Below are positions 1 to 64,000 of a DNA stretch of 64,000 nucleotides, piece after piece. This DNA is from Mesorhizobium sangaii. Lineage in GTDB: Bacteria > Pseudomonadota > Alphaproteobacteria > Rhizobiales > Rhizobiaceae. The position numbers and the translations under genes are program-made. Within the stretch, counting starts at the first letter, position 1; every line of letters begins with the position of its first letter. The notes under the pieces are model-generated. The model ran no database searches. It saw only the letters and a program-made list of their open reading frames with translations, and had not been told where the DNA came from. The stretch covers positions 186,001 to 250,000 of the forward strand of contig NZ_JACHEF010000006.1 of assembly GCF_014207355.1 (NCBI RefSeq). Direction: 5' to 3'.

Positions 1-230
1 GGTGGAGAAGCCACCCAGAATCCGGGTGTCAGGCGGCACGCAGCCATGCCAGTCTGTTGTATGCGCAGCCCGCTGCGCGCCCTCCGCTTGGTGGCTGTTT
101 TGGGTCACGCGGAGCCTCCGCAATGGGGCGCCAAAAAGCGACTACGGTGGACATTAGTCTTGACAGAAATACAGATGTTCAATACCCGTCAGGCGATTGA
201 ACAGCCTGCATGATGGGAGGAACGAGCGGT

Positions 231-1559
231 ATGGCTTCCAATGTTTCGTTGACGGGCCTTGCCCGCGATCTTGAGGAACGCGCCAGGTCGGGCAAGCCCA
301 TCCGCATCGGTCTGATCGGCTCCGGCGAGATGGGAACCGATATCGTCACCCGTGTCGCCCACATGTCCGGCATCGAGATCGGCGCCATTTCGGAACTGAA
401 CATGCCCGCCGCCAGCAAGGCGGTGGATATCGCCTTCCAGGAAACCGGCCACGCGCGCGAGGTGTCGAATGCGTCAGCGATGACGGCTGCGATGGAGGCC
501 GGAAAGATCGCGGTCACCAACGATGCCAGCCTGGTCATCGACAATGACCTCATTGACGTGGTCATCGACGCCACCGGCGTTCCGGCCGTCGGCGCCGAGA
601 TCGGCCTGCGCGCCATGGAGCATGGCAAGCATCTGGTGATGATGAATGTCGAGGCCGACGTCACCATCGGCGCCTATCTGAAAAGCGAGGCCGACCGGCT
701 GGGTGTCACCTATTCGCTGGGTGCCGGCGACGAGCCGTCCTCCTGCATGGAGCTGATCGAATTCGTCTCGGCGATGGGCCATCCGATCGTTGCCGCCGGC
801 AAGGGCAAGAACAATCCACTCAACATCGACGCCACGCCCCCCGACTATGAGGAGGAGGCCAAGCGCCGGCACATGAATGTGCGCATGCTGGTCGAATTCG
901 TCGATGGCTCCAAGACCATGGTCGAGATGGCGGCGATCGCCAATGCCACCGGGCTGGTTCCCGACAAATCCGGCATGCACGGCCCGGCGGCGACGCTTGG
1001 CGAACTGTCCAAGGTCCTGGTGCCGCAGAAGGACGGAGGCGTGCTGTCGAAGGTCGGCGTCGTCGACTACTCGATCGGCAAAGGTGTTGCGCCGGGCGTG
1101 TTTGTCGTCGCCGACATGTCGCACCCGCGCATTTCGGAGCGCATGGAAGATCTGAAGATGGGCAAGGGCCCGTATTTCACCTTCCACCGTCCCTATCATT
1201 TGACCTCGCTCGAAGTGCCGCTGACCTGCGCTCGCGTCGTGCTCTACGGCAAGGCGGACATGGTGCCGCTGGCCAAGCCGACGGCCGAAGTCTGCGCGGT
1301 GGCCAAGAAGGACATGAAGCCCGGCGAAAAGCTCGATGCGATCGGAGAATATTGCTACCGCGCCTGGATCATGACGGCGCCGGAGGCGCGTGCCGCCAAG
1401 GCTGTTCCCTGCGGCCTGCTGCAAGGCGGCTCGGTGACCCAGCCGATCAGGAAGGGCGAACTCATCACCTATGCGAATGCCGCTCCCGCGCCGGGGTCCA
1501 AGATCGCCGAATTGCGCGCCCGCCAGGACAAGCTCGTCTACGGGTCCGTGGGAGCCTGA
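231..1559 (+). CDS. NAD(P)-dependent homoserine-dehydrogenase-like oxidoreductase with C-terminal SAF domain
   Basis: This 442-residue protein has an N-terminal Rossmann segment (IRIGLIGSGEMG, about residue 22 on) followed by a long catalytic part related to homoserine/aspartate-semialdehyde-type dehydrogenases. The C-terminal 90 residues (KPGEKLDAIGEY onward) look like a SAF domain, which is why relatives are sometimes mislabelled as flagellar or antifreeze proteins. The ATG at 231 is preferred over 210 because GGGAGGA lies about 10 bases before it. The E1 alpha gene begins two bases after its stop, so it probably acts with the 2-oxo-acid dehydrogenase complex that follows. The substrate is not known; a sugar- or polyol-derived intermediate is an inference from context. 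Confidence 0.8.
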   Translation: MASNVSLTGLARDLEERARSGKPIRIGLIGSGEMGTDIVTRVAHMSGIEIGAISELNMPAASKAVDIAFQETGHAREVSNASAMTAAMEAGKIAVTNDASLVIDNDLIDVVIDATGVPAVGAEIGLRAMEHGKHLVMMNVEADVTIGAYLKSEADRLGVTYSLGAGDEPSSCMELIEFVSAMGHPIVAAGKGKNNPLNIDATPPDYEEEAKRRHMNVRMLVEFVDGSKTMVEMAAIANATGLVPDKSGMHGPAATLGELSKVLVPQKDGGVLSKVGVVDYSIGKGVAPGVFVVADMSHPRISERMEDLKMGKGPYFTFHRPYHLTSLEVPLTCARVVLYGKADMVPLAKPTAEVCAVAKKDMKPGEKLDAIGEYCYRAWIMTAPEARAAKAVPCGLLQGGSVTQPIRKGELITYANAAPAPGSKIAELRARQDKLVYGSVGA

Positions 1560-1561
1560 TC

Positions 1562-2590
1562 ATGGCCGGAGCCAGCAAAGCCGTCGCCGACAATCGCGCC
1601 AACCTGCCCTTCGTCTATCGCCAGTACAGCGCCGAGCAGCTCAGGAATGTGCTCCACAAGATGTACCTCATCCGGCGCTTCGAAGAGGGCGCGGAGGAGT
1701 CCTACACGCGCGGCCTAATCCACGGCACCATGCATTTGTCGATCGGCCAGGAAGCCAGCGCCATGGGCATCTGCATGCCGCTTGCCGAGGATGACCAGAT
1801 CACCTCGACGCACCGCGGCCACGGCCATTGCATCGCCAAGGGCGCCGAGGTCAAGCGCATGTTCGCCGAGTTCTTCGGCAAGACCACCGGCTACTGCAAG
1901 GGCCGTGGCGGCTCGATGCACATCGCCGATGTCGGCAAGGGCAATCTCGGCGCCAACGGCATCGTCGGCGGCGGCATCCCGATTGCCGTCGGGGCAGCAC
2001 TGTCCGCCAAGATGATGAAGACCGGCAAGGTCGTGGTGTCCTTCTTCGGCGATGGCGCCAACAATGAAGGCGCCTTCCACGAGGCACTGAACATGGCCGC
2101 GGTCTGGAAGCTGCCGGTGATCTTCGTCTGCGAAAACAACGGCTACGGCATGTCAACTTCGACGGCGCGCTCGACCGCCATCAAGAACATCGCCGAGCGC
2201 GCCGCCGCCTATTCGATGCCGGGTGTCATCGTCAACGGCAACATTTTTTCGGAGGTCGCCGAGGCGTCGTACAAGGCTGTCGAGTGTGCACGCGCCGGTG
2301 AGGGGCCGACACTGATCGAATCCAAGACCTATCGCCATCGCGGCCATTCCAAGAGCGACCGCAACCGCTATCGCAGCAAGGAGGAGATCGAGGACTGGAT
2401 GTCGAACCGCGATCCGATCACCCTGTTCGAGAACGAACTGCGCGAATTCGGCTTCATCGACGACAAGGGTATCGAGGCCATTCGCGACGCCGTGGCGCGG
2501 GAGATCGCAGATGGCATCGAGTTCGCCAAGGCCAGCCCGTCTCCGGATGTCTGCGACACCGGCAATTATGTCTATACGGAGCAGGCGTGA
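1562..2590 (+). CDS. TPP-dependent dehydrogenase E1 component, alpha subunit (acetoin/pyruvate type)
   Basis: This 342-residue protein is the alpha half of a two-subunit thiamine-diphosphate dehydrogenase, which decarboxylates a 2-oxo acid or cleaves acetoin and passes the acyl group to lipoyl-E2. The TPP motif is visible as GDGANNEG at residues 163-170, ending with CENNGYGMS. The phosphorylation-loop-like stretch [13 protein letters not shown] is also present. The length is typical of AcoA/PdhA. The ATG at 1562 follows GGGAG by about 8 bases, and the stop overlaps the start of E1 beta by one base (TGATG), which implies translational coupling. The exact substrate cannot be told from sequence; the linked SAF dehydrogenase and importer argue against housekeeping pyruvate dehydrogenase. 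Confidence 0.9.
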
Positions 2591-3588
2591 TGGACGCGAT
2601 GGTGCGTGAACTGAGCTACGCCCAGGCGATCCAGGAAGCCATGGCGATCGCCATGGACATGGACGAACGCGTCTTCCTGATGGGCGAGGATATCGGCGTC
2701 TATGGCGGCGCCTTCCAGGTCACGGGTGATCTGGTCGATCGGTTTGGCACCGAGCGGGTGATCGACACGCCGATTTCGGAACTGGGTGGCGCGGGCGTGG
2801 CGGTGGGCGCCGCCCTCACCGGCATGCGGCCGATCTTCGAGTTCCAGTTTTCCGATTTCGCTACACTCGCCATGGAGCAGATCGTCAACCAGGCGGCCAA
2901 GATGCGCTTCATGCTCGGCGGCGAGGTTTCGGTTCCGGTGGTGATGCGCTTTCCCGCCGGTTCCGGCACCGGTGCCGCGGCGCAGCACAGCCAGAGCCTT
3001 GAGGCGTGGCTCGGCCATGTGCCGGGGCTCAAGGTCATCCAGCCGGCGACGCCCCATGATGCCAAGGGCATGCTGCTGGCGGCGGTCGCCGATCCCGATC
3101 CCGTGATGATCTTCGAACACAAGCTGCTCTACAAGGTGAAGGGTCCGGTGCCCGAGGGCTATTACACGGTGCCGATCGGCAAGGCCGACATCCGGCGCGA
3201 GGGCCGCGACCTGACCATCGTCGCCACCTCGATCATGGTGCACAAGGCGCTCGACGCCGCGGCGGCGCTGGAAGCCGAAGGCATCGATATCGAAGTCATC
3301 GATCTCCGGACCATCCGGCCGATGGACAAGCAGACCGTCATCGACAGCGTCAAGAAGACGTCGCGGCTGATGTGCGTCTACGAAGCGGTCAAGACGCTGG
3401 GCATCGGCGCCGAGGTCAGCGCGATGGTCGCCGAGAGCGAGGCGTTCGATTACCTCGACGCGCCGATCGTGCGGCTGGGCGGCGCCGAGACGCCGATCCC
3501 CTACAATCCGGAACTTGAAAAGGCTGTTGTGCCGCAAGTTCCCGACATTATCGCTGCTGCGCGCGACCTCGTGAAAGGGGTTCGCTGA
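2590..3588 (+). CDS. TPP-dependent dehydrogenase E1 component, beta subunit
   Basis: This 332-residue transketolase-like beta subunit pairs with the preceding alpha subunit. Recognisable features are [11 protein letters not shown] at the N terminus, the family segment [12 protein letters not shown], the FEFQFSDF and [15 protein letters not shown] stretches of the TPP pyrimidine-binding domain, and the C-terminal transketolase domain ([10 protein letters not shown]). The ATG at 2590 overlaps the alpha stop codon; a GTG one codon upstream is the alternative. Length and order (alpha, beta, E2) match acetoin and branched-chain 2-oxo-acid dehydrogenase operons. No E3 (lipoamide dehydrogenase) gene is in the window, so E3 would have to be shared with another complex. 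Confidence 0.9.
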
Positions 3589-3591
3589 TCG

Positions 3592-5010
3592 ATGCCGACC
3601 GAAGTCATTCTTCCCAAGGTCGACATGGACATGGCGACCGGACAGATCTCGCGCTGGTTCGCCGAAGAGGGCGCCAGCGTCAAGAAGGGCGATGTGCTGT
3701 TCGAGATCGAGACCGACAAGGCGGCGATGGAAATCGACTCGCCGGCCAGCGGCACCTTACGCGATGTCACAGGCAAGGAGGGGATCGACATTCCAGTCGG
3801 CGCGGCGGTTGCCTGGATCTACGCCGATGATGAAATCTACGGGACTGCTACGAAGCAGGACAAGGCGCCAATCTCCCCCCTCGTGGGGGAGATGTCGACG
3901 AAGTCGACAGAGGGGGTTGCCTCAGAAGGCACCGCCTCTGCGCCGAGCACTGCCGAGGCGACCCCACCCGACCGGCCTTTGGCCGGCCACCCTCCCCGCG
4001 AGGGGGAGGGGAAAATGCGCGCGACACCTTTGGCTCGGCGTCTTGCCCGTGAGGCGGGACTCAACCTTTCAGCAATATCAGGCACCGGCCCGCACGGCCG
4101 GGTGGTGAAGGCCGATATCGACGCAGCGCTTTCCTCCCCCCTTGAGGGGGAGGTGTCCGCGAAGCGGACGGAGGGGGTCGCCGCAGAAGGCACTGCCCTG
4201 GCGCCGAGCACTGCCGAGATGACCCCACCCGACCGGCCTTTGGCCGGCCACCCTCCCCTCAAGGGGGAGGGGGACGTGCTGCGTCTGTTCGAGCAAGGCT
4301 CCTACGAACTGGTCCCGCATGACAACATGCGCAAGACGATCGCGCGCCGCCTGGTCGAGGCCAAGACCACCATCCCGCATTTCTACCTGACGCTCGACTG
4401 CGAACTCGACGCACTCTTGGCATTGCGCACGCAGATCAATGCGGCGGCGCCAGTGAAGAAGACCGAGAAGGGTGATGCACCGGCCTACAAGCTGTCGGTC
4501 AACGACATGGTGATCAAGGCAATGGCGCTGGCGCTGAAGGCGGTGCCGGATGCCAATGCGTCGTGGACCGAAAGCGCCATGGTCAAGCACAAGCATGCCG
4601 ATGTCGGCGTTGCGGTGTCGATCCCGGGCGGCCTGATCACGCCGATCATCCGCAAGGCGGACGAAAAGACGCTGTCGACCATCTCCAACGAGATGAAGGA
4701 CCTGGCCAGCCGGGCGCGCAGCCGCAAGCTGAAGCCGGAAGAGTATCAGGGCGGCACCACGGCGGTGTCCAACCTCGGCATGTTCGGCATCAAGGACTTT
4801 GCCGCCGTCATCAACCCGCCGCATGCGACAATCCTGGCGGTCGGCGCCGGCGAGGAGCGGGCGGTGGTCAAGAATGGCGAGATCAAGATCGCTACCGTGA
4901 TGTCGGTGACGCTGTCGACCGACCATCGCGCCGTCGACGGAGCGCAGGGGGCCGAACTGCTTGTCGCCTTCAAACGCCTGATCGAGAACCCGATGGGCAT
5001 GCTGGTCTAG
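3592..5010 (+). CDS. Dihydrolipoamide acyltransferase (E2) with two palindromic-repeat insertions
   Basis: This 472-residue E2 core protein starts with a lipoyl domain (residues 1-80, modified lysine K43 in ETDKAAMEI). It has a peripheral subunit-binding domain near residues 142-178 (TPLARRLAREAGLNLS, GTGPHGRVVKADID). The C-terminal catalytic acyltransferase domain ends with DHRAVDGAQGAELL, which carries the HxxxDG active site. Each side of the subunit-binding domain is lengthened by a 46-residue, repeat-encoded peptide (SPLVGEMSTKSTEGV... and SPLEGEVSAKRTEGV...). These peptides fall in the flexible linkers, so the fold should tolerate them. The gene starts two codons after E1 beta and closes the dehydrogenase operon. 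Confidence 0.92.
   Translation: MPTEVILPKVDMDMATGQISRWFAEEGASVKKGDVLFEIETDKAAMEIDSPASGTLRDVTGKEGIDIPVGAAVAWIYADDEIYGTATKQDKAPISPLVGEMSTKSTEGVASEGTASAPSTAEATPPDRPLAGHPPREGEGKMRATPLARRLAREAGLNLSAISGTGPHGRVVKADIDAALSSPLEGEVSAKRTEGVAAEGTALAPSTAEMTPPDRPLAGHPPLKGEGDVLRLFEQGSYELVPHDNMRKTIARRLVEAKTTIPHFYLTLDCELDALLALRTQINAAAPVKKTEKGDAPAYKLSVNDMVIKAMALALKAVPDANASWTESAMVKHKHADVGVAVSIPGGLITPIIRKADEKTLSTISNEMKDLASRARSRKLKPEEYQGGTTAVSNLGMFGIKDFAAVINPPHATILAVGAGEERAVVKNGEIKIATVMSVTLSTDHRAVDGAQGAELLVAFKRLIENPMGMLV
3874..4011. repeat. In-frame palindromic interspersed repeat, copy 1
   Basis: This 138-base element lies inside the E2 gene between the lipoyl and subunit-binding domains. It is bounded by GC-rich hairpins (CCCCCCTCGTGGGGGAG at the left, CCTCCCCGCGAGGGGGAGG at the right) and carries an internal hairpin, CCGGCCTTTGGCCGG. 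It is open in the E2 frame and encodes 46 residues. It closely matches copy 2 at 4135-4272 in sequence, phase and length. Confidence 0.85.
4135..4272. repeat. In-frame palindromic interspersed repeat, copy 2
   Basis: This is the second 138-base copy, between the subunit-binding and catalytic domains of E2. It shares the terminal hairpin (CCCCCTTGAGGGGGAGG), the CCGGCCTTTGGCCGG core and the reading phase with copy 1. The encoded peptide differs from copy 1 at only about nine of 46 positions (for example STKSTEGVAS against SAKRTEGVAA), so both descend from one mobile-like repeat family. Confidence 0.85.
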
Positions 5011-5249
5011 GGCCGGCCGACTCACCAAAGCCTCCGGGTGCCCCGAAGGATCTCAGCCCAGGGTCGGCCATGAGGCTCGTGGAACGCCGGTTCCGCGGGC
5101 CGGTGTCGTTGTGCCGTGAGAGCATGTCGCGCGAAGCCGTTGCTTGATCGGGCGCTGTCATCCACCAGTCATATGCGCCGTGCAGGGAGGGGGGACGGGA
5201 ACCGGCCAGGACGCTGGCCCGCTCATGCACAGACAAGACAGGAGGTCTC

Positions 5250-6236
5250 ATGAAGACGCTATTCATCAAGCTGCTGGCCAGCCAGCTAGCGCTCGCGGCA
5301 ACTTTGTTTGCCGGCGTGGCCGGTGCCGAAACGCTGACGCTCTATACATCCCAGCCGGAAGCCGATGCGGCCAAGACCGTGGATGCCTTCAAGAAGGCGC
5401 AGCCCGGCATCGACGTGACCATCTATCGCTCCGGGACAAGTGACATCCTGACCAAGATGGCGGCCGAATTCGCCGCCGGCAGCCCGCAGCCCGACGTGCT
5501 GTTGATCGCCGACGCGGTCAGCATGGAACTGCTGAAGAAGGACGACCGGCTGCTGCCCTATCCTCAGGCGAAGCTGGACGGCATCGAGGCCGATGCCTAT
5601 GACGCCGGCAAGACTTATTTCGGCAGCAAGCTGATCACCACCGGCATCGTCTACAACACTGCGGCGGCTGAAAAGCCTGCGCATTGGGCCGATCTCGCCA
5701 AGCCGGCCTATGCCGACGGCCTAGTCATGCCGAGCCCGCTCTATTCGGGTGCGGCCGCCTACCTGCTCTCCGGCTTCGTCGGCGATACCAATTATGGCTG
5801 GGATTTCTTCCAGAAGCTGAAGACCAACAACACCATCAGCGTGCGCGGCAACGGCGCCGTGCTGAAGTCCGTGGCCAGCGGCGAGAAGCCCTATGGCATC
5901 CTGGTGGACTTCATGGCGATGAACGCCAAGAAGAAGGGCTCGCCGGTCGAATTCGTGTTCCCCAGCGAAGGCGTGCCGGCAGTGACCGAACCAGTCGCCA
6001 TCATGAAGACGGCCAAGAATGTTGACGGCGCCAAGAAGTTCGTCGACTTCATTCTTTCCGACGAAGGTCAGAAGCTGGCGCTGTCGATGGGCTATCTGCC
6101 GGCGCGTGCCTCGGTCGGCCGCCCCGAATGGATGCCGGAAGGCGTCAAGGTCAAGGTGATGCCGTTCGACACCAAGGCCATCGTCGCCACCACCGACGCC
6201 GACAAGGCGAAGTTCTCGGAACTGTTCGGCGGCTGA
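5250..6236 (+). CDS. ABC transporter substrate-binding protein (Fe3+/aminoethylphosphonate-type family)
   Basis: This 328-residue periplasmic binding protein has a clear signal peptide (residues 1-26, ending AGVAGA before ETLTLYTS). The mature N terminus (LTLYTSQPEADAAKTVDAF) and the later GNGAVLKSVASGEKPYGI segment are typical of the family-1 proteins that serve iron, 2-aminoethylphosphonate, thiamine and related compounds. A strong SD (AGGAGG) ends about 5 bases before the ATG. It is followed by a fused permease and an ATPase, forming a complete importer. The ligand cannot be assigned by eye. A 240-base gap separates it from the dehydrogenase operon, so it may have its own promoter. Confidence 0.87.
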   Translation: MKTLFIKLLASQLALAATLFAGVAGAETLTLYTSQPEADAAKTVDAFKKAQPGIDVTIYRSGTSDILTKMAAEFAAGSPQPDVLLIADAVSMELLKKDDRLLPYPQAKLDGIEADAYDAGKTYFGSKLITTGIVYNTAAAEKPAHWADLAKPAYADGLVMPSPLYSGAAAYLLSGFVGDTNYGWDFFQKLKTNNTISVRGNGAVLKSVASGEKPYGILVDFMAMNAKKKGSPVEFVFPSEGVPAVTEPVAIMKTAKNVDGAKKFVDFILSDEGQKLALSMGYLPARASVGRPEWMPEGVKVKVMPFDTKAIVATTDADKAKFSELFGG

Positions 6237-6253
6237 GCCCGACAATCGCGGGC

Positions 6254-6277
6254 GGGATGCCGTCGAAGCGGCATCCC
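6254..6277. terminator. Intercistronic hairpin after the binding-protein gene
   Basis: A perfect 9-bp stem (GGGATGCCG/CGGCATCCC) with a 6-base loop lies 17 bases after the binding-protein stop and before the permease. There is no T-run. Hairpins here commonly stabilise the binding-protein message or reduce read-through so that it is made in excess of the membrane parts. Confidence 0.5.
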
Positions 6278-6308
6278 GGACCGCTGACAGATCCCAGGAA
6301 ACGCAATC

Positions 6309-8012
6309 ATGTCAACACGGATCAGGGAAAGTCGGGGCCAGGAAATGGCCCTGACGGCGATGGTGGCCGTCGTCATCATGCTGCTTTCCTTGCTGCCGAT
6401 GCTGCGCCTCATCAAGGAGATCGTGGCACCCGGCGGCACCTTGTCCGGCATCGCCATAGAAGCCGGATTGAGAAGCCCGGCGACCTGGATCGCGACCTGG
6501 CACACGCTGGTCGTCAGCATCGGCGGCACCTTGCTTGCGGTGCTGTCGGGGACGCTGGTGGCTGTCCTAATCACACTGACCGACATACGCGGCCGCAGCG
6601 CCCTGATGCTCTGCTACGTCATGCCATTGATGATCGCACCGCAGGTGACGGCTCTGGCCTGGCTGCAACTGTTCGGTCCGGCAAGTCCGTTCCTCAAGCT
6701 GTTTGGCGCGGCACCGCCGCTCGGCACCAGAAATCCGCTCTATTCCACCTCGGGCATCATCCTGCTGCTCGGGGTGCAGTACGGCCCGCTGGTCTTCCTG
6801 CTGGTGCGCGCCGGCCTGCGCAAGCTGCCACGCGAGCTGGTCGAGGCGGCGCGCGCCGGCGGCGCCGGCTGGTTGACCGTGCTGGTCACCGTCGTGCTGC
6901 CTTTGATGACGCCGTCGATCATGGCGGCCACGGCACTGGCCTTCGTGTCCTGCGTCGGCAATTTCGGCATCCCTGCCTTTCTCGGCATTCCCGCCAATTA
7001 TCTCGTGCTGCCGACGCTGATCTATCAGCGGCTGGCCGGCGGTGGTCCGGCGGTGCTCGGCGAAACCGCGTTCCTGTCGGTGTTGATCGGCATCATCGCA
7101 ATGGCTGGCATTCTCGCCCAGGAGGTCATGAGCCGCCGCCGCGATTATCGCATCAGCTCGACGTCGCTGCCGGCCGAGCCCTACGAGCTCGGCCGCTGGC
7201 GGCCTGCCGTCCAGGCCGGCATGTGGCTGTTGATCGTGTCGGTGCTGTTCCTGCCATTGTTCGGGCTGGTACTGACGTCGTTGGTGCCGGGCTACGGCAT
7301 TGCTCTCACCGCAAAGACAGCAACGCTCGACAATTATCGCTTTGTGCTGTTCGAGCATGACGCGGCCAGCCGCGCCTTCTTCAACAGCTTCTGGCTGTCG
7401 ATTTCGGCGGCCGTCTTCGCGGTCATCGTCGCCGTGCCGATCGGCTATCTCATTGCCTGGGGCAAGCAGCGCTGGGTGCGGCTGCTCAACCTGTCGGTCG
7501 AACTGCCCTATGCCTTGCCCGGCGTCGTGCTGGCGATCGCCTCACTGCTCCTGTTCCTGCGGCCGATCCCGCTTACTGGTATCCAGCTCTACAACACCGT
7601 CTGGATCATTCTCTATGCCTACCTCGCCCGCTTCCTGGTGCTGGCGCTGCGGCCGACCATCAGCGGCTATCACCAGATCGACCGGGCGCTGGAGGAAGCG
7701 GCCCAGGTGGCCGGCGCCGGACTGTTCCTGCGCATGCGCACGATCATCTTTCCGCTGGTCGCGCCGGCGGCAATCGCCGGCGGCCTGCTGATCTTCATGA
7801 CGGCGCTCAGCGAGCTCACTGTTTCGGCGCTGCTGTGGTCGTCGGGCTCGGAAACGATCGGCGTGGTGATGTTCTCCTTCGAGCAGGGTGGCGATTCCAA
7901 CTACGCGGCGGCGATGTCCGTCATCACCGTGGCGGTCACCTTCGTGCTAATGCTGACGACCAATCTCCTTGCCCGACACCTTCCAAGCGGAGTGCTGCCA
8001 TGGCGCGATTGA
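6309..8012 (+). CDS. ABC transporter permease with two fused membrane domains
   Basis: This 567-residue inner-membrane protein contains two tandem binding-protein-dependent permease domains, each with about six hydrophobic segments. Each half carries an EAA-type loop: ELVEAARAGGAGWLTV near residue 178 and RALEEAAQVAGAGLFLR near residue 460. This double-length form is typical of FbpB-like iron permeases and of the 2-aminoethylphosphonate permease family. It forms the membrane channel for the preceding binding protein. The ATPase gene overlaps its 3' end by 13 bases. Confidence 0.88.
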   Translation: MSTRIRESRGQEMALTAMVAVVIMLLSLLPMLRLIKEIVAPGGTLSGIAIEAGLRSPATWIATWHTLVVSIGGTLLAVLSGTLVAVLITLTDIRGRSALMLCYVMPLMIAPQVTALAWLQLFGPASPFLKLFGAAPPLGTRNPLYSTSGIILLLGVQYGPLVFLLVRAGLRKLPRELVEAARAGGAGWLTVLVTVVLPLMTPSIMAATALAFVSCVGNFGIPAFLGIPANYLVLPTLIYQRLAGGGPAVLGETAFLSVLIGIIAMAGILAQEVMSRRRDYRISSTSLPAEPYELGRWRPAVQAGMWLLIVSVLFLPLFGLVLTSLVPGYGIALTAKTATLDNYRFVLFEHDAASRAFFNSFWLSISAAVFAVIVAVPIGYLIAWGKQRWVRLLNLSVELPYALPGVVLAIASLLLFLRPIPLTGIQLYNTVWIILYAYLARFLVLALRPTISGYHQIDRALEEAAQVAGAGLFLRMRTIIFPLVAPAAIAGGLLIFMTALSELTVSALLWSSGSETIGVVMFSFEQGGDSNYAAAMSVITVAVTFVLMLTTNLLARHLPSGVLPWRD

Positions 8013-9076
8013 CCCTGGACAATGTGACCAAGAGTTTTGCCGACTTCGACGCGGTCAGGGACGTATCGATCGATGTCGGCGACGGCGAGTTCCTGGCGGT
8101 GCTCGGCCCCTCCGGCTGCGGCAAGACGACGTTGCTGCGGCTCATCGCGGGGTTCGAGAAGGTGACGTCAGGCGAGATCCGCATCGGCAATGAGGTCATG
8201 TCGGGCAAGGGCGGCAGCGTCGCGCCGGAAAAGCGGCGCGTCGGCATCGTCTTCCAGAACTACGCGCTGTGGCCGCACATGACGGTCGCCGAGAACATCG
8301 GCTATTCGCTCAAGGTGGCAAAGCTCGACAAGGCGGCTGCGCGCCGGAAGGTCGAAGACGCGCTCGCCTTGGTCAATCTGCAGGGGCTGGGCGAACGCAG
8401 GCCGGCCAATCTCTCCGGTGGCCAGCGCCAGCGCGTGGCGCTGGCGCGCTGCCTCGTCGCCGCGCCGTCGCTGGTGCTGTTCGATGAGCCGCTCGCCAAT
8501 CTGGACGTGCATCTGAGAGCCTCGATGGAGGATGAGTTCGCCGCCTTTCACAAGCGCACGGGCACCACAATCGTCTACATCACCCATGACCAGGCCGAAG
8601 CGATGGCGCTGGCCGACCGCATCGCGGTGATGGATCATGGACGCCTTGCGCAGCTGGCGACGCCGCGCCAACTCTACCGTGAGCCGGCAAATGAAATGGT
8701 GTCATCGTTCATTTCGCAAGGTATTTTGCTCCCCGCCGATGTGCTGAGCGCGGAGGAGGGCGGTCACTGCAAGGTCCGGGTTCTCGGCACCGAGCTTGTC
8801 GTTCGCTGCCGGACCGGCGAGCGGCCGCGCGCCGGCGCAAGGATCTGCTGCCGGTCAGCCGATGTCCAGGTGGTGCCGGACGGCCCCGGCCTCGATGGCC
8901 ACGTCAAGCGGGTAATCTACCAGGGCGGCTCGGCGCGCATCGAATTTACGCCTTCCGCCGGCCCCGACCTCACCTTGCATTTCGAACAGCCCGATCCGGT
9001 GATGCTGGAGAGCGGCACGCAGGCGCGTCTGCGGATACGATCTGGATGGCTCATCCCGGCGGCGAGGGCGGCATAG
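8000..9076 (+). CDS. ABC transporter ATP-binding protein with TOBE domain
   Basis: This 358-residue ATPase energises the importer encoded just upstream. It shows Walker A (GPSGCGKTT, about residue 37), the signature LSGGQRQRVALARCL, Walker B with catalytic glutamate (LVLFDEPLANLD) and the switch histidine (ITHDQAEAM). The C-terminal 100 residues resemble the TOBE domain of sugar, polyamine and iron importers. The ATG at 8000 overlaps the permease stop, which fits translational coupling. The open frame reaches further upstream, but that part shadows the permease gene. Confidence 0.92.
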   Translation: MARLTLDNVTKSFADFDAVRDVSIDVGDGEFLAVLGPSGCGKTTLLRLIAGFEKVTSGEIRIGNEVMSGKGGSVAPEKRRVGIVFQNYALWPHMTVAENIGYSLKVAKLDKAAARRKVEDALALVNLQGLGERRPANLSGGQRQRVALARCLVAAPSLVLFDEPLANLDVHLRASMEDEFAAFHKRTGTTIVYITHDQAEAMALADRIAVMDHGRLAQLATPRQLYREPANEMVSSFISQGILLPADVLSAEEGGHCKVRVLGTELVVRCRTGERPRAGARICCRSADVQVVPDGPGLDGHVKRVIYQGGSARIEFTPSAGPDLTLHFEQPDPVMLESGTQARLRIRSGWLIPAARAA

Positions 9077-9240
9077 TGATGATGCTCGACCTGCTCGGCG
9101 GCTTTGTAGAAAAGGCCGCACCGGTCTCGCCGTCAGCAGCTGCGAGTGGTCATCGATATCACCAACCTGTCAGCGGCTAAATTGCGCCAATACAGCACCT
9201 GTGCTTGAAGCGGCCGCTTTTTCATTCCACATCGGAAGGA

Positions 9241-10350
9241 ATGAAGGACGAGACACGAGACCGGCGCCGGAATTTGTTGTGGGCCTTGCCCACATCGCTG
9301 ATCCTGCACGCGCTGATCGCAGCGCTCGTGGTCTACAACGTGCCGAGGCCACCTCAACAGCCGCAGCAGGAGCAAGCGGTAAATGTCGCGCTCGTGCCTC
9401 CGCCCGAGCAACCAAAACCGAAACCTGCTCCGGTACCGCCTCCGAAGCCACCGGAACCGAAGGTTGAAAAACCACCGGAATCGAAAGCAGAAAAGGTCCT
9501 GAAGCCTGTCTTTCAGTTTGGTGACAAGGACACCGGCCCCAGGAAATCCCTGGATGGGGCCAGCGCTCAAGACAACTCGCCTTCGCCGGCCAAGGATGAC
9601 GATTCGAAGCCGCCTGTCGTGCCGAAGCCTGCAGAGAACCAATCCACCATGCCGGCGGTCGCCGAGGGGCGGCCAGATTCAACCAAGGTCGGGGAGAAGC
9701 CGGTAGACGCTGCGAAGGACGCTGAGCCCCCCCAGGAGATGGATAAACAGCAGGCAGACAAACAAGAGGCGGGAGCGAACGAACCCGACAAGCAAACAGA
9801 AGCGGCGCCACCGCCTTTGGCTGCCGACGGCGGCGACGGTGAGATCGAGCTTCCCACGTCAGCCGAAGCGCCGAAGCCCAAACCCGCAAATGAACCGAAG
9901 CCCGGCCCTGCGAAGGTCTCCAAGTCCCGAAGCGAGGGCGCCGGGAGGCCAAATTCCACGGATACCGCCGCTAATGCTTCGCGGGCTTATTCGGGCCTTC
10001 CGGGGGTTCACAGGCTCTACTCGCAGGGCGCTACCGGAGATGCGCTGGCTACGAGCGCGATGGGCGGGGTGCCTCGCGAGAAGCGTATTGCCCAACTTTG
10101 CGCCAGCGCGTTGCAGCAGCAACTGCTGGACGCCTCTTATTTCCCCGACCTGATCCCAAGTGTTCCGCTGAAGGTTGGCAATGTCCTCGACGCCCCGGAT
10201 GTCGCTTTTCGCGCAACGACGAAATGGTACCACCTGGGCTTCCGGTGCCAGGTCGACACCGATGCGACGAGGGTCTTGTCCTTCACCTTCCGCGTCGGAC
10301 CGGCGATCCCGCCCAGCGAATGGGTCCGCCTTGGACTGCCTATTCGCTGA
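9241..10350 (+). CDS. DUF930 domain protein with TonB-like N-terminal architecture
   Basis: This protein of about 369 residues has a short basic cytoplasmic end, one transmembrane segment (LPTSLILHALIAALVVY) and a long Pro/Lys/Glu-rich region (EQPKPKPAPVPPPKPPE) like TonB or TolA. The C-terminal globular domain has paired cysteines and matches DUF930 in character (RIAQLCASALQQQLL, GFRCQVDTDATRV). It is probably anchored in the inner membrane and spans the periplasm. The ATG at 9241 lies directly after GGAAGGA; a TTG at 9205 is the alternative. Partner and function are unknown, and no ExbBD genes are nearby. Confidence 0.75.
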   Translation: MKDETRDRRRNLLWALPTSLILHALIAALVVYNVPRPPQQPQQEQAVNVALVPPPEQPKPKPAPVPPPKPPEPKVEKPPESKAEKVLKPVFQFGDKDTGPRKSLDGASAQDNSPSPAKDDDSKPPVVPKPAENQSTMPAVAEGRPDSTKVGEKPVDAAKDAEPPQEMDKQQADKQEAGANEPDKQTEAAPPPLAADGGDGEIELPTSAEAPKPKPANEPKPGPAKVSKSRSEGAGRPNSTDTAANASRAYSGLPGVHRLYSQGATGDALATSAMGGVPREKRIAQLCASALQQQLLDASYFPDLIPSVPLKVGNVLDAPDVAFRATTKWYHLGFRCQVDTDATRVLSFTFRVGPAIPPSEWVRLGLPIR

Positions 10351-10354
10351 TAGG

Positions 10355-11071
10355 CTAGGCCGGCACACCGAGCCCGGCCAGTTGCCGGCTAACTTCTTGC
10401 CAATCGCTGCAGATGAAATTGGCACCAGCCGCTGTCAGTCGTGCGCCGTGCTCGGCATAGGTATGGCCGCCACCGGTGTAGCCGATCGCCATCATGCCGG
10501 CGGCGACTGCGCCCTCTATGCCGAAGGGCGAATCCTCGATGACGATGCAGTCTGCCGGCTTGGCGCCCATCTTGTCCGCGGCGAACAGGAAGATGTCGGG
10601 CGCGGGCTTGCCGCGTTTGACCATCGAGGAACTGTAAATCGCATCGCCGAAAAACCCTGACAGTCCGGTCACAGTCAGGCTGTGGTTTATGCGCTCGACG
10701 GAGGATGACGAGGCGACACAGCGGTCGCCGGCAAGCGTCTCCAGAAACGCGGTGATGTCGGGAGTCGGCTTCAACTCCTGCGAAAACAGGATCTTGGTCT
10801 CGGCCCAGATGTCGCCGTCCGCCGCCGCCGGAAACTGGTGACCGGTCAAATCCCTGATCTTGGCGATGATATCGGACTGCTTCATGCCGATGCATTGGGC
10901 GATGATACCGCCGTGAACCCCAGGCATGCCATGCTTGTCATAGACGCGTTCATAGGCGCGGGCGGCCAGAGGTTCGCTGTCGACAAGAACGCCGTCGCAA
11001 TCGAAAATGATAGGCCTTGATCGCGCCACGCGCTTTTCTCCCGAGTCGATTTCGCACATCGCTATCGGCAA
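10355..11071 (-). CDS. HAD-superfamily hydrolase (phosphatase/beta-phosphoglucomutase-like)
   Basis: This 238-residue haloacid-dehalogenase phosphatase has all the catalytic motifs: motif I FDCDGVLVDSE with the nucleophilic aspartate, motif II ASSSS, and motif III GKPAPDIF followed by VIEDSPFGIEGA. The helical cap after motif I places it with sugar-phosphate phosphatases and phosphoglucomutases. It converges on the DUF930 gene, with only four bases between the stop codons. Its position before the sorbitol PTS makes a sugar-phosphate substrate reasonable but unproven. Confidence 0.88.
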   Translation of the reverse strand: MPIAMCEIDSGEKRVARSRPIIFDCDGVLVDSEPLAARAYERVYDKHGMPGVHGGIIAQCIGMKQSDIIAKIRDLTGHQFPAAADGDIWAETKILFSQELKPTPDITAFLETLAGDRCVASSSSVERINHSLTVTGLSGFFGDAIYSSSMVKRGKPAPDIFLFAADKMGAKPADCIVIEDSPFGIEGAVAAGMMAIGYTGGGHTYAEHGARLTAAGANFICSDWQEVSRQLAGLGVPA

Positions 11072-11140
11072 AAAGTCAGATGTTCAATAGTGCGCATGCT
11101 TTGACAGCCGCATGCCTGGAGGCGCGAAGCCGAGGGGCAA

Positions 11141-11782
11141 TCAAAGCCGGCGGATGGCATCGCTGGCACGCGAGGATCCGAGCGCCCGTTGCATGGCTTG
11201 CCGGGACTGCGCGCGATCGGGCGTGATCCAGTTCGGTTCGGCGCCGAGAAAGCGGTCGAGGAAAGCCACTGCGTAGGCCGGCATCTCGGTCACGTTCTCG
11301 CGATAGGACCACCATGTGCGCAGGTCATCGGCGCATTTGTCGATGCTTGGCGCACTGCCGAATTCCTGCTCGTGGATCGCCGAGATCACCGAGACGCAGT
11401 AGTTGGTGTAGAGGAACCCTTCCGGCCAGAAGCGGATGATTTCCAGCGTGCCGGCGTTCGAATCCGTTTCAATCAACTGGCTGAGGCCGGAGATTTCCCT
11501 TGCCGGCGCCTGCCTGATCAGTTCGCGCAAAACGAGGCCGGCGGCAAAGACGATGAAGTCGGCGCGGTCGACCGCGGCGAAGCCTTTCTGCGCCTCCATG
11601 ACCTCGACCCAGTCGAGAAAGGCACGGGTGAGCTTGGCTTCGTCGATTTCAAAGCGCACGCCGAACGTGTCCGACACCACCTTGGCGCTGCCGCGGAAGG
11701 TGGCGCGGAACCAGCGCAACTGCCGCAACCTGTGGCGAAGGTCGGGCATGAGCGCCAGTTCGTCCCTGAAGGGCAGGTCCAT
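11141..11782 (-). CDS. Conserved protein of unknown function
   Basis: This 213-residue, mostly helical, soluble-looking protein has no signal peptide or membrane segment. It is rich in Trp and Phe, with a phrase such as RFWPEGFLYTNYCVSVISAI in its second half. No catalytic motif was recognised. It lies on the minus strand between the HAD phosphatase and the divergently read PTS operon, sharing the roughly 190-base control region with gutM. Codon usage supports a real gene. Confidence 0.65.
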   Translation of the reverse strand: MDLPFRDELALMPDLRHRLRQLRWFRATFRGSAKVVSDTFGVRFEIDEAKLTRAFLDWVEVMEAQKGFAAVDRADFIVFAAGLVLRELIRQAPAREISGLSQLIETDSNAGTLEIIRFWPEGFLYTNYCVSVISAIHEQEFGSAPSIDKCADDLRTWWSYRENVTEMPAYAVAFLDRFLGAEPNWITPDRAQSRQAMQRALGSSRASDAIRRL

Positions 11783-11882
11783 GCTTCTCGTATCCTGTTC
11801 CCGGTCAGGCTAGCACAACGGCGCCGCCACCGAAATCAGTTGACGACTGTGGATGACCGCAGTGAGGCCAATATCATACATA

Positions 11883-11910
11883 TTGACATTCGCGGAAACA
11901 AATGTTCTCA
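11883..11910. promoter_or_regulatory. Candidate operator upstream of gutM
   Basis: TTGACA at 11883 overlaps an inverted repeat, ACATT-N10-AATGT (11886-11905), about 70 bases before gutM. It could be a promoter -35 region combined with a regulator site, the SorC-family protein encoded at 17748 being the obvious candidate. It is weak when taken alone. Confidence 0.3.
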
Positions 11911-11973
11911 CTTTGCTGTTGTCACGCGTCGGTCCAAGGTGCGGTTCAACATAGGCTTCGGGAGGAGAACCGA

Positions 11974-12411
11974 ATGGCGATTTGGCAGTGGGGACTGCTT
12001 CTGCTGGTTATTGTGTGGGCGCTCCAATCGCTCGGCGTCTGGCTGCAGATGCGGCACTATTCGGATGTCTTCAGGGGCGTCACCGACCAGTACAAGGATG
12101 GCTTCGTCGGAGCCGGCAATTTTCGCGGTCGATTGGCCAAAGGCACCATCGCGCTGGTCGTGGTGACGCCTGACCTGGTCGTGCGCCGCCTGATGGTGAT
12201 GAGCGGCCGTTCCGTGTTCACCAAGTTCAAGAGACATGAAGAATTCGAGGGCGTTCCCCTCGATCGAGTCCGGTCCAACCCTGCAATCATGGGGGAGGGG
12301 GAACCCGGTGTGGCCGAGGCCGTGAAGCGGGCGATCGAACAGATCGACAAGACACGGTCGGAGCCGGGGAAGAAGCCGGGTCTGTCCGGTTTGAACGTAG
12401 CAAGGGCTTAG
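11974..12411 (+). CDS. gutM: GutM-family glucitol operon activator
   Basis: This 145-residue protein has one N-terminal membrane segment (residues 3-18) and a GutM/SrlM-like body (MRHYSDVFRGVTDQYKDG, GRLAKGTIALVVV). In enteric bacteria GutM activates the glucitol operon. Here it is the first gene of a run encoding glucitol PTS subunits, with SD GGAGGAG about 7 bases before the ATG. The membrane anchor makes a direct DNA-binding role questionable, and the SorC-type regulator downstream may be the main controller. Confidence 0.83.
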   Translation: MAIWQWGLLLLVIVWALQSLGVWLQMRHYSDVFRGVTDQYKDGFVGAGNFRGRLAKGTIALVVVTPDLVVRRLMVMSGRSVFTKFKRHEEFEGVPLDRVRSNPAIMGEGEPGVAEAVKRAIEQIDKTRSEPGKKPGLSGLNVARA

Positions 12412-12465
12412 AGAGGACGCCGCGCACCGACTGGGATCAACAGGCGGGCGGCATAAGGAGGAGAA

Positions 12466-13227
12466 ATGTCTGTATTTTCGTTGTTGGCGCAGCATGCCGA
12501 CATGGCCGTGCACAATCTGCATGTCGCAGGTGCCATGGTCTCTGATGCTGCATTGCATGGCAAGCTCGCGGTAGAGCATGCCTCCGATCATCTCGTTGTC
12601 CTCGCGCAGGCGGACAGCGGACCGATCACCGTCGATCAGTTCAAGGAAAAGCTGAAGGAAGTCCAGCAGGAAGAGCAACTCGGCTGGCTGACCGCCATCG
12701 GCAAGTACTTCATCGGTATCTTCCAGAAGGGCGGCGAGGTCTTCGCCGGCTTCGTCACCGGCATCATTCCGACACTGGTGGTGCTGATGACCGCCTTCTA
12801 TGCAGTCACCGAACTGGTCGGCGAAGAGCGCGTGCACGGCCTGGCGCGCGGCGCCGGCAGGATCGCGCTGACCCGCTATACGCTGCTGCCGCTGCTGGCG
12901 GTGTTCTTCCTCACCAATCCGATGGCCTATACGTTCGGATCGTTCCTGGAAGAGAAGCACAAGCCCGCCTTCTATGACGCGGCCGTGTCCTATGTGCACC
13001 CGCCGCTCGGCCTGTTCCCGCACATCAATCCCGGCGAATATTTCGTCTGGGGTGGCATTCTCGTCGCGCTGCTGGAGCTGGAAAAGAAAGGCGCCGTGGT
13101 TGCCGGTTATCACGTCAAGGTGGCGATCTGGTACGCCATCGTCGGCCTCGTCGTCATCCTGCTCAAGGGCATGCTGACCGAACGCATCACCGCGATCATG
13201 GCACGCCGCCAGGGCGTGGAGCTGTAA
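12466..13227 (+). CDS. srlA: PTS glucitol/sorbitol-type membrane subunit IIC
   Basis: This 253-residue membrane protein matches the EIIC2-type subunit of the glucitol system. It has a soluble N-terminal stretch and then about four membrane segments, with the family phrases GFVTGIIPTLVVLMTAFY, LTNPMAYTFGSFLEEKHKP and INPGEYFVWGGILVALLE. It imports the hexitol together with the IIBC subunit encoded 18 bases downstream. The extra Ala/His-rich first 50 residues are unusual. SD AAGGAGG precedes the ATG. Confidence 0.88.
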   Translation: MSVFSLLAQHADMAVHNLHVAGAMVSDAALHGKLAVEHASDHLVVLAQADSGPITVDQFKEKLKEVQQEEQLGWLTAIGKYFIGIFQKGGEVFAGFVTGIIPTLVVLMTAFYAVTELVGEERVHGLARGAGRIALTRYTLLPLLAVFFLTNPMAYTFGSFLEEKHKPAFYDAAVSYVHPPLGLFPHINPGEYFVWGGILVALLELEKKGAVVAGYHVKVAIWYAIVGLVVILLKGMLTERITAIMARRQGVEL

Positions 13228-13245
13228 GGGGGCGGGGAGGACATC

Positions 13246-14250
13246 ATGGCCAAGACATACAAAGCCGTAAGGATTTCCCGGGGCAACACCGGTTGGGGTG
13301 GACCGCTGGTCATCGAGCCGACCGAGCAGCGCAGCAAGGTTGTCTCCGTGACCGGTGGTGGCATTCACCCGGTGGCGAAACTGATCGCCGAAATGACCGG
13401 CGCCGAAGCCGTCGACGGGTTCAAGGCGCCGCCGATCGAAAGCGAGATGGCGGTTGTCGTCGTCGATTGCGGAGGTACCGCGCGGTGCGGTGTCTATCCG
13501 CGCAAGCGCATCCCGACCGTCAATCTGACTCCGGTCGGCCAGTCTGGGCCGCTTGCCCAGTTCATCACCGAGGACATCTACGTTTCGGGCGTGAAGCCGG
13601 CCAACATCACAATGGCGGACGGATCCGAAGCGGTCACCACTGCCGGGGGAGCAGCATCGATGAATACAGGCAATAACAATGCGGCCGCGGCGCCGCAGCC
13701 GCTGCCGAGCGAAGGTGGTGTGATCGGTTTGATCAGTTCGATCGGCCGCGTCATGGGCCGTGTCGTTGGCATCTTCTTCAATGCCGGCCGCCGCACCATC
13801 GACCAGGTCGTTCGTAACGTGCTGCCGTTCATGGCCTTCGTGACCATGCTCATTGGTCTGATCCTCTACACCGGCATCGGCGATGTGCTGGCACAGCCGA
13901 TGGGGCCGCTGGCCAACAACATCGTCGGCCTGCTGATCATCTCGGCGATCTGCGGCCTGCCGTTCCTGTCGCCCATCCTCGGGCCCGGCGCGGTCATCGC
14001 ACAGGTCATCGGCGTTGCCATCATCGGTCCGCAGATCGCCAACGGCACGATTTCGCCGGCGATGGCACTGCCGGCGCTGTTTGCCTACAATACCCAGGTG
14101 GGCTGCGACTTCGTTCCTGTCGGCCTGGCGCTCGGTGAGGCCAAGCCGAAGACGATCGAAATCGGTGTTCCGGCGGTGCTCATCAGCCGCCAGATCATGG
14201 GCCCGGTTTCGGTGCTGATCGCCTGGATCGTCAGCCTGATCGTGTTCTAA
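13246..14250 (+). CDS. srlE: PTS glucitol/sorbitol-type subunit IIB-IIC
   Basis: This 334-residue protein has an N-terminal IIB domain with the phosphorylatable cysteine region DCGGTARCGVYPRKRIPT (about residue 74 on). A Gly/Asn/Ala-rich linker near residues 130-150 leads to a membrane IIC part with phrases such as LPFLSPILGPGAVIAQVIG and ALFAYNTQVGCDFVPVGLAL. Phosphate passes from HPr to IIA to this cysteine and then to the sugar alcohol during import. The length and order (IIC, IIBC, IIA) follow enteric srlAEB. Confidence 0.9.
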   Translation: MAKTYKAVRISRGNTGWGGPLVIEPTEQRSKVVSVTGGGIHPVAKLIAEMTGAEAVDGFKAPPIESEMAVVVVDCGGTARCGVYPRKRIPTVNLTPVGQSGPLAQFITEDIYVSGVKPANITMADGSEAVTTAGGAASMNTGNNNAAAAPQPLPSEGGVIGLISSIGRVMGRVVGIFFNAGRRTIDQVVRNVLPFMAFVTMLIGLILYTGIGDVLAQPMGPLANNIVGLLIISAICGLPFLSPILGPGAVIAQVIGVAIIGPQIANGTISPAMALPALFAYNTQVGCDFVPVGLALGEAKPKTIEIGVPAVLISRQIMGPVSVLIAWIVSLIVF

Positions 14251-14311
14251 AACAGTTCCAGGAAAAGTGCGCGACGGTTTTCCGTCCGGAATTCCGTCAA
14301 AACAAAGGGAT

Positions 14312-14342
14312 AGAGCGGTTCACCGTTTCCGTGAACCGCTCT
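14312..14342. repeat. Perfect 12-bp inverted repeat between srlE and srlB
   Basis: AGAGCGGTTCAC and GTGAACCGCTCT flank a 7-base loop (CGTTTCC), giving a very stable hairpin between the IIBC and IIA genes. No T-run follows, so it looks like a rhizobial intergenic palindrome or an RNA-processing/stability element rather than a full terminator. Confidence 0.65.
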
Positions 14343-14371
14343 TAGGGAAGTTAGGGAATGAGGTTCGCCAT

Positions 14372-14752
14372 ATGACGGTTCTGTTGAGAACACGGGTCAC
14401 TGCTATCGGACCCGAAGTGGCGGATCTTGCCGAAGGAGGCGTGGTCATCCTGTTTGCGGATGGCTCGCCGCCGGAACTCGCCGAGGTTTCCGTGCTGCAC
14501 AAGACGGAGCACGGACCCAGCGACGGCGCGCCTCAAAAGGGCGCGTCGATCACCCTTGGCCCGCTTGCCGCGACGATTACCGCGGTCGGTTCCAGCGCCT
14601 GGAGCAAGGTGCTGGAAATGGGCCATGTCGTCATCTCGTTCAACGGCGCTGCCGAGGCCGAGAGGCCCGGCGAGATCTGCGCCTCGCAGGTCGATGCGGA
14701 AGCTCTCGTGGCCGCGCTCAAGACCGGCGCGATCATCACCATCGCCGCCTGA
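14372..14752 (+). CDS. srlB: PTS glucitol/sorbitol-type subunit IIA
   Basis: This 126-residue cytoplasmic IIA subunit starts with LLRTRVTAIGPEVADLAEGG. It contains the family histidine segment VLHKTEHGP (about residue 44) and ends with a GAIITIAA-type beta strand, all consistent with PTSIIA_gutA. It carries phosphate from the HPr domain of the next gene to the IIB cysteine. The ATG at 14372 begins the homologous part; the open frame runs upstream through the intergenic palindrome but has no family similarity there. Confidence 0.87.
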   Translation: MTVLLRTRVTAIGPEVADLAEGGVVILFADGSPPELAEVSVLHKTEHGPSDGAPQKGASITLGPLAATITAVGSSAWSKVLEMGHVVISFNGAAEAERPGEICASQVDAEALVAALKTGAIITIAA

Positions 14753-14808
14753 CAGCATTCGCGTTACCGCCGAAGTCGGCGGTGGCGCCCAGGACCAGAG
14801 TATTTGCC

Positions 14809-16779
14809 ATGGAACGCTCGACCATCGTCAGAGTGCATGAAGGTTTGCACGCCCGTCCCGCGACGCGGTTCGTCAAGCTCGCCAAGGGCTTCGAATCCGA
14901 CGTCGAACTGGTCAAGGACGGCAAGGTGGTCAGCGCCAAGAGCTCGGTCAAGCTGATGCTGCTGGCGGTCAAGGAAAACCAGGAAGTCACCGTGCGGGCG
15001 AACGGCGCCGACGCCATCGAGGCCATCGAGGCGCTGATCGGCTATCTCGAAAATCCCAAGGCGGGCCTTGATGACGAGGACTCGCCGCCGGCCGGCAATA
15101 CGGGTCAGGACGCCGCTGCCGCGTTGCCTGCTGTTGCCGGCGCAACCACCGGCTTGCGCGGCGTGGCCGCAAGCGAAGGTTTCGCCATCGGGCCGGCCTT
15201 CGCGCATTTCCCGCCTGATATCGCAGGACAAGGCCGCAGGTTGCAGGTCGAGGAGGTCGCCGGCGAGATCGACAGGTTCCGCGCCGCCGTCGCTGCCGTC
15301 CAGGCGCGCATGGACCGGGCACTGGCGCAGGACAGTCTGTCGGCCGGAGACCGTGGCATCATCGCCGCGCTCAGGGACATAGCTGCCGACGACAGCCTGA
15401 CCGGTGAGTCCGAGGGCCTGATCAAGGGCGGCAACGACGCGGTTTCAGCCGTCATCACCGCCGCCTCCACCATCGCCGCCGATTTCAGCGCGGTCGATGA
15501 TCACTACCTCAATGCGCGGGCGGATGATGTCCATGCGGTCGGGCGGCAGATCTGCCTCGTGCTGCTCGGGCAGGACGACATCAGCCTCGAAACCATCGCC
15601 GAAGGCGCTATCCTCATCGCCGACGACATCGGCGCCTGGGACCTGGCGCGCGCGCCGCTGAAGCGCATCGGCGGGGTCGTGTGCGGCCATGGCGGCGCCA
15701 CCTCGCACATCGCCATCATCGCCCGCTCGCATGGCATTCCCGCGGTGCTCGGCCTCGGCGACCAGATCAATGCCTTGCGCACGGCGCGCGAAGTGGCCCT
15801 CGATGGCAACAGCGGCCGCGTGATCATCGACCCCGATGCGGCGACCCGCGCCGAATTCGCCGGCCGTGTCGAAGCGGCGGCGCAGGAACGCGCCGGGCTG
15901 GCCATCTTCAAGACGGTGACGCCGAAGCTGGCCGGTGGCAAGGTGATCGAGGTCGCGGCCAATATCGGCTCGCTGGAGGAAATCGAGGCAGCGCAGGAAG
16001 CCGGCGCGATGGGCGTCGGCCTGTTCCGTACCGAGCTCCTGTTCATGCGTCATATGCACCTTCCCTCGGAGGACATGCAGGCCGAGACCTATGCGGCGCT
16101 GGCCAAGGCCTTCGCACCGTACCCGGTCATTGTGCGCACGCTCGACATCGGCGGCGACAAGCCGATCGCCGGCATCGAATTTCCCGACGAGGAAAACCCC
16201 TTTCTGGGCTGGCGCGGCATCCGCATGTGCCTTGACCGGCCCGACATCTTCAAGCGCCAGCTCAGGGCGCTGCTGCGGGCGGCCGGGCACGGCAACGTCA
16301 AGGTGATGCTGCCGATGGTGGCCGACATCGGCGAGGTCAGGCAGACGCGGGTTCTGGTCGCGGAATGCGCGGCCGAGCTGAAAGCCGAAGGCGTGCCGCA
16401 TGCGGCGTTCGATCTCGGCGTGATGATCGAAACCCCGGCCGCCGTGCTGATCGCCCCGGCGCTGGCCAACGAGGTGGCGTTCTTCTCGATCGGCACCAAT
16501 GACCTAACCCAGTACATCATGGCCGCCGACCGGCTGAACCCGACAGTGGCCAAGCTCAACGATGTCACCAATCCGGCCGTCATGTCGGCGATCGAAATGA
16601 CGGCCAAAGCCGGGGTCGCCGCAGGTATCATGGTCGGCATGTGCGGCGAAGCGGCCGGCCGTCCCGATCTCATTGCAACATTCATCAAAATGGGGCTGAC
16701 CGAGCTCTCGATGAGCCCGGCCTCGATCCAGCGAGCCAAGAAGACGATCATGGCCATGGCGGCCGAAGGTGCCGCCTAA
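14809..16779 (+). CDS. HPr-Enzyme I fusion (phosphoenolpyruvate-protein phosphotransferase)
   Basis: This 656-residue protein fuses an HPr domain (residues 1-90, phospho-histidine H14 in GLHARPATRF) to a full Enzyme I. The EI swivelling domain carries the active histidine H300 in GGATSHIAIIARSHGIP. The C-terminal PEP-binding barrel shows GVGLFRTELLFM, RTLDIGGDKP, FFSIGTNDLTQY and GMCGEAAGRPD. It takes phosphate from PEP and feeds the IIA subunit encoded upstream. A linker rich in Ala, Asp and Pro joins the two parts. It makes this sugar PTS independent of the nitrogen-related PTS that alphaproteobacteria usually have. Confidence 0.93.
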   Translation: MERSTIVRVHEGLHARPATRFVKLAKGFESDVELVKDGKVVSAKSSVKLMLLAVKENQEVTVRANGADAIEAIEALIGYLENPKAGLDDEDSPPAGNTGQDAAAALPAVAGATTGLRGVAASEGFAIGPAFAHFPPDIAGQGRRLQVEEVAGEIDRFRAAVAAVQARMDRALAQDSLSAGDRGIIAALRDIAADDSLTGESEGLIKGGNDAVSAVITAASTIAADFSAVDDHYLNARADDVHAVGRQICLVLLGQDDISLETIAEGAILIADDIGAWDLARAPLKRIGGVVCGHGGATSHIAIIARSHGIPAVLGLGDQINALRTAREVALDGNSGRVIIDPDAATRAEFAGRVEAAAQERAGLAIFKTVTPKLAGGKVIEVAANIGSLEEIEAAQEAGAMGVGLFRTELLFMRHMHLPSEDMQAETYAALAKAFAPYPVIVRTLDIGGDKPIAGIEFPDEENPFLGWRGIRMCLDRPDIFKRQLRALLRAAGHGNVKVMLPMVADIGEVRQTRVLVAECAAELKAEGVPHAAFDLGVMIETPAAVLIAPALANEVAFFSIGTNDLTQYIMAADRLNPTVAKLNDVTNPAVMSAIEMTAKAGVAAGIMVGMCGEAAGRPDLIATFIKMGLTELSMSPASIQRAKKTIMAMAAEGAA

Positions 16780-16794
16780 CCGAGTTCTGAGTCG

Positions 16795-17592
16795 TTAAGG
16801 CAAATGGGCAAGCAAGGTGGCGAAGACGGGTGTCAGTTCATCGACCGGGCTCGCCTTGGCGCAGGCCTGAACGATGCGGTCATGGCGGATATCGGCTGCC
16901 AGGATCGCAATCTCCAGCATATCCGGCTCAGGCGAACTGTCCCTGCCGGTGCTTGCCAGGCCACAGGCCAGAACGAGCGGCGACAGGCAGCTGATGTCGA
17001 GCGACCGATCACCAATCGCCGGCGTTTCCGGCGTTTCGGCAAAGTGGACAGGGCGCTGGTTGAGACACTCGACCAGCAGCGCCGAACAAATGGCCGCGAT
17101 CGCCGGCAGTCCAGCACCTGGTGCGACCAAGGCAGCCAGCTGATCGCCATGCCGCTTGCGCATCGTGGCATGGACGGCGGCGAAATCGGCTTCGTGGATG
17201 CGGGCATTGTCGATGTTCAGGCCGGCCAGCACCGCCTTGGTCAGATAATACATGTCGCGCCGGAAGAGACGCTCCGCGCTCAACTGGCGATCTTCGTTCC
17301 CGGCCGGGAAATAGGTGGCGAGGCCTTTTACCGTGGTGCCGTCCACCTTGATCGGGCGCTCGTGCGGGACAAAGGATTCGGCGATCGACAGTGCTTCGTC
17401 GAAGGCACTTGCAGCATGGCTGAGCAGGCCTTCGATGCCTTTGCCTGGAAATGGCGGCAGATGGCTGGTTGCTTCGCGCACGACACTGGCGTCGCCGCTG
17501 CCGTCATGGCGGCTTTGGCGAATGATTTCACGGACTTCCCGCAACCGGTCCTTCAGATTGACGCGGACATCTTCGGAGATTTGTCGGAGCAT
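16795..17592 (-). CDS. Conserved protein of unknown function divergent from the SorC regulator
   Basis: This predicted 265-residue helical, soluble protein has no recognised catalytic motif. Its start resembles a coiled region (QISEDVRVNLKDRLREVREI), and a middle phrase reads GTTVKGLATYFPAGNEDRQL. The ATG at 17592 is chosen because GAGG lies about 9 bases before it; a TTG at 17628 extends the frame. It converges on the HPr-EI gene and diverges from the SorC regulator across a palindrome, so it may belong to the same regulon. Confidence 0.6.
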   Translation of the reverse strand: MLRQISEDVRVNLKDRLREVREIIRQSRHDGSGDASVVREATSHLPPFPGKGIEGLLSHAASAFDEALSIAESFVPHERPIKVDGTTVKGLATYFPAGNEDRQLSAERLFRRDMYYLTKAVLAGLNIDNARIHEADFAAVHATMRKRHGDQLAALVAPGAGLPAIAAICSALLVECLNQRPVHFAETPETPAIGDRSLDISCLSPLVLACGLASTGRDSSPEPDMLEIAILAADIRHDRIVQACAKASPVDELTPVFATLLAHLP

Positions 17593-17657
17593 TTCCAATC
17601 GCCTCGAATTGCTGCGGATGACCGCCAACAGGAGGCAGCCGCCACTTCTAGATTGTT

Positions 17658-17681
17658 CCTATCGATTGGTAGATCAATAGG
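17658..17681. promoter_or_regulatory. Candidate SorC-type operator palindrome
   Basis: A 24-base imperfect palindrome has the arms CCTATcGAT and ATCaATAGG (one mismatch) around a short centre. It sits between the divergent genes at 16795-17592 and 17748-18770, where an autoregulatory site would be expected. Confidence 0.45.
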
Positions 17682-17747
17682 CGATACTAGGCCAGCATGC
17701 AGAATCGGCGACGGCGCGCTCGTCCATCGCCGTGGGGAGGGACGAAT

Positions 17748-18770
17748 TTGGGCAGGCGACGACAGAGCGAAACCAACGACAGTCGAGGTGAAAGCCAGAC
17801 GCCCGAGCAGGTTGCCAGCGAAAGTCGGACGGATCGCCTAAGGATTCGCGCCGCTTGGATGTATTTCGTCGAGCAGATGACGCAGAACGAGATCGCCGAC
17901 GTGCTTGGCGTCGGCCGCGTCACCATCGTACGCATGCTGGCGGACGCCCGCTCGCGCAACGAGGTGAAAATCAGCATCGAAAGCGAATTGTCCGAAATCG
18001 TTCGGCTGGAGCGCGCGCTGGAAAAGACCTTCGGGCTGCAGCAGGCGCTGGTGGCGCCGCTTTCAGCCCCCAATGCCGACCCGACCCCGGCGATCAGCGC
18101 CAAGACCGGCAGCTTCCTGTCGGACACGATGAAATCCGGCATGCGGGTCGGCGTTGGCTGGGGCAGGACGCTGTTCTCAAGCCTGCCCTTCATCAGCGCC
18201 AAGTCGCTCACCGACTTCAAGGTCATTTCGCTGCTCGGCGGTGTCGGCGTGGTGCGTCGATTCAACCCGGCCGAGTTCGCCTGGCGCTTCGCCCAAATCT
18301 TCCAGGGCGACGGCTATCTGATCCCGACGCCGGCCGTCGTCGACAGCGTCGAGACCAAGATCGCGCTGGTCGAGCGCTGCGGCCTGCAGGAGGTTTTTGA
18401 AATGGCCAACGTGCTCGATGCGGTTCTGCTGAGCGTTGGCGGCATCGCCTCGGCCACCACCTTCTCTCGCGGCGGCTTCCTCAAGGAAGCGGATCGGGAG
18501 GCCCTGCTTGCGCGCGGCGCGGTGGGCGATCTTCTGTTCCATTTCTTCGACCGCAATGGCGATCTGGTCGACCACCCCGTCAATAGCCACGTGATGTCGG
18601 TGGATGTCGACCGGCTGCGCAAGGCGCCGATCCGCATCCTGACCTCCGGCGGCGAGGAGAAGATCGAAGCCTTGTTGGGTGCCATGACCCTGATCGCCCC
18701 GACGATCCTGATCACCGACGAGGAAAGCGCCCGGCGCATGCTCGAGGCGCATGCGGCGCAAGCCTCATAA
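17748..18770 (+). CDS. SorC-family sugar-binding transcriptional regulator
   Basis: This protein of about 340 residues has an N-terminal helix-turn-helix (MTQNEIADVLGVGRVTIVRML, roughly residues 43-63) and a long effector-binding domain related to phosphosugar-binding folds (GVGWGRTLFSSL, ISLLGGVGVV, LLSVGGIASATTFSRGG). SorC-type regulators respond to phosphorylated sugars and control polyol operons. The TTG at 17748 is preferred because GGGGAGGG precedes it; an in-frame ATG lies at 17697. It is the likely controller of the glucitol-type PTS, replacing GutR. Confidence 0.87.
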   Translation: MGRRRQSETNDSRGESQTPEQVASESRTDRLRIRAAWMYFVEQMTQNEIADVLGVGRVTIVRMLADARSRNEVKISIESELSEIVRLERALEKTFGLQQALVAPLSAPNADPTPAISAKTGSFLSDTMKSGMRVGVGWGRTLFSSLPFISAKSLTDFKVISLLGGVGVVRRFNPAEFAWRFAQIFQGDGYLIPTPAVVDSVETKIALVERCGLQEVFEMANVLDAVLLSVGGIASATTFSRGGFLKEADREALLARGAVGDLLFHFFDRNGDLVDHPVNSHVMSVDVDRLRKAPIRILTSGGEEKIEALLGAMTLIAPTILITDEESARRMLEAHAAQAS

Positions 18771-18873
18771 TGACGTCGGCCGGGTGATGTCGGCCGGTTG
18801 CCGGCGTCAGGGGCATCCGCTATCTGACGATCCAGGCAACTGACGCCTGAGCCAATCAAACGGAGCCTGAGCC

Positions 18874-19227
18874 ATGACACGCGAGACAATCCTCAAATTC
18901 GGCGCTGTCGAAAAGGCCGACGCCGGCGATCTGGCCGGATGGATCGTGGTCGAAGGCAGGCCGACCATGCAAACCGCCGTCCAGCACACGACCGAGGACG
19001 GCAAGGTGATCTCGGGCACATGGCGGGCGACGCCGGGCACCTATCACGCGACCTACACCGACTACGAGTTCGTGCACATGATCGCAGGCCGCATCATCAT
19101 CACCCCCGATGGCGGCGCACCGGTCGAGGTGGGCCCCGGCGACGCCTTCGTGGTGGAAGCCGATTTCAAGGGAACCTGGAAGATCATCGAACCGGTGACG
19201 AAGCATTTTGTCGTCAGGGTCGGCTGA
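18874..19227 (+). CDS. Cupin-domain protein (DUF861-like)
   Basis: This 117-residue single-domain cupin has beta-barrel phrases such as GTWRATPGTYHATYTDYE, HMIAGRIIITPDGG and VGPGDAFVVEADFKGTWKI, the style of the ureidoglycine-aminohydrolase-like group. The typical metal-binding histidines are only partly present, so enzymatic activity is uncertain. It follows the SorC regulator by about 100 bases and may be transcribed with it. A role in sugar or ureide metabolism is possible but not shown. Confidence 0.78.
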   Translation: MTRETILKFGAVEKADAGDLAGWIVVEGRPTMQTAVQHTTEDGKVISGTWRATPGTYHATYTDYEFVHMIAGRIIITPDGGAPVEVGPGDAFVVEADFKGTWKIIEPVTKHFVVRVG

Positions 19228-19325
19228 GGCCTGTCCGCATAGGCCGTTGATGGTTGACGTCCCTGGCATATCCAGTGCGAGCAACGACAGGCATGCCGGC
19301 GCGCCATGCAGCTTTGATTATAGCG

Positions 19326-22300
19326 CTATTTGAGCACGGTTGAGGTGGCCTCGTCCTTCTTCGTGCGTCCGGAGCGCCGTTCCTCCAATCGTTGCAGGAT
19401 GACGAAAAAGGATGGCACAAAAAGAATGGCCAGGCAGGTCGAAGCGAGCATGCCGGAAAAGACCGTGATGCCGATCGACTTCCGTGCGCTCGCACCGGCG
19501 CCGGTTGCAAACACCAGCGGCGCCACGCCGAGGATGAAGGCAAACGATGTCATTAGAATCGGCCGGAAGCGGGCACGTGCGGCCTCGATCGCCGATTCGA
19601 CGATAGGTGTGCCGGCGGCACGCAGTTCGCGTGCGACCTCGACGATCAGAATCGCATTCTTGGCTGACAGCGCTATGAGCAGGATAAGGCCGATCTGGAC
19701 ATAGAGATTGTTGTCGATGCCAAGGCCATTGAGCACCAAGACCGGCCCCACCAGGGACAGCGGCGCGGCGAGCAGGATTGAGATCGGAGCGAGCCAGCTC
19801 TCGTATTGGCCGGCAAGGACCAGGTAGACAAGCAGCAGCGCCATTCCGAACACCAGGTAAACCTGATTGGTAACGAGCTTCTCTTGGAAAGACAGCGCAG
19901 TCCAATCGAAGCCGGTACCGGGCGGAAGGCTATCCGCTGCAATCTCCTCCATCAGCTTGATCAAATCGCCTGACGAAAAGCCTGCGGCGGGCACGCCTAC
20001 GATCGACGCGGCGGGATAGAGATTGTACAGGCTGATCAGCGATGGACCGACGCTGGGTTCAATTGTCAACACGGTTCCGAGTGGGATCATGTCTCCGTTG
20101 TTGTTGCGGACGGTCAGGCGGCGGATTTCCTCCGGGGTCAACCGAAACTGGGCGTCAGCCTGCACATAGATCTGGAAGACGCGCCCGAACTTGTTGAACT
20201 GGCTGACGTAGCTGGAGCCGAGATAGCCGGCGAGCGTCTGAAATACCTGGTCAGTGGTCAGGCCGAGGGCCTGCACCTTGTCGCGGTCGATCTCGGCCTT
20301 GTACTGCGGGACGTTGGCGCGGAACGATGACGAGACACGCTGGATGCCCGACTGCGTTTCAGCCTTGCTGACGATCGCACTGACGGAGCCTTGCAGCTTC
20401 GAGAGGTCGAAACTGCCGTCGCGGAGTTCGACTTGCAGCGTGAAGCCGGCGGCGTTGCCGATGCCCTGGATTGGTGGCGGAGGAAGCACCAGTACAAGCC
20501 CGTCGGCCATGGCCGACAGATTCTTGTTGAGAGTGGCGTAGAGCGAAGCCAGGTCTTCGCTCTTGCCGCGCAGATCCCAGTCCTTGAGAATGATGTAGGC
20601 GACGCCTGCGTTGGCTAGCGTTGAATTGTTGTCGAGGGCTGAAAGCCCGGCGATGGTGACCACCGTCTCCACCCCAGGTGTTGCCTTGGCGATCTTGGAA
20701 ACCTGCTGCAGCGTTTCCTGGGTGCGACCAAGTGAGGCGCCGTCAGGCAGCTGGACCGCCGCGAGCAGATAACCCTGGTCTTCGATTGGGATGAAACCGG
20801 TAGCGACGCGCGACATGCCGTAGCCGGCCGCGCCGATGATCATGAGTGCGACCACACCCGTTACGGCGCTATGACGCACCATCCCTCCGATCAACCGGAC
20901 GTAGGCATTCTCGGCACGCTGGTAGACCGCATTGAAGCCGCGCGCGAAGACATTGCGCTGGTCAGGTGGCACGGGACGCCTAAGCCATGTCGCGCATTGC
21001 GTTGGCTTCAATGTCGCGGCGTTGACGGCGCTGATCAGCGCGGTCGCCGCGATCACGAGCGCGAATTGCGCGTACATCCGGCCGGTAAGGCCGGGAAGGA
21101 AGGCCGCCGGCAAGAACACCGCCAGCAGCACTAGCGTGATGCCGATGATCGGCGCGAACAATGTCTTCATGGCGGCAATGGCGGCGTCGTGGCTCGACAT
21201 GCCGCGTTCCATGTTGTGGGCGGCTCCCTCGACCACGACTATGGCGTCATCGACGACGATGCCTATGGCGAGCACGATGGCGAACAGGGTGGAAAGGTTG
21301 ACTGAGAAGCCGAGCGCCGCCATCGCCGCGAACGCGCCTATGATGGTGACCGGTACGGTAGTGGCCGGAACCAGCATCGCCCGCCAATCCTGCAGGAAGA
21401 CGAGGATGACGATCAGAACCAGCACCGCCGCCTCAAACAGCGTCTTGTAGACCTCGTTGATCGCCTGGCTGACGAAATTGGTCGTGTTGAACGGTATCGC
21501 GTAAGCTATGCCTTGCGGGAAGGTACGCGCCAATTCCTCCATCCTGGACGCGACCCTCTTGGCCACATCGAGCGCGTTCGCGCCGGGTGCCAGGAAGATG
21601 GCCATGCCGGCGGCCTGCTGACCGTCGAGGTTGAAGAACTGTCCGTAGGTCTGCGCACCGAGTTCAACCCGCCCGACATCGCGAACACGCGTCATATCGC
21701 CATTGGCGCCTGTCTTGACCACAACGGCGCCGAACTGGTCGGGATCGTCAAGGCGGCTGGACACTTCGATCGAATATTGGAAGGACTGGTCGTCCGGCGC
21801 CGGCGGGGCGCCGATCTGACCTGCTGTGACCTGTTCGCTCTGCTGTTGAAGTGCTTGAACGACATCTTGCGTGGTCAAGCCGCGCGCCAGCATCTTTTCG
21901 GGATCGAGCCAGACCCGCATGGAATATTGACCAGCGCCGAATACGCTGACATTGCCGACGCCAGGCAACCGCGAGATTTCGTCCTTAAGACTGATAGTCG
22001 CGTAGTTGCTGAGATAGAGGCTGTCATATTTTCCGTCAGGCGAAGTCAACGTCACGATCTCGAGGATGGAGGTCGACTTCTTCTGCACGTTGACGCCCTG
22101 CACCTGCACTGATTGGGGCAGCCCGGCCATGGCGGCAGAGACCCGGTTCTGAACAAGCACCTGAGCCAGGTCCAGATCTGTACCGATGGCAAAAGTGACG
22201 GTCAGGTTGTAGCTGCCGTCCGAGGCAGCGAAGGACTGCATGTAGAGCATGTTCTCGACGCCATTGACTTGCTGCTCGATCGGCAGGGCGACGGTGTCGA

Positions 22301-22475
22301 TGACCGTGCGCGCGCTGGCGCCCGGATAACGGGTGGTTACCGAAACGGTCGGTGGAACCACATCGGGATACTGCGCTACCGGCAACGCAAAGAGCGAGAC
22401 GATGCCAACGACGACGATAAGGACGGCAATGACATTCGCCAAAACGGGTCGTTCGATGAAGAATTTGGAGATCAT
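19326..22475 (-). CDS. RND efflux pump inner-membrane subunit (AcrB/MexB family)
   Basis: This 1049-residue, full-length hydrophobe/amphiphile-efflux RND transporter begins FFIERPVLANVIAVLIV. It contains the proton-relay aspartates in GIVVDDAIVVVEGAAHNMER and the duplicated membrane/porter layout, ending with FILGVAPLVFATGAGA and FVPSFFVILQR. It exports drugs, detergents or lipophilic compounds from periplasm and membrane by proton antiport. The upstream adaptor gene overlaps it by four bases (ATGA). No outer-membrane channel or TetR regulator is adjacent, so it probably borrows an OprM/TolC-type channel encoded elsewhere. Confidence 0.95.
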   Translation of the reverse strand: MISKFFIERPVLANVIAVLIVVVGIVSLFALPVAQYPDVVPPTVSVTTRYPGASARTVIDTVALPIEQQVNGVENMLYMQSFAASDGSYNLTVTFAIGTDLDLAQVLVQNRVSAAMAGLPQSVQVQGVNVQKKSTSILEIVTLTSPDGKYDSLYLSNYATISLKDEISRLPGVGNVSVFGAGQYSMRVWLDPEKMLARGLTTQDVVQALQQQSEQVTAGQIGAPPAPDDQSFQYSIEVSSRLDDPDQFGAVVVKTGANGDMTRVRDVGRVELGAQTYGQFFNLDGQQAAGMAIFLAPGANALDVAKRVASRMEELARTFPQGIAYAIPFNTTNFVSQAINEVYKTLFEAAVLVLIVILVFLQDWRAMLVPATTVPVTIIGAFAAMAALGFSVNLSTLFAIVLAIGIVVDDAIVVVEGAAHNMERGMSSHDAAIAAMKTLFAPIIGITLVLLAVFLPAAFLPGLTGRMYAQFALVIAATALISAVNAATLKPTQCATWLRRPVPPDQRNVFARGFNAVYQRAENAYVRLIGGMVRHSAVTGVVALMIIGAAGYGMSRVATGFIPIEDQGYLLAAVQLPDGASLGRTQETLQQVSKIAKATPGVETVVTIAGLSALDNNSTLANAGVAYIILKDWDLRGKSEDLASLYATLNKNLSAMADGLVLVLPPPPIQGIGNAAGFTLQVELRDGSFDLSKLQGSVSAIVSKAETQSGIQRVSSSFRANVPQYKAEIDRDKVQALGLTTDQVFQTLAGYLGSSYVSQFNKFGRVFQIYVQADAQFRLTPEEIRRLTVRNNNGDMIPLGTVLTIEPSVGPSLISLYNLYPAASIVGVPAAGFSSGDLIKLMEEIAADSLPPGTGFDWTALSFQEKLVTNQVYLVFGMALLLVYLVLAGQYESWLAPISILLAAPLSLVGPVLVLNGLGIDNNLYVQIGLILLIALSAKNAILIVEVARELRAAGTPIVESAIEAARARFRPILMTSFAFILGVAPLVFATGAGASARKSIGITVFSGMLASTCLAILFVPSFFVILQRLEERRSGRTKKDEATSTVLK

Positions 22476-23635
22476 TGGCCAGCACCATTGGCCGGAGTTT
22501 GCTGGAGGGTCTTCACCGTCGGTTCGATCTTCTGGCCGGGCAGGGCCGTCAGCAAGCCAGATATGACGACGCGGTCTTCCGCTGTCAGGCCGGAGGTAAT
22601 GACGCGCAACTCGCCGACCTGTTGGCCAATCTCGACGCCGCGTTGCTCGATTGTGTCGTCCTTTCCGGCGACAAGCACATAGCGGCCGCTCTGGTCGCTG
22701 CTGATTGCACGATCCGGTACGAGCAGCATGTCCGGCTGTTCGCCGAGCGGGATGCGCAGTCGGACGAAATAGCCGGGCAGCAGCGCCTTGTCCTTGTTTT
22801 CCAAAACGGCGCGAACCAGTAGCGTGCCCGTCGAGGAAGATACCGCCGGCGCTGCATAGTCGAGCGTTCCTTTGTGCGGATATCCACTCTCGGTCTGCAG
22901 GCCGACATCCACCGGTATCTTCTTGAGATTCTGCATCGTCAGACCACGCCTGGCCATTTCAGCCCGGATCCGCTGCACGTCCTGCTCACTGACATTGAAA
23001 TTGATGTATATCGGATCCATCTGGACGATCGTTGCGAGGTCGGAAGTGCTGGCAGTGCCAACGAACTGCCCGACCGATACCTGGCGGGCGGTGACGATGC
23101 CGTCGAACGGTGCCTTGACTTCGGTGTAGCTCAGGTTGAGCTGGGCCTGCTTGACGTCAACGGCGTTCTGCTGCTGCTTGGCCACGTCGACCGCAGCGGC
23201 AGCGGCAGCCTGGTCCGCCGTGGACGCCGAAATTACCTTCTGCGCGAGCAATTCCTGTTGCCGCTTCAGATCGGCGCTGGACTGTTTGACTGAGGCATCT
23301 GCCGAAGTCTGTCCAGCCTGGGCCTGTTCAAGTGCCAACTGGTAAGGTTCAGGCTCGATAAGGAACAGTCGGCTGCCCGCCTTGACGCTGTCGCCGTCCT
23401 TGTAGTCTATTTCCTGTATGAAGCCCGCTACCCGGGCAACCAATGGCGTCGAATTGACGGCGGCCGTGTTCCCCGTCGCATTGAGATAGGGCGTTACCGT
23501 CTGCTTGAGCGGTAGCGCCACGTCAACCTTGGGCGGCGGCGGCGGAACATAGGAATTTTGCTTGTTGCAGGCTGAAAGCAACGCCGTCGCCGTAAGCAAG
23601 GTTACGGTCAGCGCAATGCGCGATACCAAAAGCAT
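22472..23635 (-). CDS. RND efflux periplasmic adaptor lipoprotein (MFP)
   Basis: This 387-residue membrane-fusion protein has a lipoprotein signal (TALLSACNKQ, modified Cys about residue 23). A barrel-sandwich/lipoyl part is split by an alpha-hairpin (residues about 100-170, rich in Ala, Gln and Lys), and beta-barrel phrases follow (APFDGIVTARQVSVGQFVG, DPIYINFNVSEQDV). It bridges the RND pump to the outer-membrane channel. It is the first gene of the two-gene operon and diverges from the Cys-rich peptide gene across a 63-base gap. Confidence 0.93.
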   Translation of the reverse strand: MLLVSRIALTVTLLTATALLSACNKQNSYVPPPPPKVDVALPLKQTVTPYLNATGNTAAVNSTPLVARVAGFIQEIDYKDGDSVKAGSRLFLIEPEPYQLALEQAQAGQTSADASVKQSSADLKRQQELLAQKVISASTADQAAAAAAVDVAKQQQNAVDVKQAQLNLSYTEVKAPFDGIVTARQVSVGQFVGTASTSDLATIVQMDPIYINFNVSEQDVQRIRAEMARRGLTMQNLKKIPVDVGLQTESGYPHKGTLDYAAPAVSSSTGTLLVRAVLENKDKALLPGYFVRLRIPLGEQPDMLLVPDRAISSDQSGRYVLVAGKDDTIEQRGVEIGQQVGELRVITSGLTAEDRVVISGLLTALPGQKIEPTVKTLQQTPANGAGQ

Positions 23636-23698
23636 TTGACCCCCCTCAACACTTCACGGTATTTTGATTGAATGTTAGCTATTTTGGAGGGGTTTGTC

Positions 23699-23914
23699 AT
23701 GCGAATTGCCTTGAGCGGGGTTTTCCTAGCCGTTCAGATGCTTGCTGCTCAGGCGCAGACAGCGGCCGAACGTGAGGCTTGCCAAGCAAACTTCGAAAAG
23801 TTCTGCAAAGGCGTGGAGCCAGGCGGCGGCCGCGTCATTCAATGTCTGACGGAACATTTCAGCGAGCTGACCCCGGAATGCCAGAAGGTCGTCAAGGCGA
23901 ATACGCCTGGTTAG
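23699..23914 (+). CDS. Small secreted Cys-rich (GLG1-like) protein
   Basis: This predicted 71-residue protein has a signal peptide (MRIALSGVFLAVQMLAAQAQ) and a mature part of about 50 residues with four cysteines (REACQANFEKFCKG, VIQCLTEHFSELTPECQKV). The pattern matches the Cys-rich GLG1/FGFR-type repeat found in short rhizobial periplasmic proteins. An SD (GGAGG) about 8 bases upstream fixes the ATG at 23699. It is divergent from the RND operon; function unknown. Confidence 0.75.
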   Translation: MRIALSGVFLAVQMLAAQAQTAAEREACQANFEKFCKGVEPGGGRVIQCLTEHFSELTPECQKVVKANTPG

Positions 23915-24091
23915 GATCGCGCAGTGCTCTCCGCCGAGCTGTCAGGGTCGGCTGAGGCCGGAGCCGCGCATGTATCAACGCCACTCCTGAGCGCTATGGG
24001 CAGGCAAGCCGGATGTTCGGACGCTCTGGCGAATGGGCCCGGCCCTTTTGTCTGGCAGTGAGACGTCGGACGCCCGCCAGGTTCGTCAAAC

Positions 24092-25027
24092 CTATGTCAC
24101 CGCGACGACATTTCCCGCCGCGTCGAGGCGACATCCGACCCGCGCCTGCCGAACCTCTATGCCGCCTTGCCTTGCATAGTCTATGCGCACCTCGATCGGA
24201 GCGGTGAGGGCACCGCGAAGGTGCCGGCGCAAGGCACCTGCGCTGGCTGCGTGCACACGCACGGCACCAAGTGGCTTCGCAGCCGACATGATCGCCTGAC
24301 GGCAGACGCGAACCACGGCGGGCGGGGTGCCAGGTATCGCCTTTAACCGCGCCTGGAGCGGCCGCATGGGATAACCTGTGGTGTTCGACCTGAACGTGTC
24401 GCGACCACCTTTGGAGGGCCAAAGGCTGCGTGGCAGGGCGACTGCGTGTCGCACGCCCTTCGTCACGACTATGGCGGCCGCCTTCTTGCCGACACCGACA
24501 CTTGCTGGCCCTGTGGTAGCCCCCGACGCCGCGCTCGCTCGACTATTTGCCGAACTGCCCGGAGCGGCGCCAGCACCGGTGGATTCGTCTCCCGCACTGG
24601 GGCTTGCCGAAAGGCCGCCCACGCCGCCGAGGTTGGTACCGGCTCCAACGTTGGCGCCAAGCGATCCGTTGCTCGTGCCTACCGAGCCTCCAACATTGGC
24701 TCCCCCGATTCCGTCGACGCTCGCGTCGACACCGACGGAGGCGCCGTTCGAACCGACGCCTACACCGGCGCCGACCCCAATGCCACCGACGTTGCCTCCA
24801 AGGCCCGCCGATCCCTGGTTCGTGCCGACCGACCCTCCGACGTCTGCTCCTCCGATTCCGTCGACGCTCGCGCCAACACCAACGGAGGCGCCGTTCGAGC
24901 CAACGCCCACACCGGCGCCGACCCCGATACCGCCGACTTTGCCTCCAAGGCCCCCAGCAAGAGCCGGAGCAGGCCCGATCGCAACTGCGATCACCAATAC
25001 TGCAGCTAGATCCTTGCGCATCACCAT
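24092..25027 (-). CDS. Secreted glycine-rich tandem-repeat protein
   Basis: This 311-residue protein has a signal peptide (to about residue 24, ending PAPALA). Two 49-residue Gly/Val/Ser repeats follow (residues 26-123: VGGIGVGAGVGVGSNGASVG, DGIGG, GGSVGT), then an Ala/Ser/Gly-rich linker. The conserved C-terminal domain of about 90 residues has two cysteines (VVRVCRQAIMSA, ARVGCRLDAAG). The repeat resembles an elastic or adhesin-like surface segment. Its start overlaps the stop of the upstream Wza-like gene by 7 bases (ATGGTGATG), so the two are likely coupled. Function unknown. Confidence 0.72.
   Translation of the reverse strand: MVMRKDLAAVLVIAVAIGPAPALAGGLGGKVGGIGVGAGVGVGSNGASVGVGASVDGIGGADVGGSVGTNQGSAGLGGNVGGIGVGAGVGVGSNGASVGVDASVDGIGGANVGGSVGTSNGSLGANVGAGTNLGGVGGLSASPSAGDESTGAGAAPGSSANSRASAASGATTGPASVGVGKKAAAIVVTKGVRHAVALPRSLWPSKGGRDTFRSNTTGYPMRPLQARLKAIPGTPPAVVRVCRQAIMSAAKPLGAVRVHAASAGALRRHLRGALTAPIEVRIDYARQGGIEVRQARVGCRLDAAGNVVAVT
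24659..24952. repeat. Two tandem 147-bp units in the glycine-rich gene
   Basis: The DNA for residues 26-123 of the glycine-rich protein consists of two adjacent copies of a 147-base unit that differ by only a few substitutions. Near-identity at the DNA level points to recent duplication or ongoing homogenisation. Confidence 0.8.
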
Positions 25028-26574
25028 AATCCCTGTGCCGTGCCCAATGGCGCCCGCGTCGGGAGCAATGCGGCGGGAAGGCTGATCGTCGTCAGCCGAA
25101 CAGGTTGCGGCGACTTGCGGACCGCCACTTTGCGGATTTCTCGCCCTTCGGGCTCATGGGCGGATCGAGCCCGTTTCCCTGCGAGTGCACCGGTACGTGG
25201 GCCTGCGCGATCACCGGCAGGCGCTTTGGAAGCGGGCTCGATGCGCTGATCGCGATTGCGAGCTTTCAGGATGTCGGTTTCGTTGCGCGCCGCAACGAGG
25301 TCGCGGGCCAGGCCCATGGCCCTTTCGCGCTGTTGCTCCAGAGCAGCAGAGAGACGGGCGACTTCCTCTTTTGCCGCGTCGCGATCCTGGCGAGCAGCAT
25401 CGAGATCACGCTCGAGAGCATCTGCCCTCCCGCGTTCCAATGCGAGCGCTTCGCCGGCTCGCTTTGCAGCGGCCTCAGCAACCTGACGGTCCTGAATATC
25501 TGCCATTTGTGCAGCCGCAGCCAGTTTTCCGCTGGCCTCAAGAGCATCGAGGGATTGGTGCGTCGCGGCAAGATCGTGTTCGAGGCGTTCGATCGTCTGC
25601 CGCCCCTCGTCAAGCGCGCGTTTCGCTCCAGACAGGGAAACTTCCGCAGCCTGGTGCGCGCCGAGTGCGGCGGCCTTTTCGCGGATCGCGAGAGCGGCTG
25701 TGACTCGCAAGCTTTCGACTTCGCGCTGCGCCATGGCCAGACCCTGCGCGAGCCGTTCGGCTCGTTGCTTCTGGTCTTCAAGGGCTTGTCCTTGAAGAGT
25801 CGTCGCCTCTGCGACCGCACGCGCACTCACGCCTGCCTCGGCTGTGACACGCCGCATCTCGTCAAGTTCGTCTCGCGCCGCTTCCAGTTCGCTGCGAAGA
25901 ACCCGCTCAACCCTGTCTGCAGACTGACGCTCTGCAGACGCCTGCTGGCGAGCCGCCTCAAGCTCCTCGCGAACGGCCGATAGTTCATGCAGTGACGCAT
26001 CCGTCTTGGATCGTTCCCGTCCTGGCCCGGTCGCGGCAGCCTCCACCAATGGGCGAGAAGCGCTCACGTCAGATGGCGCCCCAGCCGGGTACCCCTCGAC
26101 TTTGGCGCCGCCCGAAGACGCTGCCGATTGCGTGCGCTGGACGGTCATCACGGGTCGCGTATCGAAGCCACTTCTGGCCTGTAAGCGATCGGTAATCAGC
26201 CTTGCCAATTCACTCTCACGCAGACCTGCAGCCGGAACGTGCCCAATGCCCGGAAGATCCAGCGTCCCGGTTGCACTGATCGTAAAAGCACCGTTGAGCT
26301 CCACGCCCTCCGTAATGCCGCCGCGCAAGGCATCCCACCCCGAGACCTCTAGCTCGACAGTGTCTTGAGGGGCGAGCCTGTCGTCAGTCTCCGATTGACC
26401 CCTTGCCGGGGCGCCAAATAGGAGGATCAGGCAGAACGGGATGAGGCTTATCGCAGCGCCGCGTGACCTCTTGCGGGTGTCAGGAAACAACGCCGCCATG
26501 GCCGAGAATCGTCGGATACCACCGGGGAGTGCAGGGCTGTGGCAATCCGCGTTGGACGTCTGGACATGATCCAT
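25021..26574 (-). CDS. Polysaccharide-export (Wza-like) N-terminal domain fused to long coiled coil
   Basis: This predicted 517-residue protein has a membrane/signal segment at about residues 35-57. A Poly_export/SLBB-like stretch follows (LAPQDTVELEVSGWDALRGG, NGAFTISATGTLDLPGIGHV, LARLITDRLQ). About 250 residues of Ala/Glu/Arg-rich coiled coil come next (EELEAARQQASAERQSADRV), and a basic tail. Such proteins usually take part in exopolysaccharide or capsule export. The ATG at 26574 has SD GGAGGT 9 bases upstream; the frame runs 30 codons further through a 21-base tandem repeat. It is coupled to the downstream glycine-rich protein gene. Confidence 0.72.
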   Translation of the reverse strand: MDHVQTSNADCHSPALPGGIRRFSAMAALFPDTRKRSRGAAISLIPFCLILLFGAPARGQSETDDRLAPQDTVELEVSGWDALRGGITEGVELNGAFTISATGTLDLPGIGHVPAAGLRESELARLITDRLQARSGFDTRPVMTVQRTQSAASSGGAKVEGYPAGAPSDVSASRPLVEAAATGPGRERSKTDASLHELSAVREELEAARQQASAERQSADRVERVLRSELEAARDELDEMRRVTAEAGVSARAVAEATTLQGQALEDQKQRAERLAQGLAMAQREVESLRVTAALAIREKAAALGAHQAAEVSLSGAKRALDEGRQTIERLEHDLAATHQSLDALEASGKLAAAAQMADIQDRQVAEAAAKRAGEALALERGRADALERDLDAARQDRDAAKEEVARLSAALEQQRERAMGLARDLVAARNETDILKARNRDQRIEPASKAPAGDRAGPRTGALAGKRARSAHEPEGREIRKVAVRKSPQPVRLTTISLPAALLPTRAPLGTAQGLW

Positions 26575-26603
26575 GACTGGACCTCCATGACTCTCACTGA
26601 CCA

Positions 26604-26666
26604 CGCGCAGCACAAAGCTCACGGCGCGTAGCACAAAGCTCACGGCGCGTAGCACAAAGCTCACGG
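26604..26666. repeat. Three tandem 21-bp repeats upstream of the Wza-like gene
   Basis: Three head-to-tail copies of a 21-base unit (CGCGTAGCACAAAGCTCACGG on +, the first differing at one base) lie 30-92 bases before the preferred start of the coiled-coil gene. They could be operator repeats. If translation begins upstream they encode repeated AVSFVLR heptads. Confidence 0.85.
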
Positions 26667-26978
26667 CGTGAGCCTACCAAAGTCGATCAGCAGTGGTGAG
26701 TACCAAATAGAGCGTAGCTGCATCGCCCAATTGAGTAAGCGGGCACGTCCGTACCAGGTTCGGCAACCAACTGCTCCGCGATTCGACCTTCGATATCGCG
26801 TTCAACGACCGCTGCATTTCGGCAAAGACATCAGGAAAGGCCCCGTTTATTCGCTCGTCACGGTTTGCGGTGGCCGATACCGCGCGATCGGCAGCGGCGT
26901 CCCGCTCGGCCAATTCGCGCCTAGTCAACGTCGATCCCGCTTTCGGCCTGACGCGGTATTGTCGCGGTGGTGGCAGGC
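26667..26978. other. Intergenic stretch with no convincing gene
   Basis: About 310 bases lie between the Wza-like gene and the small minus-strand gene. An open frame on the minus strand (26674-27048) overlaps both sides. It has no SD and no recognisable motif, so I leave it unannotated; it may hold promoter DNA for the coiled-coil gene. Confidence 0.4.
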
Positions 26979-27182
26979 CTATTGCGCCCTCTGTTTCTTG
27001 GCTTGTGCGGCGATAGCGCAGAGGAAGGCCAATGCGGCAGCGTCGCATGCCGTCCGCGACGGTCCTTTGGCGAAGAGCATGGCGTCCGCAATTGGGATCG
27101 ATAGGCCATACTTTTGGGCGAAAGAGGTGATTTCGTACGGCTGATCGTCAGATGGATGGCGGATGTCGAATTCGAAATCCAT
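26979..27182 (-). CDS. Small conserved hypothetical protein
   Basis: This predicted 67-residue acidic-then-basic protein starts MDFEFDIRHPSDDQPYEI and contains GLSIPIADAMLFAKGPSR and an Ala-rich helix. GGGAGGA 8 bases upstream supports the ATG at 27182 rather than the ATG 16 codons earlier. No domain recognised; soluble. Confidence 0.5.
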   Translation of the reverse strand: MDFEFDIRHPSDDQPYEITSFAQKYGLSIPIADAMLFAKGPSRTACDAAALAFLCAIAAQAKKQRAQ

Positions 27183-27677
27183 GCCTGCTTCCTCCCAGTT
27201 CGCGACCTTCCACTCCTTGGCTGGATGCAAAAATTAAACTACCGATGCATCGCGCGAGTCCAGCAATTGGAAATTGTGTAAAACGATACATTTTGCGGTC
27301 GCGCCAACATCTCGTTGTGGCCGTCCGCTGGCCACTTCCGCTTTCGCTCCGTTCGCAGTCTCACCGGCTTGCCAGCGCAATCAGATCAGGGTGCGCCTGC
27401 GCCAGGATCATTGCGCTCGAACACCCGCTGTGTGACGATGTCGTGGCTGCACTTTCGCCGCCATGAGGCGGAAAGCCGGTCGGTTTTTTGCGCGAAGCCC
27501 GCACATCGCGAAAGCGGGCCTTTAGGGCCGATGAAACAAGGACTTCAGTCTTAATTGCGCGACCTCTAATATAATATAGACTTATCGGCGCGGGGGATTT
27601 TCCCGCTATTGCAGTGGCCGGTGCGGCGCGCTTCACCCAAGCATGCACCGCACCGGCCATTTCCGAAGGCCGGAAGG
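27183..27677. other. Intergenic region with a promoter-like box and a GC-rich palindrome
   Basis: I see no gene in about 495 bases. It holds a hairpin, GCCCGC...GCGGGC, near 27498-27521, an AT-rich stretch with TATAAT at 27570-27575, and a perfect 11-bp inverted repeat just before the next small gene (listed separately). Confidence 0.5.
27616..27658. promoter_or_regulatory. Leader hairpin before the 55-residue gene
   Basis: GGCCGGTGCGG (27616-27626) and CCGCACCGGCC (27648-27658) form a perfect 11-bp inverted repeat with a 21-base loop, 19 bases before the ATG and about 40 bases after a TATAAT box. It would lie in the 5' leader of the transcript. Confidence 0.5.
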
Positions 27678-27845
27678 ATGACCGACAAGCCGGTGCCGAC
27701 CTATGTCGTGAGCGTGTTCGAGAAACCTCACTGGCGCACAGTCCTGTCAACGAAGGACAAGGAGAAGGCCTTCGCTTTGGCCAAAGAAATCGGAGACAAG
27801 GTGCGGATTGAAGAGATTGCGCCGAAGGTCAAGAAGGGGCGCTGA
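27678..27845 (+). CDS. Small hypothetical protein (55 residues)
   Basis: This short basic protein (PVPTYVVSVFEKPHWRTVLS, then a Lys/Glu-rich helix and a KKGR end) has GAAGG 8 bases before its ATG. No domain is recognised; the size and charge would suit a small binding or stress protein. It is preceded by a GC-rich leader hairpin and a TATAAT box and followed by a terminator-like hairpin, so it looks like its own transcription unit. Confidence 0.5.
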   Translation: MTDKPVPTYVVSVFEKPHWRTVLSTKDKEKAFALAKEIGDKVRIEEIAPKVKKGR

Positions 27846-28291
27846 CGGTCGACTGCGCCGTACGCCGTAGCTATCCCCTACGACTCGGCAGCGGCCTGGT
27901 TTCCAGTCCTTTGCAATGCCACCCAAGGCCATCTTGATGGAAGCTCGAAAACCTGGTCCCGATCGATGAAAAGCCCGCCACGGGAGCGACCCGCGGCGGG
28001 CTTTCAGAGTGGCTACATCCCTGAGGAATCGACCGCTTGTAGTTGTATTGTGAACTGCATGATCGCGTTAGCCTATGGTGTGATCGCGGAAGCCTTGGGC
28101 TCAAGCGTTCCCGCGTCCCATGTCGCGCGGACCGGCCGATAGTGGTTGGAAACCCTTTGAAATCACGGGCAGCCGCTTGCAACGTGACGTGACATGATCC
28201 CGCCAGCTTTGACGCGCTCCGGACCGCGCTTGGCGTCCCGCTAGGAGAAAGAGTGCCTCCTACATGGGTGGAATGAACCTTGCGTAGCCGT
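27846..28291. other. Intergenic region containing a terminator
   Basis: Apart from the hairpin at 27970-28004 I see no gene in this stretch of about 445 bases. Several short frames exist but lack SD sequences and motifs. Confidence 0.45.
27970..28004. terminator. Terminator-like hairpin
   Basis: AAAGCCCGCC and GGCGGGCTTT form a perfect 10-bp stem with a 15-base loop. The A and T flanks let it work in both directions, ending the small gene at 27678-27845 and possibly the minus-strand gene at 28292. Confidence 0.7.
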
Positions 28292-28753
28292 TCAACGGAT
28301 CCATCTGACGAACCGGACGATCACTTCCTCGGCGATGAGCATGGCCATGACGACGATGATCAGCGGCACCACCCCGTGCAGCATGCCTTCGAAGCGAACC
28401 CTATCTCCGAACACGAAGGTAATCGCCTCCAGGATCACGAATTTGGATAGGAACAGCACCACCCATGCGCCGAAGAATCGCATGAACTTCATGAAGGCAC
28501 CTTGCCTTGCCGTGAAGAACACGGCGACCTGATGCTCGATGGCGATCGTCCCCTTCAGAAGGGCCTGCAACAAGATGGCTGCAAGCAACGACACGCTGAA
28601 GGAAGAGACCGTGACGCTGTCCGAAAACTCATCGAACAGGTTTAGGACCACGAGGTCGATCAAGACTCCGAAGATATAGCGGGTGATCAACCGCTGACGG
28701 TCAGTCGGCATTTCGGCCGTGGCAGGCAGAAAGCCGTGGATCTTGTCAGCCAT
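28292..28753 (-). CDS. Small integral membrane protein of unknown function
   Basis: This 153-residue protein has about four hydrophobic segments (IFGVLIDLVVLNLF, VSLLAAILLQALL, FFGAWVVLFLSKFVILEAI, VVPLIIVVMAMLIAEEVIV) and short charged loops. No family was recognised with certainty. It stands alone between intergenic stretches; a weak copy of the regional dyad motif lies about 95 bases upstream of its start. Confidence 0.65.
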   Translation of the reverse strand: MADKIHGFLPATAEMPTDRQRLITRYIFGVLIDLVVLNLFDEFSDSVTVSSFSVSLLAAILLQALLKGTIAIEHQVAVFFTARQGAFMKFMRFFGAWVVLFLSKFVILEAITFVFGDRVRFEGMLHGVVPLIIVVMAMLIAEEVIVRFVRWIR

Positions 28754-28845
28754 GACGTCCCCTTACAAAACACCCCTGCCGAGTGGTGCGAATCTCCGCA
28801 TCACCCTCGTCTCCGCATCACCCTCGCACCTCCCGTTTCTAGGCG

Positions 28846-28858
28846 CCACGTAACTAAC
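28846..28858. promoter_or_regulatory. Weak copy of the CCACGTAACTTAC motif (site E)
   Basis: CCACGTAACTAAC differs at one base from the 13-base core of the motif found before four operons. It lies between two minus-strand genes, upstream of the membrane-protein gene at 28292-28753. The orientation is opposite to that gene, so its role is uncertain. Confidence 0.3.
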
Positions 28859-29045
28859 GGTAAATATCGTGGGTCACCGGCTCCCAGCGCCGAAAAGATC
28901 GCCAGCTTACCGTGATGGCGAAGGATTTGACCGCCCTCTCTGGTGGCTACCATGACTGTAGCCGCTGTTGCGTTTCTATACAGAAAGGCGGCAGCGCGAC
29001 GTAACCCGCCAAAGAGAGCAGTTGCCAACGTCACAGAATTCGCTC

Positions 29046-30791
29046 TCAGTCCGCCACGGCGAGACCGGCTTTCTTCAACGAGCCAATGAAGAACTCGACA
29101 TCTTGCGAACGGGTCAACCGCTTCGAAACCGCTTCGCGCAAGTTCTGCACCAAATCCGGTTGATTGTTATCCAGCCACTCGCGCTCGCGATCGGCCTCGA
29201 TTTTGTAACCGCCTTCAGCAAGAACGGCAGCCGCAACCATATGGTAGAGCGGGTTTGATTGAACTGGCGACTTCTTGATCCACATAGCTGCCTGAGGGTA
29301 GTCGCGGTTAAAATAGGAACAAAGGGCCAGGTCCACCTCGTAGTAGCCCAAGGCACTCGGATTCTTTTGACGGGCTTCCTCAACCAGCGCACAGCCATCA
29401 TGCCATTCACCGGCGAACGCCAAGCGCTGGCCATATTCACCCATCAACTCGGTGTCGTTCGGGTTCATGGCCAAGGCCTGCTTGCCTACTCTCAAGGAAG
29501 CGTCGATTTCTTTGTTGAAATAGAGCGCAAGCATTTCCGCTTGGCGGCCTCGGATATTGAGCGGGTCGAGTGCTACCGCCTGCCTCGCCGCGGCGAGGGC
29601 GCGCTCGAGGGCGGCGGCGGAGAACGCGCGATCGACGGGAAACTGAAATCGATGGTCATCGATGTAGACCAGGGAAAGAAGAGCCCAGGCGGTAGCGTAT
29701 TTCGGGAAGCGGGCCACGGCCTTTTCAAGACAGGAACGTACTGATGTACGGGTCTCTGGTTTGAGATCTACCCGATACGCATAGAAGGAAAGCGTACACG
29801 AATAGGCGGCCCAATCGTCGGGCGGGTTGTCAAGGTGAACATTGGCATCCGCCTGGAAGATCACGCCATAGGTTTGCGCCAAGCTCGTCGACACGTTGCG
29901 CGCGACGTCGGCTTGAGCTTTGACAACGTCAGCGACTTTTATGCGGCCGTCATAGCTGTCGGCCCATAGAACCGAACCGTTGACCATGTTGATCAACCTG
30001 ACCCGAAGCCGAAAAGAATCGACCGATAGGCCAACGCTGCCAGCAAGCACAAATCGTGGCATCGAGATCGAGGCGTCGCCCGCTTTGGGTGCCGACTCCA
30101 TGACCACAATGTCCTTGAACTTCGAAAGCTGGCTGACAATTTCCTGCTTTAATCCATTCGCGATGGCCGTCGCGGCGCCGGTGCCGGTCAGGTCGTCAAA
30201 CGGCTCGACAAGCACATGGGGCGTTTCTGGCACGATGGGCCTGACCGACTTCCATGACCACGCCAGCACCAACGTTGCTGCCACGAGAAGGGCTACAGTT
30301 CCCCCCAGCGCCAGCGGCAGCGGCATGCGCCGTGCCGGAAAGGCGGTTGGCTTTTCCGAAACAAGCGGCAACGGGGGCGCTTCTAGCGCAGATGGCGAAC
30401 GGAGCGAGAAGACAGGAACATAGCCCCCCTTTGGAATCGTGATCAGGATTGGGTCGGTTTGTCCCGAGGTCAGATAGTATCGCTCGAGCGCACGCCTGAG
30501 GTGGCCAGCCTCGATGCGAACGATCGGATCCGTCTGCGGGTCGAACGCCTCTCCGCGACCAAACACTTCGACTGCGATGGAATAGGCCTTGATGCGGTCG
30601 CCTCGTCCCGACAATGCTTCTTCCACCACATGGCTGAGGAAGCGCCGCTCGCGGCTGGTGGCATCGAAGTCAGCACTGTCGAGGATAAGTCCAAGTTGAG
30701 CGCGGCAAACCTCAAGGGGCAACTCATGCTCCCCGAGTGCGGACGTACCCCCTTGGATCACCGTCTCCTCACTTGATTCTTGCAGCCGCAA
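29046..30791 (-). CDS. Winged-helix/TPR membrane-linked regulator
   Basis: This protein of up to 581 residues has an N-terminal DNA-binding-like module (FLSHVVEEALSGRGDRIKAY, FGRGEAFDPQTDPIVRIEAG, LRRALERYY, ITIPKGGYVPVF), a single membrane segment near residues 165-185, and a C-terminal region with TPR-like repeats. Rhizobial relatives are often labelled adenylate cyclase but lack a visible cyclase domain, as here. The start is TTG at 30791 or GTG at 30761, the latter close to GAGGAG. It is divergent from the small gene at 30886, with site A between them, so it could regulate the region. Confidence 0.7.
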   Translation of the reverse strand: MRLQESSEETVIQGGTSALGEHELPLEVCRAQLGLILDSADFDATSRERRFLSHVVEEALSGRGDRIKAYSIAVEVFGRGEAFDPQTDPIVRIEAGHLRRALERYYLTSGQTDPILITIPKGGYVPVFSLRSPSALEAPPLPLVSEKPTAFPARRMPLPLALGGTVALLVAATLVLAWSWKSVRPIVPETPHVLVEPFDDLTGTGAATAIANGLKQEIVSQLSKFKDIVVMESAPKAGDASISMPRFVLAGSVGLSVDSFRLRVRLINMVNGSVLWADSYDGRIKVADVVKAQADVARNVSTSLAQTYGVIFQADANVHLDNPPDDWAAYSCTLSFYAYRVDLKPETRTSVRSCLEKAVARFPKYATAWALLSLVYIDDHRFQFPVDRAFSAAALERALAAARQAVALDPLNIRGRQAEMLALYFNKEIDASLRVGKQALAMNPNDTELMGEYGQRLAFAGEWHDGCALVEEARQKNPSALGYYEVDLALCSYFNRDYPQAAMWIKKSPVQSNPLYHMVAAAVLAEGGYKIEADREREWLDNNQPDLVQNLREAVSKRLTRSQDVEFFIGSLKKAGLAVAD

Positions 30792-30800
30792 CTTCTAGTG

Positions 30801-30835
30801 GCGCGGTTACATGCTTATCCACGTAACTTACCTCC
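30801..30835 (+). promoter_or_regulatory. Dyad motif site A
   Basis: GTTAC (30806-30810), N12, GTAAC (30823-30827) and TTACCTCC form an inverted repeat between the winged-helix/TPR gene and the small gene at 30886. Sequence identity with site B extends to GCGCG-TTACATGCTTA upstream. A possible -10 box, TACGAT, follows about 22 bases later. Confidence 0.6.
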
Positions 30836-30885
30836 CACCGCCCTCTATTTGCAATACGATTGCGTCAGGTCGATGAACTGGTGTC

Positions 30886-31194
30886 ATGAATACAAAAGAC
30901 GGATCGTTTGACAGACACCGAGCGGTCTCGGCGGCAGTGCGCCGATACCCCCAGTTTGAATTGACGATCCATCGGCTGATGGACCGGAGCGAGAGCTTTC
31001 GCGACATCTGCGAGGAACTCGCGGATGCAGAGTTTGCGCTCTCGAAGGTCGACCAGGCCCCGCCGGCATTGCGGGAGGCCAGGCGAGCCGAATGGCAGGA
31101 ACTGATAGATCGCTTGGTTGGAGAGGTAGGAGCAGCAGTGTTGAACGCCGACGCCGCCCGGAAATCGGGTATCAACCCATGGCCGCCACGGTGA
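30886..31194 (+). CDS. Small conserved hypothetical protein
   Basis: This 102-residue, charged, helical protein has no signal peptide (RRYPQFELTIHRLMDRSESF, DICEELADAEFALSKV). It is the first gene after motif site A and precedes the outer-membrane protein gene by about 130 bases. The SD is weak. No domain is recognised; a small regulatory or chaperone-like role is only a guess. Confidence 0.6.
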   Translation: MNTKDGSFDRHRAVSAAVRRYPQFELTIHRLMDRSESFRDICEELADAEFALSKVDQAPPALREARRAEWQELIDRLVGEVGAAVLNADAARKSGINPWPPR

Positions 31195-31324
31195 ACAGCC
31201 ATGGCCGCCGGGCCGACAGCGCGGGAAACATGCCAACGGCCGCGCTTCGCACCGCCATCGAAATCCCGGTTCCCAAGAGCACTAAGTCCGCACATAGTGA
31301 CCAAACTCAAGAGCGAGCCCTGAC

Positions 31325-32125
31325 ATGAAGACTTTCTATCGGAAACAAGCCCTGGGTTGTGCCATTCTTTCCGTCCTTTGGCTTGCCCATCCCGCTCGGG
31401 CCGCGGATGCGGTCTCACCCTTGACGCCGGACCTGAAGCCAGTGGTGACCGAACAGGGCTGGACGTTCTCCGTTGCGCCGTACTTTTGGGCAGCCGGGCT
31501 CTCGGGTGAGGTGTCGCAGTTCGGTCTTCCCACCGTCGACGTCGATGCGAGTTTCGGCGACATCCTGAAGAATCTCGACTTTGCGGCGATGGCCACAGCC
31601 GAGGCACGCTACGATCGCTACAGCATCTTCGGCGACCTGATGTATGTAAAACTGTCGACCGGAAGCGGCACGCCTCGAGGCATCGTCGCCACCAATGTCG
31701 ATGTCGGTTCTGAAACGTTTTCAGGGTTGGTCGGCGCGGGCTATTCGATCGTCCAGAGTGACGCCGGACGCCTCGATCTCGTCGCCGCCATGAGGGTTTG
31801 GTCCGTAAACACCGACCTCGACTTCCACGGCGGTATCCTCGACGGCGTGTCCCGCAGCGACGGGGCAACCTGGGTCGATGGGCTTGCCGGTGTTCGCGCG
31901 ACCTATTCGCTCACCTCCGAAGTATATCTGACGGGCTGGGGCATGGTGGGTGCAGGCGGCGCCAATGTCGACTGGGATGTCGCCGCCGCATTGGGATACC
32001 GCTTCAACGAACGCTTTTCGGCGGTCGCAGGCTACCGCGCGCTCGGCGTCAACTACCGCAACGACGGCTTCGTCTTCGATGTCGTCCAGCAGGGACCAAT
32101 CTTGGGACTGGTCATGCGTTTCTAG
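31325..32125 (+). CDS. Outer-membrane beta-barrel protein
   Basis: This 266-residue protein has a signal peptide (ending AHPARAADA). Its mature part is of alternating beta-strand character, with aromatic girdles typical of small OmpW/OprF-like barrels (FSVAPYFWAAGLSGEVSQFG, GYRALGVNYRNDGFVFDV) and a C-terminal Phe (LVMRF), as seen in outer-membrane proteins recognised by the BAM complex. It may let sulfated substrates or products cross the outer membrane, given the sulfatase downstream; this is inference. Confidence 0.78.
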   Translation: MKTFYRKQALGCAILSVLWLAHPARAADAVSPLTPDLKPVVTEQGWTFSVAPYFWAAGLSGEVSQFGLPTVDVDASFGDILKNLDFAAMATAEARYDRYSIFGDLMYVKLSTGSGTPRGIVATNVDVGSETFSGLVGAGYSIVQSDAGRLDLVAAMRVWSVNTDLDFHGGILDGVSRSDGATWVDGLAGVRATYSLTSEVYLTGWGMVGAGGANVDWDVAAALGYRFNERFSAVAGYRALGVNYRNDGFVFDVVQQGPILGLVMRF

Positions 32126-32165
32126 CGTGCAGACTTGGATCAATGACAAAACAATGGAGGAAATG

Positions 32166-32492
32166 ATGACAACGAAACTCACAATGCGCAAATCTTTCGT
32201 CCTGGCCTTGGCTTTGGCTACTTTCGTACAGATTGATCCGGTCTCCCTGGTGACTCAGGGATCGATATCATCTGAAGCGTTGGCCCGCGTTGGCCGCCCT
32301 CTCACGGCCACAAGCGCAGCGGGTGTCGCCAGGCGCGCGACCCGGCGGACCATCCGCAGAACAAGCGTGTACGTAGCCAGGCTACCGGCCGGTTGCGTCA
32401 AGACTTCGATCAACGGGACAGCAATCTGGCATTGCGGCGCGAAATATTATCAGCACTCGGGTTCGAAGTACGTGGTGGTGCACGTCAACTGA
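32166..32492 (+). CDS. Small secreted protein with two C-terminal cysteines
   Basis: This 108-residue protein has a signal-like N terminus (SFVLALALATFVQIDPVSL), a basic Arg/Thr-rich middle (ARRATRRTIRRTSVYVAR) and a short conserved end with two cysteines (AGCVKTSINGTAIWHCGAKY). GGAGG about 5 bases upstream supports the ATG at 32166. It follows the beta-barrel gene by 40 bases, and its 3' end abuts a remnant of a hydrolase gene. Function unknown. Confidence 0.6.
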   Translation: MTTKLTMRKSFVLALALATFVQIDPVSLVTQGSISSEALARVGRPLTATSAAGVARRATRRTIRRTSVYVARLPAGCVKTSINGTAIWHCGAKYYQHSGSKYVVVHVN

Positions 32493-32700
32493 TCGGCGCG
32501 CGGATGGCCGCCGGCCAGACCGACCCGCAGCAGGTCCGCCCTGGGTGACACGATCGTCCAAGCAACGACCGATGTAGCAGCTGCGGCTGGCTGTGCTGCA
32601 GGCTTGGTGATTTCTACATGCTTAGCGGCAGTCGATCAGGACACCAGGGAAAACTACGTCGAGTCTTTGATCGGCCCGCAAAGCAGCCGGAAAGCGGGGC
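32487..32700 (+). pseudogene. Remnant of the 3' end of a DUF900-type hydrolase gene
   Basis: This stretch aligns by eye with 55377-55590, the 3' end of the intact hydrolase gene. Shared runs include GCGCGGATGG, GACACGATCGT, GCTGCGGCTGGC and ACCAGGGAAAACTACG. Stops and frame changes leave no open frame. It is a decayed partial duplicate, the only piece left of a second copy of that gene. Confidence 0.8.
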
Positions 32701-32837
32701 CCCCGCAGCAAGGCCTGTGCCTCTGCAATGAATGGCTTTCGCAGCGATCGCGTGGCTTGCGACTGCAAGGTTCAATTTCGCCGCCAACAGAAAAACCTGA
32801 GTCATCTTGAAACAGCAGCATTAGGGAGGAACACCCG

Positions 32838-34508
32838 ATGAGTGACAAGGAAAAACAACCCAGCTCGACCGATCATGAAAACCAGGCGACATTGTCGATG
32901 CGACGCCGGGATCTTCTGTTGAGCGGCGTCTCGCTGTTTGCAGCGGCAACCCTGGCGCCAGTTGTGACAGCCGGCCCGGCGCGAGCGCAAGACACCGCAA
33001 ATCGCCCAAACATCCTGGTCATTTTCGCTGATGACGTGGGTGTTTGGAACCTCAGCGCCTATCATCGTGGCATGATGGGCGGTTCCACACCGAACATCGA
33101 CCGACTCGCCAAGGAAGGCGCTCTTTTCACGGACTACTACTCGCAGCAATCCTGCACCGCCGGACGAGCTGCCTTCATTACCGGCCAGAGCCCCTTACGC
33201 GTCGGACTGTTGAAAGTAGGCTTGCCCGGGTCGACGCAAGGATTGCAGGACAAGGACCCGACCATCGCTGAACTGCTCAAGGCGCAGGGCTATGCGACAG
33301 CGCAGATCGGCAAGAACCATCTGGGCGACCGCAACGAGTTCCTGCCGACCCGGCACGGCTTCGACGAATTCTACGGCAACCTTTACCATCTCAACTCCGA
33401 GGAGGAGCCCGAAGACCCGGACTATCCGAAGAGCCCCGAGTTCCATGCGAAGTTCGGGCCGCGCGGCGTCCTCGATGTGAAAGCCACAGATGTCGACGAC
33501 CCGACAGAGGATCCGCGCTTCGGCCGTGTCGGGAAACAGGTCATCAAGGACACTGGCCCTCTCACGCGCAAGCGGATGGAGACCGCCGAAGAAGAATTGC
33601 TGGCCAAATCGCTGGACGTCATGGATCGATCGGTAGCCGCCAAGAAGCCGTTCTTCCTTTGGCACAACACAACGCGCATGCATGTCTGGACCCGCCTGTC
33701 ACCCAAATGGCAGGACAAGACCGGCTACGGCCTCTACGCCGACGGCATAGCCGAGCTTGACGACGTGGTCGGCCGGCTGCTGAAGAAGGTCGACGAACTC
33801 GGGATCGCAGACAACACCATCGTCGTCTTCTCCAGCGACAATGGCGCCGAGAGCTTCTCCTGGCCCGACGGCGGAACGCAACCATTCCGCGGCGAGAAGG
33901 GCACGACCTGGGAGGGCGGATTCCGGGCGCCCTGCATGGCCCGCTGGCCGGGTGTCATTCAACCCGGCACGATCATCAACACAACAATGGCGCACTAGGA
34001 TTGGCTGCCAACCTTGCTCGCCGCAGCCGGCGCGCCGGATATCAAGGAGAAACTCCTCAAGGGCGAGAAGGTCGGGGACAAGACCTTCAAGACCCATCTC
34101 GACGGCTACAACTTCATCCCCTTCTTCAAGGGCGAAACCAAGGAGGCACCTCGCCGCGAATTCTTTTATTTTGATGACCAGGCCAACATCAATGCGATGC
34201 GTTACGACGATTGGAAGATCAGCTTCGCCTGGATCGAGGGCAATCTGTTCACCGGCAAACGCGTCACGCAGAATGTCCCGATCGTAACCAATTTGAGAGA
34301 GGACCCGTTCGAGCGCTACTTCGACGAGGCGGGTACCTATGAGCGCTGGTGGGCCGACAAACTGTGGACGCTGGTTCCCGCCCAGGCGATCGTCGGGCAG
34401 TTCCTCGCCAGCTTCAAGGACTACCCGCCAAGCCAGAAGTCCGGGTCCTTTGATGTCGGCCAGTTCCTCGAGGCACTTCAGAGCGGGGCGAGTGGCGGCG
34501 GGAATTGA
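32838..34508 (+). pseudogene. Tat-exported sulfatase interrupted by one amber codon
   Basis: The frame encodes a type I sulfatase of about 556 residues. It has a twin-arginine signal (MRRRDLLLSGVSLF, residues 21-34), a metal site (ILVIFADDVG), the cysteine that would become formylglycine (C106 in SCTAGRAAFITG), and GKNHLGD further on. Codon 387 (33996-33998) is TAG in TTMAH*DWLPTLLAAAG, where relatives usually have Glu, Gln or Asn. After it the same frame continues for 169 codons with sulfatase character to 34508, so a single substitution (from CAG or GAG, for example) explains the break. A truncated 386-residue product would lack the C-terminal subdomain. SD GGAGG precedes the ATG. Confidence 0.85.
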
Positions 34509-34588
34509 GGCCTGGTCCCTGGCGCTACATTATTGCGACAGGGTGCCCCGCCCGTGGGTCACCTTGTCGGCCTCAAGAGGAAGTTTCG

Positions 34589-34708
34589 ATGAGGCTCGCC
34601 CGCGATCTTGCAATGCTGCAATGGACCTGTGTCGAGGCCGCCACCGGTGGTTGGACGGTTGTCGACATGAAGGCAGACTGGGCTGAGGTGTTTTCGTTCG
34701 AACCCTGA
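34589..34708 (+). CDS. Possible 39-residue ORF before the FGE gene
   Basis: A short frame starts with ATG after AGAGGAAG (good SD spacing) and encodes MRLARDLAMLQWTCVEAATG and an acidic end. It fills the gap between the broken sulfatase and the FGE gene. No similarity was recognised; it may be a chance frame. Confidence 0.25.
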   Translation: MRLARDLAMLQWTCVEAATGGWTVVDMKADWAEVFSFEP

Positions 34709-34751
34709 GTTGCCAACAGGGCATTGCATCAAGGACGACGCGATAAGAGCC

Positions 34752-35723
34752 ATGACAAAACTTGCCGACACCGAACGAAAGCTCGCCGGCTCGACGCCGG
34801 TCAGGCCACCCCACGACCGGATGGTTTGGATTCCCGGCGGCACGTTTCTCATGGGTTCCGACAAGCACTATCCGGAGGAGGCCCCGGCGCACCGGGTGAC
34901 GGTGGGCGGGTTCTGGATGGACATTTGCACCGTCACCAACCGCGACTTCGCGCGCTTCGTCGAGGAAACCGGATATGTGACGGCGGCCGAGCGGCCGGCG
35001 AACCCGGACGACTACCCCGGCTGGCAGCCGGACATGCTTGCGCCTTCGTCGGTGGTGTTTATCAAGGCCAAGCAACAGGTCGATCTCCGCGATCACTACA
35101 ATTGGTGGGTCTATGTGCGCGGCGCCAATTGGCGTCGTCCACGCGGCCCGGCGAGTTCGATCAAGAAGCTTGCCGACCACCCGGTCGTCCATGTGGCCTA
35201 CGAGGATGCGGAGGCCTACGCAAAATGGGCCGGCAAGGAATTGCCGACCGAGGCAGAATGGGAGTTCGCGGCGCGTGGCGGGCTAGAGGGTGCCGAGTTC
35301 CCCTGGGGCGATGAGTTGACGCCGGACGGCATGCATATGGCCAATACCTGGCAGGGCGAGTTTCCCTACCGCAACACGCTCGATGATGGGTTCGAGTACA
35401 CAGCGCCGGTCGGGTCGTTCCCCGCCAACGGCTACGGCCTCTACGACATGGCCGGCAATGTCTGGCAATGGACGACCGACTGGTACCAGGAGCATGGCCA
35501 GATCGACAGCCCGTGCTGCACGGTGGACAACCCTCGGGGCGCCAAGCGGGAGGACAGTCTCGATCCGAGACAGCCGGCGATCAGGATCCCGCGCAAGGTG
35601 ATGAAGGGTGGGTCGCATCTTTGCGCCCCCAATTATTGCCGGCGCTACCGCCCGGCCGCGCGGATGGCTCAGCCGGTCGACACCTCGACCAGCCATCTGG
35701 GTTTTCACTGCATCGTGCACTGA
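34752..35723 (+). CDS. Formylglycine-generating enzyme (SUMF1/FGE family), copy 1
   Basis: This 323-residue protein of the FGE-sulfatase family oxidises the active-site cysteine of sulfatases to formylglycine in the cytoplasm, before Tat export. The N terminus reads WIPGGTFLMGSDKHYPEEAP; middle phrases are LPTEAEWEFAARGG and GLYDMAGNVWQWT. The paired catalytic copper-binding cysteines are at C291 and C296 (HLCAPNYCRRYRPAAR), so it should be an active aerobic FGE. The ATG at 34752 precedes the homologous region. It sits behind the amber-interrupted sulfatase and can also serve the second sulfatase at 45922. Confidence 0.92.
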   Translation: MTKLADTERKLAGSTPVRPPHDRMVWIPGGTFLMGSDKHYPEEAPAHRVTVGGFWMDICTVTNRDFARFVEETGYVTAAERPANPDDYPGWQPDMLAPSSVVFIKAKQQVDLRDHYNWWVYVRGANWRRPRGPASSIKKLADHPVVHVAYEDAEAYAKWAGKELPTEAEWEFAARGGLEGAEFPWGDELTPDGMHMANTWQGEFPYRNTLDDGFEYTAPVGSFPANGYGLYDMAGNVWQWTTDWYQEHGQIDSPCCTVDNPRGAKREDSLDPRQPAIRIPRKVMKGGSHLCAPNYCRRYRPAARMAQPVDTSTSHLGFHCIVH

Positions 35724-35768
35724 GAACCGACGCTGCTAGCACGCATGAGCGATCGACGAGGTCAACAA

Positions 35769-36179
35769 ATGGACGCGACACGAAAGTTATTCCTGGTCGT
35801 CATTGCAGCAATCGAAGCCGCGACAGGCCTCGGTCTGCTTTTGCAACCTTCCGTTCCGTTTGTTCTCCTACTTGGATTGGAAAGCGCCACGGTTGAAGCA
35901 ATTTTTGTCGGCCGCATCGCGGGCGCGGCGCTGCTTGCCATAGGTGTCGCAAGCTGGATCGCGAGGAACGACAAGGTAAGCCATGCGCTATTAGGCCTGC
36001 TTGTTGGCATTCTGATTTACAACACAGCCGTATCAATTCTCCTCGTCTACGCGGCCGCAGTCCTAAAGATGACCGGCGTCTTGCTTTGGCCCACTGTTGC
36101 ACTTCACGCACTGATGGCCGTCTGGGGTGGTCTGCTTCTACGCGGCATTTCGACCGAAACTCCCCTTGGCGACCGATGA
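35769..36179 (+). CDS. Small four-helix membrane protein
   Basis: This 136-residue protein is almost entirely hydrophobic, with about four membrane segments (FLVVIAAIEAATGLGLLL, IAGAALLAIGVASWIA, LLVGILIYNTAVSILLVY, VALHALMAVWGGLLLRG). It follows the FGE gene by 45 bases in the same direction. The ATG at 35769 is chosen for the GAGG 8 bases upstream; an ATG at 35745 is possible. No family assigned. Confidence 0.65.
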   Translation: MDATRKLFLVVIAAIEAATGLGLLLQPSVPFVLLLGLESATVEAIFVGRIAGAALLAIGVASWIARNDKVSHALLGLLVGILIYNTAVSILLVYAAAVLKMTGVLLWPTVALHALMAVWGGLLLRGISTETPLGDR

Positions 36180-36605
36180 CAACCGAGGGGGCGCATTGTG
36201 GCACGTTGCATCTGACTGCCGCGGGCAAGCTGCTCAACGATGGCGCGGCGCTCGTCTAAAGGGCCAGCAAGGTTCAAATGCGGAGCCTCTGCTCCGAAGC
36301 CAATCCCACGCGCAGGTCCGCAAGATGCAGCGCTCGCCTGGCACATTGACGAGTTGGCGCCCGGCAACGACAGCCGTTCAGTAGCGCGATTACATGCTTA
36401 CCCCACGTAACTTACATTCCAGCGCCAGCTCTTTGGTGCCTACTATCCGCGAAGGAATGCAGGAAGCGCTCATCGGGTAATCACGCCCTAAAGGCGCTGC
36501 TCGAGTCATTTGAGAGCATTTCCATTGTCGGCTGCCGGAGAGCCGACGGTGCCGCGTGGAAGCTGTCGTGCGAGACGCAGCCGTAGCGGGAATCGAGGAC
36601 TGCGT
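36180..36605. other. Intergenic region holding motif site B
   Basis: About 425 bases without a convincing gene. The only clear structure is the dyad motif at 36384-36420, followed about 25 bases later by a TACTAT box, which fits a promoter for the PPIase operon starting at 36606. Confidence 0.5.
36384..36420 (+). promoter_or_regulatory. Dyad motif site B
   Basis: ATTAC (36389-36393), N13, GTAAC (36407-36411) and TTACATTCC make the second strong copy of the regional motif, nearly identical to site A over about 40 bases. It lies about 190 bases before the PPIase gene. TACTAT at about 36441 could be a -10 box. Confidence 0.6.
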
Positions 36606-37481
36606 ATGACGTTGCTCAGGGAGCCTCTGCTGCATTTTGCCGTCGTCGGCGCGATCCTGTTTGGCGGCTATTCCTGGCTGAACGACAGGCATGTCGAAAC
36701 AACGGCCGCGGAGCCGGTCCGTATCGGCGAAGGCGACGTGCGCTGGCTCAAGCAGACCTGGTCGAGCCAATGGCTGCGCGAGCCAACCGCCGATGAACTC
36801 AAGGGTCTTGTCGACGATCTCCTCAATGAGAAAGTGATGGCGCGCGAAGCGCAGGAGATGGGCCTTGAGAAGGACGACACAATCATCCGCCGCCGCCTGG
36901 CGCAAAAGCTCAGATTCATTGTCGAGGATACGGCCCAGCTTGCCGAGCCAACCGAAGTGGAACTGCGGCAGTTCTATGCCGCCAACCCTGCACATTTCGA
37001 GACGCCCGGAAAACTCTCGTTTCGGCAGGTCTACTTCAACCCGGAGCATCGCAAGGATGCCGCGGCGGACGCGACCGCCGCGCTGGGAGCGCTGTCAGCG
37101 AATGTCGAGGACGACTCAATCGAGGGCGACCGGCTGCTGTTCGGCGACAGCTTTGCCGACACCGACGAACAGGCGCTGTCTGGAATGTTCGGCGCCGATT
37201 TTGCGCGCGCGGTGTTTGCACTTGGACCGGGCGGGTGGCGCGGTCCGGTGAAATCCGGCTATGGCTTTCATCTGGTGCTCGTCACGCAGCGCACGGCGAC
37301 CGCGCCAAAGCCCTTCGAGACCGTGAAGGATGCCGTGCTGGCTGAGTGGCGCTCTGCAAAGCAGACCGAACTGAGCAAAGAGTACCTGGTCGAGCTGCGC
37401 AACAAGTACGGCGTCGAGATTGATGACAGTACGAAAGCAGCGCTGGGGCCAGGGCCTGCAACGAACGTGGCCGCACAATGA
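36606..37481 (+). CDS. Parvulin-type peptidyl-prolyl isomerase, membrane anchored
   Basis: This 291-residue PpiC/SurA-like protein has one N-terminal membrane segment (LLHFAVVGAILFGGYSWL), a helical chaperone arm (LVDDLLNEKVMAREAQEMGL, RRRLAQKLRFIVED) and a C-terminal rotamase domain (LSFRQVYFNPEH, GGWRGPVKSGYGFHLVLVTQ). It should help secreted proteins fold in the periplasm. It opens a four-gene operon whose next gene overlaps it by four bases (ATGA). Clients may be the exported sulfatase-like or DUF3604 proteins; this is inference. Confidence 0.87.
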   Translation: MTLLREPLLHFAVVGAILFGGYSWLNDRHVETTAAEPVRIGEGDVRWLKQTWSSQWLREPTADELKGLVDDLLNEKVMAREAQEMGLEKDDTIIRRRLAQKLRFIVEDTAQLAEPTEVELRQFYAANPAHFETPGKLSFRQVYFNPEHRKDAAADATAALGALSANVEDDSIEGDRLLFGDSFADTDEQALSGMFGADFARAVFALGPGGWRGPVKSGYGFHLVLVTQRTATAPKPFETVKDAVLAEWRSAKQTELSKEYLVELRNKYGVEIDDSTKAALGPGPATNVAAQ

Positions 37482-38524
37482 GACGGCTGGCCAAGTGGTC
37501 TAAGCTCGTGCGGGGAGCCCGCTCCGCGTTGGAGTGCGTTCGACTGGTCCTGCTGACAGCGGTCATTGCTGCGCTGTTCTGCGAAGTTGCCTACTCCCAC
37601 GAGGTGCGTCCCGCCTATCTCAGCCTGAAGGAGGAGGCGCCGAACGAGTTCAGCGTTCTGTTCAAAACGCCGATGCAGGGCAATGCGCGACTGGCGCTGT
37701 CGGCACTCTTTTCCGGCAAGATCGAGACGGTGACGCCGATCATCTCGCATCCGACGGGCGATGCCATGGTGCAGACTTGGCGCATGCGCACGCTGGAACC
37801 GCTCGCAGGCCAGAGCGTCGTGATCGACGGGTTGCAGAACAGTATGACCGACGCGCTGGTCCACGTGGTGTTCGCGAACGGCAACAGCTGGACGGCGCGA
37901 CTTACCCCCAGCGAGCCGTCGGCAGTCATTCCGGCGTCGCAGAGCGCCTGGGCGGTGTTCGTCACCTACGTCCGTCACGGCATCGAGCATATCGCCTTCG
38001 GCTTCGACCATCTGCTGTTCGTCGCCGGGCTGATGCTGGTCGTGCGCGACTGGCGCAAGCTGGTGAAAGCGATCACCGCCTTTACGGCTGCTCATTCGAT
38101 CACCTTGAGCTGCGCCACACTCGGATGGCTGACGCTGCCGTCGCGGCCGGTGGAGGCGATGATCGCCATCAGCATCGTCATGGTCGCCGCCGAGGTTGTG
38201 CGGATGGAGCGCGGGCAAGTCAGCCTGGCCATTGTGAGGCCGTGGATGGTGGCCTTCATTTTCGGCCTGCTGCACGGCTTCGGCTTTGCCGGTGCACTGG
38301 TCGAGCTCGGCCTGCCGCAGGGCGACATTCCGCTGGCGCTGCTGGCCTTCAATGTCGGCGTCGAGCTCGGGCAACTGGCCTTCATCGCCGCCTTGCTGGC
38401 CGCGGTCTATTCGGTGATGCGCTTCGTCATGATCCCGCGGCAGGCGATCGTCGCGTCGGCCTATGCCATCGGGATCATCGCGGCATTCTGGAGCGTCCAG
38501 AGGCTGGACGCGATGTTCTTGTAG
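37478..38524 (+). CDS. HupE/UreJ-family membrane protein with periplasmic N-terminal domain
   Basis: This 348-residue protein has a signal/membrane start, a soluble beta-rich domain of about 110 residues (SHEVRPAYLSLKEEAPNEFS), and six or so membrane helices with HupE/UreJ_2 hallmarks (HGIEHIAFGFDHLLFVAGL, FTAAHSITLSCATLGWL, FGLLHGFGFAGALVELG). HupE/UreJ proteins move or sense nickel or other metals; the His-rich helix fits a metal path. It could supply a metal to the DUF3604 protein encoded downstream. Confidence 0.88.
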   Translation: MRRLAKWSKLVRGARSALECVRLVLLTAVIAALFCEVAYSHEVRPAYLSLKEEAPNEFSVLFKTPMQGNARLALSALFSGKIETVTPIISHPTGDAMVQTWRMRTLEPLAGQSVVIDGLQNSMTDALVHVVFANGNSWTARLTPSEPSAVIPASQSAWAVFVTYVRHGIEHIAFGFDHLLFVAGLMLVVRDWRKLVKAITAFTAAHSITLSCATLGWLTLPSRPVEAMIAISIVMVAAEVVRMERGQVSLAIVRPWMVAFIFGLLHGFGFAGALVELGLPQGDIPLALLAFNVGVELGQLAFIAALLAAVYSVMRFVMIPRQAIVASAYAIGIIAAFWSVQRLDAMFL

Positions 38525-38533
38525 GAGGAGCAA

Positions 38534-39319
38534 ATGGGAACCGCCGCAAGACTGCCGCGCCGACCTTGCCTGAGGGGCCGGAGACTTGCACGCGCTGCCG
38601 CGGTGGCGCTCGCCGCGTCGTTGATGGCTGCTGCTTCGGTCTCCGAAGGACGCACTTGCGGCTATGATAGTCCGCAAACGGTTTCGCAGGGCTTCCTGAA
38701 TTGGCTCTATCCCGATTCACTCTACGTCGTCGGCGCGATATCGAGGGAGGTGGCGGCGGGACGGCTGCCGCTGGCGAACTTCGATCAGACCGGACCAGAT
38801 CTGTTCGGACACAGATTTAAGCTGACAGCGGCGGCGCTGGAGCAATTCGGCGACATGCTCCGGGTGGCATCGCCGGGGCCCTTCCAGGCTTCGGTTTCTC
38901 TGGTCGTCGTTGAGCCGATGCTGTGGACGCGCTTCGATCAGGGTCCTGATGGCCTGCGCACAACGGTCCATGTCTCGGGGGCGCAGCCCGGAGATCTGGT
39001 CATTGTCGCCGGCGAAGCCGTGATAGCCGAAGTCGCGGCGCGGCGGTTGACCTTCGGCCAGGCTGTCGAGCGCGGCGTGGTGCGGCTCTATGGGCCGGCG
39101 CCGCAGATCGCCCAATTCCTGCTCAGCTATTCGCATGTCGGCGCAAACGACAGTGCCGTCGAAATATCACAGAAAGCGGTCTTCTCGCTGGTAGGCGCGG
39201 GGGCCGGCTCACCCGATTTCGCTTCAAAGCAATCGCATCCGGTTGGCATCACGCCCGCCGAACTCGGATGCACACCCGACCATACCGAGATTTCATTCCA
39301 TGAGGGAGAGAGACAATGA
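38534..39319 (+). CDS. Secreted protein of unknown function in the DUF3604 operon
   Basis: This 261-residue protein has a basic N terminus and a signal peptide (ARAAAVALAASLMAAASVSE). Its mature domain is all soluble, with cysteines near each end (GRTCGYDSPQTV, ELGCTPDHTEISF). No known motif was found. It lies 9 bases after the HupE/UreJ-like gene and overlaps the DUF3604 gene by four bases, so it belongs to this operon and probably works in the periplasm with its neighbours. Confidence 0.7.
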   Translation: MGTAARLPRRPCLRGRRLARAAAVALAASLMAAASVSEGRTCGYDSPQTVSQGFLNWLYPDSLYVVGAISREVAAGRLPLANFDQTGPDLFGHRFKLTAAALEQFGDMLRVASPGPFQASVSLVVVEPMLWTRFDQGPDGLRTTVHVSGAQPGDLVIVAGEAVIAEVAARRLTFGQAVERGVVRLYGPAPQIAQFLLSYSHVGANDSAVEISQKAVFSLVGAGAGSPDFASKQSHPVGITPAELGCTPDHTEISFHEGERQ

Positions 39320-41250
39320 TCCGGAAACCGTTGGCAATCACAAGTCTCGTGTTACTTGCCGTCTGCGCAAGCGCCGTGGCGTGGGCACAGGATGCCGGCA
39401 CCTATACCGTCGAGGAAGCGGGGCAAGCTATCAAGGCTCGACCCTACTCGCCTTATGCCGGTCGCGATTTCCCGACGCGGCCGCTGTTTGGCGACACGCA
39501 TTTGCACACGGCCCTGTCCTTCGACGCCGGGGCGGCCGGTGCCAGGCTCGGACCGCGCGAGGCCTACAAATTTGCGAAGGGCGAGGAGGTCATTTCCTCG
39601 ACTGGACAGCCGGCCAGGCTGTCGCGTCCGCTCGACTTCCTGGTCGTCGCGGATCACTCCGACAATATGGGATGGTTCACCGACTTCATGGCCGGAAAGC
39701 CGGAGATCCTGCAGAACGCACAGGCCCGCGAGTGGTATGACATGATACAGTCGGGGCACGCCGGGGAAGCGGCGTGGTCAATCGTTATGACCTTTTCGCA
39801 AGGCAAATTTCCGCCCGAGATCATCTACCAGCCGGGCAATCCCGCCTATCGGTCGGTGTGGCAGAGCATCATCTCGGCAGCCGAGGAAGCCAACGATCCG
39901 GGGCGCTTCACCGCTTTCATCGGCTTTGAATGGACGTCGCTGTCCAAGGGCAACAATCTCCACCGCAATGTCATTTTCCGCGATGGTGCCGAAAAGGCCG
40001 GTCTCATCGAGCCGTACACGACGCAGCCGCCCGTCGGCAGCAACAACCCGCGCGACCTGTGGAAATGGCTGCGGAACTATGAGGACAAGACCGGCGGCGA
40101 TGTGCTTGCCATCGCCCACAATGGCAATCTGAGCAATGGCGAGATGTTCCCGATCATCGAGCCGGTCACCGGTAAGGAGATCGATCGCGAATACGCCGAG
40201 CAGCGCGCCAACTGGGAGGTGCTTTATGAGACCACCCAGATGAAGGGCGACGGTGAGAGCCACCCCTTTCTTTCTCCCAATGACGAATTCGCCAATTTCG
40301 AGAAATGGGACAAGGGCAATCTTGACCTCAGCGTCAAGAAGACACCGGACATGCTGGAGTTCGAGTATACGCGCTCGGCGCTCAAGAACGGGCTGAAGCT
40401 GGAAGCCAAGCTGGGGGTCAATCCCTACAAGTTCGGCCTGGTCGGCAGCACGGATTCGCACACGGGCCTCTCCACTGCCGACGACGACAACTTTTTCGGC
40501 AAGATATCGACCGGCGAGCCGAGCCCGGAACGCTGGTCACACCCGTTCATGGCAAACCCCAAGCTCGGCCTAAAGATCCTGGGCTGGGAGACGACTGCAT
40601 CGGGCTATGCCGCAGTGTGGGCGCAGGAGAACACACGCGCATCGATCTTCGACGCCATGAAACGGCGCGAGACGTATGCCACGACCGGGCCGCGGATGGC
40701 AGTTCGGTTCTTCGGCGGTTTCGATTTCGTCGAAGCCGACGCCAATACCCGCAGCCCGGCTATCGCCGGTTACACCAAGGGGGTGCCGATGGGCGGCGAC
40801 CTCAAGCAGGCGCCCGCGGGCAAGGTGCCGACCTTCCTGGTTGCGGCATTGAAGGATCCGATCGGCGCCAATCTCGACCGCTACCAGATCGTCAAAGGTT
40901 GGCTGGACGCCGCCGGCGAGGTGCATGAACAGGTCTACGATGTTGCCTGGTCCGGCGACCGCAAGCCGGGCACCGACGGCAAGCTGCCGCCGGTCGGCAA
41001 CACGGTCGACGTAGCCAATGCCACATGGACCAACACGATCGGAGCGCCAGAGCTTAGCGCCGTATGGAAGGACCCCGATTTCGATCCGTCCCAGCGGGCT
41101 TTCTACTATGGCCGCGTCATTGAGATTCCGACGCCGCGCTGGCCCGCCTATGACGCGAAATATTTTGGCATCAAGATGTCGCCGGATGTGACCATGACGA
41201 CGCAGGAACGAGCCTACACGTCGCCGATCTGGTACACGCCAGCCGGCTAG
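39316..41250 (+). CDS. DUF3604 family protein (PHP-like metal-dependent hydrolase fold)
   Basis: This 644-residue protein has a signal peptide (LVLLAVCASAVAWA). Metal-site-like motifs of the DUF3604/PHP type are spread along it: FGDTHLHTALSFD (about residue 58), FLVVADHSDNMG, LAIAHNGNLSNG and LVGSTDSHTGLS. The family is often found near sulfatases and polysaccharide or organosulfur degradation genes, but the reaction is unproven. It is the last gene of the PPIase-HupE operon. Full length and motif-intact, so likely an active periplasmic metallo-hydrolase. Confidence 0.9.
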   Translation: MIRKPLAITSLVLLAVCASAVAWAQDAGTYTVEEAGQAIKARPYSPYAGRDFPTRPLFGDTHLHTALSFDAGAAGARLGPREAYKFAKGEEVISSTGQPARLSRPLDFLVVADHSDNMGWFTDFMAGKPEILQNAQAREWYDMIQSGHAGEAAWSIVMTFSQGKFPPEIIYQPGNPAYRSVWQSIISAAEEANDPGRFTAFIGFEWTSLSKGNNLHRNVIFRDGAEKAGLIEPYTTQPPVGSNNPRDLWKWLRNYEDKTGGDVLAIAHNGNLSNGEMFPIIEPVTGKEIDREYAEQRANWEVLYETTQMKGDGESHPFLSPNDEFANFEKWDKGNLDLSVKKTPDMLEFEYTRSALKNGLKLEAKLGVNPYKFGLVGSTDSHTGLSTADDDNFFGKISTGEPSPERWSHPFMANPKLGLKILGWETTASGYAAVWAQENTRASIFDAMKRRETYATTGPRMAVRFFGGFDFVEADANTRSPAIAGYTKGVPMGGDLKQAPAGKVPTFLVAALKDPIGANLDRYQIVKGWLDAAGEVHEQVYDVAWSGDRKPGTDGKLPPVGNTVDVANATWTNTIGAPELSAVWKDPDFDPSQRAFYYGRVIEIPTPRWPAYDAKYFGIKMSPDVTMTTQERAYTSPIWYTPAG

Positions 41251-41456
41251 CCAGCCTCGGCGCAAGTGGAGGCACAACTGGAAGCCGACGCTGCGCCGCT
41301 ACGACGCGACCCGTGGTCGACAAGAGGTGGCGGCCGGGGGGAGGTCGAACTGGTGATATGACCTCCGAGCAACGCCCCATGACGGGCACGGCAGCGACGA
41401 TCCACAAAAACGAACACTCATGGGCAAGAAACGGCAAACAAAGGGAAGGCAATACC

Positions 41457-41984
41457 ATGCGAAACTTCACGACACTCATCGCGGCAACGTCAGTAGCACT
41501 TTCGTGTGCGACGGCAGCCTACGCACAAACACAAAATCCGCTTCCCAAGGCCAGCGATGTCCTTGTCCGATACGGGGAAGACGTCGAGGGCTGGACGATC
41601 TATGCAAATCAAACGCGCGGAGATTGCTTGATCGTGCGCCAGGATGGACCAAGTGCGGTGCAAATGGGCGTCACCGCAAATCAGGAGGTCGGGTATCTTG
41701 GCGTGTTCACGAAGGTGGATATCGGCCTTCAGAACGGGACCAACTCGGACATCTTCGTCTCGCTGGACGGCCATCTCTACAAGGGTGTGGCCACTAGCAC
41801 GAGCGGCGAACTCAAGGGCGGGTATGCTGGCGGCTACATCTTGACCGACGACCCGAAGTTCAAGCGCGACGTGGCGAAGAAATACAAGATGACCGTATTT
41901 CCGGAAACCAAGGGGGCCTTTGTCGTCGACCTGAAGGGGACTTTCAAAGCAATGGCAGTGGGCCGCAAGTGCCTCAAGCACTGA
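41457..41984 (+). CDS. Secreted conserved protein of unknown function
   Basis: This predicted 175-residue protein has a signal peptide (TTLIAATSVALSCATAAYAQ). Its mature beta-rich domain includes YGEDVEGWTIYANQTRGDCL and KGAFVVDLKGTFKAMAVGRK and has two cysteines. An SD-like AAGGGAAGG lies before the ATG at 41457. It is separate from the DUF3604 operon by about 200 bases but in the same direction. It resembles rhizobial periplasmic stress or invasion-associated proteins; no firm family. Confidence 0.65.
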   Translation: MRNFTTLIAATSVALSCATAAYAQTQNPLPKASDVLVRYGEDVEGWTIYANQTRGDCLIVRQDGPSAVQMGVTANQEVGYLGVFTKVDIGLQNGTNSDIFVSLDGHLYKGVATSTSGELKGGYAGGYILTDDPKFKRDVAKKYKMTVFPETKGAFVVDLKGTFKAMAVGRKCLKH

Positions 41985-42162
41985 CCGCCCGCCAGGCAAT
42001 ATTCCCACCCATCGCTGCCGGCGGGCCATCAAACACAGCGGCAATCTGGTCGACGGCAAGCCGGCCAGAGACGATCCGTTGAAGTTGCATTTTCTACCGG
42101 GAACGCCATGGTCTGTGGCTGTGCGACCAAAGGCGCCGCCGCTGCGTCGAGGATAGTCCGGC

Positions 42163-42639
42163 ATGACCAGCAATAACATCCGATACGTCTCATTGATGGT
42201 CGTTGAGACGGCTGCGGCGATGTTCCTGTTTTTGACGATTTTCCCAATTTTCCGGCAAGTGATCACGCAATTGGGAGAACCACAGGATATCAGCCACTAT
42301 GAGCAGTCCGCGGTGGTCTGTGGTGCCCTCGTTCTACAGACCTGCTACTGGGTCAGGTTCCGCTGGGTTGCGATCCCCGCACCGTTTCGCAATGCCTTGG
42401 TCAGGCACCTGTTCCTGTTTGCCAGCCGGGTCAGCTTCTTCTTCGGAGGCGCTTTGTTTTCGGTTTTCTTTTTCCGCCACGTACCGGAACTCGATCGATT
42501 CCCGTCATTCATTCAGGGAGCGGTCAAGCTGTTGGATGTCTTACTGGTTCTGTTCAGTTTGTTTTGCTATTCGCTCGAAATTGAACGGTTGGGCAGGGCA
42601 CGAGAAGACCATTCCTCGGCACCCGGCCGTACCAGATAG
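42163..42639 (+). CDS. Small integral membrane protein of unknown function
   Basis: This 158-residue protein has about four hydrophobic segments (MFLFLTIFPIFRQVI, AVVCGALVLQTCYWV, FFFGGALFSVFFFRH, LLDVLLVLFSLFCYSL) and a polar C terminus. No SD of good strength and no recognised family; codon use supports a coding role. It stands between two secreted-protein genes. Confidence 0.6.
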   Translation: MTSNNIRYVSLMVVETAAAMFLFLTIFPIFRQVITQLGEPQDISHYEQSAVVCGALVLQTCYWVRFRWVAIPAPFRNALVRHLFLFASRVSFFFGGALFSVFFFRHVPELDRFPSFIQGAVKLLDVLLVLFSLFCYSLEIERLGRAREDHSSAPGRTR

Positions 42640-42807
42640 TTCAAGCTGCCAAACCAGTCCGTTACAAGGGTGCCGGTGGGTCGGCGGGCCTTGTCTGCCC
42701 GTCAAAACGTTTGCATGTCTCGGAACAATCTTCGATCGACTGCGTTTCACGCAGTCAATGACGACGTTTCGCATACGGTAGATATTGCCACCAGCGAGGA
42801 CGTGATC

Positions 42808-43248
42808 ATGAGGTTCCTGTCAGGCATAGCGACCGCCATGGTCGCAACTTTTGCACTTGCGAGCACTGTTCCAGTTGACGCCGCCCCAATATTCGTACCC
42901 AAAGCACAAGGCGCGCAGCTAGATGTCATCCGGGTTCGGGATGGCTGGTACAGGGGCTATCGCGGCTATCGCCACCACACTTGGCACAACGACTTCTGGG
43001 CCCCGGGTGGCGCATTTGTCGCCGGAGCGCTGCTTGGCAGCGTGATCGCCAACAGCAACGGCTACTACGGCGGGTATTACCGAGGCGGCGATTATTACGG
43101 GGATCCGTACTACGGCGATCCGTATTACGTCGATCCGTATTACGGCGATCCATATTACCACGACCGATACTATGGCGATGGGTATCACTCAGACAGATAC
43201 TATCGGGGGTGTTCGCCCAGGGAAGCCGATTCCGGTAATTGTTACTAG
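42808..43248 (+). CDS. Secreted Tyr/Gly/Asp repeat protein
   Basis: This predicted 146-residue protein has a signal peptide (MRFLSGIATAMVATFALAST...). A basic/aromatic region (WYRGYRGYRHHTWHNDFW), a short hydrophobic Gly/Ala segment and a run of YYGDP-type pentads (residues about 95-125) follow, with two cysteines at the end. The pentads are encoded by 15-base tandem repeats. The layout recalls rhizobial glycine-zipper/BA14K-like surface peptides, but no firm family was recognised. Confidence 0.6.
   Translation: MRFLSGIATAMVATFALASTVPVDAAPIFVPKAQGAQLDVIRVRDGWYRGYRGYRHHTWHNDFWAPGGAFVAGALLGSVIANSNGYYGGYYRGGDYYGDPYYGDPYYVDPYYGDPYYHDRYYGDGYHSDRYYRGCSPREADSGNCY
43097..43171. repeat. 15-bp tandem repeats encoding YYGDP pentads
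   Basis: About five head-to-tail units based on GATCCGTATTACGGC encode the YYGDP/YYVDP pentads of the Tyr-rich secreted protein. Differences between units are mostly synonymous or conservative. The array could change copy number by slippage. Confidence 0.75.
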
Positions 43249-43548
43249 CGATCGGTGCAGGGTGCCGCCCTTTGGCGGTTTCTATGTGATCGACACAGTT
43301 CAATATTAGACCGCCGCTGCGCGCCGTTTGAACGGCCTCGTAGTCAAAAAAGTTACCCCGCCCTCCACGTAACTTACGTTCCGCTGCCGACTCCATCCGG
43401 TAGTCTCGGGACAACACGAACCGATAAACGGGATGGAACGCCGGCTGGCAGGCAAAAGCGGTTTATCGGTGGTGTGCCGGTTGCGTGGCGGATCGGGAGT
43501 CCTCTCGTTGCCGCTGCGGTTCATCTCAGGCCCACGGGGAGGGAGACA
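43249..43548. other. Intergenic region holding motif site C
   Basis: This 300-base region has no gene. Its main structure is the perfect dyad at 43350-43382, about 170 bases before the binding-protein gene. TAGTCT about 22 bases downstream of the dyad could be a -10 box. Confidence 0.5.
43350..43382 (+). promoter_or_regulatory. Dyad motif site C (perfect inverted repeat)
   Basis: AAGTTAC (43350-43356), N12 and GTAACTT (43369-43375) form a perfect 7-bp inverted repeat, followed by ACGTTCCGCTGCC. This is the most symmetrical copy of the regional motif and has the same spacing as site A. It precedes the orphan binding-protein operon. Confidence 0.65.
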
Positions 43549-44517
43549 ATGGACAGTCGGTTTCGGCGACATCTGCTGAAAGTGTCGCTGGCGGCACTGA
43601 TGGTGCTGGCGGTGCATGGCCGGTCCCTTGCGGCCGACCTCCTCATTGCGATGCCGAACTGGCCCTCGGGCCAGGCCGCGGCCAATATCATCAAGTACGG
43701 ATTGAAGGAACAACTCAATCTGGACGCCGACGTGCGCGAGATGGGCTCCATGACCGCATTCGCCGGAATGGATACCGGGGAGGTCGACGTCTATCCGGAA
43801 GTCTGGCTTCCCAATCTCGATTCACTCGTCAAGAAATACGTCGACGGGCGCAAGACCGTGGACCTCAGCCCCAAGGGTGTCTCGGCTACGCAGGGCATCT
43901 GCGTGACGCGCGAGACGGCTGACAAATATGGCGTCAAGGACATTTCAGATCTGGCCGATCCGAAAAAAGCGGCCGTGTTCGACACCGACGGCGATGGCAA
44001 GGGCGAAATGTGGATTGGCGCGCTAGGCTGGTCGTCGACGAGCATCGAGAAGATCCGCGCCAAGAGCTACGGTTACGAAAAAACGATGACGCTGCTTCAA
44101 ATGCCGGAAGACATGGCAATGGCGGCAGTCGATGCGGCGGCGGCAACGGGGCAACCGATGGCATTCTACTGCTACAGTCCGCACCATATGTTCAAGCTCC
44201 ATGACATCATCCAATTGACCGAGCCGAAATACGATCCGGCCAAGTGGCACATCGTGATGCCGAGCGACGATCCGGACTGGCTTACGAAATCTGAGGCGCC
44301 GGTGGCGTGGGACGCATCCCATTTCTACATCGGATTTGCCTCGTCGATGGCCAAGCGCCTGCCGAAAGTGGCGGCCTTCCTCTCCCATGTCGACTTCACC
44401 CCAGACGAGGTCACCGAGATGAGCTACGCATTGCAGGTCGATCGGCAAGATCCCGCCAAGTACGCGCAGGCCTGGGTTGCAAAGCATGAGGACCGGCTTA
44501 GCGCCTGGTCGAAGTAG
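43549..44517 (+). CDS. Glycine-betaine/proline-type (OpuAC) substrate-binding protein, orphan
   Basis: This predicted 322-residue periplasmic binding protein has a signal peptide (to about residue 29, HGRSLAA). OpuAC-like phrases are MPNWPSGQAAANIIKYGL, DVREMGSMTAFAGMDTGEVD, VYPEVWLPN and KYAQAWVAKHED. Such proteins bind quaternary amines, choline or related zwitterions. No permease or ATPase gene lies nearby, so either it works with a remote transporter or it has another role. The ATG at 43549 has a GGGAG SD. It is the first gene after motif site C. Confidence 0.87.
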   Translation: MDSRFRRHLLKVSLAALMVLAVHGRSLAADLLIAMPNWPSGQAAANIIKYGLKEQLNLDADVREMGSMTAFAGMDTGEVDVYPEVWLPNLDSLVKKYVDGRKTVDLSPKGVSATQGICVTRETADKYGVKDISDLADPKKAAVFDTDGDGKGEMWIGALGWSSTSIEKIRAKSYGYEKTMTLLQMPEDMAMAAVDAAAATGQPMAFYCYSPHHMFKLHDIIQLTEPKYDPAKWHIVMPSDDPDWLTKSEAPVAWDASHFYIGFASSMAKRLPKVAAFLSHVDFTPDEVTEMSYALQVDRQDPAKYAQAWVAKHEDRLSAWSK

Positions 44518-44531
44518 AGGCAGGGACGACC

Positions 44532-45245
44532 ATGACCTTTCCGCTCGCAAACCGGTCCGTCACTTCGAAAAGCAATGATCGCAGAATGGCTGGCCGCTGC
44601 CTCGTTCTTGTCGCAGCGCTTGTCATGACCACGATCGGCGCGACATTGGCGTATGCCGCTCAGACACAGGTGTTCGATCCGCAGACACATAAGTGGGTCG
44701 ATTACGACAAGAAGAAAGCGCGAAAATACTACGCCGCCCACAAGGAAGTGCCCGAGGCATTTCGCCCACAGATGGTCAAGTTCCGCACCGCTGAGGTGCC
44801 CGGTACGATCATCATCGATGGCAACAAGCATTTTCTCTATCTGGTGCAGCCCGGTCAGCAGGCCATGCGCTACGGCATCGGCGTCGGCCGGGAAGGCTTT
44901 GGATGGGCCGGTATCGTGCGCGTCGGCCGCATGGCGGAATGGCCGACCTGGACGCCCCCGGCCGAAATGGTCGCTCGTGATCCAAACGCGGTCAAATATG
45001 CGGCGGGCATGCCGGGGGGGCCCGACAATCCGCTCGGGGCCAGAGCGCTTTATCTCTACGCGGGCGATCAGGACACGATCTACCGGATACATGGTACGCC
45101 AGAACCCTGGACGATCGGGCTCGACGTGTCGTCAGGGTGTATCCGGATGAGGAACGACGACATCACCGACTTCGCATCCCGCGTCAAGGTCGGAGCCAAG
45201 GTCATCGTCCTCATGCAGGGGGCGGCCCTTTACAAGGGCGTGTGA
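44532..45245 (+). CDS. L,D-transpeptidase (YkuD family)
   Basis: This 237-residue secreted protein has an N-terminal signal/membrane segment (CLVLVAALVMTTIGATLAYA). It carries a YkuD catalytic domain: GTIIIDGNKHFLYLV, YRIHGTPEPWTIG and the active-site SSGCIRMRNDDI with nucleophile C203. It can form 3-3 cross-links in peptidoglycan or attach proteins to it. It lies 14 bases after the orphan binding-protein gene and before a lipoprotein gene, making an envelope-modifying operon under motif site C. Confidence 0.92.
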   Translation: MTFPLANRSVTSKSNDRRMAGRCLVLVAALVMTTIGATLAYAAQTQVFDPQTHKWVDYDKKKARKYYAAHKEVPEAFRPQMVKFRTAEVPGTIIIDGNKHFLYLVQPGQQAMRYGIGVGREGFGWAGIVRVGRMAEWPTWTPPAEMVARDPNAVKYAAGMPGGPDNPLGARALYLYAGDQDTIYRIHGTPEPWTIGLDVSSGCIRMRNDDITDFASRVKVGAKVIVLMQGAALYKGV

Positions 45246-45270
45246 AGCGGCATTCGGAAAGGGACAAGCA

Positions 45271-45597
45271 ATGTCGGCAAAATGTGCAGTGAGAAGTTCC
45301 ATCCTGGTCGTGGCACTTGGACTCATGGCGCAGACCTTGAGCGCTTGCGTCAGCACGCCGCCGCCTGCTCCGGAGCAAATGTCGAGGACGCAGGTCGAGA
45401 CGGCTCCGGCGGATCTGCAGCTTCTTTGCGCCAGCGCGGTCGCCAAGTCGAGCGGCGTCAACAGCGCCAAGATACTTCCGGTTTCCTCGAGCAAGATCGA
45501 TTCCAAAACTTATCAGGTCGAGCTCGATGCCGGCGGCAAGAAGACAAGCTGCCTCGTGGACACCGAAGGCAACGTGAAATCTGTTGAGCCCGTTTGA
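45271..45597 (+). CDS. Small putative lipoprotein
   Basis: This 108-residue protein has a lipoprotein signal (LVVALGLMAQTLSACVSTPP, lipobox LSAC, modified Cys about residue 26). Its mature domain of about 80 residues has two more cysteines (LQLLCASAVAKSSG, KKTSCLVDTEGNV) and a predicted beta-rich end. It follows the L,D-transpeptidase by 25 bases in the same operon. Function unknown; an outer- or inner-membrane partner of the peptidoglycan enzyme is plausible. Confidence 0.72.
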   Translation: MSAKCAVRSSILVVALGLMAQTLSACVSTPPPAPEQMSRTQVETAPADLQLLCASAVAKSSGVNSAKILPVSSSKIDSKTYQVELDAGGKKTSCLVDTEGNVKSVEPV

Positions 45598-45921
45598 TTG
45601 GCTCTGGGCGAATTCGAACGTTTGGGTTCGTAGCGTGCGGGCCACCGTTTTCCCTTCGATGATCGGGAGGCGAATGTCGCGGCGCCAGCTTTCCGGCCAC
45701 GCCAAGGCGCTCGATGATCCGCATTCAAATGTGCGGCGTGGTCCCCCGCGCCGGCGCTTTCGCGTGACCCCGTCACGATCTCCTTGCGCCAAATGGATAG
45801 CTGCACAATTATATTAGATGTAGCTTATAATCAAATTGCGCGAGATCAATGCCGACGCACGGCTGGTCGGACTATGCCGGGTTTTGAACGCATGATCTGG
45901 TTTAGCAGGCAGGGGCAAAAC
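45598..45921. other. Intergenic region with the sulfatase promoter
   Basis: About 320 bases without a gene. An AT-rich core near 45800-45840 contains a likely sigma-70-type promoter (separate entry) and an inverted repeat, ATTATA-N12-TATAAT. The rest shows nothing convincing. Confidence 0.5.
45803..45831 (+). promoter_or_regulatory. Predicted promoter of the second sulfatase gene
   Basis: TGCACA (45803-45808) and TATAAT (45826-45831) are spaced 17 bases apart, about 90 bases before the sulfatase ATG. The -10 is a consensus match and the -35 matches four of six positions. No copy of the regional dyad motif is present here. Confidence 0.5.
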
Positions 45922-47427
45922 ATGAGCAACGATCGAGATTTCCCGGCTGAAGCCGGCATCAGCAACAAAATCACGCGGCGGGACGCATTGATGGCCGGCA
46001 CGGCGGTTGCGGCGTCGCGACTGGCTACACCGGTTGGCCTTTCGGGCGTGCTCGCCGGCCTTGCCGGGGTTCAGCCTGCGGCCGCCCAGCCGGCGCTCCC
46101 CAATATCGTCTACGTCGTCGCTGACGACATGGGCTGGGGGGATGCCGGCTTCAACGGTTCCGATATCAAGACGCCGAACCTCGACAAGCTCGCCGAGGGC
46201 GGCGCCCGCTTCGACCAGTTCTACGCCCTGCCTATGTGCACGCCGACGCGCGCGGCACTAATGACCGGCCGCTATCCATTGCGCTATGGCCTGCAGACGG
46301 GCGTCATTCCGGCAGCGGGCACCTACGGGCTCCCGGTCGACGAGTACCTCTTGCCGCAGGTTCTGAAAGACGCCGGCTACAAGACGGCCATGGTCGGCAA
46401 ATGGCATCTCGGCCATGCCAAGCCAGAGTTCTGGCCGCGGCAGCGCGGGTTCGACTATTTCTACGGCGCTCTGGTCGGAGAGATCGACCATTTCAAGCAT
46501 TCCTCCCATGGCGTGAAGGACTGGTATCGCAACAACAAGCCGCTCAGCGAAACCGGCTTCGACAACACGCTGTTCGGCAACGAGGCCGTGCGGGTTGTCG
46601 AGCGCCACGAGGGCAAGAGCCCGCTATTCCTCTACCTGGCCTTCACCGCGCCGCACACGCCCTTCCAGGCGCCGCAGGAGTATCTCGACCGGCTCAAGGG
46701 TATCGCGGACGAGAACCGACGCAAATATGCAGCGATGATCTCGGTGATGGACGACGGCGTTGGCAAGGTGGTTGCGGCGCTCGAAAAGAAGGGCATGCGC
46801 GACAACACCATCGTCGTCTTCCACAGCGACAATGGTGGCGTGAAAGACTCGCTGTTTGCCGGCGACTCGAAAGTCGGGGGCGCGCTGCCCGCCGACAACG
46901 GACCTTATCGTGACGGCAAGGGCACACTCTACGAGGGCGGCACCAGGGTCGCCGCCTTCGCCAATTGGCCGGGCAAGATCAAGCCGGGCGTGGTCGATGG
47001 CATGGTCCACGTTACGGACATGTATCCCACGCTTGCCGCAGTCGCCGAAGCCAAGCTGGAGAAGAACAAGCCACTGGACGGCATGAATGTCTGGAACGCC
47101 CTGAGCGAGGGAAAGCCGTCTCCCCGCGCCGAGGTGGTCTACAACGTCGATCCTCTGGCCGGCGCCGTTCGCAAAGGCGACTGGAAGCTTGTGTGGAAGG
47201 CCTCACTGCCGCCGAAGGCGGAGCTTTTCAACCTCGCCGACGACAAATCCGAAACTCACGATCTCGCGGCGGCGAACCCGGACAGGATGAAGGAGTTGCA
47301 AGGGCGTATCGTCGAACTGGCTGGCGAGATGGCACCGCCGCAACTGCTTATGGAAGCAGTGCGGCTGACCTTCTTCGCGCCGCCGGTGACGGCCGATCCG
47401 TCGACGCTGCTCAGCTTGGGGGATTGA
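45922..47427 (+). CDS. Tat-exported type I sulfatase (arylsulfatase-like)
   Basis: This predicted 501-residue sulfatase has a twin-arginine signal (ITRRDALMAGTAVAASRLA), metal ligands in NIVYVVADDMGWGD, and a cysteine to be converted to formylglycine (C106 in PMCTPTRAALMTGRYP). Further catalytic phrases are MVGKWHLGH, APHTPFQAP, VFHSDNGGV and GKGTLYEGGTRVAAFANWPG. It hydrolyses sulfate esters in the periplasm. It is intact, unlike the first sulfatase in the window. The FGE gene follows after 6 bases, an obvious activator pair. Confidence 0.94.
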   Translation: MSNDRDFPAEAGISNKITRRDALMAGTAVAASRLATPVGLSGVLAGLAGVQPAAAQPALPNIVYVVADDMGWGDAGFNGSDIKTPNLDKLAEGGARFDQFYALPMCTPTRAALMTGRYPLRYGLQTGVIPAAGTYGLPVDEYLLPQVLKDAGYKTAMVGKWHLGHAKPEFWPRQRGFDYFYGALVGEIDHFKHSSHGVKDWYRNNKPLSETGFDNTLFGNEAVRVVERHEGKSPLFLYLAFTAPHTPFQAPQEYLDRLKGIADENRRKYAAMISVMDDGVGKVVAALEKKGMRDNTIVVFHSDNGGVKDSLFAGDSKVGGALPADNGPYRDGKGTLYEGGTRVAAFANWPGKIKPGVVDGMVHVTDMYPTLAAVAEAKLEKNKPLDGMNVWNALSEGKPSPRAEVVYNVDPLAGAVRKGDWKLVWKASLPPKAELFNLADDKSETHDLAAANPDRMKELQGRIVELAGEMAPPQLLMEAVRLTFFAPPVTADPSTLLSLGD

Positions 47428-47433
47428 CGGCGG

Positions 47434-48378
47434 ATGGGCAGGCCATCCGAGGCACCGGCGCGCGAGGACATGGTGTGGATCCCCGGGGGCGAATTCCTAA
47501 TGGGTTCGGACCATCACTATCCGGAAGAGGCGCCGGCGCACCGCGTTGTCGTCGGCGGCTTCTGGATGGATCGCACGACCGTCACCAATGGTGAATTCAG
47601 GCACTTTGTGGAGGTTAGTGGCTACGTCACGCTGGCTGAGCGTCCGGCAAATGCCGCGGACTATCCCGGAGCCAGTGTCGATTCATTGGCGCCGGCTTCA
47701 GCCTTGTTCGTCAAGCCTCCGCGCGGCATCGATCGCAGCAATCACTACAATTGGTGGGCTTATGTGCGCGGCACAAATTGGCGACATCCGCGCGGGCCGG
47801 CCAGTAGCCTCAAGGGTCTCGAAACCCATCCTGTCGTCCATATCGCGTACGAGGACGCGCAAGCCTACGCGGACTGGGCGGGAAAGGCGCTGCCGACCGA
47901 GGCCGAATGGGAGTTTGCCGCTCGCGGCGGGCTGCCCCGTGCTGAATTCGTGTGGGGCGACGAGCTCATACCAGGCGGCAGCCACATGGCCAACACTTGG
48001 CAGGGCGAGTTCCCGTACCGCAACAACTGCGACGACGGCTACGAATGGACCGCTCCCGTTGGCTCATTTCCGGCAAACGGCTACGGGCTCTACGATATGG
48101 CCGGCAACGTCTGGCAGTGGACCGTCGACTGGTACCAGCAACACGGCCAGATCGAGAGCCCTTGTTGCACCATGGCCAACCCCCGCGGCGGCGAACGCGA
48201 GGCGAGCTACGATCCGGCAACGCCAGACATCAAGATTCCGCGCAAGGTCACCAAGGGCGGGTCTTTCCTGTGCGCTCCCAACTACTGCCGCCGTTACCGG
48301 CCGGCCGCGCGCATGGCGCAAGCGATCGACACGTCCACTTGCCACCTCGGTTTCCGTTGCATCAAGCACTCAATGTGA
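47434..48378 (+). CDS. Formylglycine-generating enzyme (SUMF1/FGE family), copy 2
   Basis: This 314-residue FGE closely resembles copy 1 (WIPGGEFLMGSDHHYPEEAP, LPTEAEWEFAARGG, GLYDMAGNVWQWTVDWY). Catalytic cysteines C280 and C285 lie in FLCAPNYCRRYRPAARMAQ. It activates the sulfatase encoded just upstream. The start is ATG at 47434, with GGCGG the only SD-like run, but coupling to the sulfatase stop is likely. The two FGE genes are clear paralogues, implying duplication of a sulfatase-FGE module. Confidence 0.93.
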   Translation: MGRPSEAPAREDMVWIPGGEFLMGSDHHYPEEAPAHRVVVGGFWMDRTTVTNGEFRHFVEVSGYVTLAERPANAADYPGASVDSLAPASALFVKPPRGIDRSNHYNWWAYVRGTNWRHPRGPASSLKGLETHPVVHIAYEDAQAYADWAGKALPTEAEWEFAARGGLPRAEFVWGDELIPGGSHMANTWQGEFPYRNNCDDGYEWTAPVGSFPANGYGLYDMAGNVWQWTVDWYQQHGQIESPCCTMANPRGGEREASYDPATPDIKIPRKVTKGGSFLCAPNYCRRYRPAARMAQAIDTSTCHLGFRCIKHSM

Positions 48379-48476
48379 CGGCAGTTTTGCTGTTAACTGG
48401 CTGTAGGTGCTCCCTTTTCCGCAGCAGCAGGATGATGGTGTACCAGCGTTGGACATCTGATGGCGCGAGCACGTAA

Positions 48477-49124
48477 TCAATGTGCGACGTTCGCGGTGAT
48501 GATCCCGAGATTGACAAGTCCGCTAACAGCCAGTTGGACCGCTACCGCTGTCAGGAGAATGCCGAACACGACCTCCGAAACGATAAGACTAGCCGGCTTC
48601 ATTCGCTTGGCCACCGCGTCGATATTGGTGAACACCAGATAGTCGAATGCGGCGACGAGCAGGATAAGCCCGGCGACGAGCGCTGCACTTGCAACCGAGA
48701 CGACTTCGCCGGAGGCAATGATGATGACCGTGATGCCGACGGGATTCAGCAGATAGGGGACAGCAAGGGGAAAAACGGCAATTTTTTCCGGGTCCACCGG
48801 CAGACCCAGATCCTCTTCGTGCTTTTCTGTCGGTCCAGATGCCATCTTGATCGCGAGGAGCGCCAGGATGATGGCGCCGGCGATCGCCACCGCACCGCCG
48901 GTGATATGCAGCAGCCTCATCAGCAGAGCGCCAGTGGCAAAAAGGATCAAAGCCGTAACGAGAGCCGTCAAGACCATCTGACGGCCTATCTTGACCTTGG
49001 TTTCGGCGTCGAACTTTTGGGTCTTTTCCAGAAAAGGCACCAGTGCGATCTTCGGTCCCATGCCAACCAGCAGCAGTAGCAGAAGTTTTGTCACGAGAGT
49101 GACATCAATGACCGTGAAATCCAT
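48477..49124 (-). CDS. MarC-type integral membrane protein
   Basis: This 215-residue protein has about six hydrophobic segments in the MarC/UPF0056 pattern (LLLLLLVGMGPKIALVPFLE, AVPYLLNPVGITVIIIASGE, ASLIVSEVVFGILLTAVAVQ). The family's role is unclear, with membrane stress or small-solute export proposed. It converges on the FGE gene with about 98 bases between, and is divergent from the HlyD gene across a 450-base gap. Confidence 0.82.
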   Translation of the reverse strand: MDFTVIDVTLVTKLLLLLLVGMGPKIALVPFLEKTQKFDAETKVKIGRQMVLTALVTALILFATGALLMRLLHITGGAVAIAGAIILALLAIKMASGPTEKHEEDLGLPVDPEKIAVFPLAVPYLLNPVGITVIIIASGEVVSVASAALVAGLILLVAAFDYLVFTNIDAVAKRMKPASLIVSEVVFGILLTAVAVQLAVSGLVNLGIITANVAH

Positions 49125-49575
49125 CGGAAGTTCCCCTCAGCGCTGACTTGAATGACTGTCGCCTGTCCGAAACGGATTGTCTAGCAAATCGGGGAAGGGT
49201 TTGCCGCCGCCAGGACAAATGGCCCGTCCGACAAACCACGTTGGAATACGACTTGTTCAGTCGGCTCTATAATCCGCAACGCTAGCGCTCGCTCTTCCGT
49301 GCAACCCGCTCTGATCCTGGGGATTGCCGTCGCGAAGATCTGGCCGTTGCTACCACGTAAATAACACCCAAGTTGGCTGGAACCGTCAAAAGACTGTGTA
49401 TAGTGTGGGCGCGCTGAGGGGCGCCTGCACAATGAAAACCGAGCCGTCGGTAGGTCATTTCTACTCGTACCTGCGCGCCGGGTTCCGCATGCCGGTTTGC
49501 CTGGGTTGAAGACTCTGGGAGGCAAGCATCGATCGGCGGCGCGATGCCCGCTTGGTCTGACAGGGAGAAGATGCC
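49125..49575. other. Divergent intergenic region with weak motif site F
   Basis: About 450 bases between the MarC and HlyD genes; no gene is seen. It holds a weak copy of the regional motif at 49353-49365 (CCACGTAAATAAC) and a TATAGT box at about 49398 that may serve the HlyD-type gene. Confidence 0.45.
49353..49365 (+). promoter_or_regulatory. Weak copy of the CCACGTAACTTAC motif (site F)
   Basis: CCACGTAAATAAC matches 11 of 13 positions of the regional core, about 210 bases before the HlyD-type gene and about 33 bases before a TATAGT box. It lacks the upstream half-site, so it is the weakest candidate of the set. Confidence 0.3.
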
Positions 49576-50700
49576 ATGGCGTCCGATGCAACGGGGATTT
49601 CTCAAGCTAACACCGTTGAAGGCCCGGATAAGCAAGCCAGGAAGGGAAACCCGCTGCGCCGTGTCGCGCTGGCCGTGCTTCTACTGGCCTGTCTGTTGTT
49701 CGTGATAGCGATCTTCATGGAGAGGCGTACACCTTCTTCATCGCAGGCGACGGTCAGCGCCTATGTCGTGGGCATCGCGCCGGAGGTCACCGGGCGGGTC
49801 ATCGAAGTTGGTGTGGTCGACAACAGTGCAGTGACGCCTGGTCAGATGTTGTTTCGCATCGATCCGCAGCAATACGAGCTGGCCGTCGCTGAGGCGGAAG
49901 CAAAGCTTGCCCGGGTAGGCCAGTCGATCGGCGCTTCGACAGCCTCCGTCGATGCCGTCCAGGCACGCCTTGTGGAAGCGCAGGCAGTTCGCGACCACGT
50001 CCAGGAACAGGCCAGCCGGGCCATGGAGCTCGTCAAGCGCGGCGTCTATGCCAAGGCGAAGTACGACGAGGCGAAGGCGGCGGTGGACCAAGCAAATGCC
50101 TCGGTCGTCGCCGCTGAAGCGGACCTGAAGAAGGCACAAGAAGAACTTGGCCCATCAGGCGCCGACAATCCGCAGTTGAAGGAGGCGCTCGCGGCACTTC
50201 AACGCGCGCAGCTTGACCTTTTGCGCACTACGGTCCTGGCGCCGGCGGAGGGCGTCGTCACCAACCTCCAGCTTTCCATCGGAGGCGTTGTCGGCGCCGG
50301 CCAGAGCGCAATGACCTTCATCGATGTCGGCACGGTTTGGATCACCGCGGCGTTCAAGGAAAACAGCCTTGAGAACGTCGCCGCAGGCAACCGCGCCGAC
50401 GTGTTGTTCGACCTCTTGCCCGGCCAAGTTTTCGGTGCCACGGTCGAGAGCGTCGGGATGGGCGTGGCTCAGGGAAGCGTCGATCCCAAGACCGGCCTCC
50501 CCAAAATCTCCACCGAAAGCGGATGGGTCAGAACGCCACAGAGCTTTCCCGTCCGCCTGATCCTCGACGAGGGCAGGCCCAAGGGCGTGCGCTACGGATC
50601 GCAGGCGAACGTGGTGATCTATACCGGTGACCATCCGGTGACCAACACGATCGGCCGCATCTGGATGCGCATCCTGTCGGTCCTGACCTATGTCAGCTGA
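49576..50700 (+). CDS. HlyD/EmrA-type membrane-fusion protein
   Basis: This 374-residue adaptor has one N-terminal membrane anchor (VALAVLLLACLLFVIAIFM), a split biotinyl-lipoyl domain (SAYVVGIAPEVTGRVIEVGV), an alpha-hairpin of about 100 residues and a beta-barrel end (TVLAPAEGVVTNLQLSIGG, IDVGTVWITAAFKENSLENV). It links an inner-membrane exporter to the cell exterior. The partner is the DUF2955 permease overlapping its 3' end by 11 bases. SD GGGAGAAG precedes the ATG. Confidence 0.9.
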   Translation: MASDATGISQANTVEGPDKQARKGNPLRRVALAVLLLACLLFVIAIFMERRTPSSSQATVSAYVVGIAPEVTGRVIEVGVVDNSAVTPGQMLFRIDPQQYELAVAEAEAKLARVGQSIGASTASVDAVQARLVEAQAVRDHVQEQASRAMELVKRGVYAKAKYDEAKAAVDQANASVVAAEADLKKAQEELGPSGADNPQLKEALAALQRAQLDLLRTTVLAPAEGVVTNLQLSIGGVVGAGQSAMTFIDVGTVWITAAFKENSLENVAAGNRADVLFDLLPGQVFGATVESVGMGVAQGSVDPKTGLPKISTESGWVRTPQSFPVRLILDEGRPKGVRYGSQANVVIYTGDHPVTNTIGRIWMRILSVLTYVS

Positions 50701-51724
50701 CGGCAACCTTGCTCAAGCCAATGCCAGGCGCAAGGGTCTGCGCATCGCGCTGGCTGTAGCCGTCGGCTTCACATGGTCGGTTCTGTCGGGGGCCATCATC
50801 CCCTTTCTGGGACCATTGTTCGCGGCGCAGTTCCTGATCTCCAGTTCCCGCCCGCTGCAGCTGAAACAGGCCCTGGGAATGGTGATCCTCATTGTTGTCG
50901 CCGGCGCGCTTCTGCAGGCCGTCGCGGTCCTGACAGGCGACCGGCCGCCGGTCCTGTTGCTGCTGCTCGGCCTCGTCTATTTCATCTGTTTCTACCTGCA
51001 GGCGAACGGCAAGGGTGGCGGGGCGATCTTTCTTGTCCTGGTGGTCGCCGTGATGGTGCCGCTGCTGACCGTGCTCAACCGCGATCTCGGTGATTCCATC
51101 CTGTCGATCCTTGTGCAGGGCGTGGTCAGCGGAGCGGTCCTGATGTGGCTTGCCCACGCGGTCATACCCGACCGAGGCAGCGCCGATGTTCAAGCCCCGG
51201 CTCCTGCTGCAAACCCTCGCGCCGCTCGCTACGCCGCAGCCAATGCCGCCATTCTGCTGATCGCCGTGCTCGCTTGCCTGACGCGGGACGGCCTCGCCAC
51301 GGCGATCGTCATTCCAATCACTGTCGCATCGCTGTTGTCACAGCTCGACGTCATCGCAAGCGCAAGGGCAGCGTTCGGCCTCGTCATGGTCAATCTCCTC
51401 GGAGGCTTGGTTGCATCCTTTGCGTTCGCATTGCTGCAGGTTCATCCCACCACCCCCACGCTGTTTGTCCTGGTGCTGCTCGCCGGCCTGGTGTTCGGCG
51501 GCCGCGCCGCGCTGAGCGACCCTGCCGCCAAGCTCTATGCGGGTGCGCTGACAATCTTCCTCATCCTGTTTGGAACAGGCGTATCGCCGCTACCGGGATC
51601 GGCAGCGGAATCCTTTGCCACGCGGGTCAACTACATACTCGTCGCCATCGCCTATACGATCTTCATGGCGGCGTTGCTTTGGCCAGGACCGAGGCGCAGC
51701 GCTGAAGACACCGTGCTATCGTAA
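50690..51724 (+). CDS. DUF2955 (FUSC-like) inner-membrane exporter subunit
   Basis: This 344-residue protein has about ten hydrophobic segments in two halves, as in aromatic-acid/FUSC-type exporters (VGFTWSVLSGAIIPFLGPLF, LLGLVYFICFYLQANGKGGG, VMVNLLGGLVASFAFALLQV). With the HlyD protein it should form a two-component efflux system for small organic acids or toxic aromatics. Translation is probably coupled through the 11-base overlap. No outer-membrane factor gene is nearby. Confidence 0.83.
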   Translation: MSADGNLAQANARRKGLRIALAVAVGFTWSVLSGAIIPFLGPLFAAQFLISSSRPLQLKQALGMVILIVVAGALLQAVAVLTGDRPPVLLLLLGLVYFICFYLQANGKGGGAIFLVLVVAVMVPLLTVLNRDLGDSILSILVQGVVSGAVLMWLAHAVIPDRGSADVQAPAPAANPRAARYAAANAAILLIAVLACLTRDGLATAIVIPITVASLLSQLDVIASARAAFGLVMVNLLGGLVASFAFALLQVHPTTPTLFVLVLLAGLVFGGRAALSDPAAKLYAGALTIFLILFGTGVSPLPGSAAESFATRVNYILVAIAYTIFMAALLWPGPRRSAEDTVLS

Positions 51725-51818
51725 AGTGCTCGTGACCGGCGCGGACATTCGATCCGGAGGATAGCCTCGACCTCGACTGATCCGCTGGCCGGGTTTCCCA
51801 GTCTGCACGTAGCATACA

Positions 51819-51832
51819 GTTACTTACCTTCC
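51819..51832 (+). promoter_or_regulatory. Motif site D (half dyad)
   Basis: GTTACTTACCTTCC matches the right half and tail of sites A-C (GTAACTTAC-N-TTCC) with one change in the centre. It lies about 110 bases before the DUF3300 gene. The left half is degenerate (ACGTAGCATAC). Confidence 0.45.
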
Positions 51833-51939
51833 GCATCTGCAGGTAATGCGCCAACGTAACGCCAAGGCAAGAGCACTCGCCCAGACTCGGCGACAGAACA
51901 TCGCTGACAACCAGGTTCACATACCTTGGAGGGACGACA

Positions 51940-53310
51940 ATGGAGATCAAGTTTCCGCGTTGGCCTGTTGGCGCTGTGGCCATACTGACGGTCTTGATTT
52001 GCTCGGGTCCGGCCTCTTTCGCGATTGCTCAGGATCAAGCCGCTGCTACAGCTGGCGCAGCGGCTACCCAGGCGCCCGAACCGCTCGACGAGGATGAACT
52101 CGAAGTCCTGGTAGCGCGAATAGCGCTCTATCCCGACGAACTCGTCGCGGTGATCTCCGAAGCGTCGCTTTATCCATTGCAGATCGTCGAGGCGAGCCGG
52201 TTTTTGGATCAGGTCGCCAAGAAGCCAGGCCCGAAACCGAAGGAAAGCTGGGACGGCAGCGTCATTTCACTGCTCAACTATCCCGCCATCGTCAAAATGA
52301 TGAGCGACGATCTGGAGTGGACCCAGGCGCTTGGCGACGCACTGACGTATCAGCAAAAAGACGTTCTGGTCGCCATACAGCAGTTGCGCGACACGGCTGT
52401 CGCCAAAGGCGTGATCAAGTCCGATGACAAGGTCAAGGTTGTCAAGGAGAACGACAATGTCGTCATCCGGTCCGCGAGCGCAGACACGATCTATGTTCCA
52501 CGGTACGAGCCACAAATGCTCTATGCCACCGACTATCCGGTCGCTCCGATCTCCTATTATCCAGACCCCTACCCAAGTTATTACTATCCCACCGCGCCTT
52601 ATTTCGCGGCCTTCGTGACTGGCGCCGTCTGGGCAGCGGCAGTGGATTGGAATAACTGGGGCGTGTCGGGAGGCCGCTGGAACGGCAACGATATCAATAT
52701 CGACTGCAACAATTGCTTCAACAACATAAACGGCAAGGTCAATTTCAACGACGTCGACTGGAAAAACGTCGACCGTTCGCAATTAAATTTCGACAAGAAC
52801 CAATTCGCCAACATCGACAAAACGAAGATCAGCAACCGGGTCAAGTCCGACGATCGCAACAATATGCGCAACAAGGCGTCCGATCTGAAAAGGGACCGAG
52901 CGAGTACGCTTGCCGGAAAGTCCGGCAAGGTGAAGGACGTCCGCCAACGCGAAATTAGAGAGGGTTTGAAAAACCGGCCCCCGGCGTCGAGGCCGGATGT
53001 CAAAAAGCCGACCAACAACAACCCGATTTCCGCGGCACGAAAGAATGACCGTTCTGCGGCCAAGGCGTCGGGGAATATCAATCGTGCGGTCGGCAAGCCC
53101 AGGCCCGCAGCGAGAGTGGACAACAGGCCGAGGAACCCTTCGGGTCTTGGCAACGTCAGCTCCGGAAAACGTCAGCAGATTGCCTCCAACCGCGGTGCGA
53201 GGAGCATGGGAGGCGGAATTCGCAGCGGCGGCGGCGGCAACAAAATGATCAGGCACGGCGGTGGCAGGCAGGGCGGTGGCGGGCGCGGCGGTGGCGGGCG
53301 CAGGCGTTAA
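51940..53310 (+). CDS. DUF3300 domain protein, secreted, with basic Gly-rich tail
   Basis: This 456-residue protein has a signal peptide (to about residue 30, FAIAQDQ). The DUF3300 domain covers about residues 45-230 (ELEVLVARIALYPDELVAV, SASADTIYVPRYEPQMLY, YPDPYPSYYYPTAPYFAA). An Asn/Asp-rich stretch and a Lys/Arg-rich then Gly/Arg-rich C terminus follow (GGGRGGGGRRR). The tail could bind RNA, DNA or acidic polymers. DUF3300 proteins usually sit in the envelope next to DUF2950 proteins, as here. It is the first gene after motif site D. Confidence 0.88.
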   Translation: MEIKFPRWPVGAVAILTVLICSGPASFAIAQDQAAATAGAAATQAPEPLDEDELEVLVARIALYPDELVAVISEASLYPLQIVEASRFLDQVAKKPGPKPKESWDGSVISLLNYPAIVKMMSDDLEWTQALGDALTYQQKDVLVAIQQLRDTAVAKGVIKSDDKVKVVKENDNVVIRSASADTIYVPRYEPQMLYATDYPVAPISYYPDPYPSYYYPTAPYFAAFVTGAVWAAAVDWNNWGVSGGRWNGNDINIDCNNCFNNINGKVNFNDVDWKNVDRSQLNFDKNQFANIDKTKISNRVKSDDRNNMRNKASDLKRDRASTLAGKSGKVKDVRQREIREGLKNRPPASRPDVKKPTNNNPISAARKNDRSAAKASGNINRAVGKPRPAARVDNRPRNPSGLGNVSSGKRQQIASNRGARSMGGGIRSGGGGNKMIRHGGGRQGGGGRGGGGRRR

Positions 53311-53336
53311 TAAATTTGGCGAGAGGAGAACCGACC

Positions 53337-54293
53337 ATGAAAACGTCCGTCCGGAGTCTTGTTCTACGTTCGCTGCTCGGTGCCGCAATGATCTTGAGCA
53401 TTGGCGCGGGTTCCGCAAATTTTGCCGGCGCGCAGGAGGTGCACAGTCTCTCGGACTACGTGGCCAAGAAAGATCCGCCGCACTTCGATGATCCCTCGGC
53501 GGCGGTGGATGCGTTTAAATCGGTTCTCGCGAAGGACGATTTTGACGGACTGGCGGCATTGCTTGGGCTGGATGCCGCGAAGCTGCGGACAAGCGAAGGC
53601 GTGATGGATACCTACACTCAGATCCGGCAAGGCGCTGCCAAGACACTGATTGTCCGTGATCTTGGCGACCGCAGGGAACTCGACATCGGCGACAAACTAT
53701 GGACGCTGCCATTCCCCATCACCAAGGGTAAGGACGGCAAATGGGCTTTCGATACCTATGCTGGCATCGAAGAGATCATCAACCGGCGCGTCGGCGAAAA
53801 TGAGATCACTGCGATCGAAACGGTTCGCGCCTATGTGGAAGCTCAGCGTGACTACGCTGCAGAAGACCGCGACGGTGATGGCGTGTTCGAATACGCCCAG
53901 AAGCTGATCAGCAGCGAGGGCCGGGCCGACGGACTATATTGGCCGTCCGACGAGACCAATGGCGTTAGTCCGGCAGGCGATTTCATCAACCAGGCGGCTC
54001 TCGACAAGGCGAAGAAAGGCAATGGCTATTTTGGTTATCGCTTCCGCATCCTGACCGGCCAAGGCGGGAATATCGCCGGTGGCCCCTACAACTATATTAT
54101 CAACGGCAACATGATTGCAGGTTTCGCGCTTGTGGCCTGGCCTGTGAAATATGCCGAAACGGGCGTCAAAACCTTTGTGGTCAATCAGCAAGGTATTGTC
54201 TACGAGGCCGATCTAGGCCCGAAAACGGAGGCTGTGGCCGGCGCGATTAAGCAATTCAATCCCGATAACAAATGGCAGCTGACAGGTGACTAG
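53337..54293 (+). CDS. DUF2950 domain secreted protein
   Basis: This predicted 318-residue protein has a signal peptide (SLLGAAMILSIGAGSANFAG). The DUF2950 domain has recognisable phrases (FDDPSAAVDAFKSVLAKDDF, RVGENEITAIETVRAYVEAQ, GYFGYRFRILTGQG, AGFALVAWPVKYAETGVKTF). GAGGAG before the ATG at 53337 fixes the start. It follows the DUF3300 gene by 26 bases; the two families often occur together. The role is unproven; a periplasmic pair with DUF3300 is likely. Confidence 0.88.
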   Translation: MKTSVRSLVLRSLLGAAMILSIGAGSANFAGAQEVHSLSDYVAKKDPPHFDDPSAAVDAFKSVLAKDDFDGLAALLGLDAAKLRTSEGVMDTYTQIRQGAAKTLIVRDLGDRRELDIGDKLWTLPFPITKGKDGKWAFDTYAGIEEIINRRVGENEITAIETVRAYVEAQRDYAAEDRDGDGVFEYAQKLISSEGRADGLYWPSDETNGVSPAGDFINQAALDKAKKGNGYFGYRFRILTGQGGNIAGGPYNYIINGNMIAGFALVAWPVKYAETGVKTFVVNQQGIVYEADLGPKTEAVAGAIKQFNPDNKWQLTGD

Positions 54294-54350
54294 CCTGGTT
54301 CGGAAACGGTGATGTTACCGCCAGTGCGTTGCACACGTGAGGGGGACGTT

Positions 54351-55661
54351 TTGGAAGCCAGTTTTGCAGACGAGTACAAATTCGAGCGTATCCCCAATGC
54401 GTTGCTGGCATTTGCATTTGCCGGCCTGCTTTTCGGTTGCGCGTCCCGCCCGACGAATGTCCTGTTGCCCGTAGCCGATACATCACCGGCATCCAGCAAG
54501 GTGGAGATGCTGGTGACGACGACCCGCGCTCGCTCCACCAATCCGGCCGAGATGTATACGGGCGAACGCGGGACGGATCCTTCATTTGCGGACATTACGG
54601 TGTCTATCCCACCAGCATCGGTCCGCAAGGTCGGTGAGGTCGCCTGGCCCAAGAAGCTGCCGTCAAACCCGGCAACCGATTTCGCGGTGGTGAAAGCCGA
54701 AGAACTAACACGGGATGGCGCGAAGGAATGGCTACACGCCACCGTCAGGAAGAGCCCGGACCACAGCGTGCTGGTATTCGTCCATGGCTTCAACAACCGC
54801 TTCGAAGACTCCCTTTATCGCTTTGCGCAGATCGCTCACGATACAGGCACCGACAGCGCTCCGATCCTGGTCACATGGCCTTCCCGAGGCAGTACGCTGG
54901 CCTATGGCTACGATCGCGAAAGCACCAACTACACGCGAGATGCGCTCGAGACGCTGTTCCAATATCTGGCTCACGATCCTGAAGTAAAAGAAGTTTCGAT
55001 CCTCGCCCATTCGATGGGCAACTGGCTAGCGTTGGAATCCTTGCGCCAGATGGCGATCCGCAATGGCGGGCTGCCGGCGAAGTTCAAGAACGTCATGCTG
55101 GCCGCGCCTGACGTCGATGTCGACGTGTTTCGCACGCAGATTGCCGACATGGGCAAACAGCACCCCCAGTTCACCCTCTTTGTCTCGCAGGATGACCGGG
55201 CGCTCGCATTTTCGCGACGGGTCTGGGGCAACATCCCCCGGCTCGGCTCCATCAATCCGGAAGAGGCTCCATACAAGGAAGAACTTTCGAGCAACAATGT
55301 AACCGTCATCGACCTGACGAAGGTCAAATCCGGAGACAGTTTGAACCACGGCAAGTTCGCCTCGTCTCCGCAGATCGTCCAGTTGATTGGAGCGCGGATG
55401 GCTGACGGCCAGACCCTTACCGACAGCAGGGTCGGCCTTGGGGACACGATCGTGCAAGCGACGACCGGCGCTGCGGCTGCGGCTGGCAGTGCTGCAGGAT
55501 TGGTGATGGCGGCACCCGTGGCGATGGTCGATCAGAACACCAGGGAAAACTACGGCAATGAGGTCGAGAACTTGACCGGCTCGCAAGGCGGTAAGAAAAC
55601 GAATGCTGGCAGCAAGAATTGCAACCTGCCCACGGCATCCACAAAAGGGTGCAAGAAATAG
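54351..55661 (+). CDS. DUF900-type alpha/beta hydrolase, probable lipoprotein
   Basis: This protein of about 436 residues has a lipobox (AGLLFGCASRP), then an alpha/beta-hydrolase domain of the DUF900 type: FVHGFNNRFEDSLYRFAQIA and the nucleophile elbow LAHSMGNWLALESL (Ser of HSMG), followed by FTLFVSQDDRALAFS. The C-terminal Ala/Gly-rich stretch (ATTGAAAAAGSAAGLVMAA) is membrane-like. A TTG start at 54351, after GAGGGGG, is preferred; an ATG at 54309 is open. It lies 57 bases after DUF2950. A decayed partial copy of its 3' end sits at 32487-32700. Confidence 0.83.
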   Translation: MEASFADEYKFERIPNALLAFAFAGLLFGCASRPTNVLLPVADTSPASSKVEMLVTTTRARSTNPAEMYTGERGTDPSFADITVSIPPASVRKVGEVAWPKKLPSNPATDFAVVKAEELTRDGAKEWLHATVRKSPDHSVLVFVHGFNNRFEDSLYRFAQIAHDTGTDSAPILVTWPSRGSTLAYGYDRESTNYTRDALETLFQYLAHDPEVKEVSILAHSMGNWLALESLRQMAIRNGGLPAKFKNVMLAAPDVDVDVFRTQIADMGKQHPQFTLFVSQDDRALAFSRRVWGNIPRLGSINPEEAPYKEELSSNNVTVIDLTKVKSGDSLNHGKFASSPQIVQLIGARMADGQTLTDSRVGLGDTIVQATTGAAAAAGSAAGLVMAAPVAMVDQNTRENYGNEVENLTGSQGGKKTNAGSKNCNLPTASTKGCKK

Positions 55662-55814
55662 CGATTCAACGAGGTCAAGGCGGCAGCGAAGCTTATTGAT
55701 GCCTCATCTCGAAGTTGCTCTCACATTCCGTGAGAATGGCATTCAGAGGGCAGAGAGCGAGCCCCCACCTGAAGCGGCGCTTCTGCTGGTCCCGTCTGGC
55801 TGGAAGGGAAATGA

Positions 55815-56825
55815 ATGCATCGCATCGCTCGGATATCGCTCGCCATCATCCTGTCACTAGCCGTTGCACTTTTGACTGCCTGGGCCGGATTTGCCATGTG
55901 GTATCGCCTGCCCGTGGGGGAGCTTGGTCGGGCTGCGGCCTGCGCCCTTTTCATCTTGTTCGGCCTCGGCACTATCATCGCGCTCTTCAGCCGTTTTCGC
56001 ATCCGGGCGTTTGTCTTTTTTCTCGCCGCATTTGCTGTGGTTCTGGTCTGGTGGAGCACCATCAAGCCTTTGAGCGACGCCGACTGGGCTCCTGATGTGG
56101 CCCGTCAGGTAACCGGCACCCGCGATGGAAACCTGTTGACCCTGAAAGACGTGCGTGACTTCGAATGGCGCAGCGACACCGATTTCACCGAACATTGGAC
56201 AACCCGAACCTACGACCTTTCCACGGTTCAGACCGCCGACCTCTTCATGTCCTATTGGGCTGGACCGAAGATGGGCCACGTCATCATGAGCTTTGGCTTC
56301 TCCAGCGGTGACTATCTTGCTTGGTCCATTGAGGTGCGGCGCCGTGTCGGTGGCGAGTTTTCGCCCATAGCGGATCTGTTCAAGAGCAATCCCTTGGTTG
56401 TTGTTGCGGCCGATGAGCGAGATGTCGTCGGCGTCAGGTCGAATGTTCGCGGAGAGGATGTCCAGATCTATCGCCTGAAAGCATCGCCTGACGCGGCCCG
56501 GGCGCTTCTGCTGGAATACGTCTCGGACGCAAACGCGCTTTCCACGAAGCCTGCATTCTACAATTCCATCACGACGAACTGCACGACGACGATCGTCAAA
56601 ATGATGCGAGCAGTAGGCGACGCAGTTCCATTCGACTGGCGGCTCATTGTTAACGGCTATCTTCCTGATTATGCGTACGACCGCGGTGCGCTCGACACCC
56701 GCTTGCCATTGTCGACCTTGCGGGAGTTGGCCCACATAGACGACCGTGCGCGGAAGTCGGGCCTTTCGCCGGATTTTTCGAGATTGATCCGGGTTGGCGT
56801 GCCGTCTCCAGGCCTTGGCAATTGA
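55815..56825 (+). CDS. DUF4105-type membrane protein
   Basis: This 336-residue protein has two or three N-terminal membrane segments (SLAIILSLAVALLTAWAGFA, AACALFILFGLGTIIALFSR, AFVFFLAAFAVVLVWWSTIK). A large periplasmic domain with DUF4105-like character follows (HVIMSFGFSSGDYLAWSIEV, FYNSITTNCTTTIVKMM). The conserved Asn-Cys pair suggests a catalytic or structural site. It follows the hydrolase gene by about 150 bases. Activity unknown; relatives are found in envelope-remodelling contexts. Confidence 0.82.
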   Translation: MHRIARISLAIILSLAVALLTAWAGFAMWYRLPVGELGRAAACALFILFGLGTIIALFSRFRIRAFVFFLAAFAVVLVWWSTIKPLSDADWAPDVARQVTGTRDGNLLTLKDVRDFEWRSDTDFTEHWTTRTYDLSTVQTADLFMSYWAGPKMGHVIMSFGFSSGDYLAWSIEVRRRVGGEFSPIADLFKSNPLVVVAADERDVVGVRSNVRGEDVQIYRLKASPDAARALLLEYVSDANALSTKPAFYNSITTNCTTTIVKMMRAVGDAVPFDWRLIVNGYLPDYAYDRGALDTRLPLSTLRELAHIDDRARKSGLSPDFSRLIRVGVPSPGLGN

Positions 56826-56944
56826 TCTGGAAGGGGCTCGCAGGTGGGTGTGCCGATTGGCGGAGAGCGAGCAACTGGCCGGACGGATCAAATTGCACTA
56901 GCGTCGAGGGCAGTGTTGCTACTTCCTGCAAGAGAAGAGGCCTC

Positions 56945-58261
56945 ATGCATCATTCTGCTACCACCGATGCGACCGATCGATCCGATGATAACGTTGTAAA
57001 CACGTATCAGAAGGCGCTGGAGGTCAATCTCGATGCGACGAGTTTCGGCTCGTTCGCCGAGATCGGCGCGGGTCAGGAAGTGGCGCGATGGTTTCTGCGC
57101 GTTGGCGCCGCGTCGGGCACGGTGGCCAAGACCATCTCAGCCTACGACAAGGAAGTGAGCGACGACCTTTACGGCTCAGGAACGCGCTACGTGTCCGGGC
57201 AGCGGCTTAAGGCGATGCTCGATCGTGAATGGAAGTCGCTCGTGCAACAAGTCGGTGAGGCCCGCGGCAAAGACACGCGCTTGTTCGCTTTCGCCGATAC
57301 CATCGCGGCCCGCAACTTTGCCGGCACCAACGATTGCCACGGCTGGATCGGCGTCCGCTTTCAGGATCAACCGCGGGCTGAGGCGAGCGACATTCTGCTG
57401 CACGCAAACCTTCGCGACAATGCCAACCTGCTTCAGCAGGAGGCGGTGGGCATTCTGGGTGTGAACCTGCTGCATGCGCTGCTGAATGAGCGAGCAGCGC
57501 CCGGAGATTTGCCTGCGAGGATGTTCGACAACCTTGCAAATGATCGCCTCGAAATTGATCAGATCGTGATGCGAGGCCGCGCGTTCGCGGGTTATGACAT
57601 GCGCGAACTGCATACGGCCTTGGCACGCGACGGCCGGGCCGAGGCGGTGACGCTGGACGGTGATGGTGGGGCGGTCGCTGCCAACGAATTTCTGTACAAG
57701 AAGGCTGTGGTCATCGTGCCGTTGGCGAGCGACCCGCGCGACGACCTTTCACCGGAGGCGATTGCGGCGTGTCTGGAAACGCTTCGCCGCGAGGTCGCTG
57801 GCAATCCTGAGGTCAAGGATGTCATCGATGTGCGCCTGACGGTCGTCGATTCCAACGCGCCGCCTCCTGCATTGGGCAAGGGTGCAGCGATGATGACGCA
57901 GCATCGCCAGTTGTACCGCACGACCGCATTCGTGCGTCGATATACGCAGGCTCCGTTGCGTTTTGCCGTGCCGCTGCCTGCGTTGATACGGATTTTCGAC
58001 GATGTGAGATACCAGCACCTGGAAGGCCGCCTGCTCGAGGGTATCGCGCGGCTTTTCGGCTCCGACGTGCGCGTGCTGGCCTATCCCTGCCCTCGCGAGG
58101 AGTTGCTTCACCTGCTCAACACCGACCTGGGACGCGGATGGGAGGTTGACGGCAGCGGGCAATGGATAACTGCCGATCAGTTGCGTCCCGCACCGCCGCT
58201 ACGGCATCTTTATGAATATCTGCTGGCCAGTGGCTTCCTCGCGGCGATGCCTCCCGGCTAG
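56945..58261 (+). CDS. Conserved protein of unknown function (about 438 residues)
   Basis: This soluble-looking protein with no signal peptide contains repeatable phrases such as ALEVNLDATSFGSFAEIGAG, QEVARWFLRVGAASGTVAKT, SAYDKEVSDDLYG and YLLASGFLAAMPPG. Homologues in other bacteria are often labelled TonB-dependent receptor, but nothing here resembles a beta-barrel. AGAAGAGG before the ATG at 56945 supports the start. It is the last gene of the DUF3300-to-DUF4105 run. Its function is unknown. Confidence 0.75.
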   Translation: MHHSATTDATDRSDDNVVNTYQKALEVNLDATSFGSFAEIGAGQEVARWFLRVGAASGTVAKTISAYDKEVSDDLYGSGTRYVSGQRLKAMLDREWKSLVQQVGEARGKDTRLFAFADTIAARNFAGTNDCHGWIGVRFQDQPRAEASDILLHANLRDNANLLQQEAVGILGVNLLHALLNERAAPGDLPARMFDNLANDRLEIDQIVMRGRAFAGYDMRELHTALARDGRAEAVTLDGDGGAVAANEFLYKKAVVIVPLASDPRDDLSPEAIAACLETLRREVAGNPEVKDVIDVRLTVVDSNAPPPALGKGAAMMTQHRQLYRTTAFVRRYTQAPLRFAVPLPALIRIFDDVRYQHLEGRLLEGIARLFGSDVRVLAYPCPREELLHLLNTDLGRGWEVDGSGQWITADQLRPAPPLRHLYEYLLASGFLAAMPPG

Positions 58262-58635
58262 CGATGGTATGTCGCGCAAACTTCTCAACACTCCCGCTCC
58301 GCTACGATGAAACACCACCGTCGAATGGCCATTGTCGTTTGCGTACCTGCTTACGGTGAGGCGTCAAATAGAGAGCTGAATGAGATGTTGGTTTTCTAAA
58401 AATCGAGCCAGAAGAAAGCCACTGAAAACGCCTGATAGACATCGCCAATCCGACCGACGACATCGGCGCGGTCGTTGCGCTCTGGGCCGGCAGGTTCAGT
58501 GCGCTCGGAACCCCGCGCGGGGCAAAAGGTCAGGGCAGAAAAGAAGCTTGAATTGTGCGACGGTCGAGCGCTGGATAGCGAGACACGGCCGCGACCGCCA
58601 GAACTGGCTTCCGCGGCGCTGAAGAGGGGGAAATC
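58262..58635. other. Intergenic region without a convincing gene
   Basis: About 370 bases. A short Arg-rich frame (58380-58622) and some fragments resembling decayed coding sequence are present, but no SD, motif or hairpin supports a gene. It should contain the mscS promoter. Confidence 0.4.
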
Positions 58636-60480
58636 GTGGACACTACAGCGGAACCGGACGTCACTTCGTTGATTTCGGGCTTCGAACAGCTCGCCGATCG
58701 TTTCGTCTCCGGACTGTTAGCGCGGTTTGCCGCCTTGGGCGACGTCCCCGCCGAGCTTGAAAACCTGCGGGCCTCGCTTGCAGCCGAGGGAACGTCTCTC
58801 CTTGGGCTCCTGTTCGAGATTGTGTTGGTTGTTGCGCTCGTCGCCGGCGTGTTCATCCTGCTCGCCCGGCGGTTGGCGAAGGCGAGTTCCACAAGCAGTG
58901 CATGGCGCAGATTCTTCGCGGGCGTGGCGGCTATTGTGGTGGCGCTGGTGATCGGTTTCATTGCTGCGCGGCTGCTGGCCGGTTCTGGCGTGCCTTTGCA
59001 AACCCTTCACCTTTGGACGGTGGTGACCGTGCTCGGCTTCATCATCCTCGCCGCCGTCAGATCACTGTTGATGGCATCGCGGCGAACCGAGTTCGTGGAG
59101 CACTCCGCCCATCTGGCGGCGCTCGTGCGCGATCTCTCGCTTGCCATTGGCCTGGCGATCATCGGCACAGCGCTGATTGCAACGTTGCGGCTCTGGAGCG
59201 TCGGGCCGGCCTTGGGGGATCTGCTGCGAACAAGCTTGGCAATTCCGATCTACGTTCTGTTTGCATGGGCGGTATGGCGGCACAGACGCACAATGGCAGC
59301 CGCCGTCGCCGGTCCGCGCCCCAGAAGCCGCTGGCGCACCCGTCTCGCCAAAATGTGGCCGGCAATCGTGATCGCGTTCCTGATAATCACCTTTCTCAGC
59401 ACTCAGGCCGCGCTGACCCTGGGGGCATCGCTGCGTGGGTCGGCCGTTCTGCTGACCGGGTTGATATTTCTCGCCGCGCCGCATCTCGACGCAATGATCG
59501 GGAACTGGGCGCAGCGCGGATTGGAGTCTCCTGACATCTCGATCTTGGCAGCGGCAGGGCGACAGACCGCCCGCTTCACCGTTGTGGCTATAATGATTGC
59601 CATGCTGGGAACGCTATGGGCGACACCGCTGGCTGCCGGGTTCGGCGTAGATCTGCGAGAGGTCGCCAAGGGCGCATCCGGTGTGGCGCTGATCACGTTG
59701 GTGGCGGCGTTTCTGTGGAACGTGGTCGGCACCGCGACGGCTCGCGCCTTGCGCGCGGAGTTGCCTGCCGTAGGTGGTGACGAGGAGGCGCTGGGTGCGC
59801 CGCGTTCACGGCTTGGCACGCTGGTGCCGCTGATCAGCGCGGTCGGCAAATCGAGCATTCTGGCCTTGGCGCTGCTCTCGGTCCTGGTGTCGATCGGGGT
59901 CAATGTCTGGCCGCTGATCGCCGGCTTGAGCGTGTTCGGGCTGGCCATCGGTTTCGGCTCGCAGACGCTGGTGAAGGACCTGGTCTCCGGGTTGTTTTTC
60001 CTGATCGATGATGCATTCCGCTTCGGCGAATACATCGAAACGTCAGGCGCCAAGGGGACCGTAGAAAAAATCTCGGTCCGGTCGGTTTCCCTGCGCCATC
60101 AGCGCGGTGCCTTGGCGACAATTCCCTATGGCGAGATCGGCAAGATCCAGAATTTCAGCCGCGACTGGATGATCGAGAAACTGACCTTTCGCGTTGCATT
60201 CAACACCGATGTCGAAAAAGTCCGCAAGATTTTCAAGAAGATCGGCCAGGATATGTCGGCCAACCCGGAACTTGCCGGAGACATGCTCGAGCCGTTCAAG
60301 AGCCAGGGAATTGGCGAGGTCGAGGACGGCACGCTGGTCATCCGGGCCAAATTCAAGGCGAAAGCGGGCAGACACTTCATGATCCGCCGCGCCGCTTTGA
60401 TCGCCGTGCACCAGGCATTTCAGGAAAACGGCATTCAGGCCGTCCCAAAGCCACTGACATCCAATCCTGGAGCGGCCTGA
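58636..60480 (+). CDS. MscS-family mechanosensitive ion channel
   Basis: This 614-residue membrane protein has about ten hydrophobic segments. An MscS core near residues 410-540 includes the pore-lining helix (LSVFGLAIGFGSQTLVKDLV), the beta domain (DDAFRFGEYIETSGAKGTVE, SVRSVSLRHQRGALATIPYG) and the cytoplasmic alpha/beta part. It opens under membrane tension to release solutes after osmotic downshift. The extended N-terminal domain resembles large MscS paralogues rather than the small E. coli protein. The start is GTG at 58636 behind GAGGGGG. Confidence 0.92.
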   Translation: MDTTAEPDVTSLISGFEQLADRFVSGLLARFAALGDVPAELENLRASLAAEGTSLLGLLFEIVLVVALVAGVFILLARRLAKASSTSSAWRRFFAGVAAIVVALVIGFIAARLLAGSGVPLQTLHLWTVVTVLGFIILAAVRSLLMASRRTEFVEHSAHLAALVRDLSLAIGLAIIGTALIATLRLWSVGPALGDLLRTSLAIPIYVLFAWAVWRHRRTMAAAVAGPRPRSRWRTRLAKMWPAIVIAFLIITFLSTQAALTLGASLRGSAVLLTGLIFLAAPHLDAMIGNWAQRGLESPDISILAAAGRQTARFTVVAIMIAMLGTLWATPLAAGFGVDLREVAKGASGVALITLVAAFLWNVVGTATARALRAELPAVGGDEEALGAPRSRLGTLVPLISAVGKSSILALALLSVLVSIGVNVWPLIAGLSVFGLAIGFGSQTLVKDLVSGLFFLIDDAFRFGEYIETSGAKGTVEKISVRSVSLRHQRGALATIPYGEIGKIQNFSRDWMIEKLTFRVAFNTDVEKVRKIFKKIGQDMSANPELAGDMLEPFKSQGIGEVEDGTLVIRAKFKAKAGRHFMIRRAALIAVHQAFQENGIQAVPKPLTSNPGAA

Positions 60481-60523
60481 TCTTGGACAAGCGGAAAGGC
60501 CTTACCGCGCTGTAGGCGTGACT

Positions 60524-60549
60524 GGCAAACCTCCCGAGATCGGTTTGCC
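60524..60549. terminator. Terminator-like hairpin after mscS
   Basis: GGCAAACC (60524-60531) and GGTTTGCC (60542-60549) make a perfect 8-bp stem with a 10-base loop, 43 bases after the mscS stop. There is no long T-run, so termination may be partial. Confidence 0.55.
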
Positions 60550-60769
60550 GGGCTTCATGGTGCTTGTGGGCAAACCGCGCAAAACATTCGTTGTCCAGCG
60601 AGGTTTCGGTTGCGATCCAACAGCATGGGTCTGAAATTTGGAGAACAGCAGGGTCCAAGGGAAGCATTTGTGGGTTCTGAGCGTTTACCACAATAGAGTT
60701 TGCCATTGCCGTCGAAGGCGCAGATCCGCTGCGAGCCTCCAACACATGGCGCTTTCCTCGGTGACCACA

Positions 60770-60787
60770 GGCTTGCGGCGGCAAGCC
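60770..60787. promoter_or_regulatory. Stem next to the T3PKS ribosome-binding site
   Basis: GGCTTGC and GCAAGCC (7 bp, loop GGCG) end directly before AAGGA, the SD of the type III polyketide synthase. Such a stem could affect translation start. Confidence 0.35.
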
Positions 60788-60797
60788 AAGGAAAAAA

Positions 60798-61880
60798 ATG
60801 TGCGCTCAAGCTTTCATCAACCGAATCGCGACGGCCGTCCCCGACCACAGCGTTCACAGGTTCTTCCTGCAGTTTGCTGGCTCTCAGTTGACGGCAAACC
60901 CCCGTCGCCGCGCGATTTTCAATCGCATGGCAGACAAGGGCGGGATCGAGCATCGTTATTCGTGCTTTGCGCCTGCCGAAGATCCTGAAGGGCCGAGTGT
61001 GGACATGGCGGGCGTGTTCAAGCGGGGTGCATTTCCAGGAACGGCGACACGCATGGAGATGTTTGCGGCCGCTGCGCCGGTTCTCGCCCAGCAAGCCGTG
61101 GAGCGGCTCCTCCAGGATAAGGACCGGACGAGCGTCACGCATTTGATCGTGACAACGTGCACCGGTTTCTCCGCCCCCGGTATCGATCTGGAGATAATTG
61201 CTCGATGCAATTTGCCGACCACCGTCGAGCGTACGATCATCGGCTTCATGGGATGCTACGCGGCAATCAACGCCCTCAAGCTGGCACGGCACATCATCCG
61301 GTCCGAACCCGATGCTCACGTTGTAATCGTCTGTATTGAACTCTGTACGCTCCACCTCCGGGAGACCAGCGATCTCGAAAAACTGCTGTCCTTCTGCCTC
61401 TGGGGTGACGGTTGCGCGGCCGCGTCTGTGACTGCCCGCCCATTCGGGATCGGCCTGGATAGTTTTCACGCGATCGTCGCCGCCGACAGCCGCGACCTGA
61501 TGACCTGGGGCATTCGCGACGACGGTTTCGACATGGTTTTGTCGGGACAAGTCCCTGGCGCAATTCAGGGTGTGCTCGCCACAGGTATCGGCCGCATTCT
61601 GGGAGCCAGCAGCGTCGGAAGCGTTGATCTTTGGGCTGTCCACCCAGGCGGGCGCTCGATACTCGATGCTGTGGAGCGCGCGCTGGATCTCCATCCCGGT
61701 GCTTTGTCGATGTCGCGCGAGGTCCTTCGCGAAAACGGAAACATGTCTTCAGCCACGGTCATGTTCGTGCTTGAGCGAATGCTGCGCGAGTTCACGGAAG
61801 ACCGGGTGGGTTGTGCCATGGCATTCGGACCCGGCCTGACGGCTGAGACGATGATGTTCCATACGGCCGGCAATGCCTGA
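60798..61880 (+). CDS. Type III polyketide synthase (chalcone-synthase-like)
   Basis: This 360-residue enzyme extends acyl-CoA starters with malonyl-CoA and cyclises the chain. The catalytic triad is visible: Cys C121 (VTTCTGFSAPGIDLE), His in LWAVHPGGRSILDAVE and Asn in LRENGNMSSATVMFVLE. The length is normal for the family. AAGGA before the ATG at 60798 gives the start. The next gene (methyltransferase) overlaps it by 8 bases and an FAD oxidoreductase follows. Products could be alkylresorcinols, pyrones or phloroglucinols; the starter cannot be read from sequence. Confidence 0.93.
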   Translation: MCAQAFINRIATAVPDHSVHRFFLQFAGSQLTANPRRRAIFNRMADKGGIEHRYSCFAPAEDPEGPSVDMAGVFKRGAFPGTATRMEMFAAAAPVLAQQAVERLLQDKDRTSVTHLIVTTCTGFSAPGIDLEIIARCNLPTTVERTIIGFMGCYAAINALKLARHIIRSEPDAHVVIVCIELCTLHLRETSDLEKLLSFCLWGDGCAAASVTARPFGIGLDSFHAIVAADSRDLMTWGIRDDGFDMVLSGQVPGAIQGVLATGIGRILGASSVGSVDLWAVHPGGRSILDAVERALDLHPGALSMSREVLRENGNMSSATVMFVLERMLREFTEDRVGCAMAFGPGLTAETMMFHTAGNA

Positions 61881-62619
61881 GTTGACCAAAGATCTCGACC
61901 GCCGTCGGATCGAGCCGGAACTGCTCGATATCCTGCCCGCCGACGATCCGAGGGCAATCGGCTCCCGGCGCGACCTCGTTTGGATAAACGCGCTGATGTT
62001 TCAGAGCGCGATCATGTCTGGTCTCTTGAAGGCGAACGTCCGCAAAACGCCTACCAGGATTCTGGAACTTGGCTCCGGCGACGGGGCATTCATGCTCTCG
62101 GTTGCAAGACGTTTCGCCAGGAGCTGGACCGACGTCGATCTGGTCTTGCTTGACCAGGTCAACCTCATCTCAGACAAACGGCGCGCCGACTTCGCCGCAC
62201 TGGGATGGCGAGTTGAAACCGTCACCGATGACGTCTTTGACTGGATCGCAAAGCCCGGCGCCGGCGCGTACGACGTTGTCTCGGCCAATCTGTTCCTCCA
62301 CCATTTTTCCGACGCGGACTTGAAGGTTCTGTTTGCGGCGCTTCGTTCGCTGGCACCGGTGTTCCTCGCCACCGAGCCAAGCCGAAACGCCAGTGCCTTG
62401 AGAATGTGCTCGCTCCTACGCGTCATTGGCGCAAACGAGGTGACCATGCACGATGCAGCAGCGAGCGTCCGCGCGGGGTTCGCGGGCAATGAACTTTCCA
62501 GCCTGTGGCCATCGGATTCCAGCCAGCAGTGTGTAGAACGCAGGATTGGCCCGTTTACCCACGCTTTCAGCGTCATCCCCAAGGAAGCGCTCCCGCGATG
62601 TACGACGCCATTGTCATAG
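61873..62619 (+). CDS. SAM-dependent class I methyltransferase
   Basis: This 248-residue methyltransferase has motif I ILELGSGDGAFMLSVA (about residue 58), VDLVLLDQVNLI and a post-motif stretch YDVVSANLFLHHFSDADLK. It probably methylates the polyketide made by the enzyme encoded upstream, on oxygen or carbon. The coding region overlaps the polyketide synthase by 8 bases and the oxidoreductase by 22 bases, so all three are translationally linked. Confidence 0.87.
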   Translation: MPELTKDLDRRRIEPELLDILPADDPRAIGSRRDLVWINALMFQSAIMSGLLKANVRKTPTRILELGSGDGAFMLSVARRFARSWTDVDLVLLDQVNLISDKRRADFAALGWRVETVTDDVFDWIAKPGAGAYDVVSANLFLHHFSDADLKVLFAALRSLAPVFLATEPSRNASALRMCSLLRVIGANEVTMHDAAASVRAGFAGNELSSLWPSDSSQQCVERRIGPFTHAFSVIPKEALPRCTTPLS

Positions 62620-63776
62620 GTGCCGGGCCAAGTGGCTCGTCCATGGCCTTGGCTTTGTGCGGCCAGGGGCGCGCGGTCGCCATCATCGAACGAAGCGAAT
62701 TCCCGCGCCGAAAAGTCTGCGGCGAGTTCATGTCGGCAGTCAATCTGGAGCTGTTGGACCGTTTGGGGGCGGGCGCCGCCATTCGCGCCAAGGCAGGCCC
62801 GGAAGTCAGGCGAGTTGCATTGTTTGCGTCAGGCCCTGGCATTGACGCGGGCATGCCCCGGGCGGCGGGAGACGCTTTTGGGCGTGCACTTGGTCGCGAC
62901 GTTCTGGATGGCATCCTTTTGGACGCCGCCCGCAATGCCGGCGCCGATGTTTTTCAGCCTTGCCGCGCGGTGAAGATCATCAGCGATGGGGAGAACGCCA
63001 CGGTCCGGATCAGCGGCAAAGACGATGAGAGGGTTCTCGTTGCGCCAGTCGTGATAGCCGCGCATGGCTCTTGGGAGCAGGGAAAGCTTCCAACCAACCT
63101 CCCAAAAAGCAGTGCGCCTCATGATCTGTTTGGCTTCAAGGCGCATTTCAAAGGAGCTTCGCTCGCCCGAGACCTCATGCCTCTCCTGGTATTTCCGGGC
63201 GGCTATGGCGGCATGGTGTGGACGGATCAGGACAGGATGTCGCTGTCCTGCTGCATACGCCGCGATGTATTGGCCAGGTTGCGTGAGCAAAGTGGTGCCT
63301 TGTCGGCAGGCCAAGCCGTTCACGCGCACATCGTGGCATCCTGTCCTGGTGCAGGTTCCGCGATAGGGAGCGCAGCGCTCGATGGCGAATGGCTCGCCGC
63401 CGGGCCTATACGGCCTGGCATTCGTCCGCGTTTTGCCGACGACATATTTCGGGTCGGCAACATTGCCGGCGAGTCCCATCCCATCATCGCCGAAGGCATC
63501 TCCATGGCCTTGCAGTCCGGCTGGCTGTTGGCCACCGAATTGGCCAGGTTCGACCGATGGGATCGCGAGGCGCGCGTTGCCGCCGGCAGTCGCTACTCAA
63601 AGGCCTGGAACAGACAATTCGCAACCCGCATTCGCACCGCCGCTGTGTTGGCACGCATTGCAGTCCTCCCTCAATCCGCTGCGGCGATGAGGGCTTTCGT
63701 CAGTTGGTTTCCCGAAAGCCTGGCGATCGGAGCCAGATTGTCAGGCAAGACGAAAGCGCTGCCAGTTCTACGGTGA
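62598..63776 (+). CDS. FAD-dependent oxidoreductase (geranylgeranyl-reductase/monooxygenase-like)
   Basis: This predicted 392-residue flavoprotein has an N-terminal FAD site (AIVIGAGPSGSSMALAL, GxGxxG at residues 8-13), the RRKVCGEFMSAVNLELLDRL stretch common in geranylgeranyl-reductase-type and aromatic hydroxylases, and a C-terminal motif, FRVGNIAGESHPIIAEGISM. It probably hydroxylates or reduces the methylated polyketide, as flavoprotein hydroxylases do in alkylquinone pathways. The ATG at 62598 overlaps the methyltransferase. It is the last gene of the cluster seen in the window. Confidence 0.88.
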   Translation: MYDAIVIGAGPSGSSMALALCGQGRAVAIIERSEFPRRKVCGEFMSAVNLELLDRLGAGAAIRAKAGPEVRRVALFASGPGIDAGMPRAAGDAFGRALGRDVLDGILLDAARNAGADVFQPCRAVKIISDGENATVRISGKDDERVLVAPVVIAAHGSWEQGKLPTNLPKSSAPHDLFGFKAHFKGASLARDLMPLLVFPGGYGGMVWTDQDRMSLSCCIRRDVLARLREQSGALSAGQAVHAHIVASCPGAGSAIGSAALDGEWLAAGPIRPGIRPRFADDIFRVGNIAGESHPIIAEGISMALQSGWLLATELARFDRWDREARVAAGSRYSKAWNRQFATRIRTAAVLARIAVLPQSAAAMRAFVSWFPESLAIGARLSGKTKALPVLR

Positions 63777-64000
63777 TCGCTCCACTCAGGCCAACAAAAG
63801 CATGCTTTGGATCGGCCTTCAGTCCCTGTCGCCAAGCGTTGCGGCATCGATCAGAAGACGGTTGCGAAGTGGAGGAACCTGACAACGTTCGCTCCGTCAT
63901 GCAACTGCCGGGTTCGGCAGCGTGCGAAGTCGAAAACATGGTTGCCTGAGGAAATACTCCAGGGAGCTCCGCGCATAATTTCGGCCAGCAATCCGGAGCC
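63777..64000. other. End of window, no gene recognised
   Basis: The last 224 bases show no frame with an SD or motif. They may be the start of an intergenic region or the upstream part of a gene outside the window. Confidence 0.4.

Follow-up and report, generated by a model that had tools for sequence, protein, structure and literature searches.

Organization of the locus

The analysed stretch of Mesorhizobium sangaii DNA, 64 kb long and called the window below, contains a four-gene operon encoding a peptidylprolyl isomerase (PPIase), a HupE/UreJ-type permease, a secreted protein and a large DUF3604 protein. The following features were recognized in the operon and its surroundings:

29046–30791, minus strand: TPR protein, candidate regulator (Pfam: TPR matches only)
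30819–30836, plus strand: another copy of the motif CCACGTAACTTACATTCC; the minus-strand TPR gene starts 28 bases away
32838–34508 and 34710–35723: sulfatase and FGE genes on the first side of the operon
35745–36179, plus strand: small hydrophobic protein
36403–36420, plus strand: operator-like motif CCACGTAACTTACATTCC, preceding the PPIase start by 203 bases
36606–37481, plus strand: PPIase of the PpiC/parvulin type with a conserved N-terminal membrane anchor (Rotamase_2, Pfam 1.9e-20)
37478–38524, plus strand: permease of the HupE_UreJ_2 family whose N-terminal domain is periplasmic (Pfam 3.2e-49)
37598–37600, plus strand: codon of His41, which lies right after the signal-peptide-like stretch and is predicted to become the first residue of mature HupE
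38534–39319, plus strand: secreted protein for which an SCP2-like domain is predicted at about 38804–39145 (AlphaFold2 model)
39316–41250, plus strand: predicted secreted hydrolase, DUF3604 (Pfam 1.8e-245)
about 39472–40692, plus strand: PHP-like fold of DUF3604 (structure model, pLDDT 91)
about 40693–41247, plus strand: Ig-like beta-sandwich, C-terminal to the PHP-like part (structure model)
43365–43382, plus strand: third copy of CCACGTAACTTACATTCC, as the full dyad ACGTAA-C-TTACGT, upstream of a gene for an OpuAC-type substrate-binding protein
45784–47427 and 47434–48378: sulfatase and FGE genes on the second side

The tight packing of the four genes described in the initial annotation was confirmed, with two types of junction. 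The HupE start overlaps the PPIase end and the DUF3604 start overlaps the end of the 38534–39319 gene, both through ATGA, and 9 bases separate the HupE gene, ending at 38524, from the 38534–39319 gene. The PPIase start was assigned to the ATG at 36606, immediately preceded by GAGGA; the longest possible frame opens at TTG 36510. The parts themselves were also as described: a Rotamase_2 domain with a membrane anchor, HupE_UreJ_2 with an extra N-terminal part, a family-less protein and a DUF3604 protein with PHP-type residues. The same was true of the sulfatase and FGE genes flanking the operon on both sides, the first sulfatase gene (32838–34508) having an in-frame TAG at codon 387. The small hydrophobic protein is encoded near the PPIase, HupE and DUF3604 genes repeatedly in the genus, outside their core, with relatives in loci L030, L031, L032 and L033, plus L049 (54 bits).

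A dyad motif had been proposed to be shared by the operon and the sulfatase modules. The motif is real and one copy lies 5' of the operon; no copy was located directly upstream of either sulfatase. Five matches were detected in the window, the dyad at 43365 being counted again from the other strand, against 0.30 expected, and none of 100 shuffles reached as many. The whole 7.2-Mb genome has three sites, every one of them inside the window, and a poorer copy occurs at 28846. Elsewhere the motif was found upstream of the PPIase in three of the 18 loci examined (L030, L033, L052 (one mismatch)). The protein encoded next to the 43365 copy matched OpuAC at 2e-55. The position of the TPR protein beside the motif makes it a candidate regulator; its relatives occur in 4/80 DUF3604 loci (the best 80 of at least 570) and, in L033, next to the motif.

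Predicted properties of the DUF3604 protein and the PPIase

The DUF3604 protein matched PF12228 with 816 bits (cut-off 20.4) over model positions 3–591 of 591. The structure model resembled PHP structures, with VIA Z-scores of 16.3 to 2anu and 16.2 to 3e38 and a Foldseek match to 3e38 at 7.3e-7, and PDB sequence searches with this protein revealed no relative. In an alignment of the window protein with 48 others, taken from 70 kept of 80 DUF3604 proteins, H62/H64, D113-H114, E205, H216, H268 and D380/H382 were invariant in all 49; we take these His/Asp/Glu residues, assigned by sequence, to be the PHP metal motifs. DUF3604 is thus predicted to be a PHP-fold metallohydrolase, sharing its fold over approximately residues 53–459, together with the HxH, DH, E, H and DxH residues, with the PHP-fold phosphoesterases TM0559 (2anu) and BVU_3505 (3e38). 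It differs from them in its greater length, signal-like start and C-terminal Ig-like domain, and the identity is 15–16%. The structure matches of the C-terminal part, at Z of about 5–6, were spread over common Ig-like arrangements and no inference was drawn from them.

The PPIase carries a rotamase domain (Rotamase_2, 74.3 bits, cut-off 27), as do the PpiC/PrsA-type parvulin chaperones. Its anchor REPLLHF is conserved, unlike in these chaperones, with E6 in 60, P7 in 64, H10 in 59 and F11 in 64 of 65 aligned sequences. H222 is invariant and, together with a Gln/His column, presumably represents the two catalytic-type parvulin His positions. The presumed first position is occupied by Gln in 50/65 sequences, including that of the window, and by His in 15/65, so the two-His arrangement of parvulins is mostly lacking.

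The secreted protein encoded at 38534–39319

A Pfam scan of this protein gave nothing below E 0.15, the SCP2 family itself did not match up to E 1, and SCP2 entries headed the list of a PDB profile search at E 0.09. The AlphaFold2 model, built from 8 sequences, had a mean pLDDT of 69, with 74–95 per ten-residue block over residues 91–200. The best Foldseek match was 4axh (4.6e-4), in a list consisting mostly of SCP2 proteins and SCP2-like alkylsulfatase domains; the best VIA match was 3bdq (Z 9.8, 2.7 Å over 104 residues), Z of at least 8 being reached by 2 of 546 chains. An SCP2-like fold is therefore predicted, common over approximately residues 91–204 with sterol carrier protein 2 and the SCP2-like domains of the sec-alkylsulfatase Pisa1 and of SdsA1. 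In contrast to these, it is secreted as a protein of its own, begins with a conserved Cys-Gly, has a helical N-terminal part and matches no Pfam family. Judged by its model, it looks more like a ligand binder than a maturation factor.

Such a partner would suit a catabolic operon, whose proteins process and import one amphiphilic or esterified compound, HupE carrying a non-metal product. The OpuAC-type binding protein with the same motif is consistent with this, as are sulfatase relatives at 12/80 loci (the best 80 of at least 570). However, sulfatases, like the SCP2-like protein, are present at only a minority of the loci, and HupE retains metal-type membrane residues (see below), and this explanation is considered rather unlikely. 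Because sulfatase relatives were found in these 12 loci and among 6/83 neighbour proteins (83 of 312 were scanned), the suggestion that the substrate is sulfated or phosphorylated could not be established.

Conservation of the PPIase–HupE–DUF3604 module

A survey of DUF3604 neighbourhoods had been proposed as a check on the four-gene set. It covered the best 80 of at least 570 DUF3604 places, which are those most similar to that of the window; genes were mechanical ORFs and partners were called with custom profiles. Both PPIase and HupE genes were present at 56 of these 80 loci, always on the DUF3604 strand (56/56), and at 46 of the 56 loci flanked by at least 3 kb on each side; record titles represented seven phyla. 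The PPIase and HupE genes overlapped by 4 bases in 30/56 pair-bearing loci (mechanical starts). The survey thus supports the initial proposal in part: it favours a dedicated set of PPIase, HupE and DUF3604, whereas the fourth protein is no fixed partner. The latter is optional, occurring in 7/80 loci of the same best 80, and the trio was found without a relative of it in L003, L033 and L037 (own genome and genus). Among the 385 genomes of a class sample it was detected in its own genome only and is therefore rare.

The linkage counts for this sample used the best 119 HupE rows among the matches listed and 66 DUF3604 rows of at least 480 positions, with shorter pieces excluded. A listed HupE_UreJ_2 match lay within 8 kb of 39/66 long DUF3604 rows, in 27/33 genomes, and DUF3604 lay near 32/87 long HupE rows and 1/32 short ones. 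At long HupE genes away from long DUF3604 rows, no PPIase was seen in 52/55 cases, some of these loci ending near HupE (L215 starts inside it; L209, L223 and L225 are short). L215 also has a weak DUF3604-like neighbour (38 bits). A distant DUF3604 subfamily of about 760 aa has its own adjoining PPIase and HupE in 10 loci, and a single pair adjoins two DUF3604 genes in L053, L088, L114 and L120, and on plasmids. PPIase, HupE and DUF3604 form a module conserved well beyond this genome.

Exceptions were also observed. DUF3604 occurs without the pair in 10/56 well-flanked loci, among them L118, where a PPIase is present and HupE matches weakly, as well as in L034 and in 27/66 class-sample rows. 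The pair lies on the opposite strand to DUF3604 in L037 and L192, and no PPIase was in view at the divergent HupE loci L229 and L230. Across 54 loci, PPIase and HupE distances correlated with r = 0.61 (0/2000 permutations as high), DUF3604 and HupE distances with r = 0.17 (35/2000) and DUF3604 and PPIase distances with r = 0.13 (16/2000); these distances, whose range is narrowed for DUF3604 because the set was picked by similarity, did not show DUF3604 and the pair to be tightly co-evolving.

This low correlation, the loci with DUF3604 alone and the modules found on conjugative plasmids would be expected if DUF3604 and the pair were linked without any functional tie to each other, e.g., by joint passage on plasmids. 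The common strand in all 56 pair-bearing loci of the best 80 of at least 570, with titles from seven phyla, and the renewed adjacency of PPIase and HupE to the distant subfamily make such an explanation very improbable.

HupE and its comparison with anglerases

HupE matched HupE_UreJ_2 (PF13795) with 167 bits (cut-off 24.5) over residues 164–314, leaving about 120 N-terminal residues after the signal-like stretch. H171, D177, H178, H206, H266 and E296 are invariant in 64 aligned sequences, as are the arrangements H171-x5-D177-H178 and H266-G267, which we take to be the HX5DH and HG motifs of HupE/UreJ_2. The predicted mature N-terminus is His in 91% of these 64 sequences. A two-histidine copper brace was considered and rejected, as no His of the periplasmic part except His41 is found in at least 60% of sequences.

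The membrane part is common with Ang-1-HupE/UreJ-2 (9GCE; PMC12537917) at a profile–profile probability of 100, and Ang-1 has His right after the signal peptide, as predicted for the module HupE. The periplasmic part is shorter in the latter and its sequence kinship to 9GCE is not recognisable: its profile (42 sequences; a comparison of sequence, not fold) did not match 9GCE up to E 10, whereas the control profile of the stand-alone HupE group did so at 2.1e-31. The window HupE alone found no relative among PDB sequences up to E 1. The partners also differ, being PPIase and DUF3604 for the module and DUF4198 for the anglerase. Ang-1, carrying the same His1, is reported to bind Cu and Ni, and a metal-capturing import function has been proposed for anglerase HupE proteins (PMC12537917).

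A tree of 82 sequences was constructed from alternate DUF3604 loci with HupE above 300 bits and alternate stand-alone HupE, plus four short HupE. The module HupE formed its own clade (36/36 sequences, SH-aLRT 99), apart from the stand-alone genes. The recurrent pair, this separate clade and the 52/55 other long HupE loci without a PPIase together favour a dedicated three-gene set.

HupE could instead serve metal scavenging, with DUF3604 cleaving a periplasmic metal-binding organic compound, the N-terminal His catching the freed metal for import and the PPIase merely folding envelope proteins. The proposal of metal capture and import for anglerases (PMC12537917) agrees with this, and extra small HupE_UreJ genes lie between HupE and DUF3604 in L087, relatives of the first occurring in 7 loci including L087. 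On the other hand, no Rfam match at gathering scores, and hence no metal-responsive RNA family, was present in the 64-kb window, and the 52/55 other long HupE loci at which no PPIase was seen fit enzyme maturation better. Scavenging is considered rather unlikely.

A possible maturation set for a PHP-type hydrolase

The reading preferred here, held at somewhat below even confidence, is that the module is a cell-envelope maturation set in which PPIase and HupE mature DUF3604, a PHP-type metallohydrolase. Judging from its start, DUF3604 would leave the cytoplasm unfolded through the Sec route. The membrane-anchored parvulin-like PPIase may then hold and fold it at the membrane, and HupE, with its putative metal-chelating N-terminal His, would gather a transition metal and deliver it to the PHP site. 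Rhizobia, together with a few relatives of burkholderial and bosea type, probably added the secreted SCP2-like protein to the set; its most likely ligand is an amphiphilic compound that the hydrolase uses or releases. One rare operator-like motif is shared here by the operon, the TPR gene and the OpuAC-type gene.

The conserved linkage and the separate HupE clade support maturation, and the predicted PHP fold and, at the level of sequence, the HupE His1 and metal-type membrane residues are consistent with it, as is, by analogy, Cu/Ni binding by Ang-1 with the same His1. Against it count the places where DUF3604 lacks the pair, the weak tracking of the pair by DUF3604 distances, the opposite strands in L037 and L192 and the lack of a PPIase in view in L229 and L230. 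In most module PPIases, one of the two His residues also appears to be missing. The anglerase HupE proteins are proposed importers (PMC12537917), and import alone would load no periplasmic enzyme.

More broadly, and more tentatively, the module may represent a widespread, undescribed envelope machine, in which a membrane parvulin and a new clade of anglerase-like permeases form a metal-loading and folding station for extracytoplasmic PHP-fold hydrolases; rhizobia would have recruited an SCP2-like protein to it as substrate presenter. In openly licensed PubMed Central text, DUF3604 appeared as a table entry only and no function was found for it; neither PF12228 nor PF13795 was found mentioned there, nor UreJ together with 'peptidylprolyl isomerase'. 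The family-less protein now has a predicted fold, and the separate HupE branch can be placed beside the recently described anglerases. For DUF3604, a widespread family without an assigned function in that literature, the tie to one permease clade and one membrane PPIase type provides a testable idea of its making, which, if true, would explain how enzymes folding outside the cytoplasm acquire their metal.

The four-gene operon and its copies in the genus

Four ORFs were found on the plus strand where the initial annotation had placed them, joined in order by an ATGA overlap, a spacing of 9 bases and a second ATGA overlap. Three of the four proteins were assigned to Pfam families, and no family was found in Pfam for the remaining one.

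36606-37481, plus strand, PPIase (Rotamase_2)
37478-38524, plus strand, HupE (HupE_UreJ_2)
38534-39319, plus strand, protein without a Pfam family, predicted to be SCP2-like
39316-41250, plus strand, DUF3604 protein (DUF3604)

Among the best 80 of at least 570 places, the closest named DUF3604 locus was that of Mesorhizobium escarrei (86%). The own genome carries a second DUF3604 gene with its own PPIase and HupE, at identities of 63, 38 and 43%, against 92, 92 and 94% for the three genes in another genome of the genus (G028, locus L033). By these identities, PPIase, HupE and DUF3604 are passed on as one block.

Linkage of PPIase and HupE with DUF3604

The survey took in 80 named DUF3604 loci, those ranking best among at least 570. 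The PPIase-HupE pair was present at 56 of them, always on the DUF3604 strand (56/56), after DUF3604 in 33 and before it in 23, and the two genes overlapped by 4 bases in 30 of the 56 when starts were assigned mechanically. The proposal of a set built around one hydrolase was supported by this survey, as the pair occurred in 46 of the 56 DUF3604 loci with at least 3 kb on both sides. The ten well-flanked loci counted without it were L066, L095, L096, L100, L106, L107, L111, L118 (PPIase present, HupE match weak), L123 and L125. By their titles, which are depositor-given names, many of metagenome-assembled origin, the pair-bearing loci would come from Pseudomonadota, Verrucomicrobiota, Planctomycetota, Nitrospirota, Acidobacteriota, Gemmatimonadota and Desulfobacterota.

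In a class sample of 385 genomes, a listed HupE_UreJ_2 match lay within 8 kb of 39 of the 66 long DUF3604 rows (aligned matches), and these 39 fell in 27 of 33 genomes. Among the six genomes without a listed link, G401 had PPIase and HupE at one contig end and DUF3604 pieces at both, and G234, G330 and G409 carried a distant trio of the ~760 aa type. The trio is a conserved module.

The distant DUF3604 subfamily of ~760 aa, whose member at L195 scored 70 bits to PF12228, forms a second trio with a divergent PPIase and HupE adjoining at ten loci (L189-L192, L195, L231, L233, L234, L236 and L237), the pair being on the opposite strand in L192. PPIase accompanied 13 of the 16 divergent HupE loci; none was seen in L229 and L230, and L235 is incomplete. 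Two more small HupE_UreJ genes (6608-7318 and 7231-7920) occupied the HupE-to-DUF3604 interval of L087, the first with relatives in 7 DUF3604 loci including L087.

Of the HupE_UreJ_2 rows, 32 of the 87 whose open frame is long lay near DUF3604, as against 1 of the 32 short ones. All 55 long rows away from a long DUF3604 row were fetched and a PPIase of the trio type was not seen in 52, of which L209, L215, L223 and L225, where the sequence runs out close to HupE, count as weak evidence; L215 also has a neighbour resembling DUF3604 (38 bits). In the remaining three (L212, L217 and L220) PPIase was present and HupE scored as trio type. A DUF4198-like gene was found in 24 of the 52 loci, with Pfam DUF4198 confirmed for one. 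In the tree of the HupE membrane part (82 rows, quick method), one branch with SH-aLRT 99 separated all 36 trio rows. The link between the pair and DUF3604 is specific. Distance correlations with DUF3604 were weak (r 0.17 for HupE, r 0.13 for PPIase), whereas PPIase and HupE correlated at r 0.61, which speaks against tight co-evolution of DUF3604 with the pair and identifies PPIase and HupE as the tight unit.

Predicted properties of the operon proteins

The AlphaFold2 model of DUF3604 (pLDDT 91) matched the PHP phosphoesterase 3e38 in Foldseek (7.3e-7), and VIA-align gave Z 16.3 for 2anu (3.6 A over 215) and Z 16.2 for 3e38 (3.5 A over 228). H62, H64, D113, H114, E205, H216, H268, D380 and H382 were invariant, a His/Asp/Glu set which we take to agree with the PHP metal motifs. 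A signal-like stretch opens the protein, and twin-arginine-like and lipobox-like motifs each occurred in 7 of 80 N-terminal stretches, so export by Sec is likely. Chlamydia trachomatis CT_425, a DUF3604 protein of 622 aa, appears in a table of a transposon-mutant paper (PMC11925237).

The membrane anchor of PPIase was strikingly conserved over 65 rows (E6 in 60, P7 in 64, H10 in 59, F11 in 64, F19 in 64), and Gln occupied the presumed first parvulin His position in 50. These features suggest a membrane partner, perhaps HupE, plus a holding role.

In HupE, H171, D177, H178, H206, H266 and E296 were invariant, and in 91% of 64 rows a signal-peptide-like stretch was directly followed by His41, predicted residue 1 of the mature protein. 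HupE/UreJ-2 proteins named anglerases have a periplasmic domain that binds Cu (73.6 nM) or Ni (220 nM) via an N-terminal His (PMC12537917, 2025); the main text of that paper contains no mention of 'isomerase', 'PPIase' or 'DUF3604'. The profile of the stand-alone HupE group reached the anglerase Ang-1 entry 9GCE at 2.1e-31, which assigns this group to the anglerase family by profile. The trio HupE profile, in contrast, had no 9GCE match up to E 10, and its alignment with the stand-alone profile covered the membrane part and little ahead of it. Trio HupE is thus a related yet separate branch beside the anglerases.

For the 38534-39319 protein, a PDB profile search placed two SCP2 entries on top (E 0.09). 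Its model, built from 8 sequences (mean pLDDT 69; 74-95 per block in residues 91-200), matched the C-terminal domain of alkylsulfatase Pisa1 (4axh, 4.6e-4), many SCP2 proteins and 3bdq (Z 9.8, 2.7 A over 104 residues). Two chains reached Z 8, a value that unrelated models can approach according to the tool's own note, so the SCP2-like assignment leans on the agreement of the profile and fold lists. A dedicated partner, as first proposed, is too strong a description, the protein being encoded in 7 of the 80 DUF3604 loci (best 80 of at least 570), all 7 with the pair. It also occurred in 20 plasmid records (19 Sinorhizobium, 1 Rhizobium); in S. medicae and S. meliloti, conjugative plasmids (L200, L202) carried the order DUF3604-DUF3604-PPIase-HupE-SCP2-like, with the last gene directly after HupE. 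Genome G051 had two copies behind trio-type HupE right at contig ends. Around a weak match in G046 (2.8e-4, 26%), HupE, PPIase and DUF3604 were not found within the 14 kb fetched.

The shared motif and neighboring genes

The following genes of the window are considered below.

29046-30791, minus strand, TPR gene
31325-32125, protein without a Pfam family
32838-34508 and 34710-35723, first sulfatase and FGE genes
45784-47427 and 47434-48378, second sulfatase and FGE genes
51940-54293, consecutive DUF3300 and DUF2950 genes

CCACGTAACTTACNTNCC had three sites in the 7.2-Mb genome, all in the window (30819, 36403 and 43365) and still three with two mismatches; the reversed-pattern control had no site in the genome. 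It was present upstream of PPIase in 3 of 18 other loci (L030, L033, L052 (one mismatch)). The pattern resembles a regulon local to the genus. Candidate members are the TPR gene or its divergent neighbor, the four-gene operon and the gene for a binding protein of OpuAC type. No site of the dyad motif lay directly upstream of either sulfatase. Action on a common sulfated substrate is too strong a claim, and the kind of substrate may at most be inferred.

The gene of the first sulfatase, whose signature CTAGR begins at residue 106, has an in-frame TAG at codon 387 (33996-33998) and intact relatives, and would be either a recent pseudogene or a sequence error. The 31325-32125 protein had relatives in 15 of the 80 DUF3604 loci (best 80 of at least 570), and a stretch 91% identical to it over 120 residues lay at 9371-9730 of L003, just ahead of the second DUF3604 copy. 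In L031 and L105 the module had relatives of both DUF3300 and DUF2950 close by, and in L077 of DUF3300 alone. A small ORF with a high content of Tyr, Gly and Asp contained 15-base tandem repeats at 43093-43182.

A dedicated maturation set for DUF3604 is, with moderate confidence, the most economical explanation. What the analysis establishes is the gene linkage, the HupE clade, the fold predictions and the motif. In such a set, PPIase and HupE would provide metal transfer and folding help to DUF3604, with which they may be in contact.
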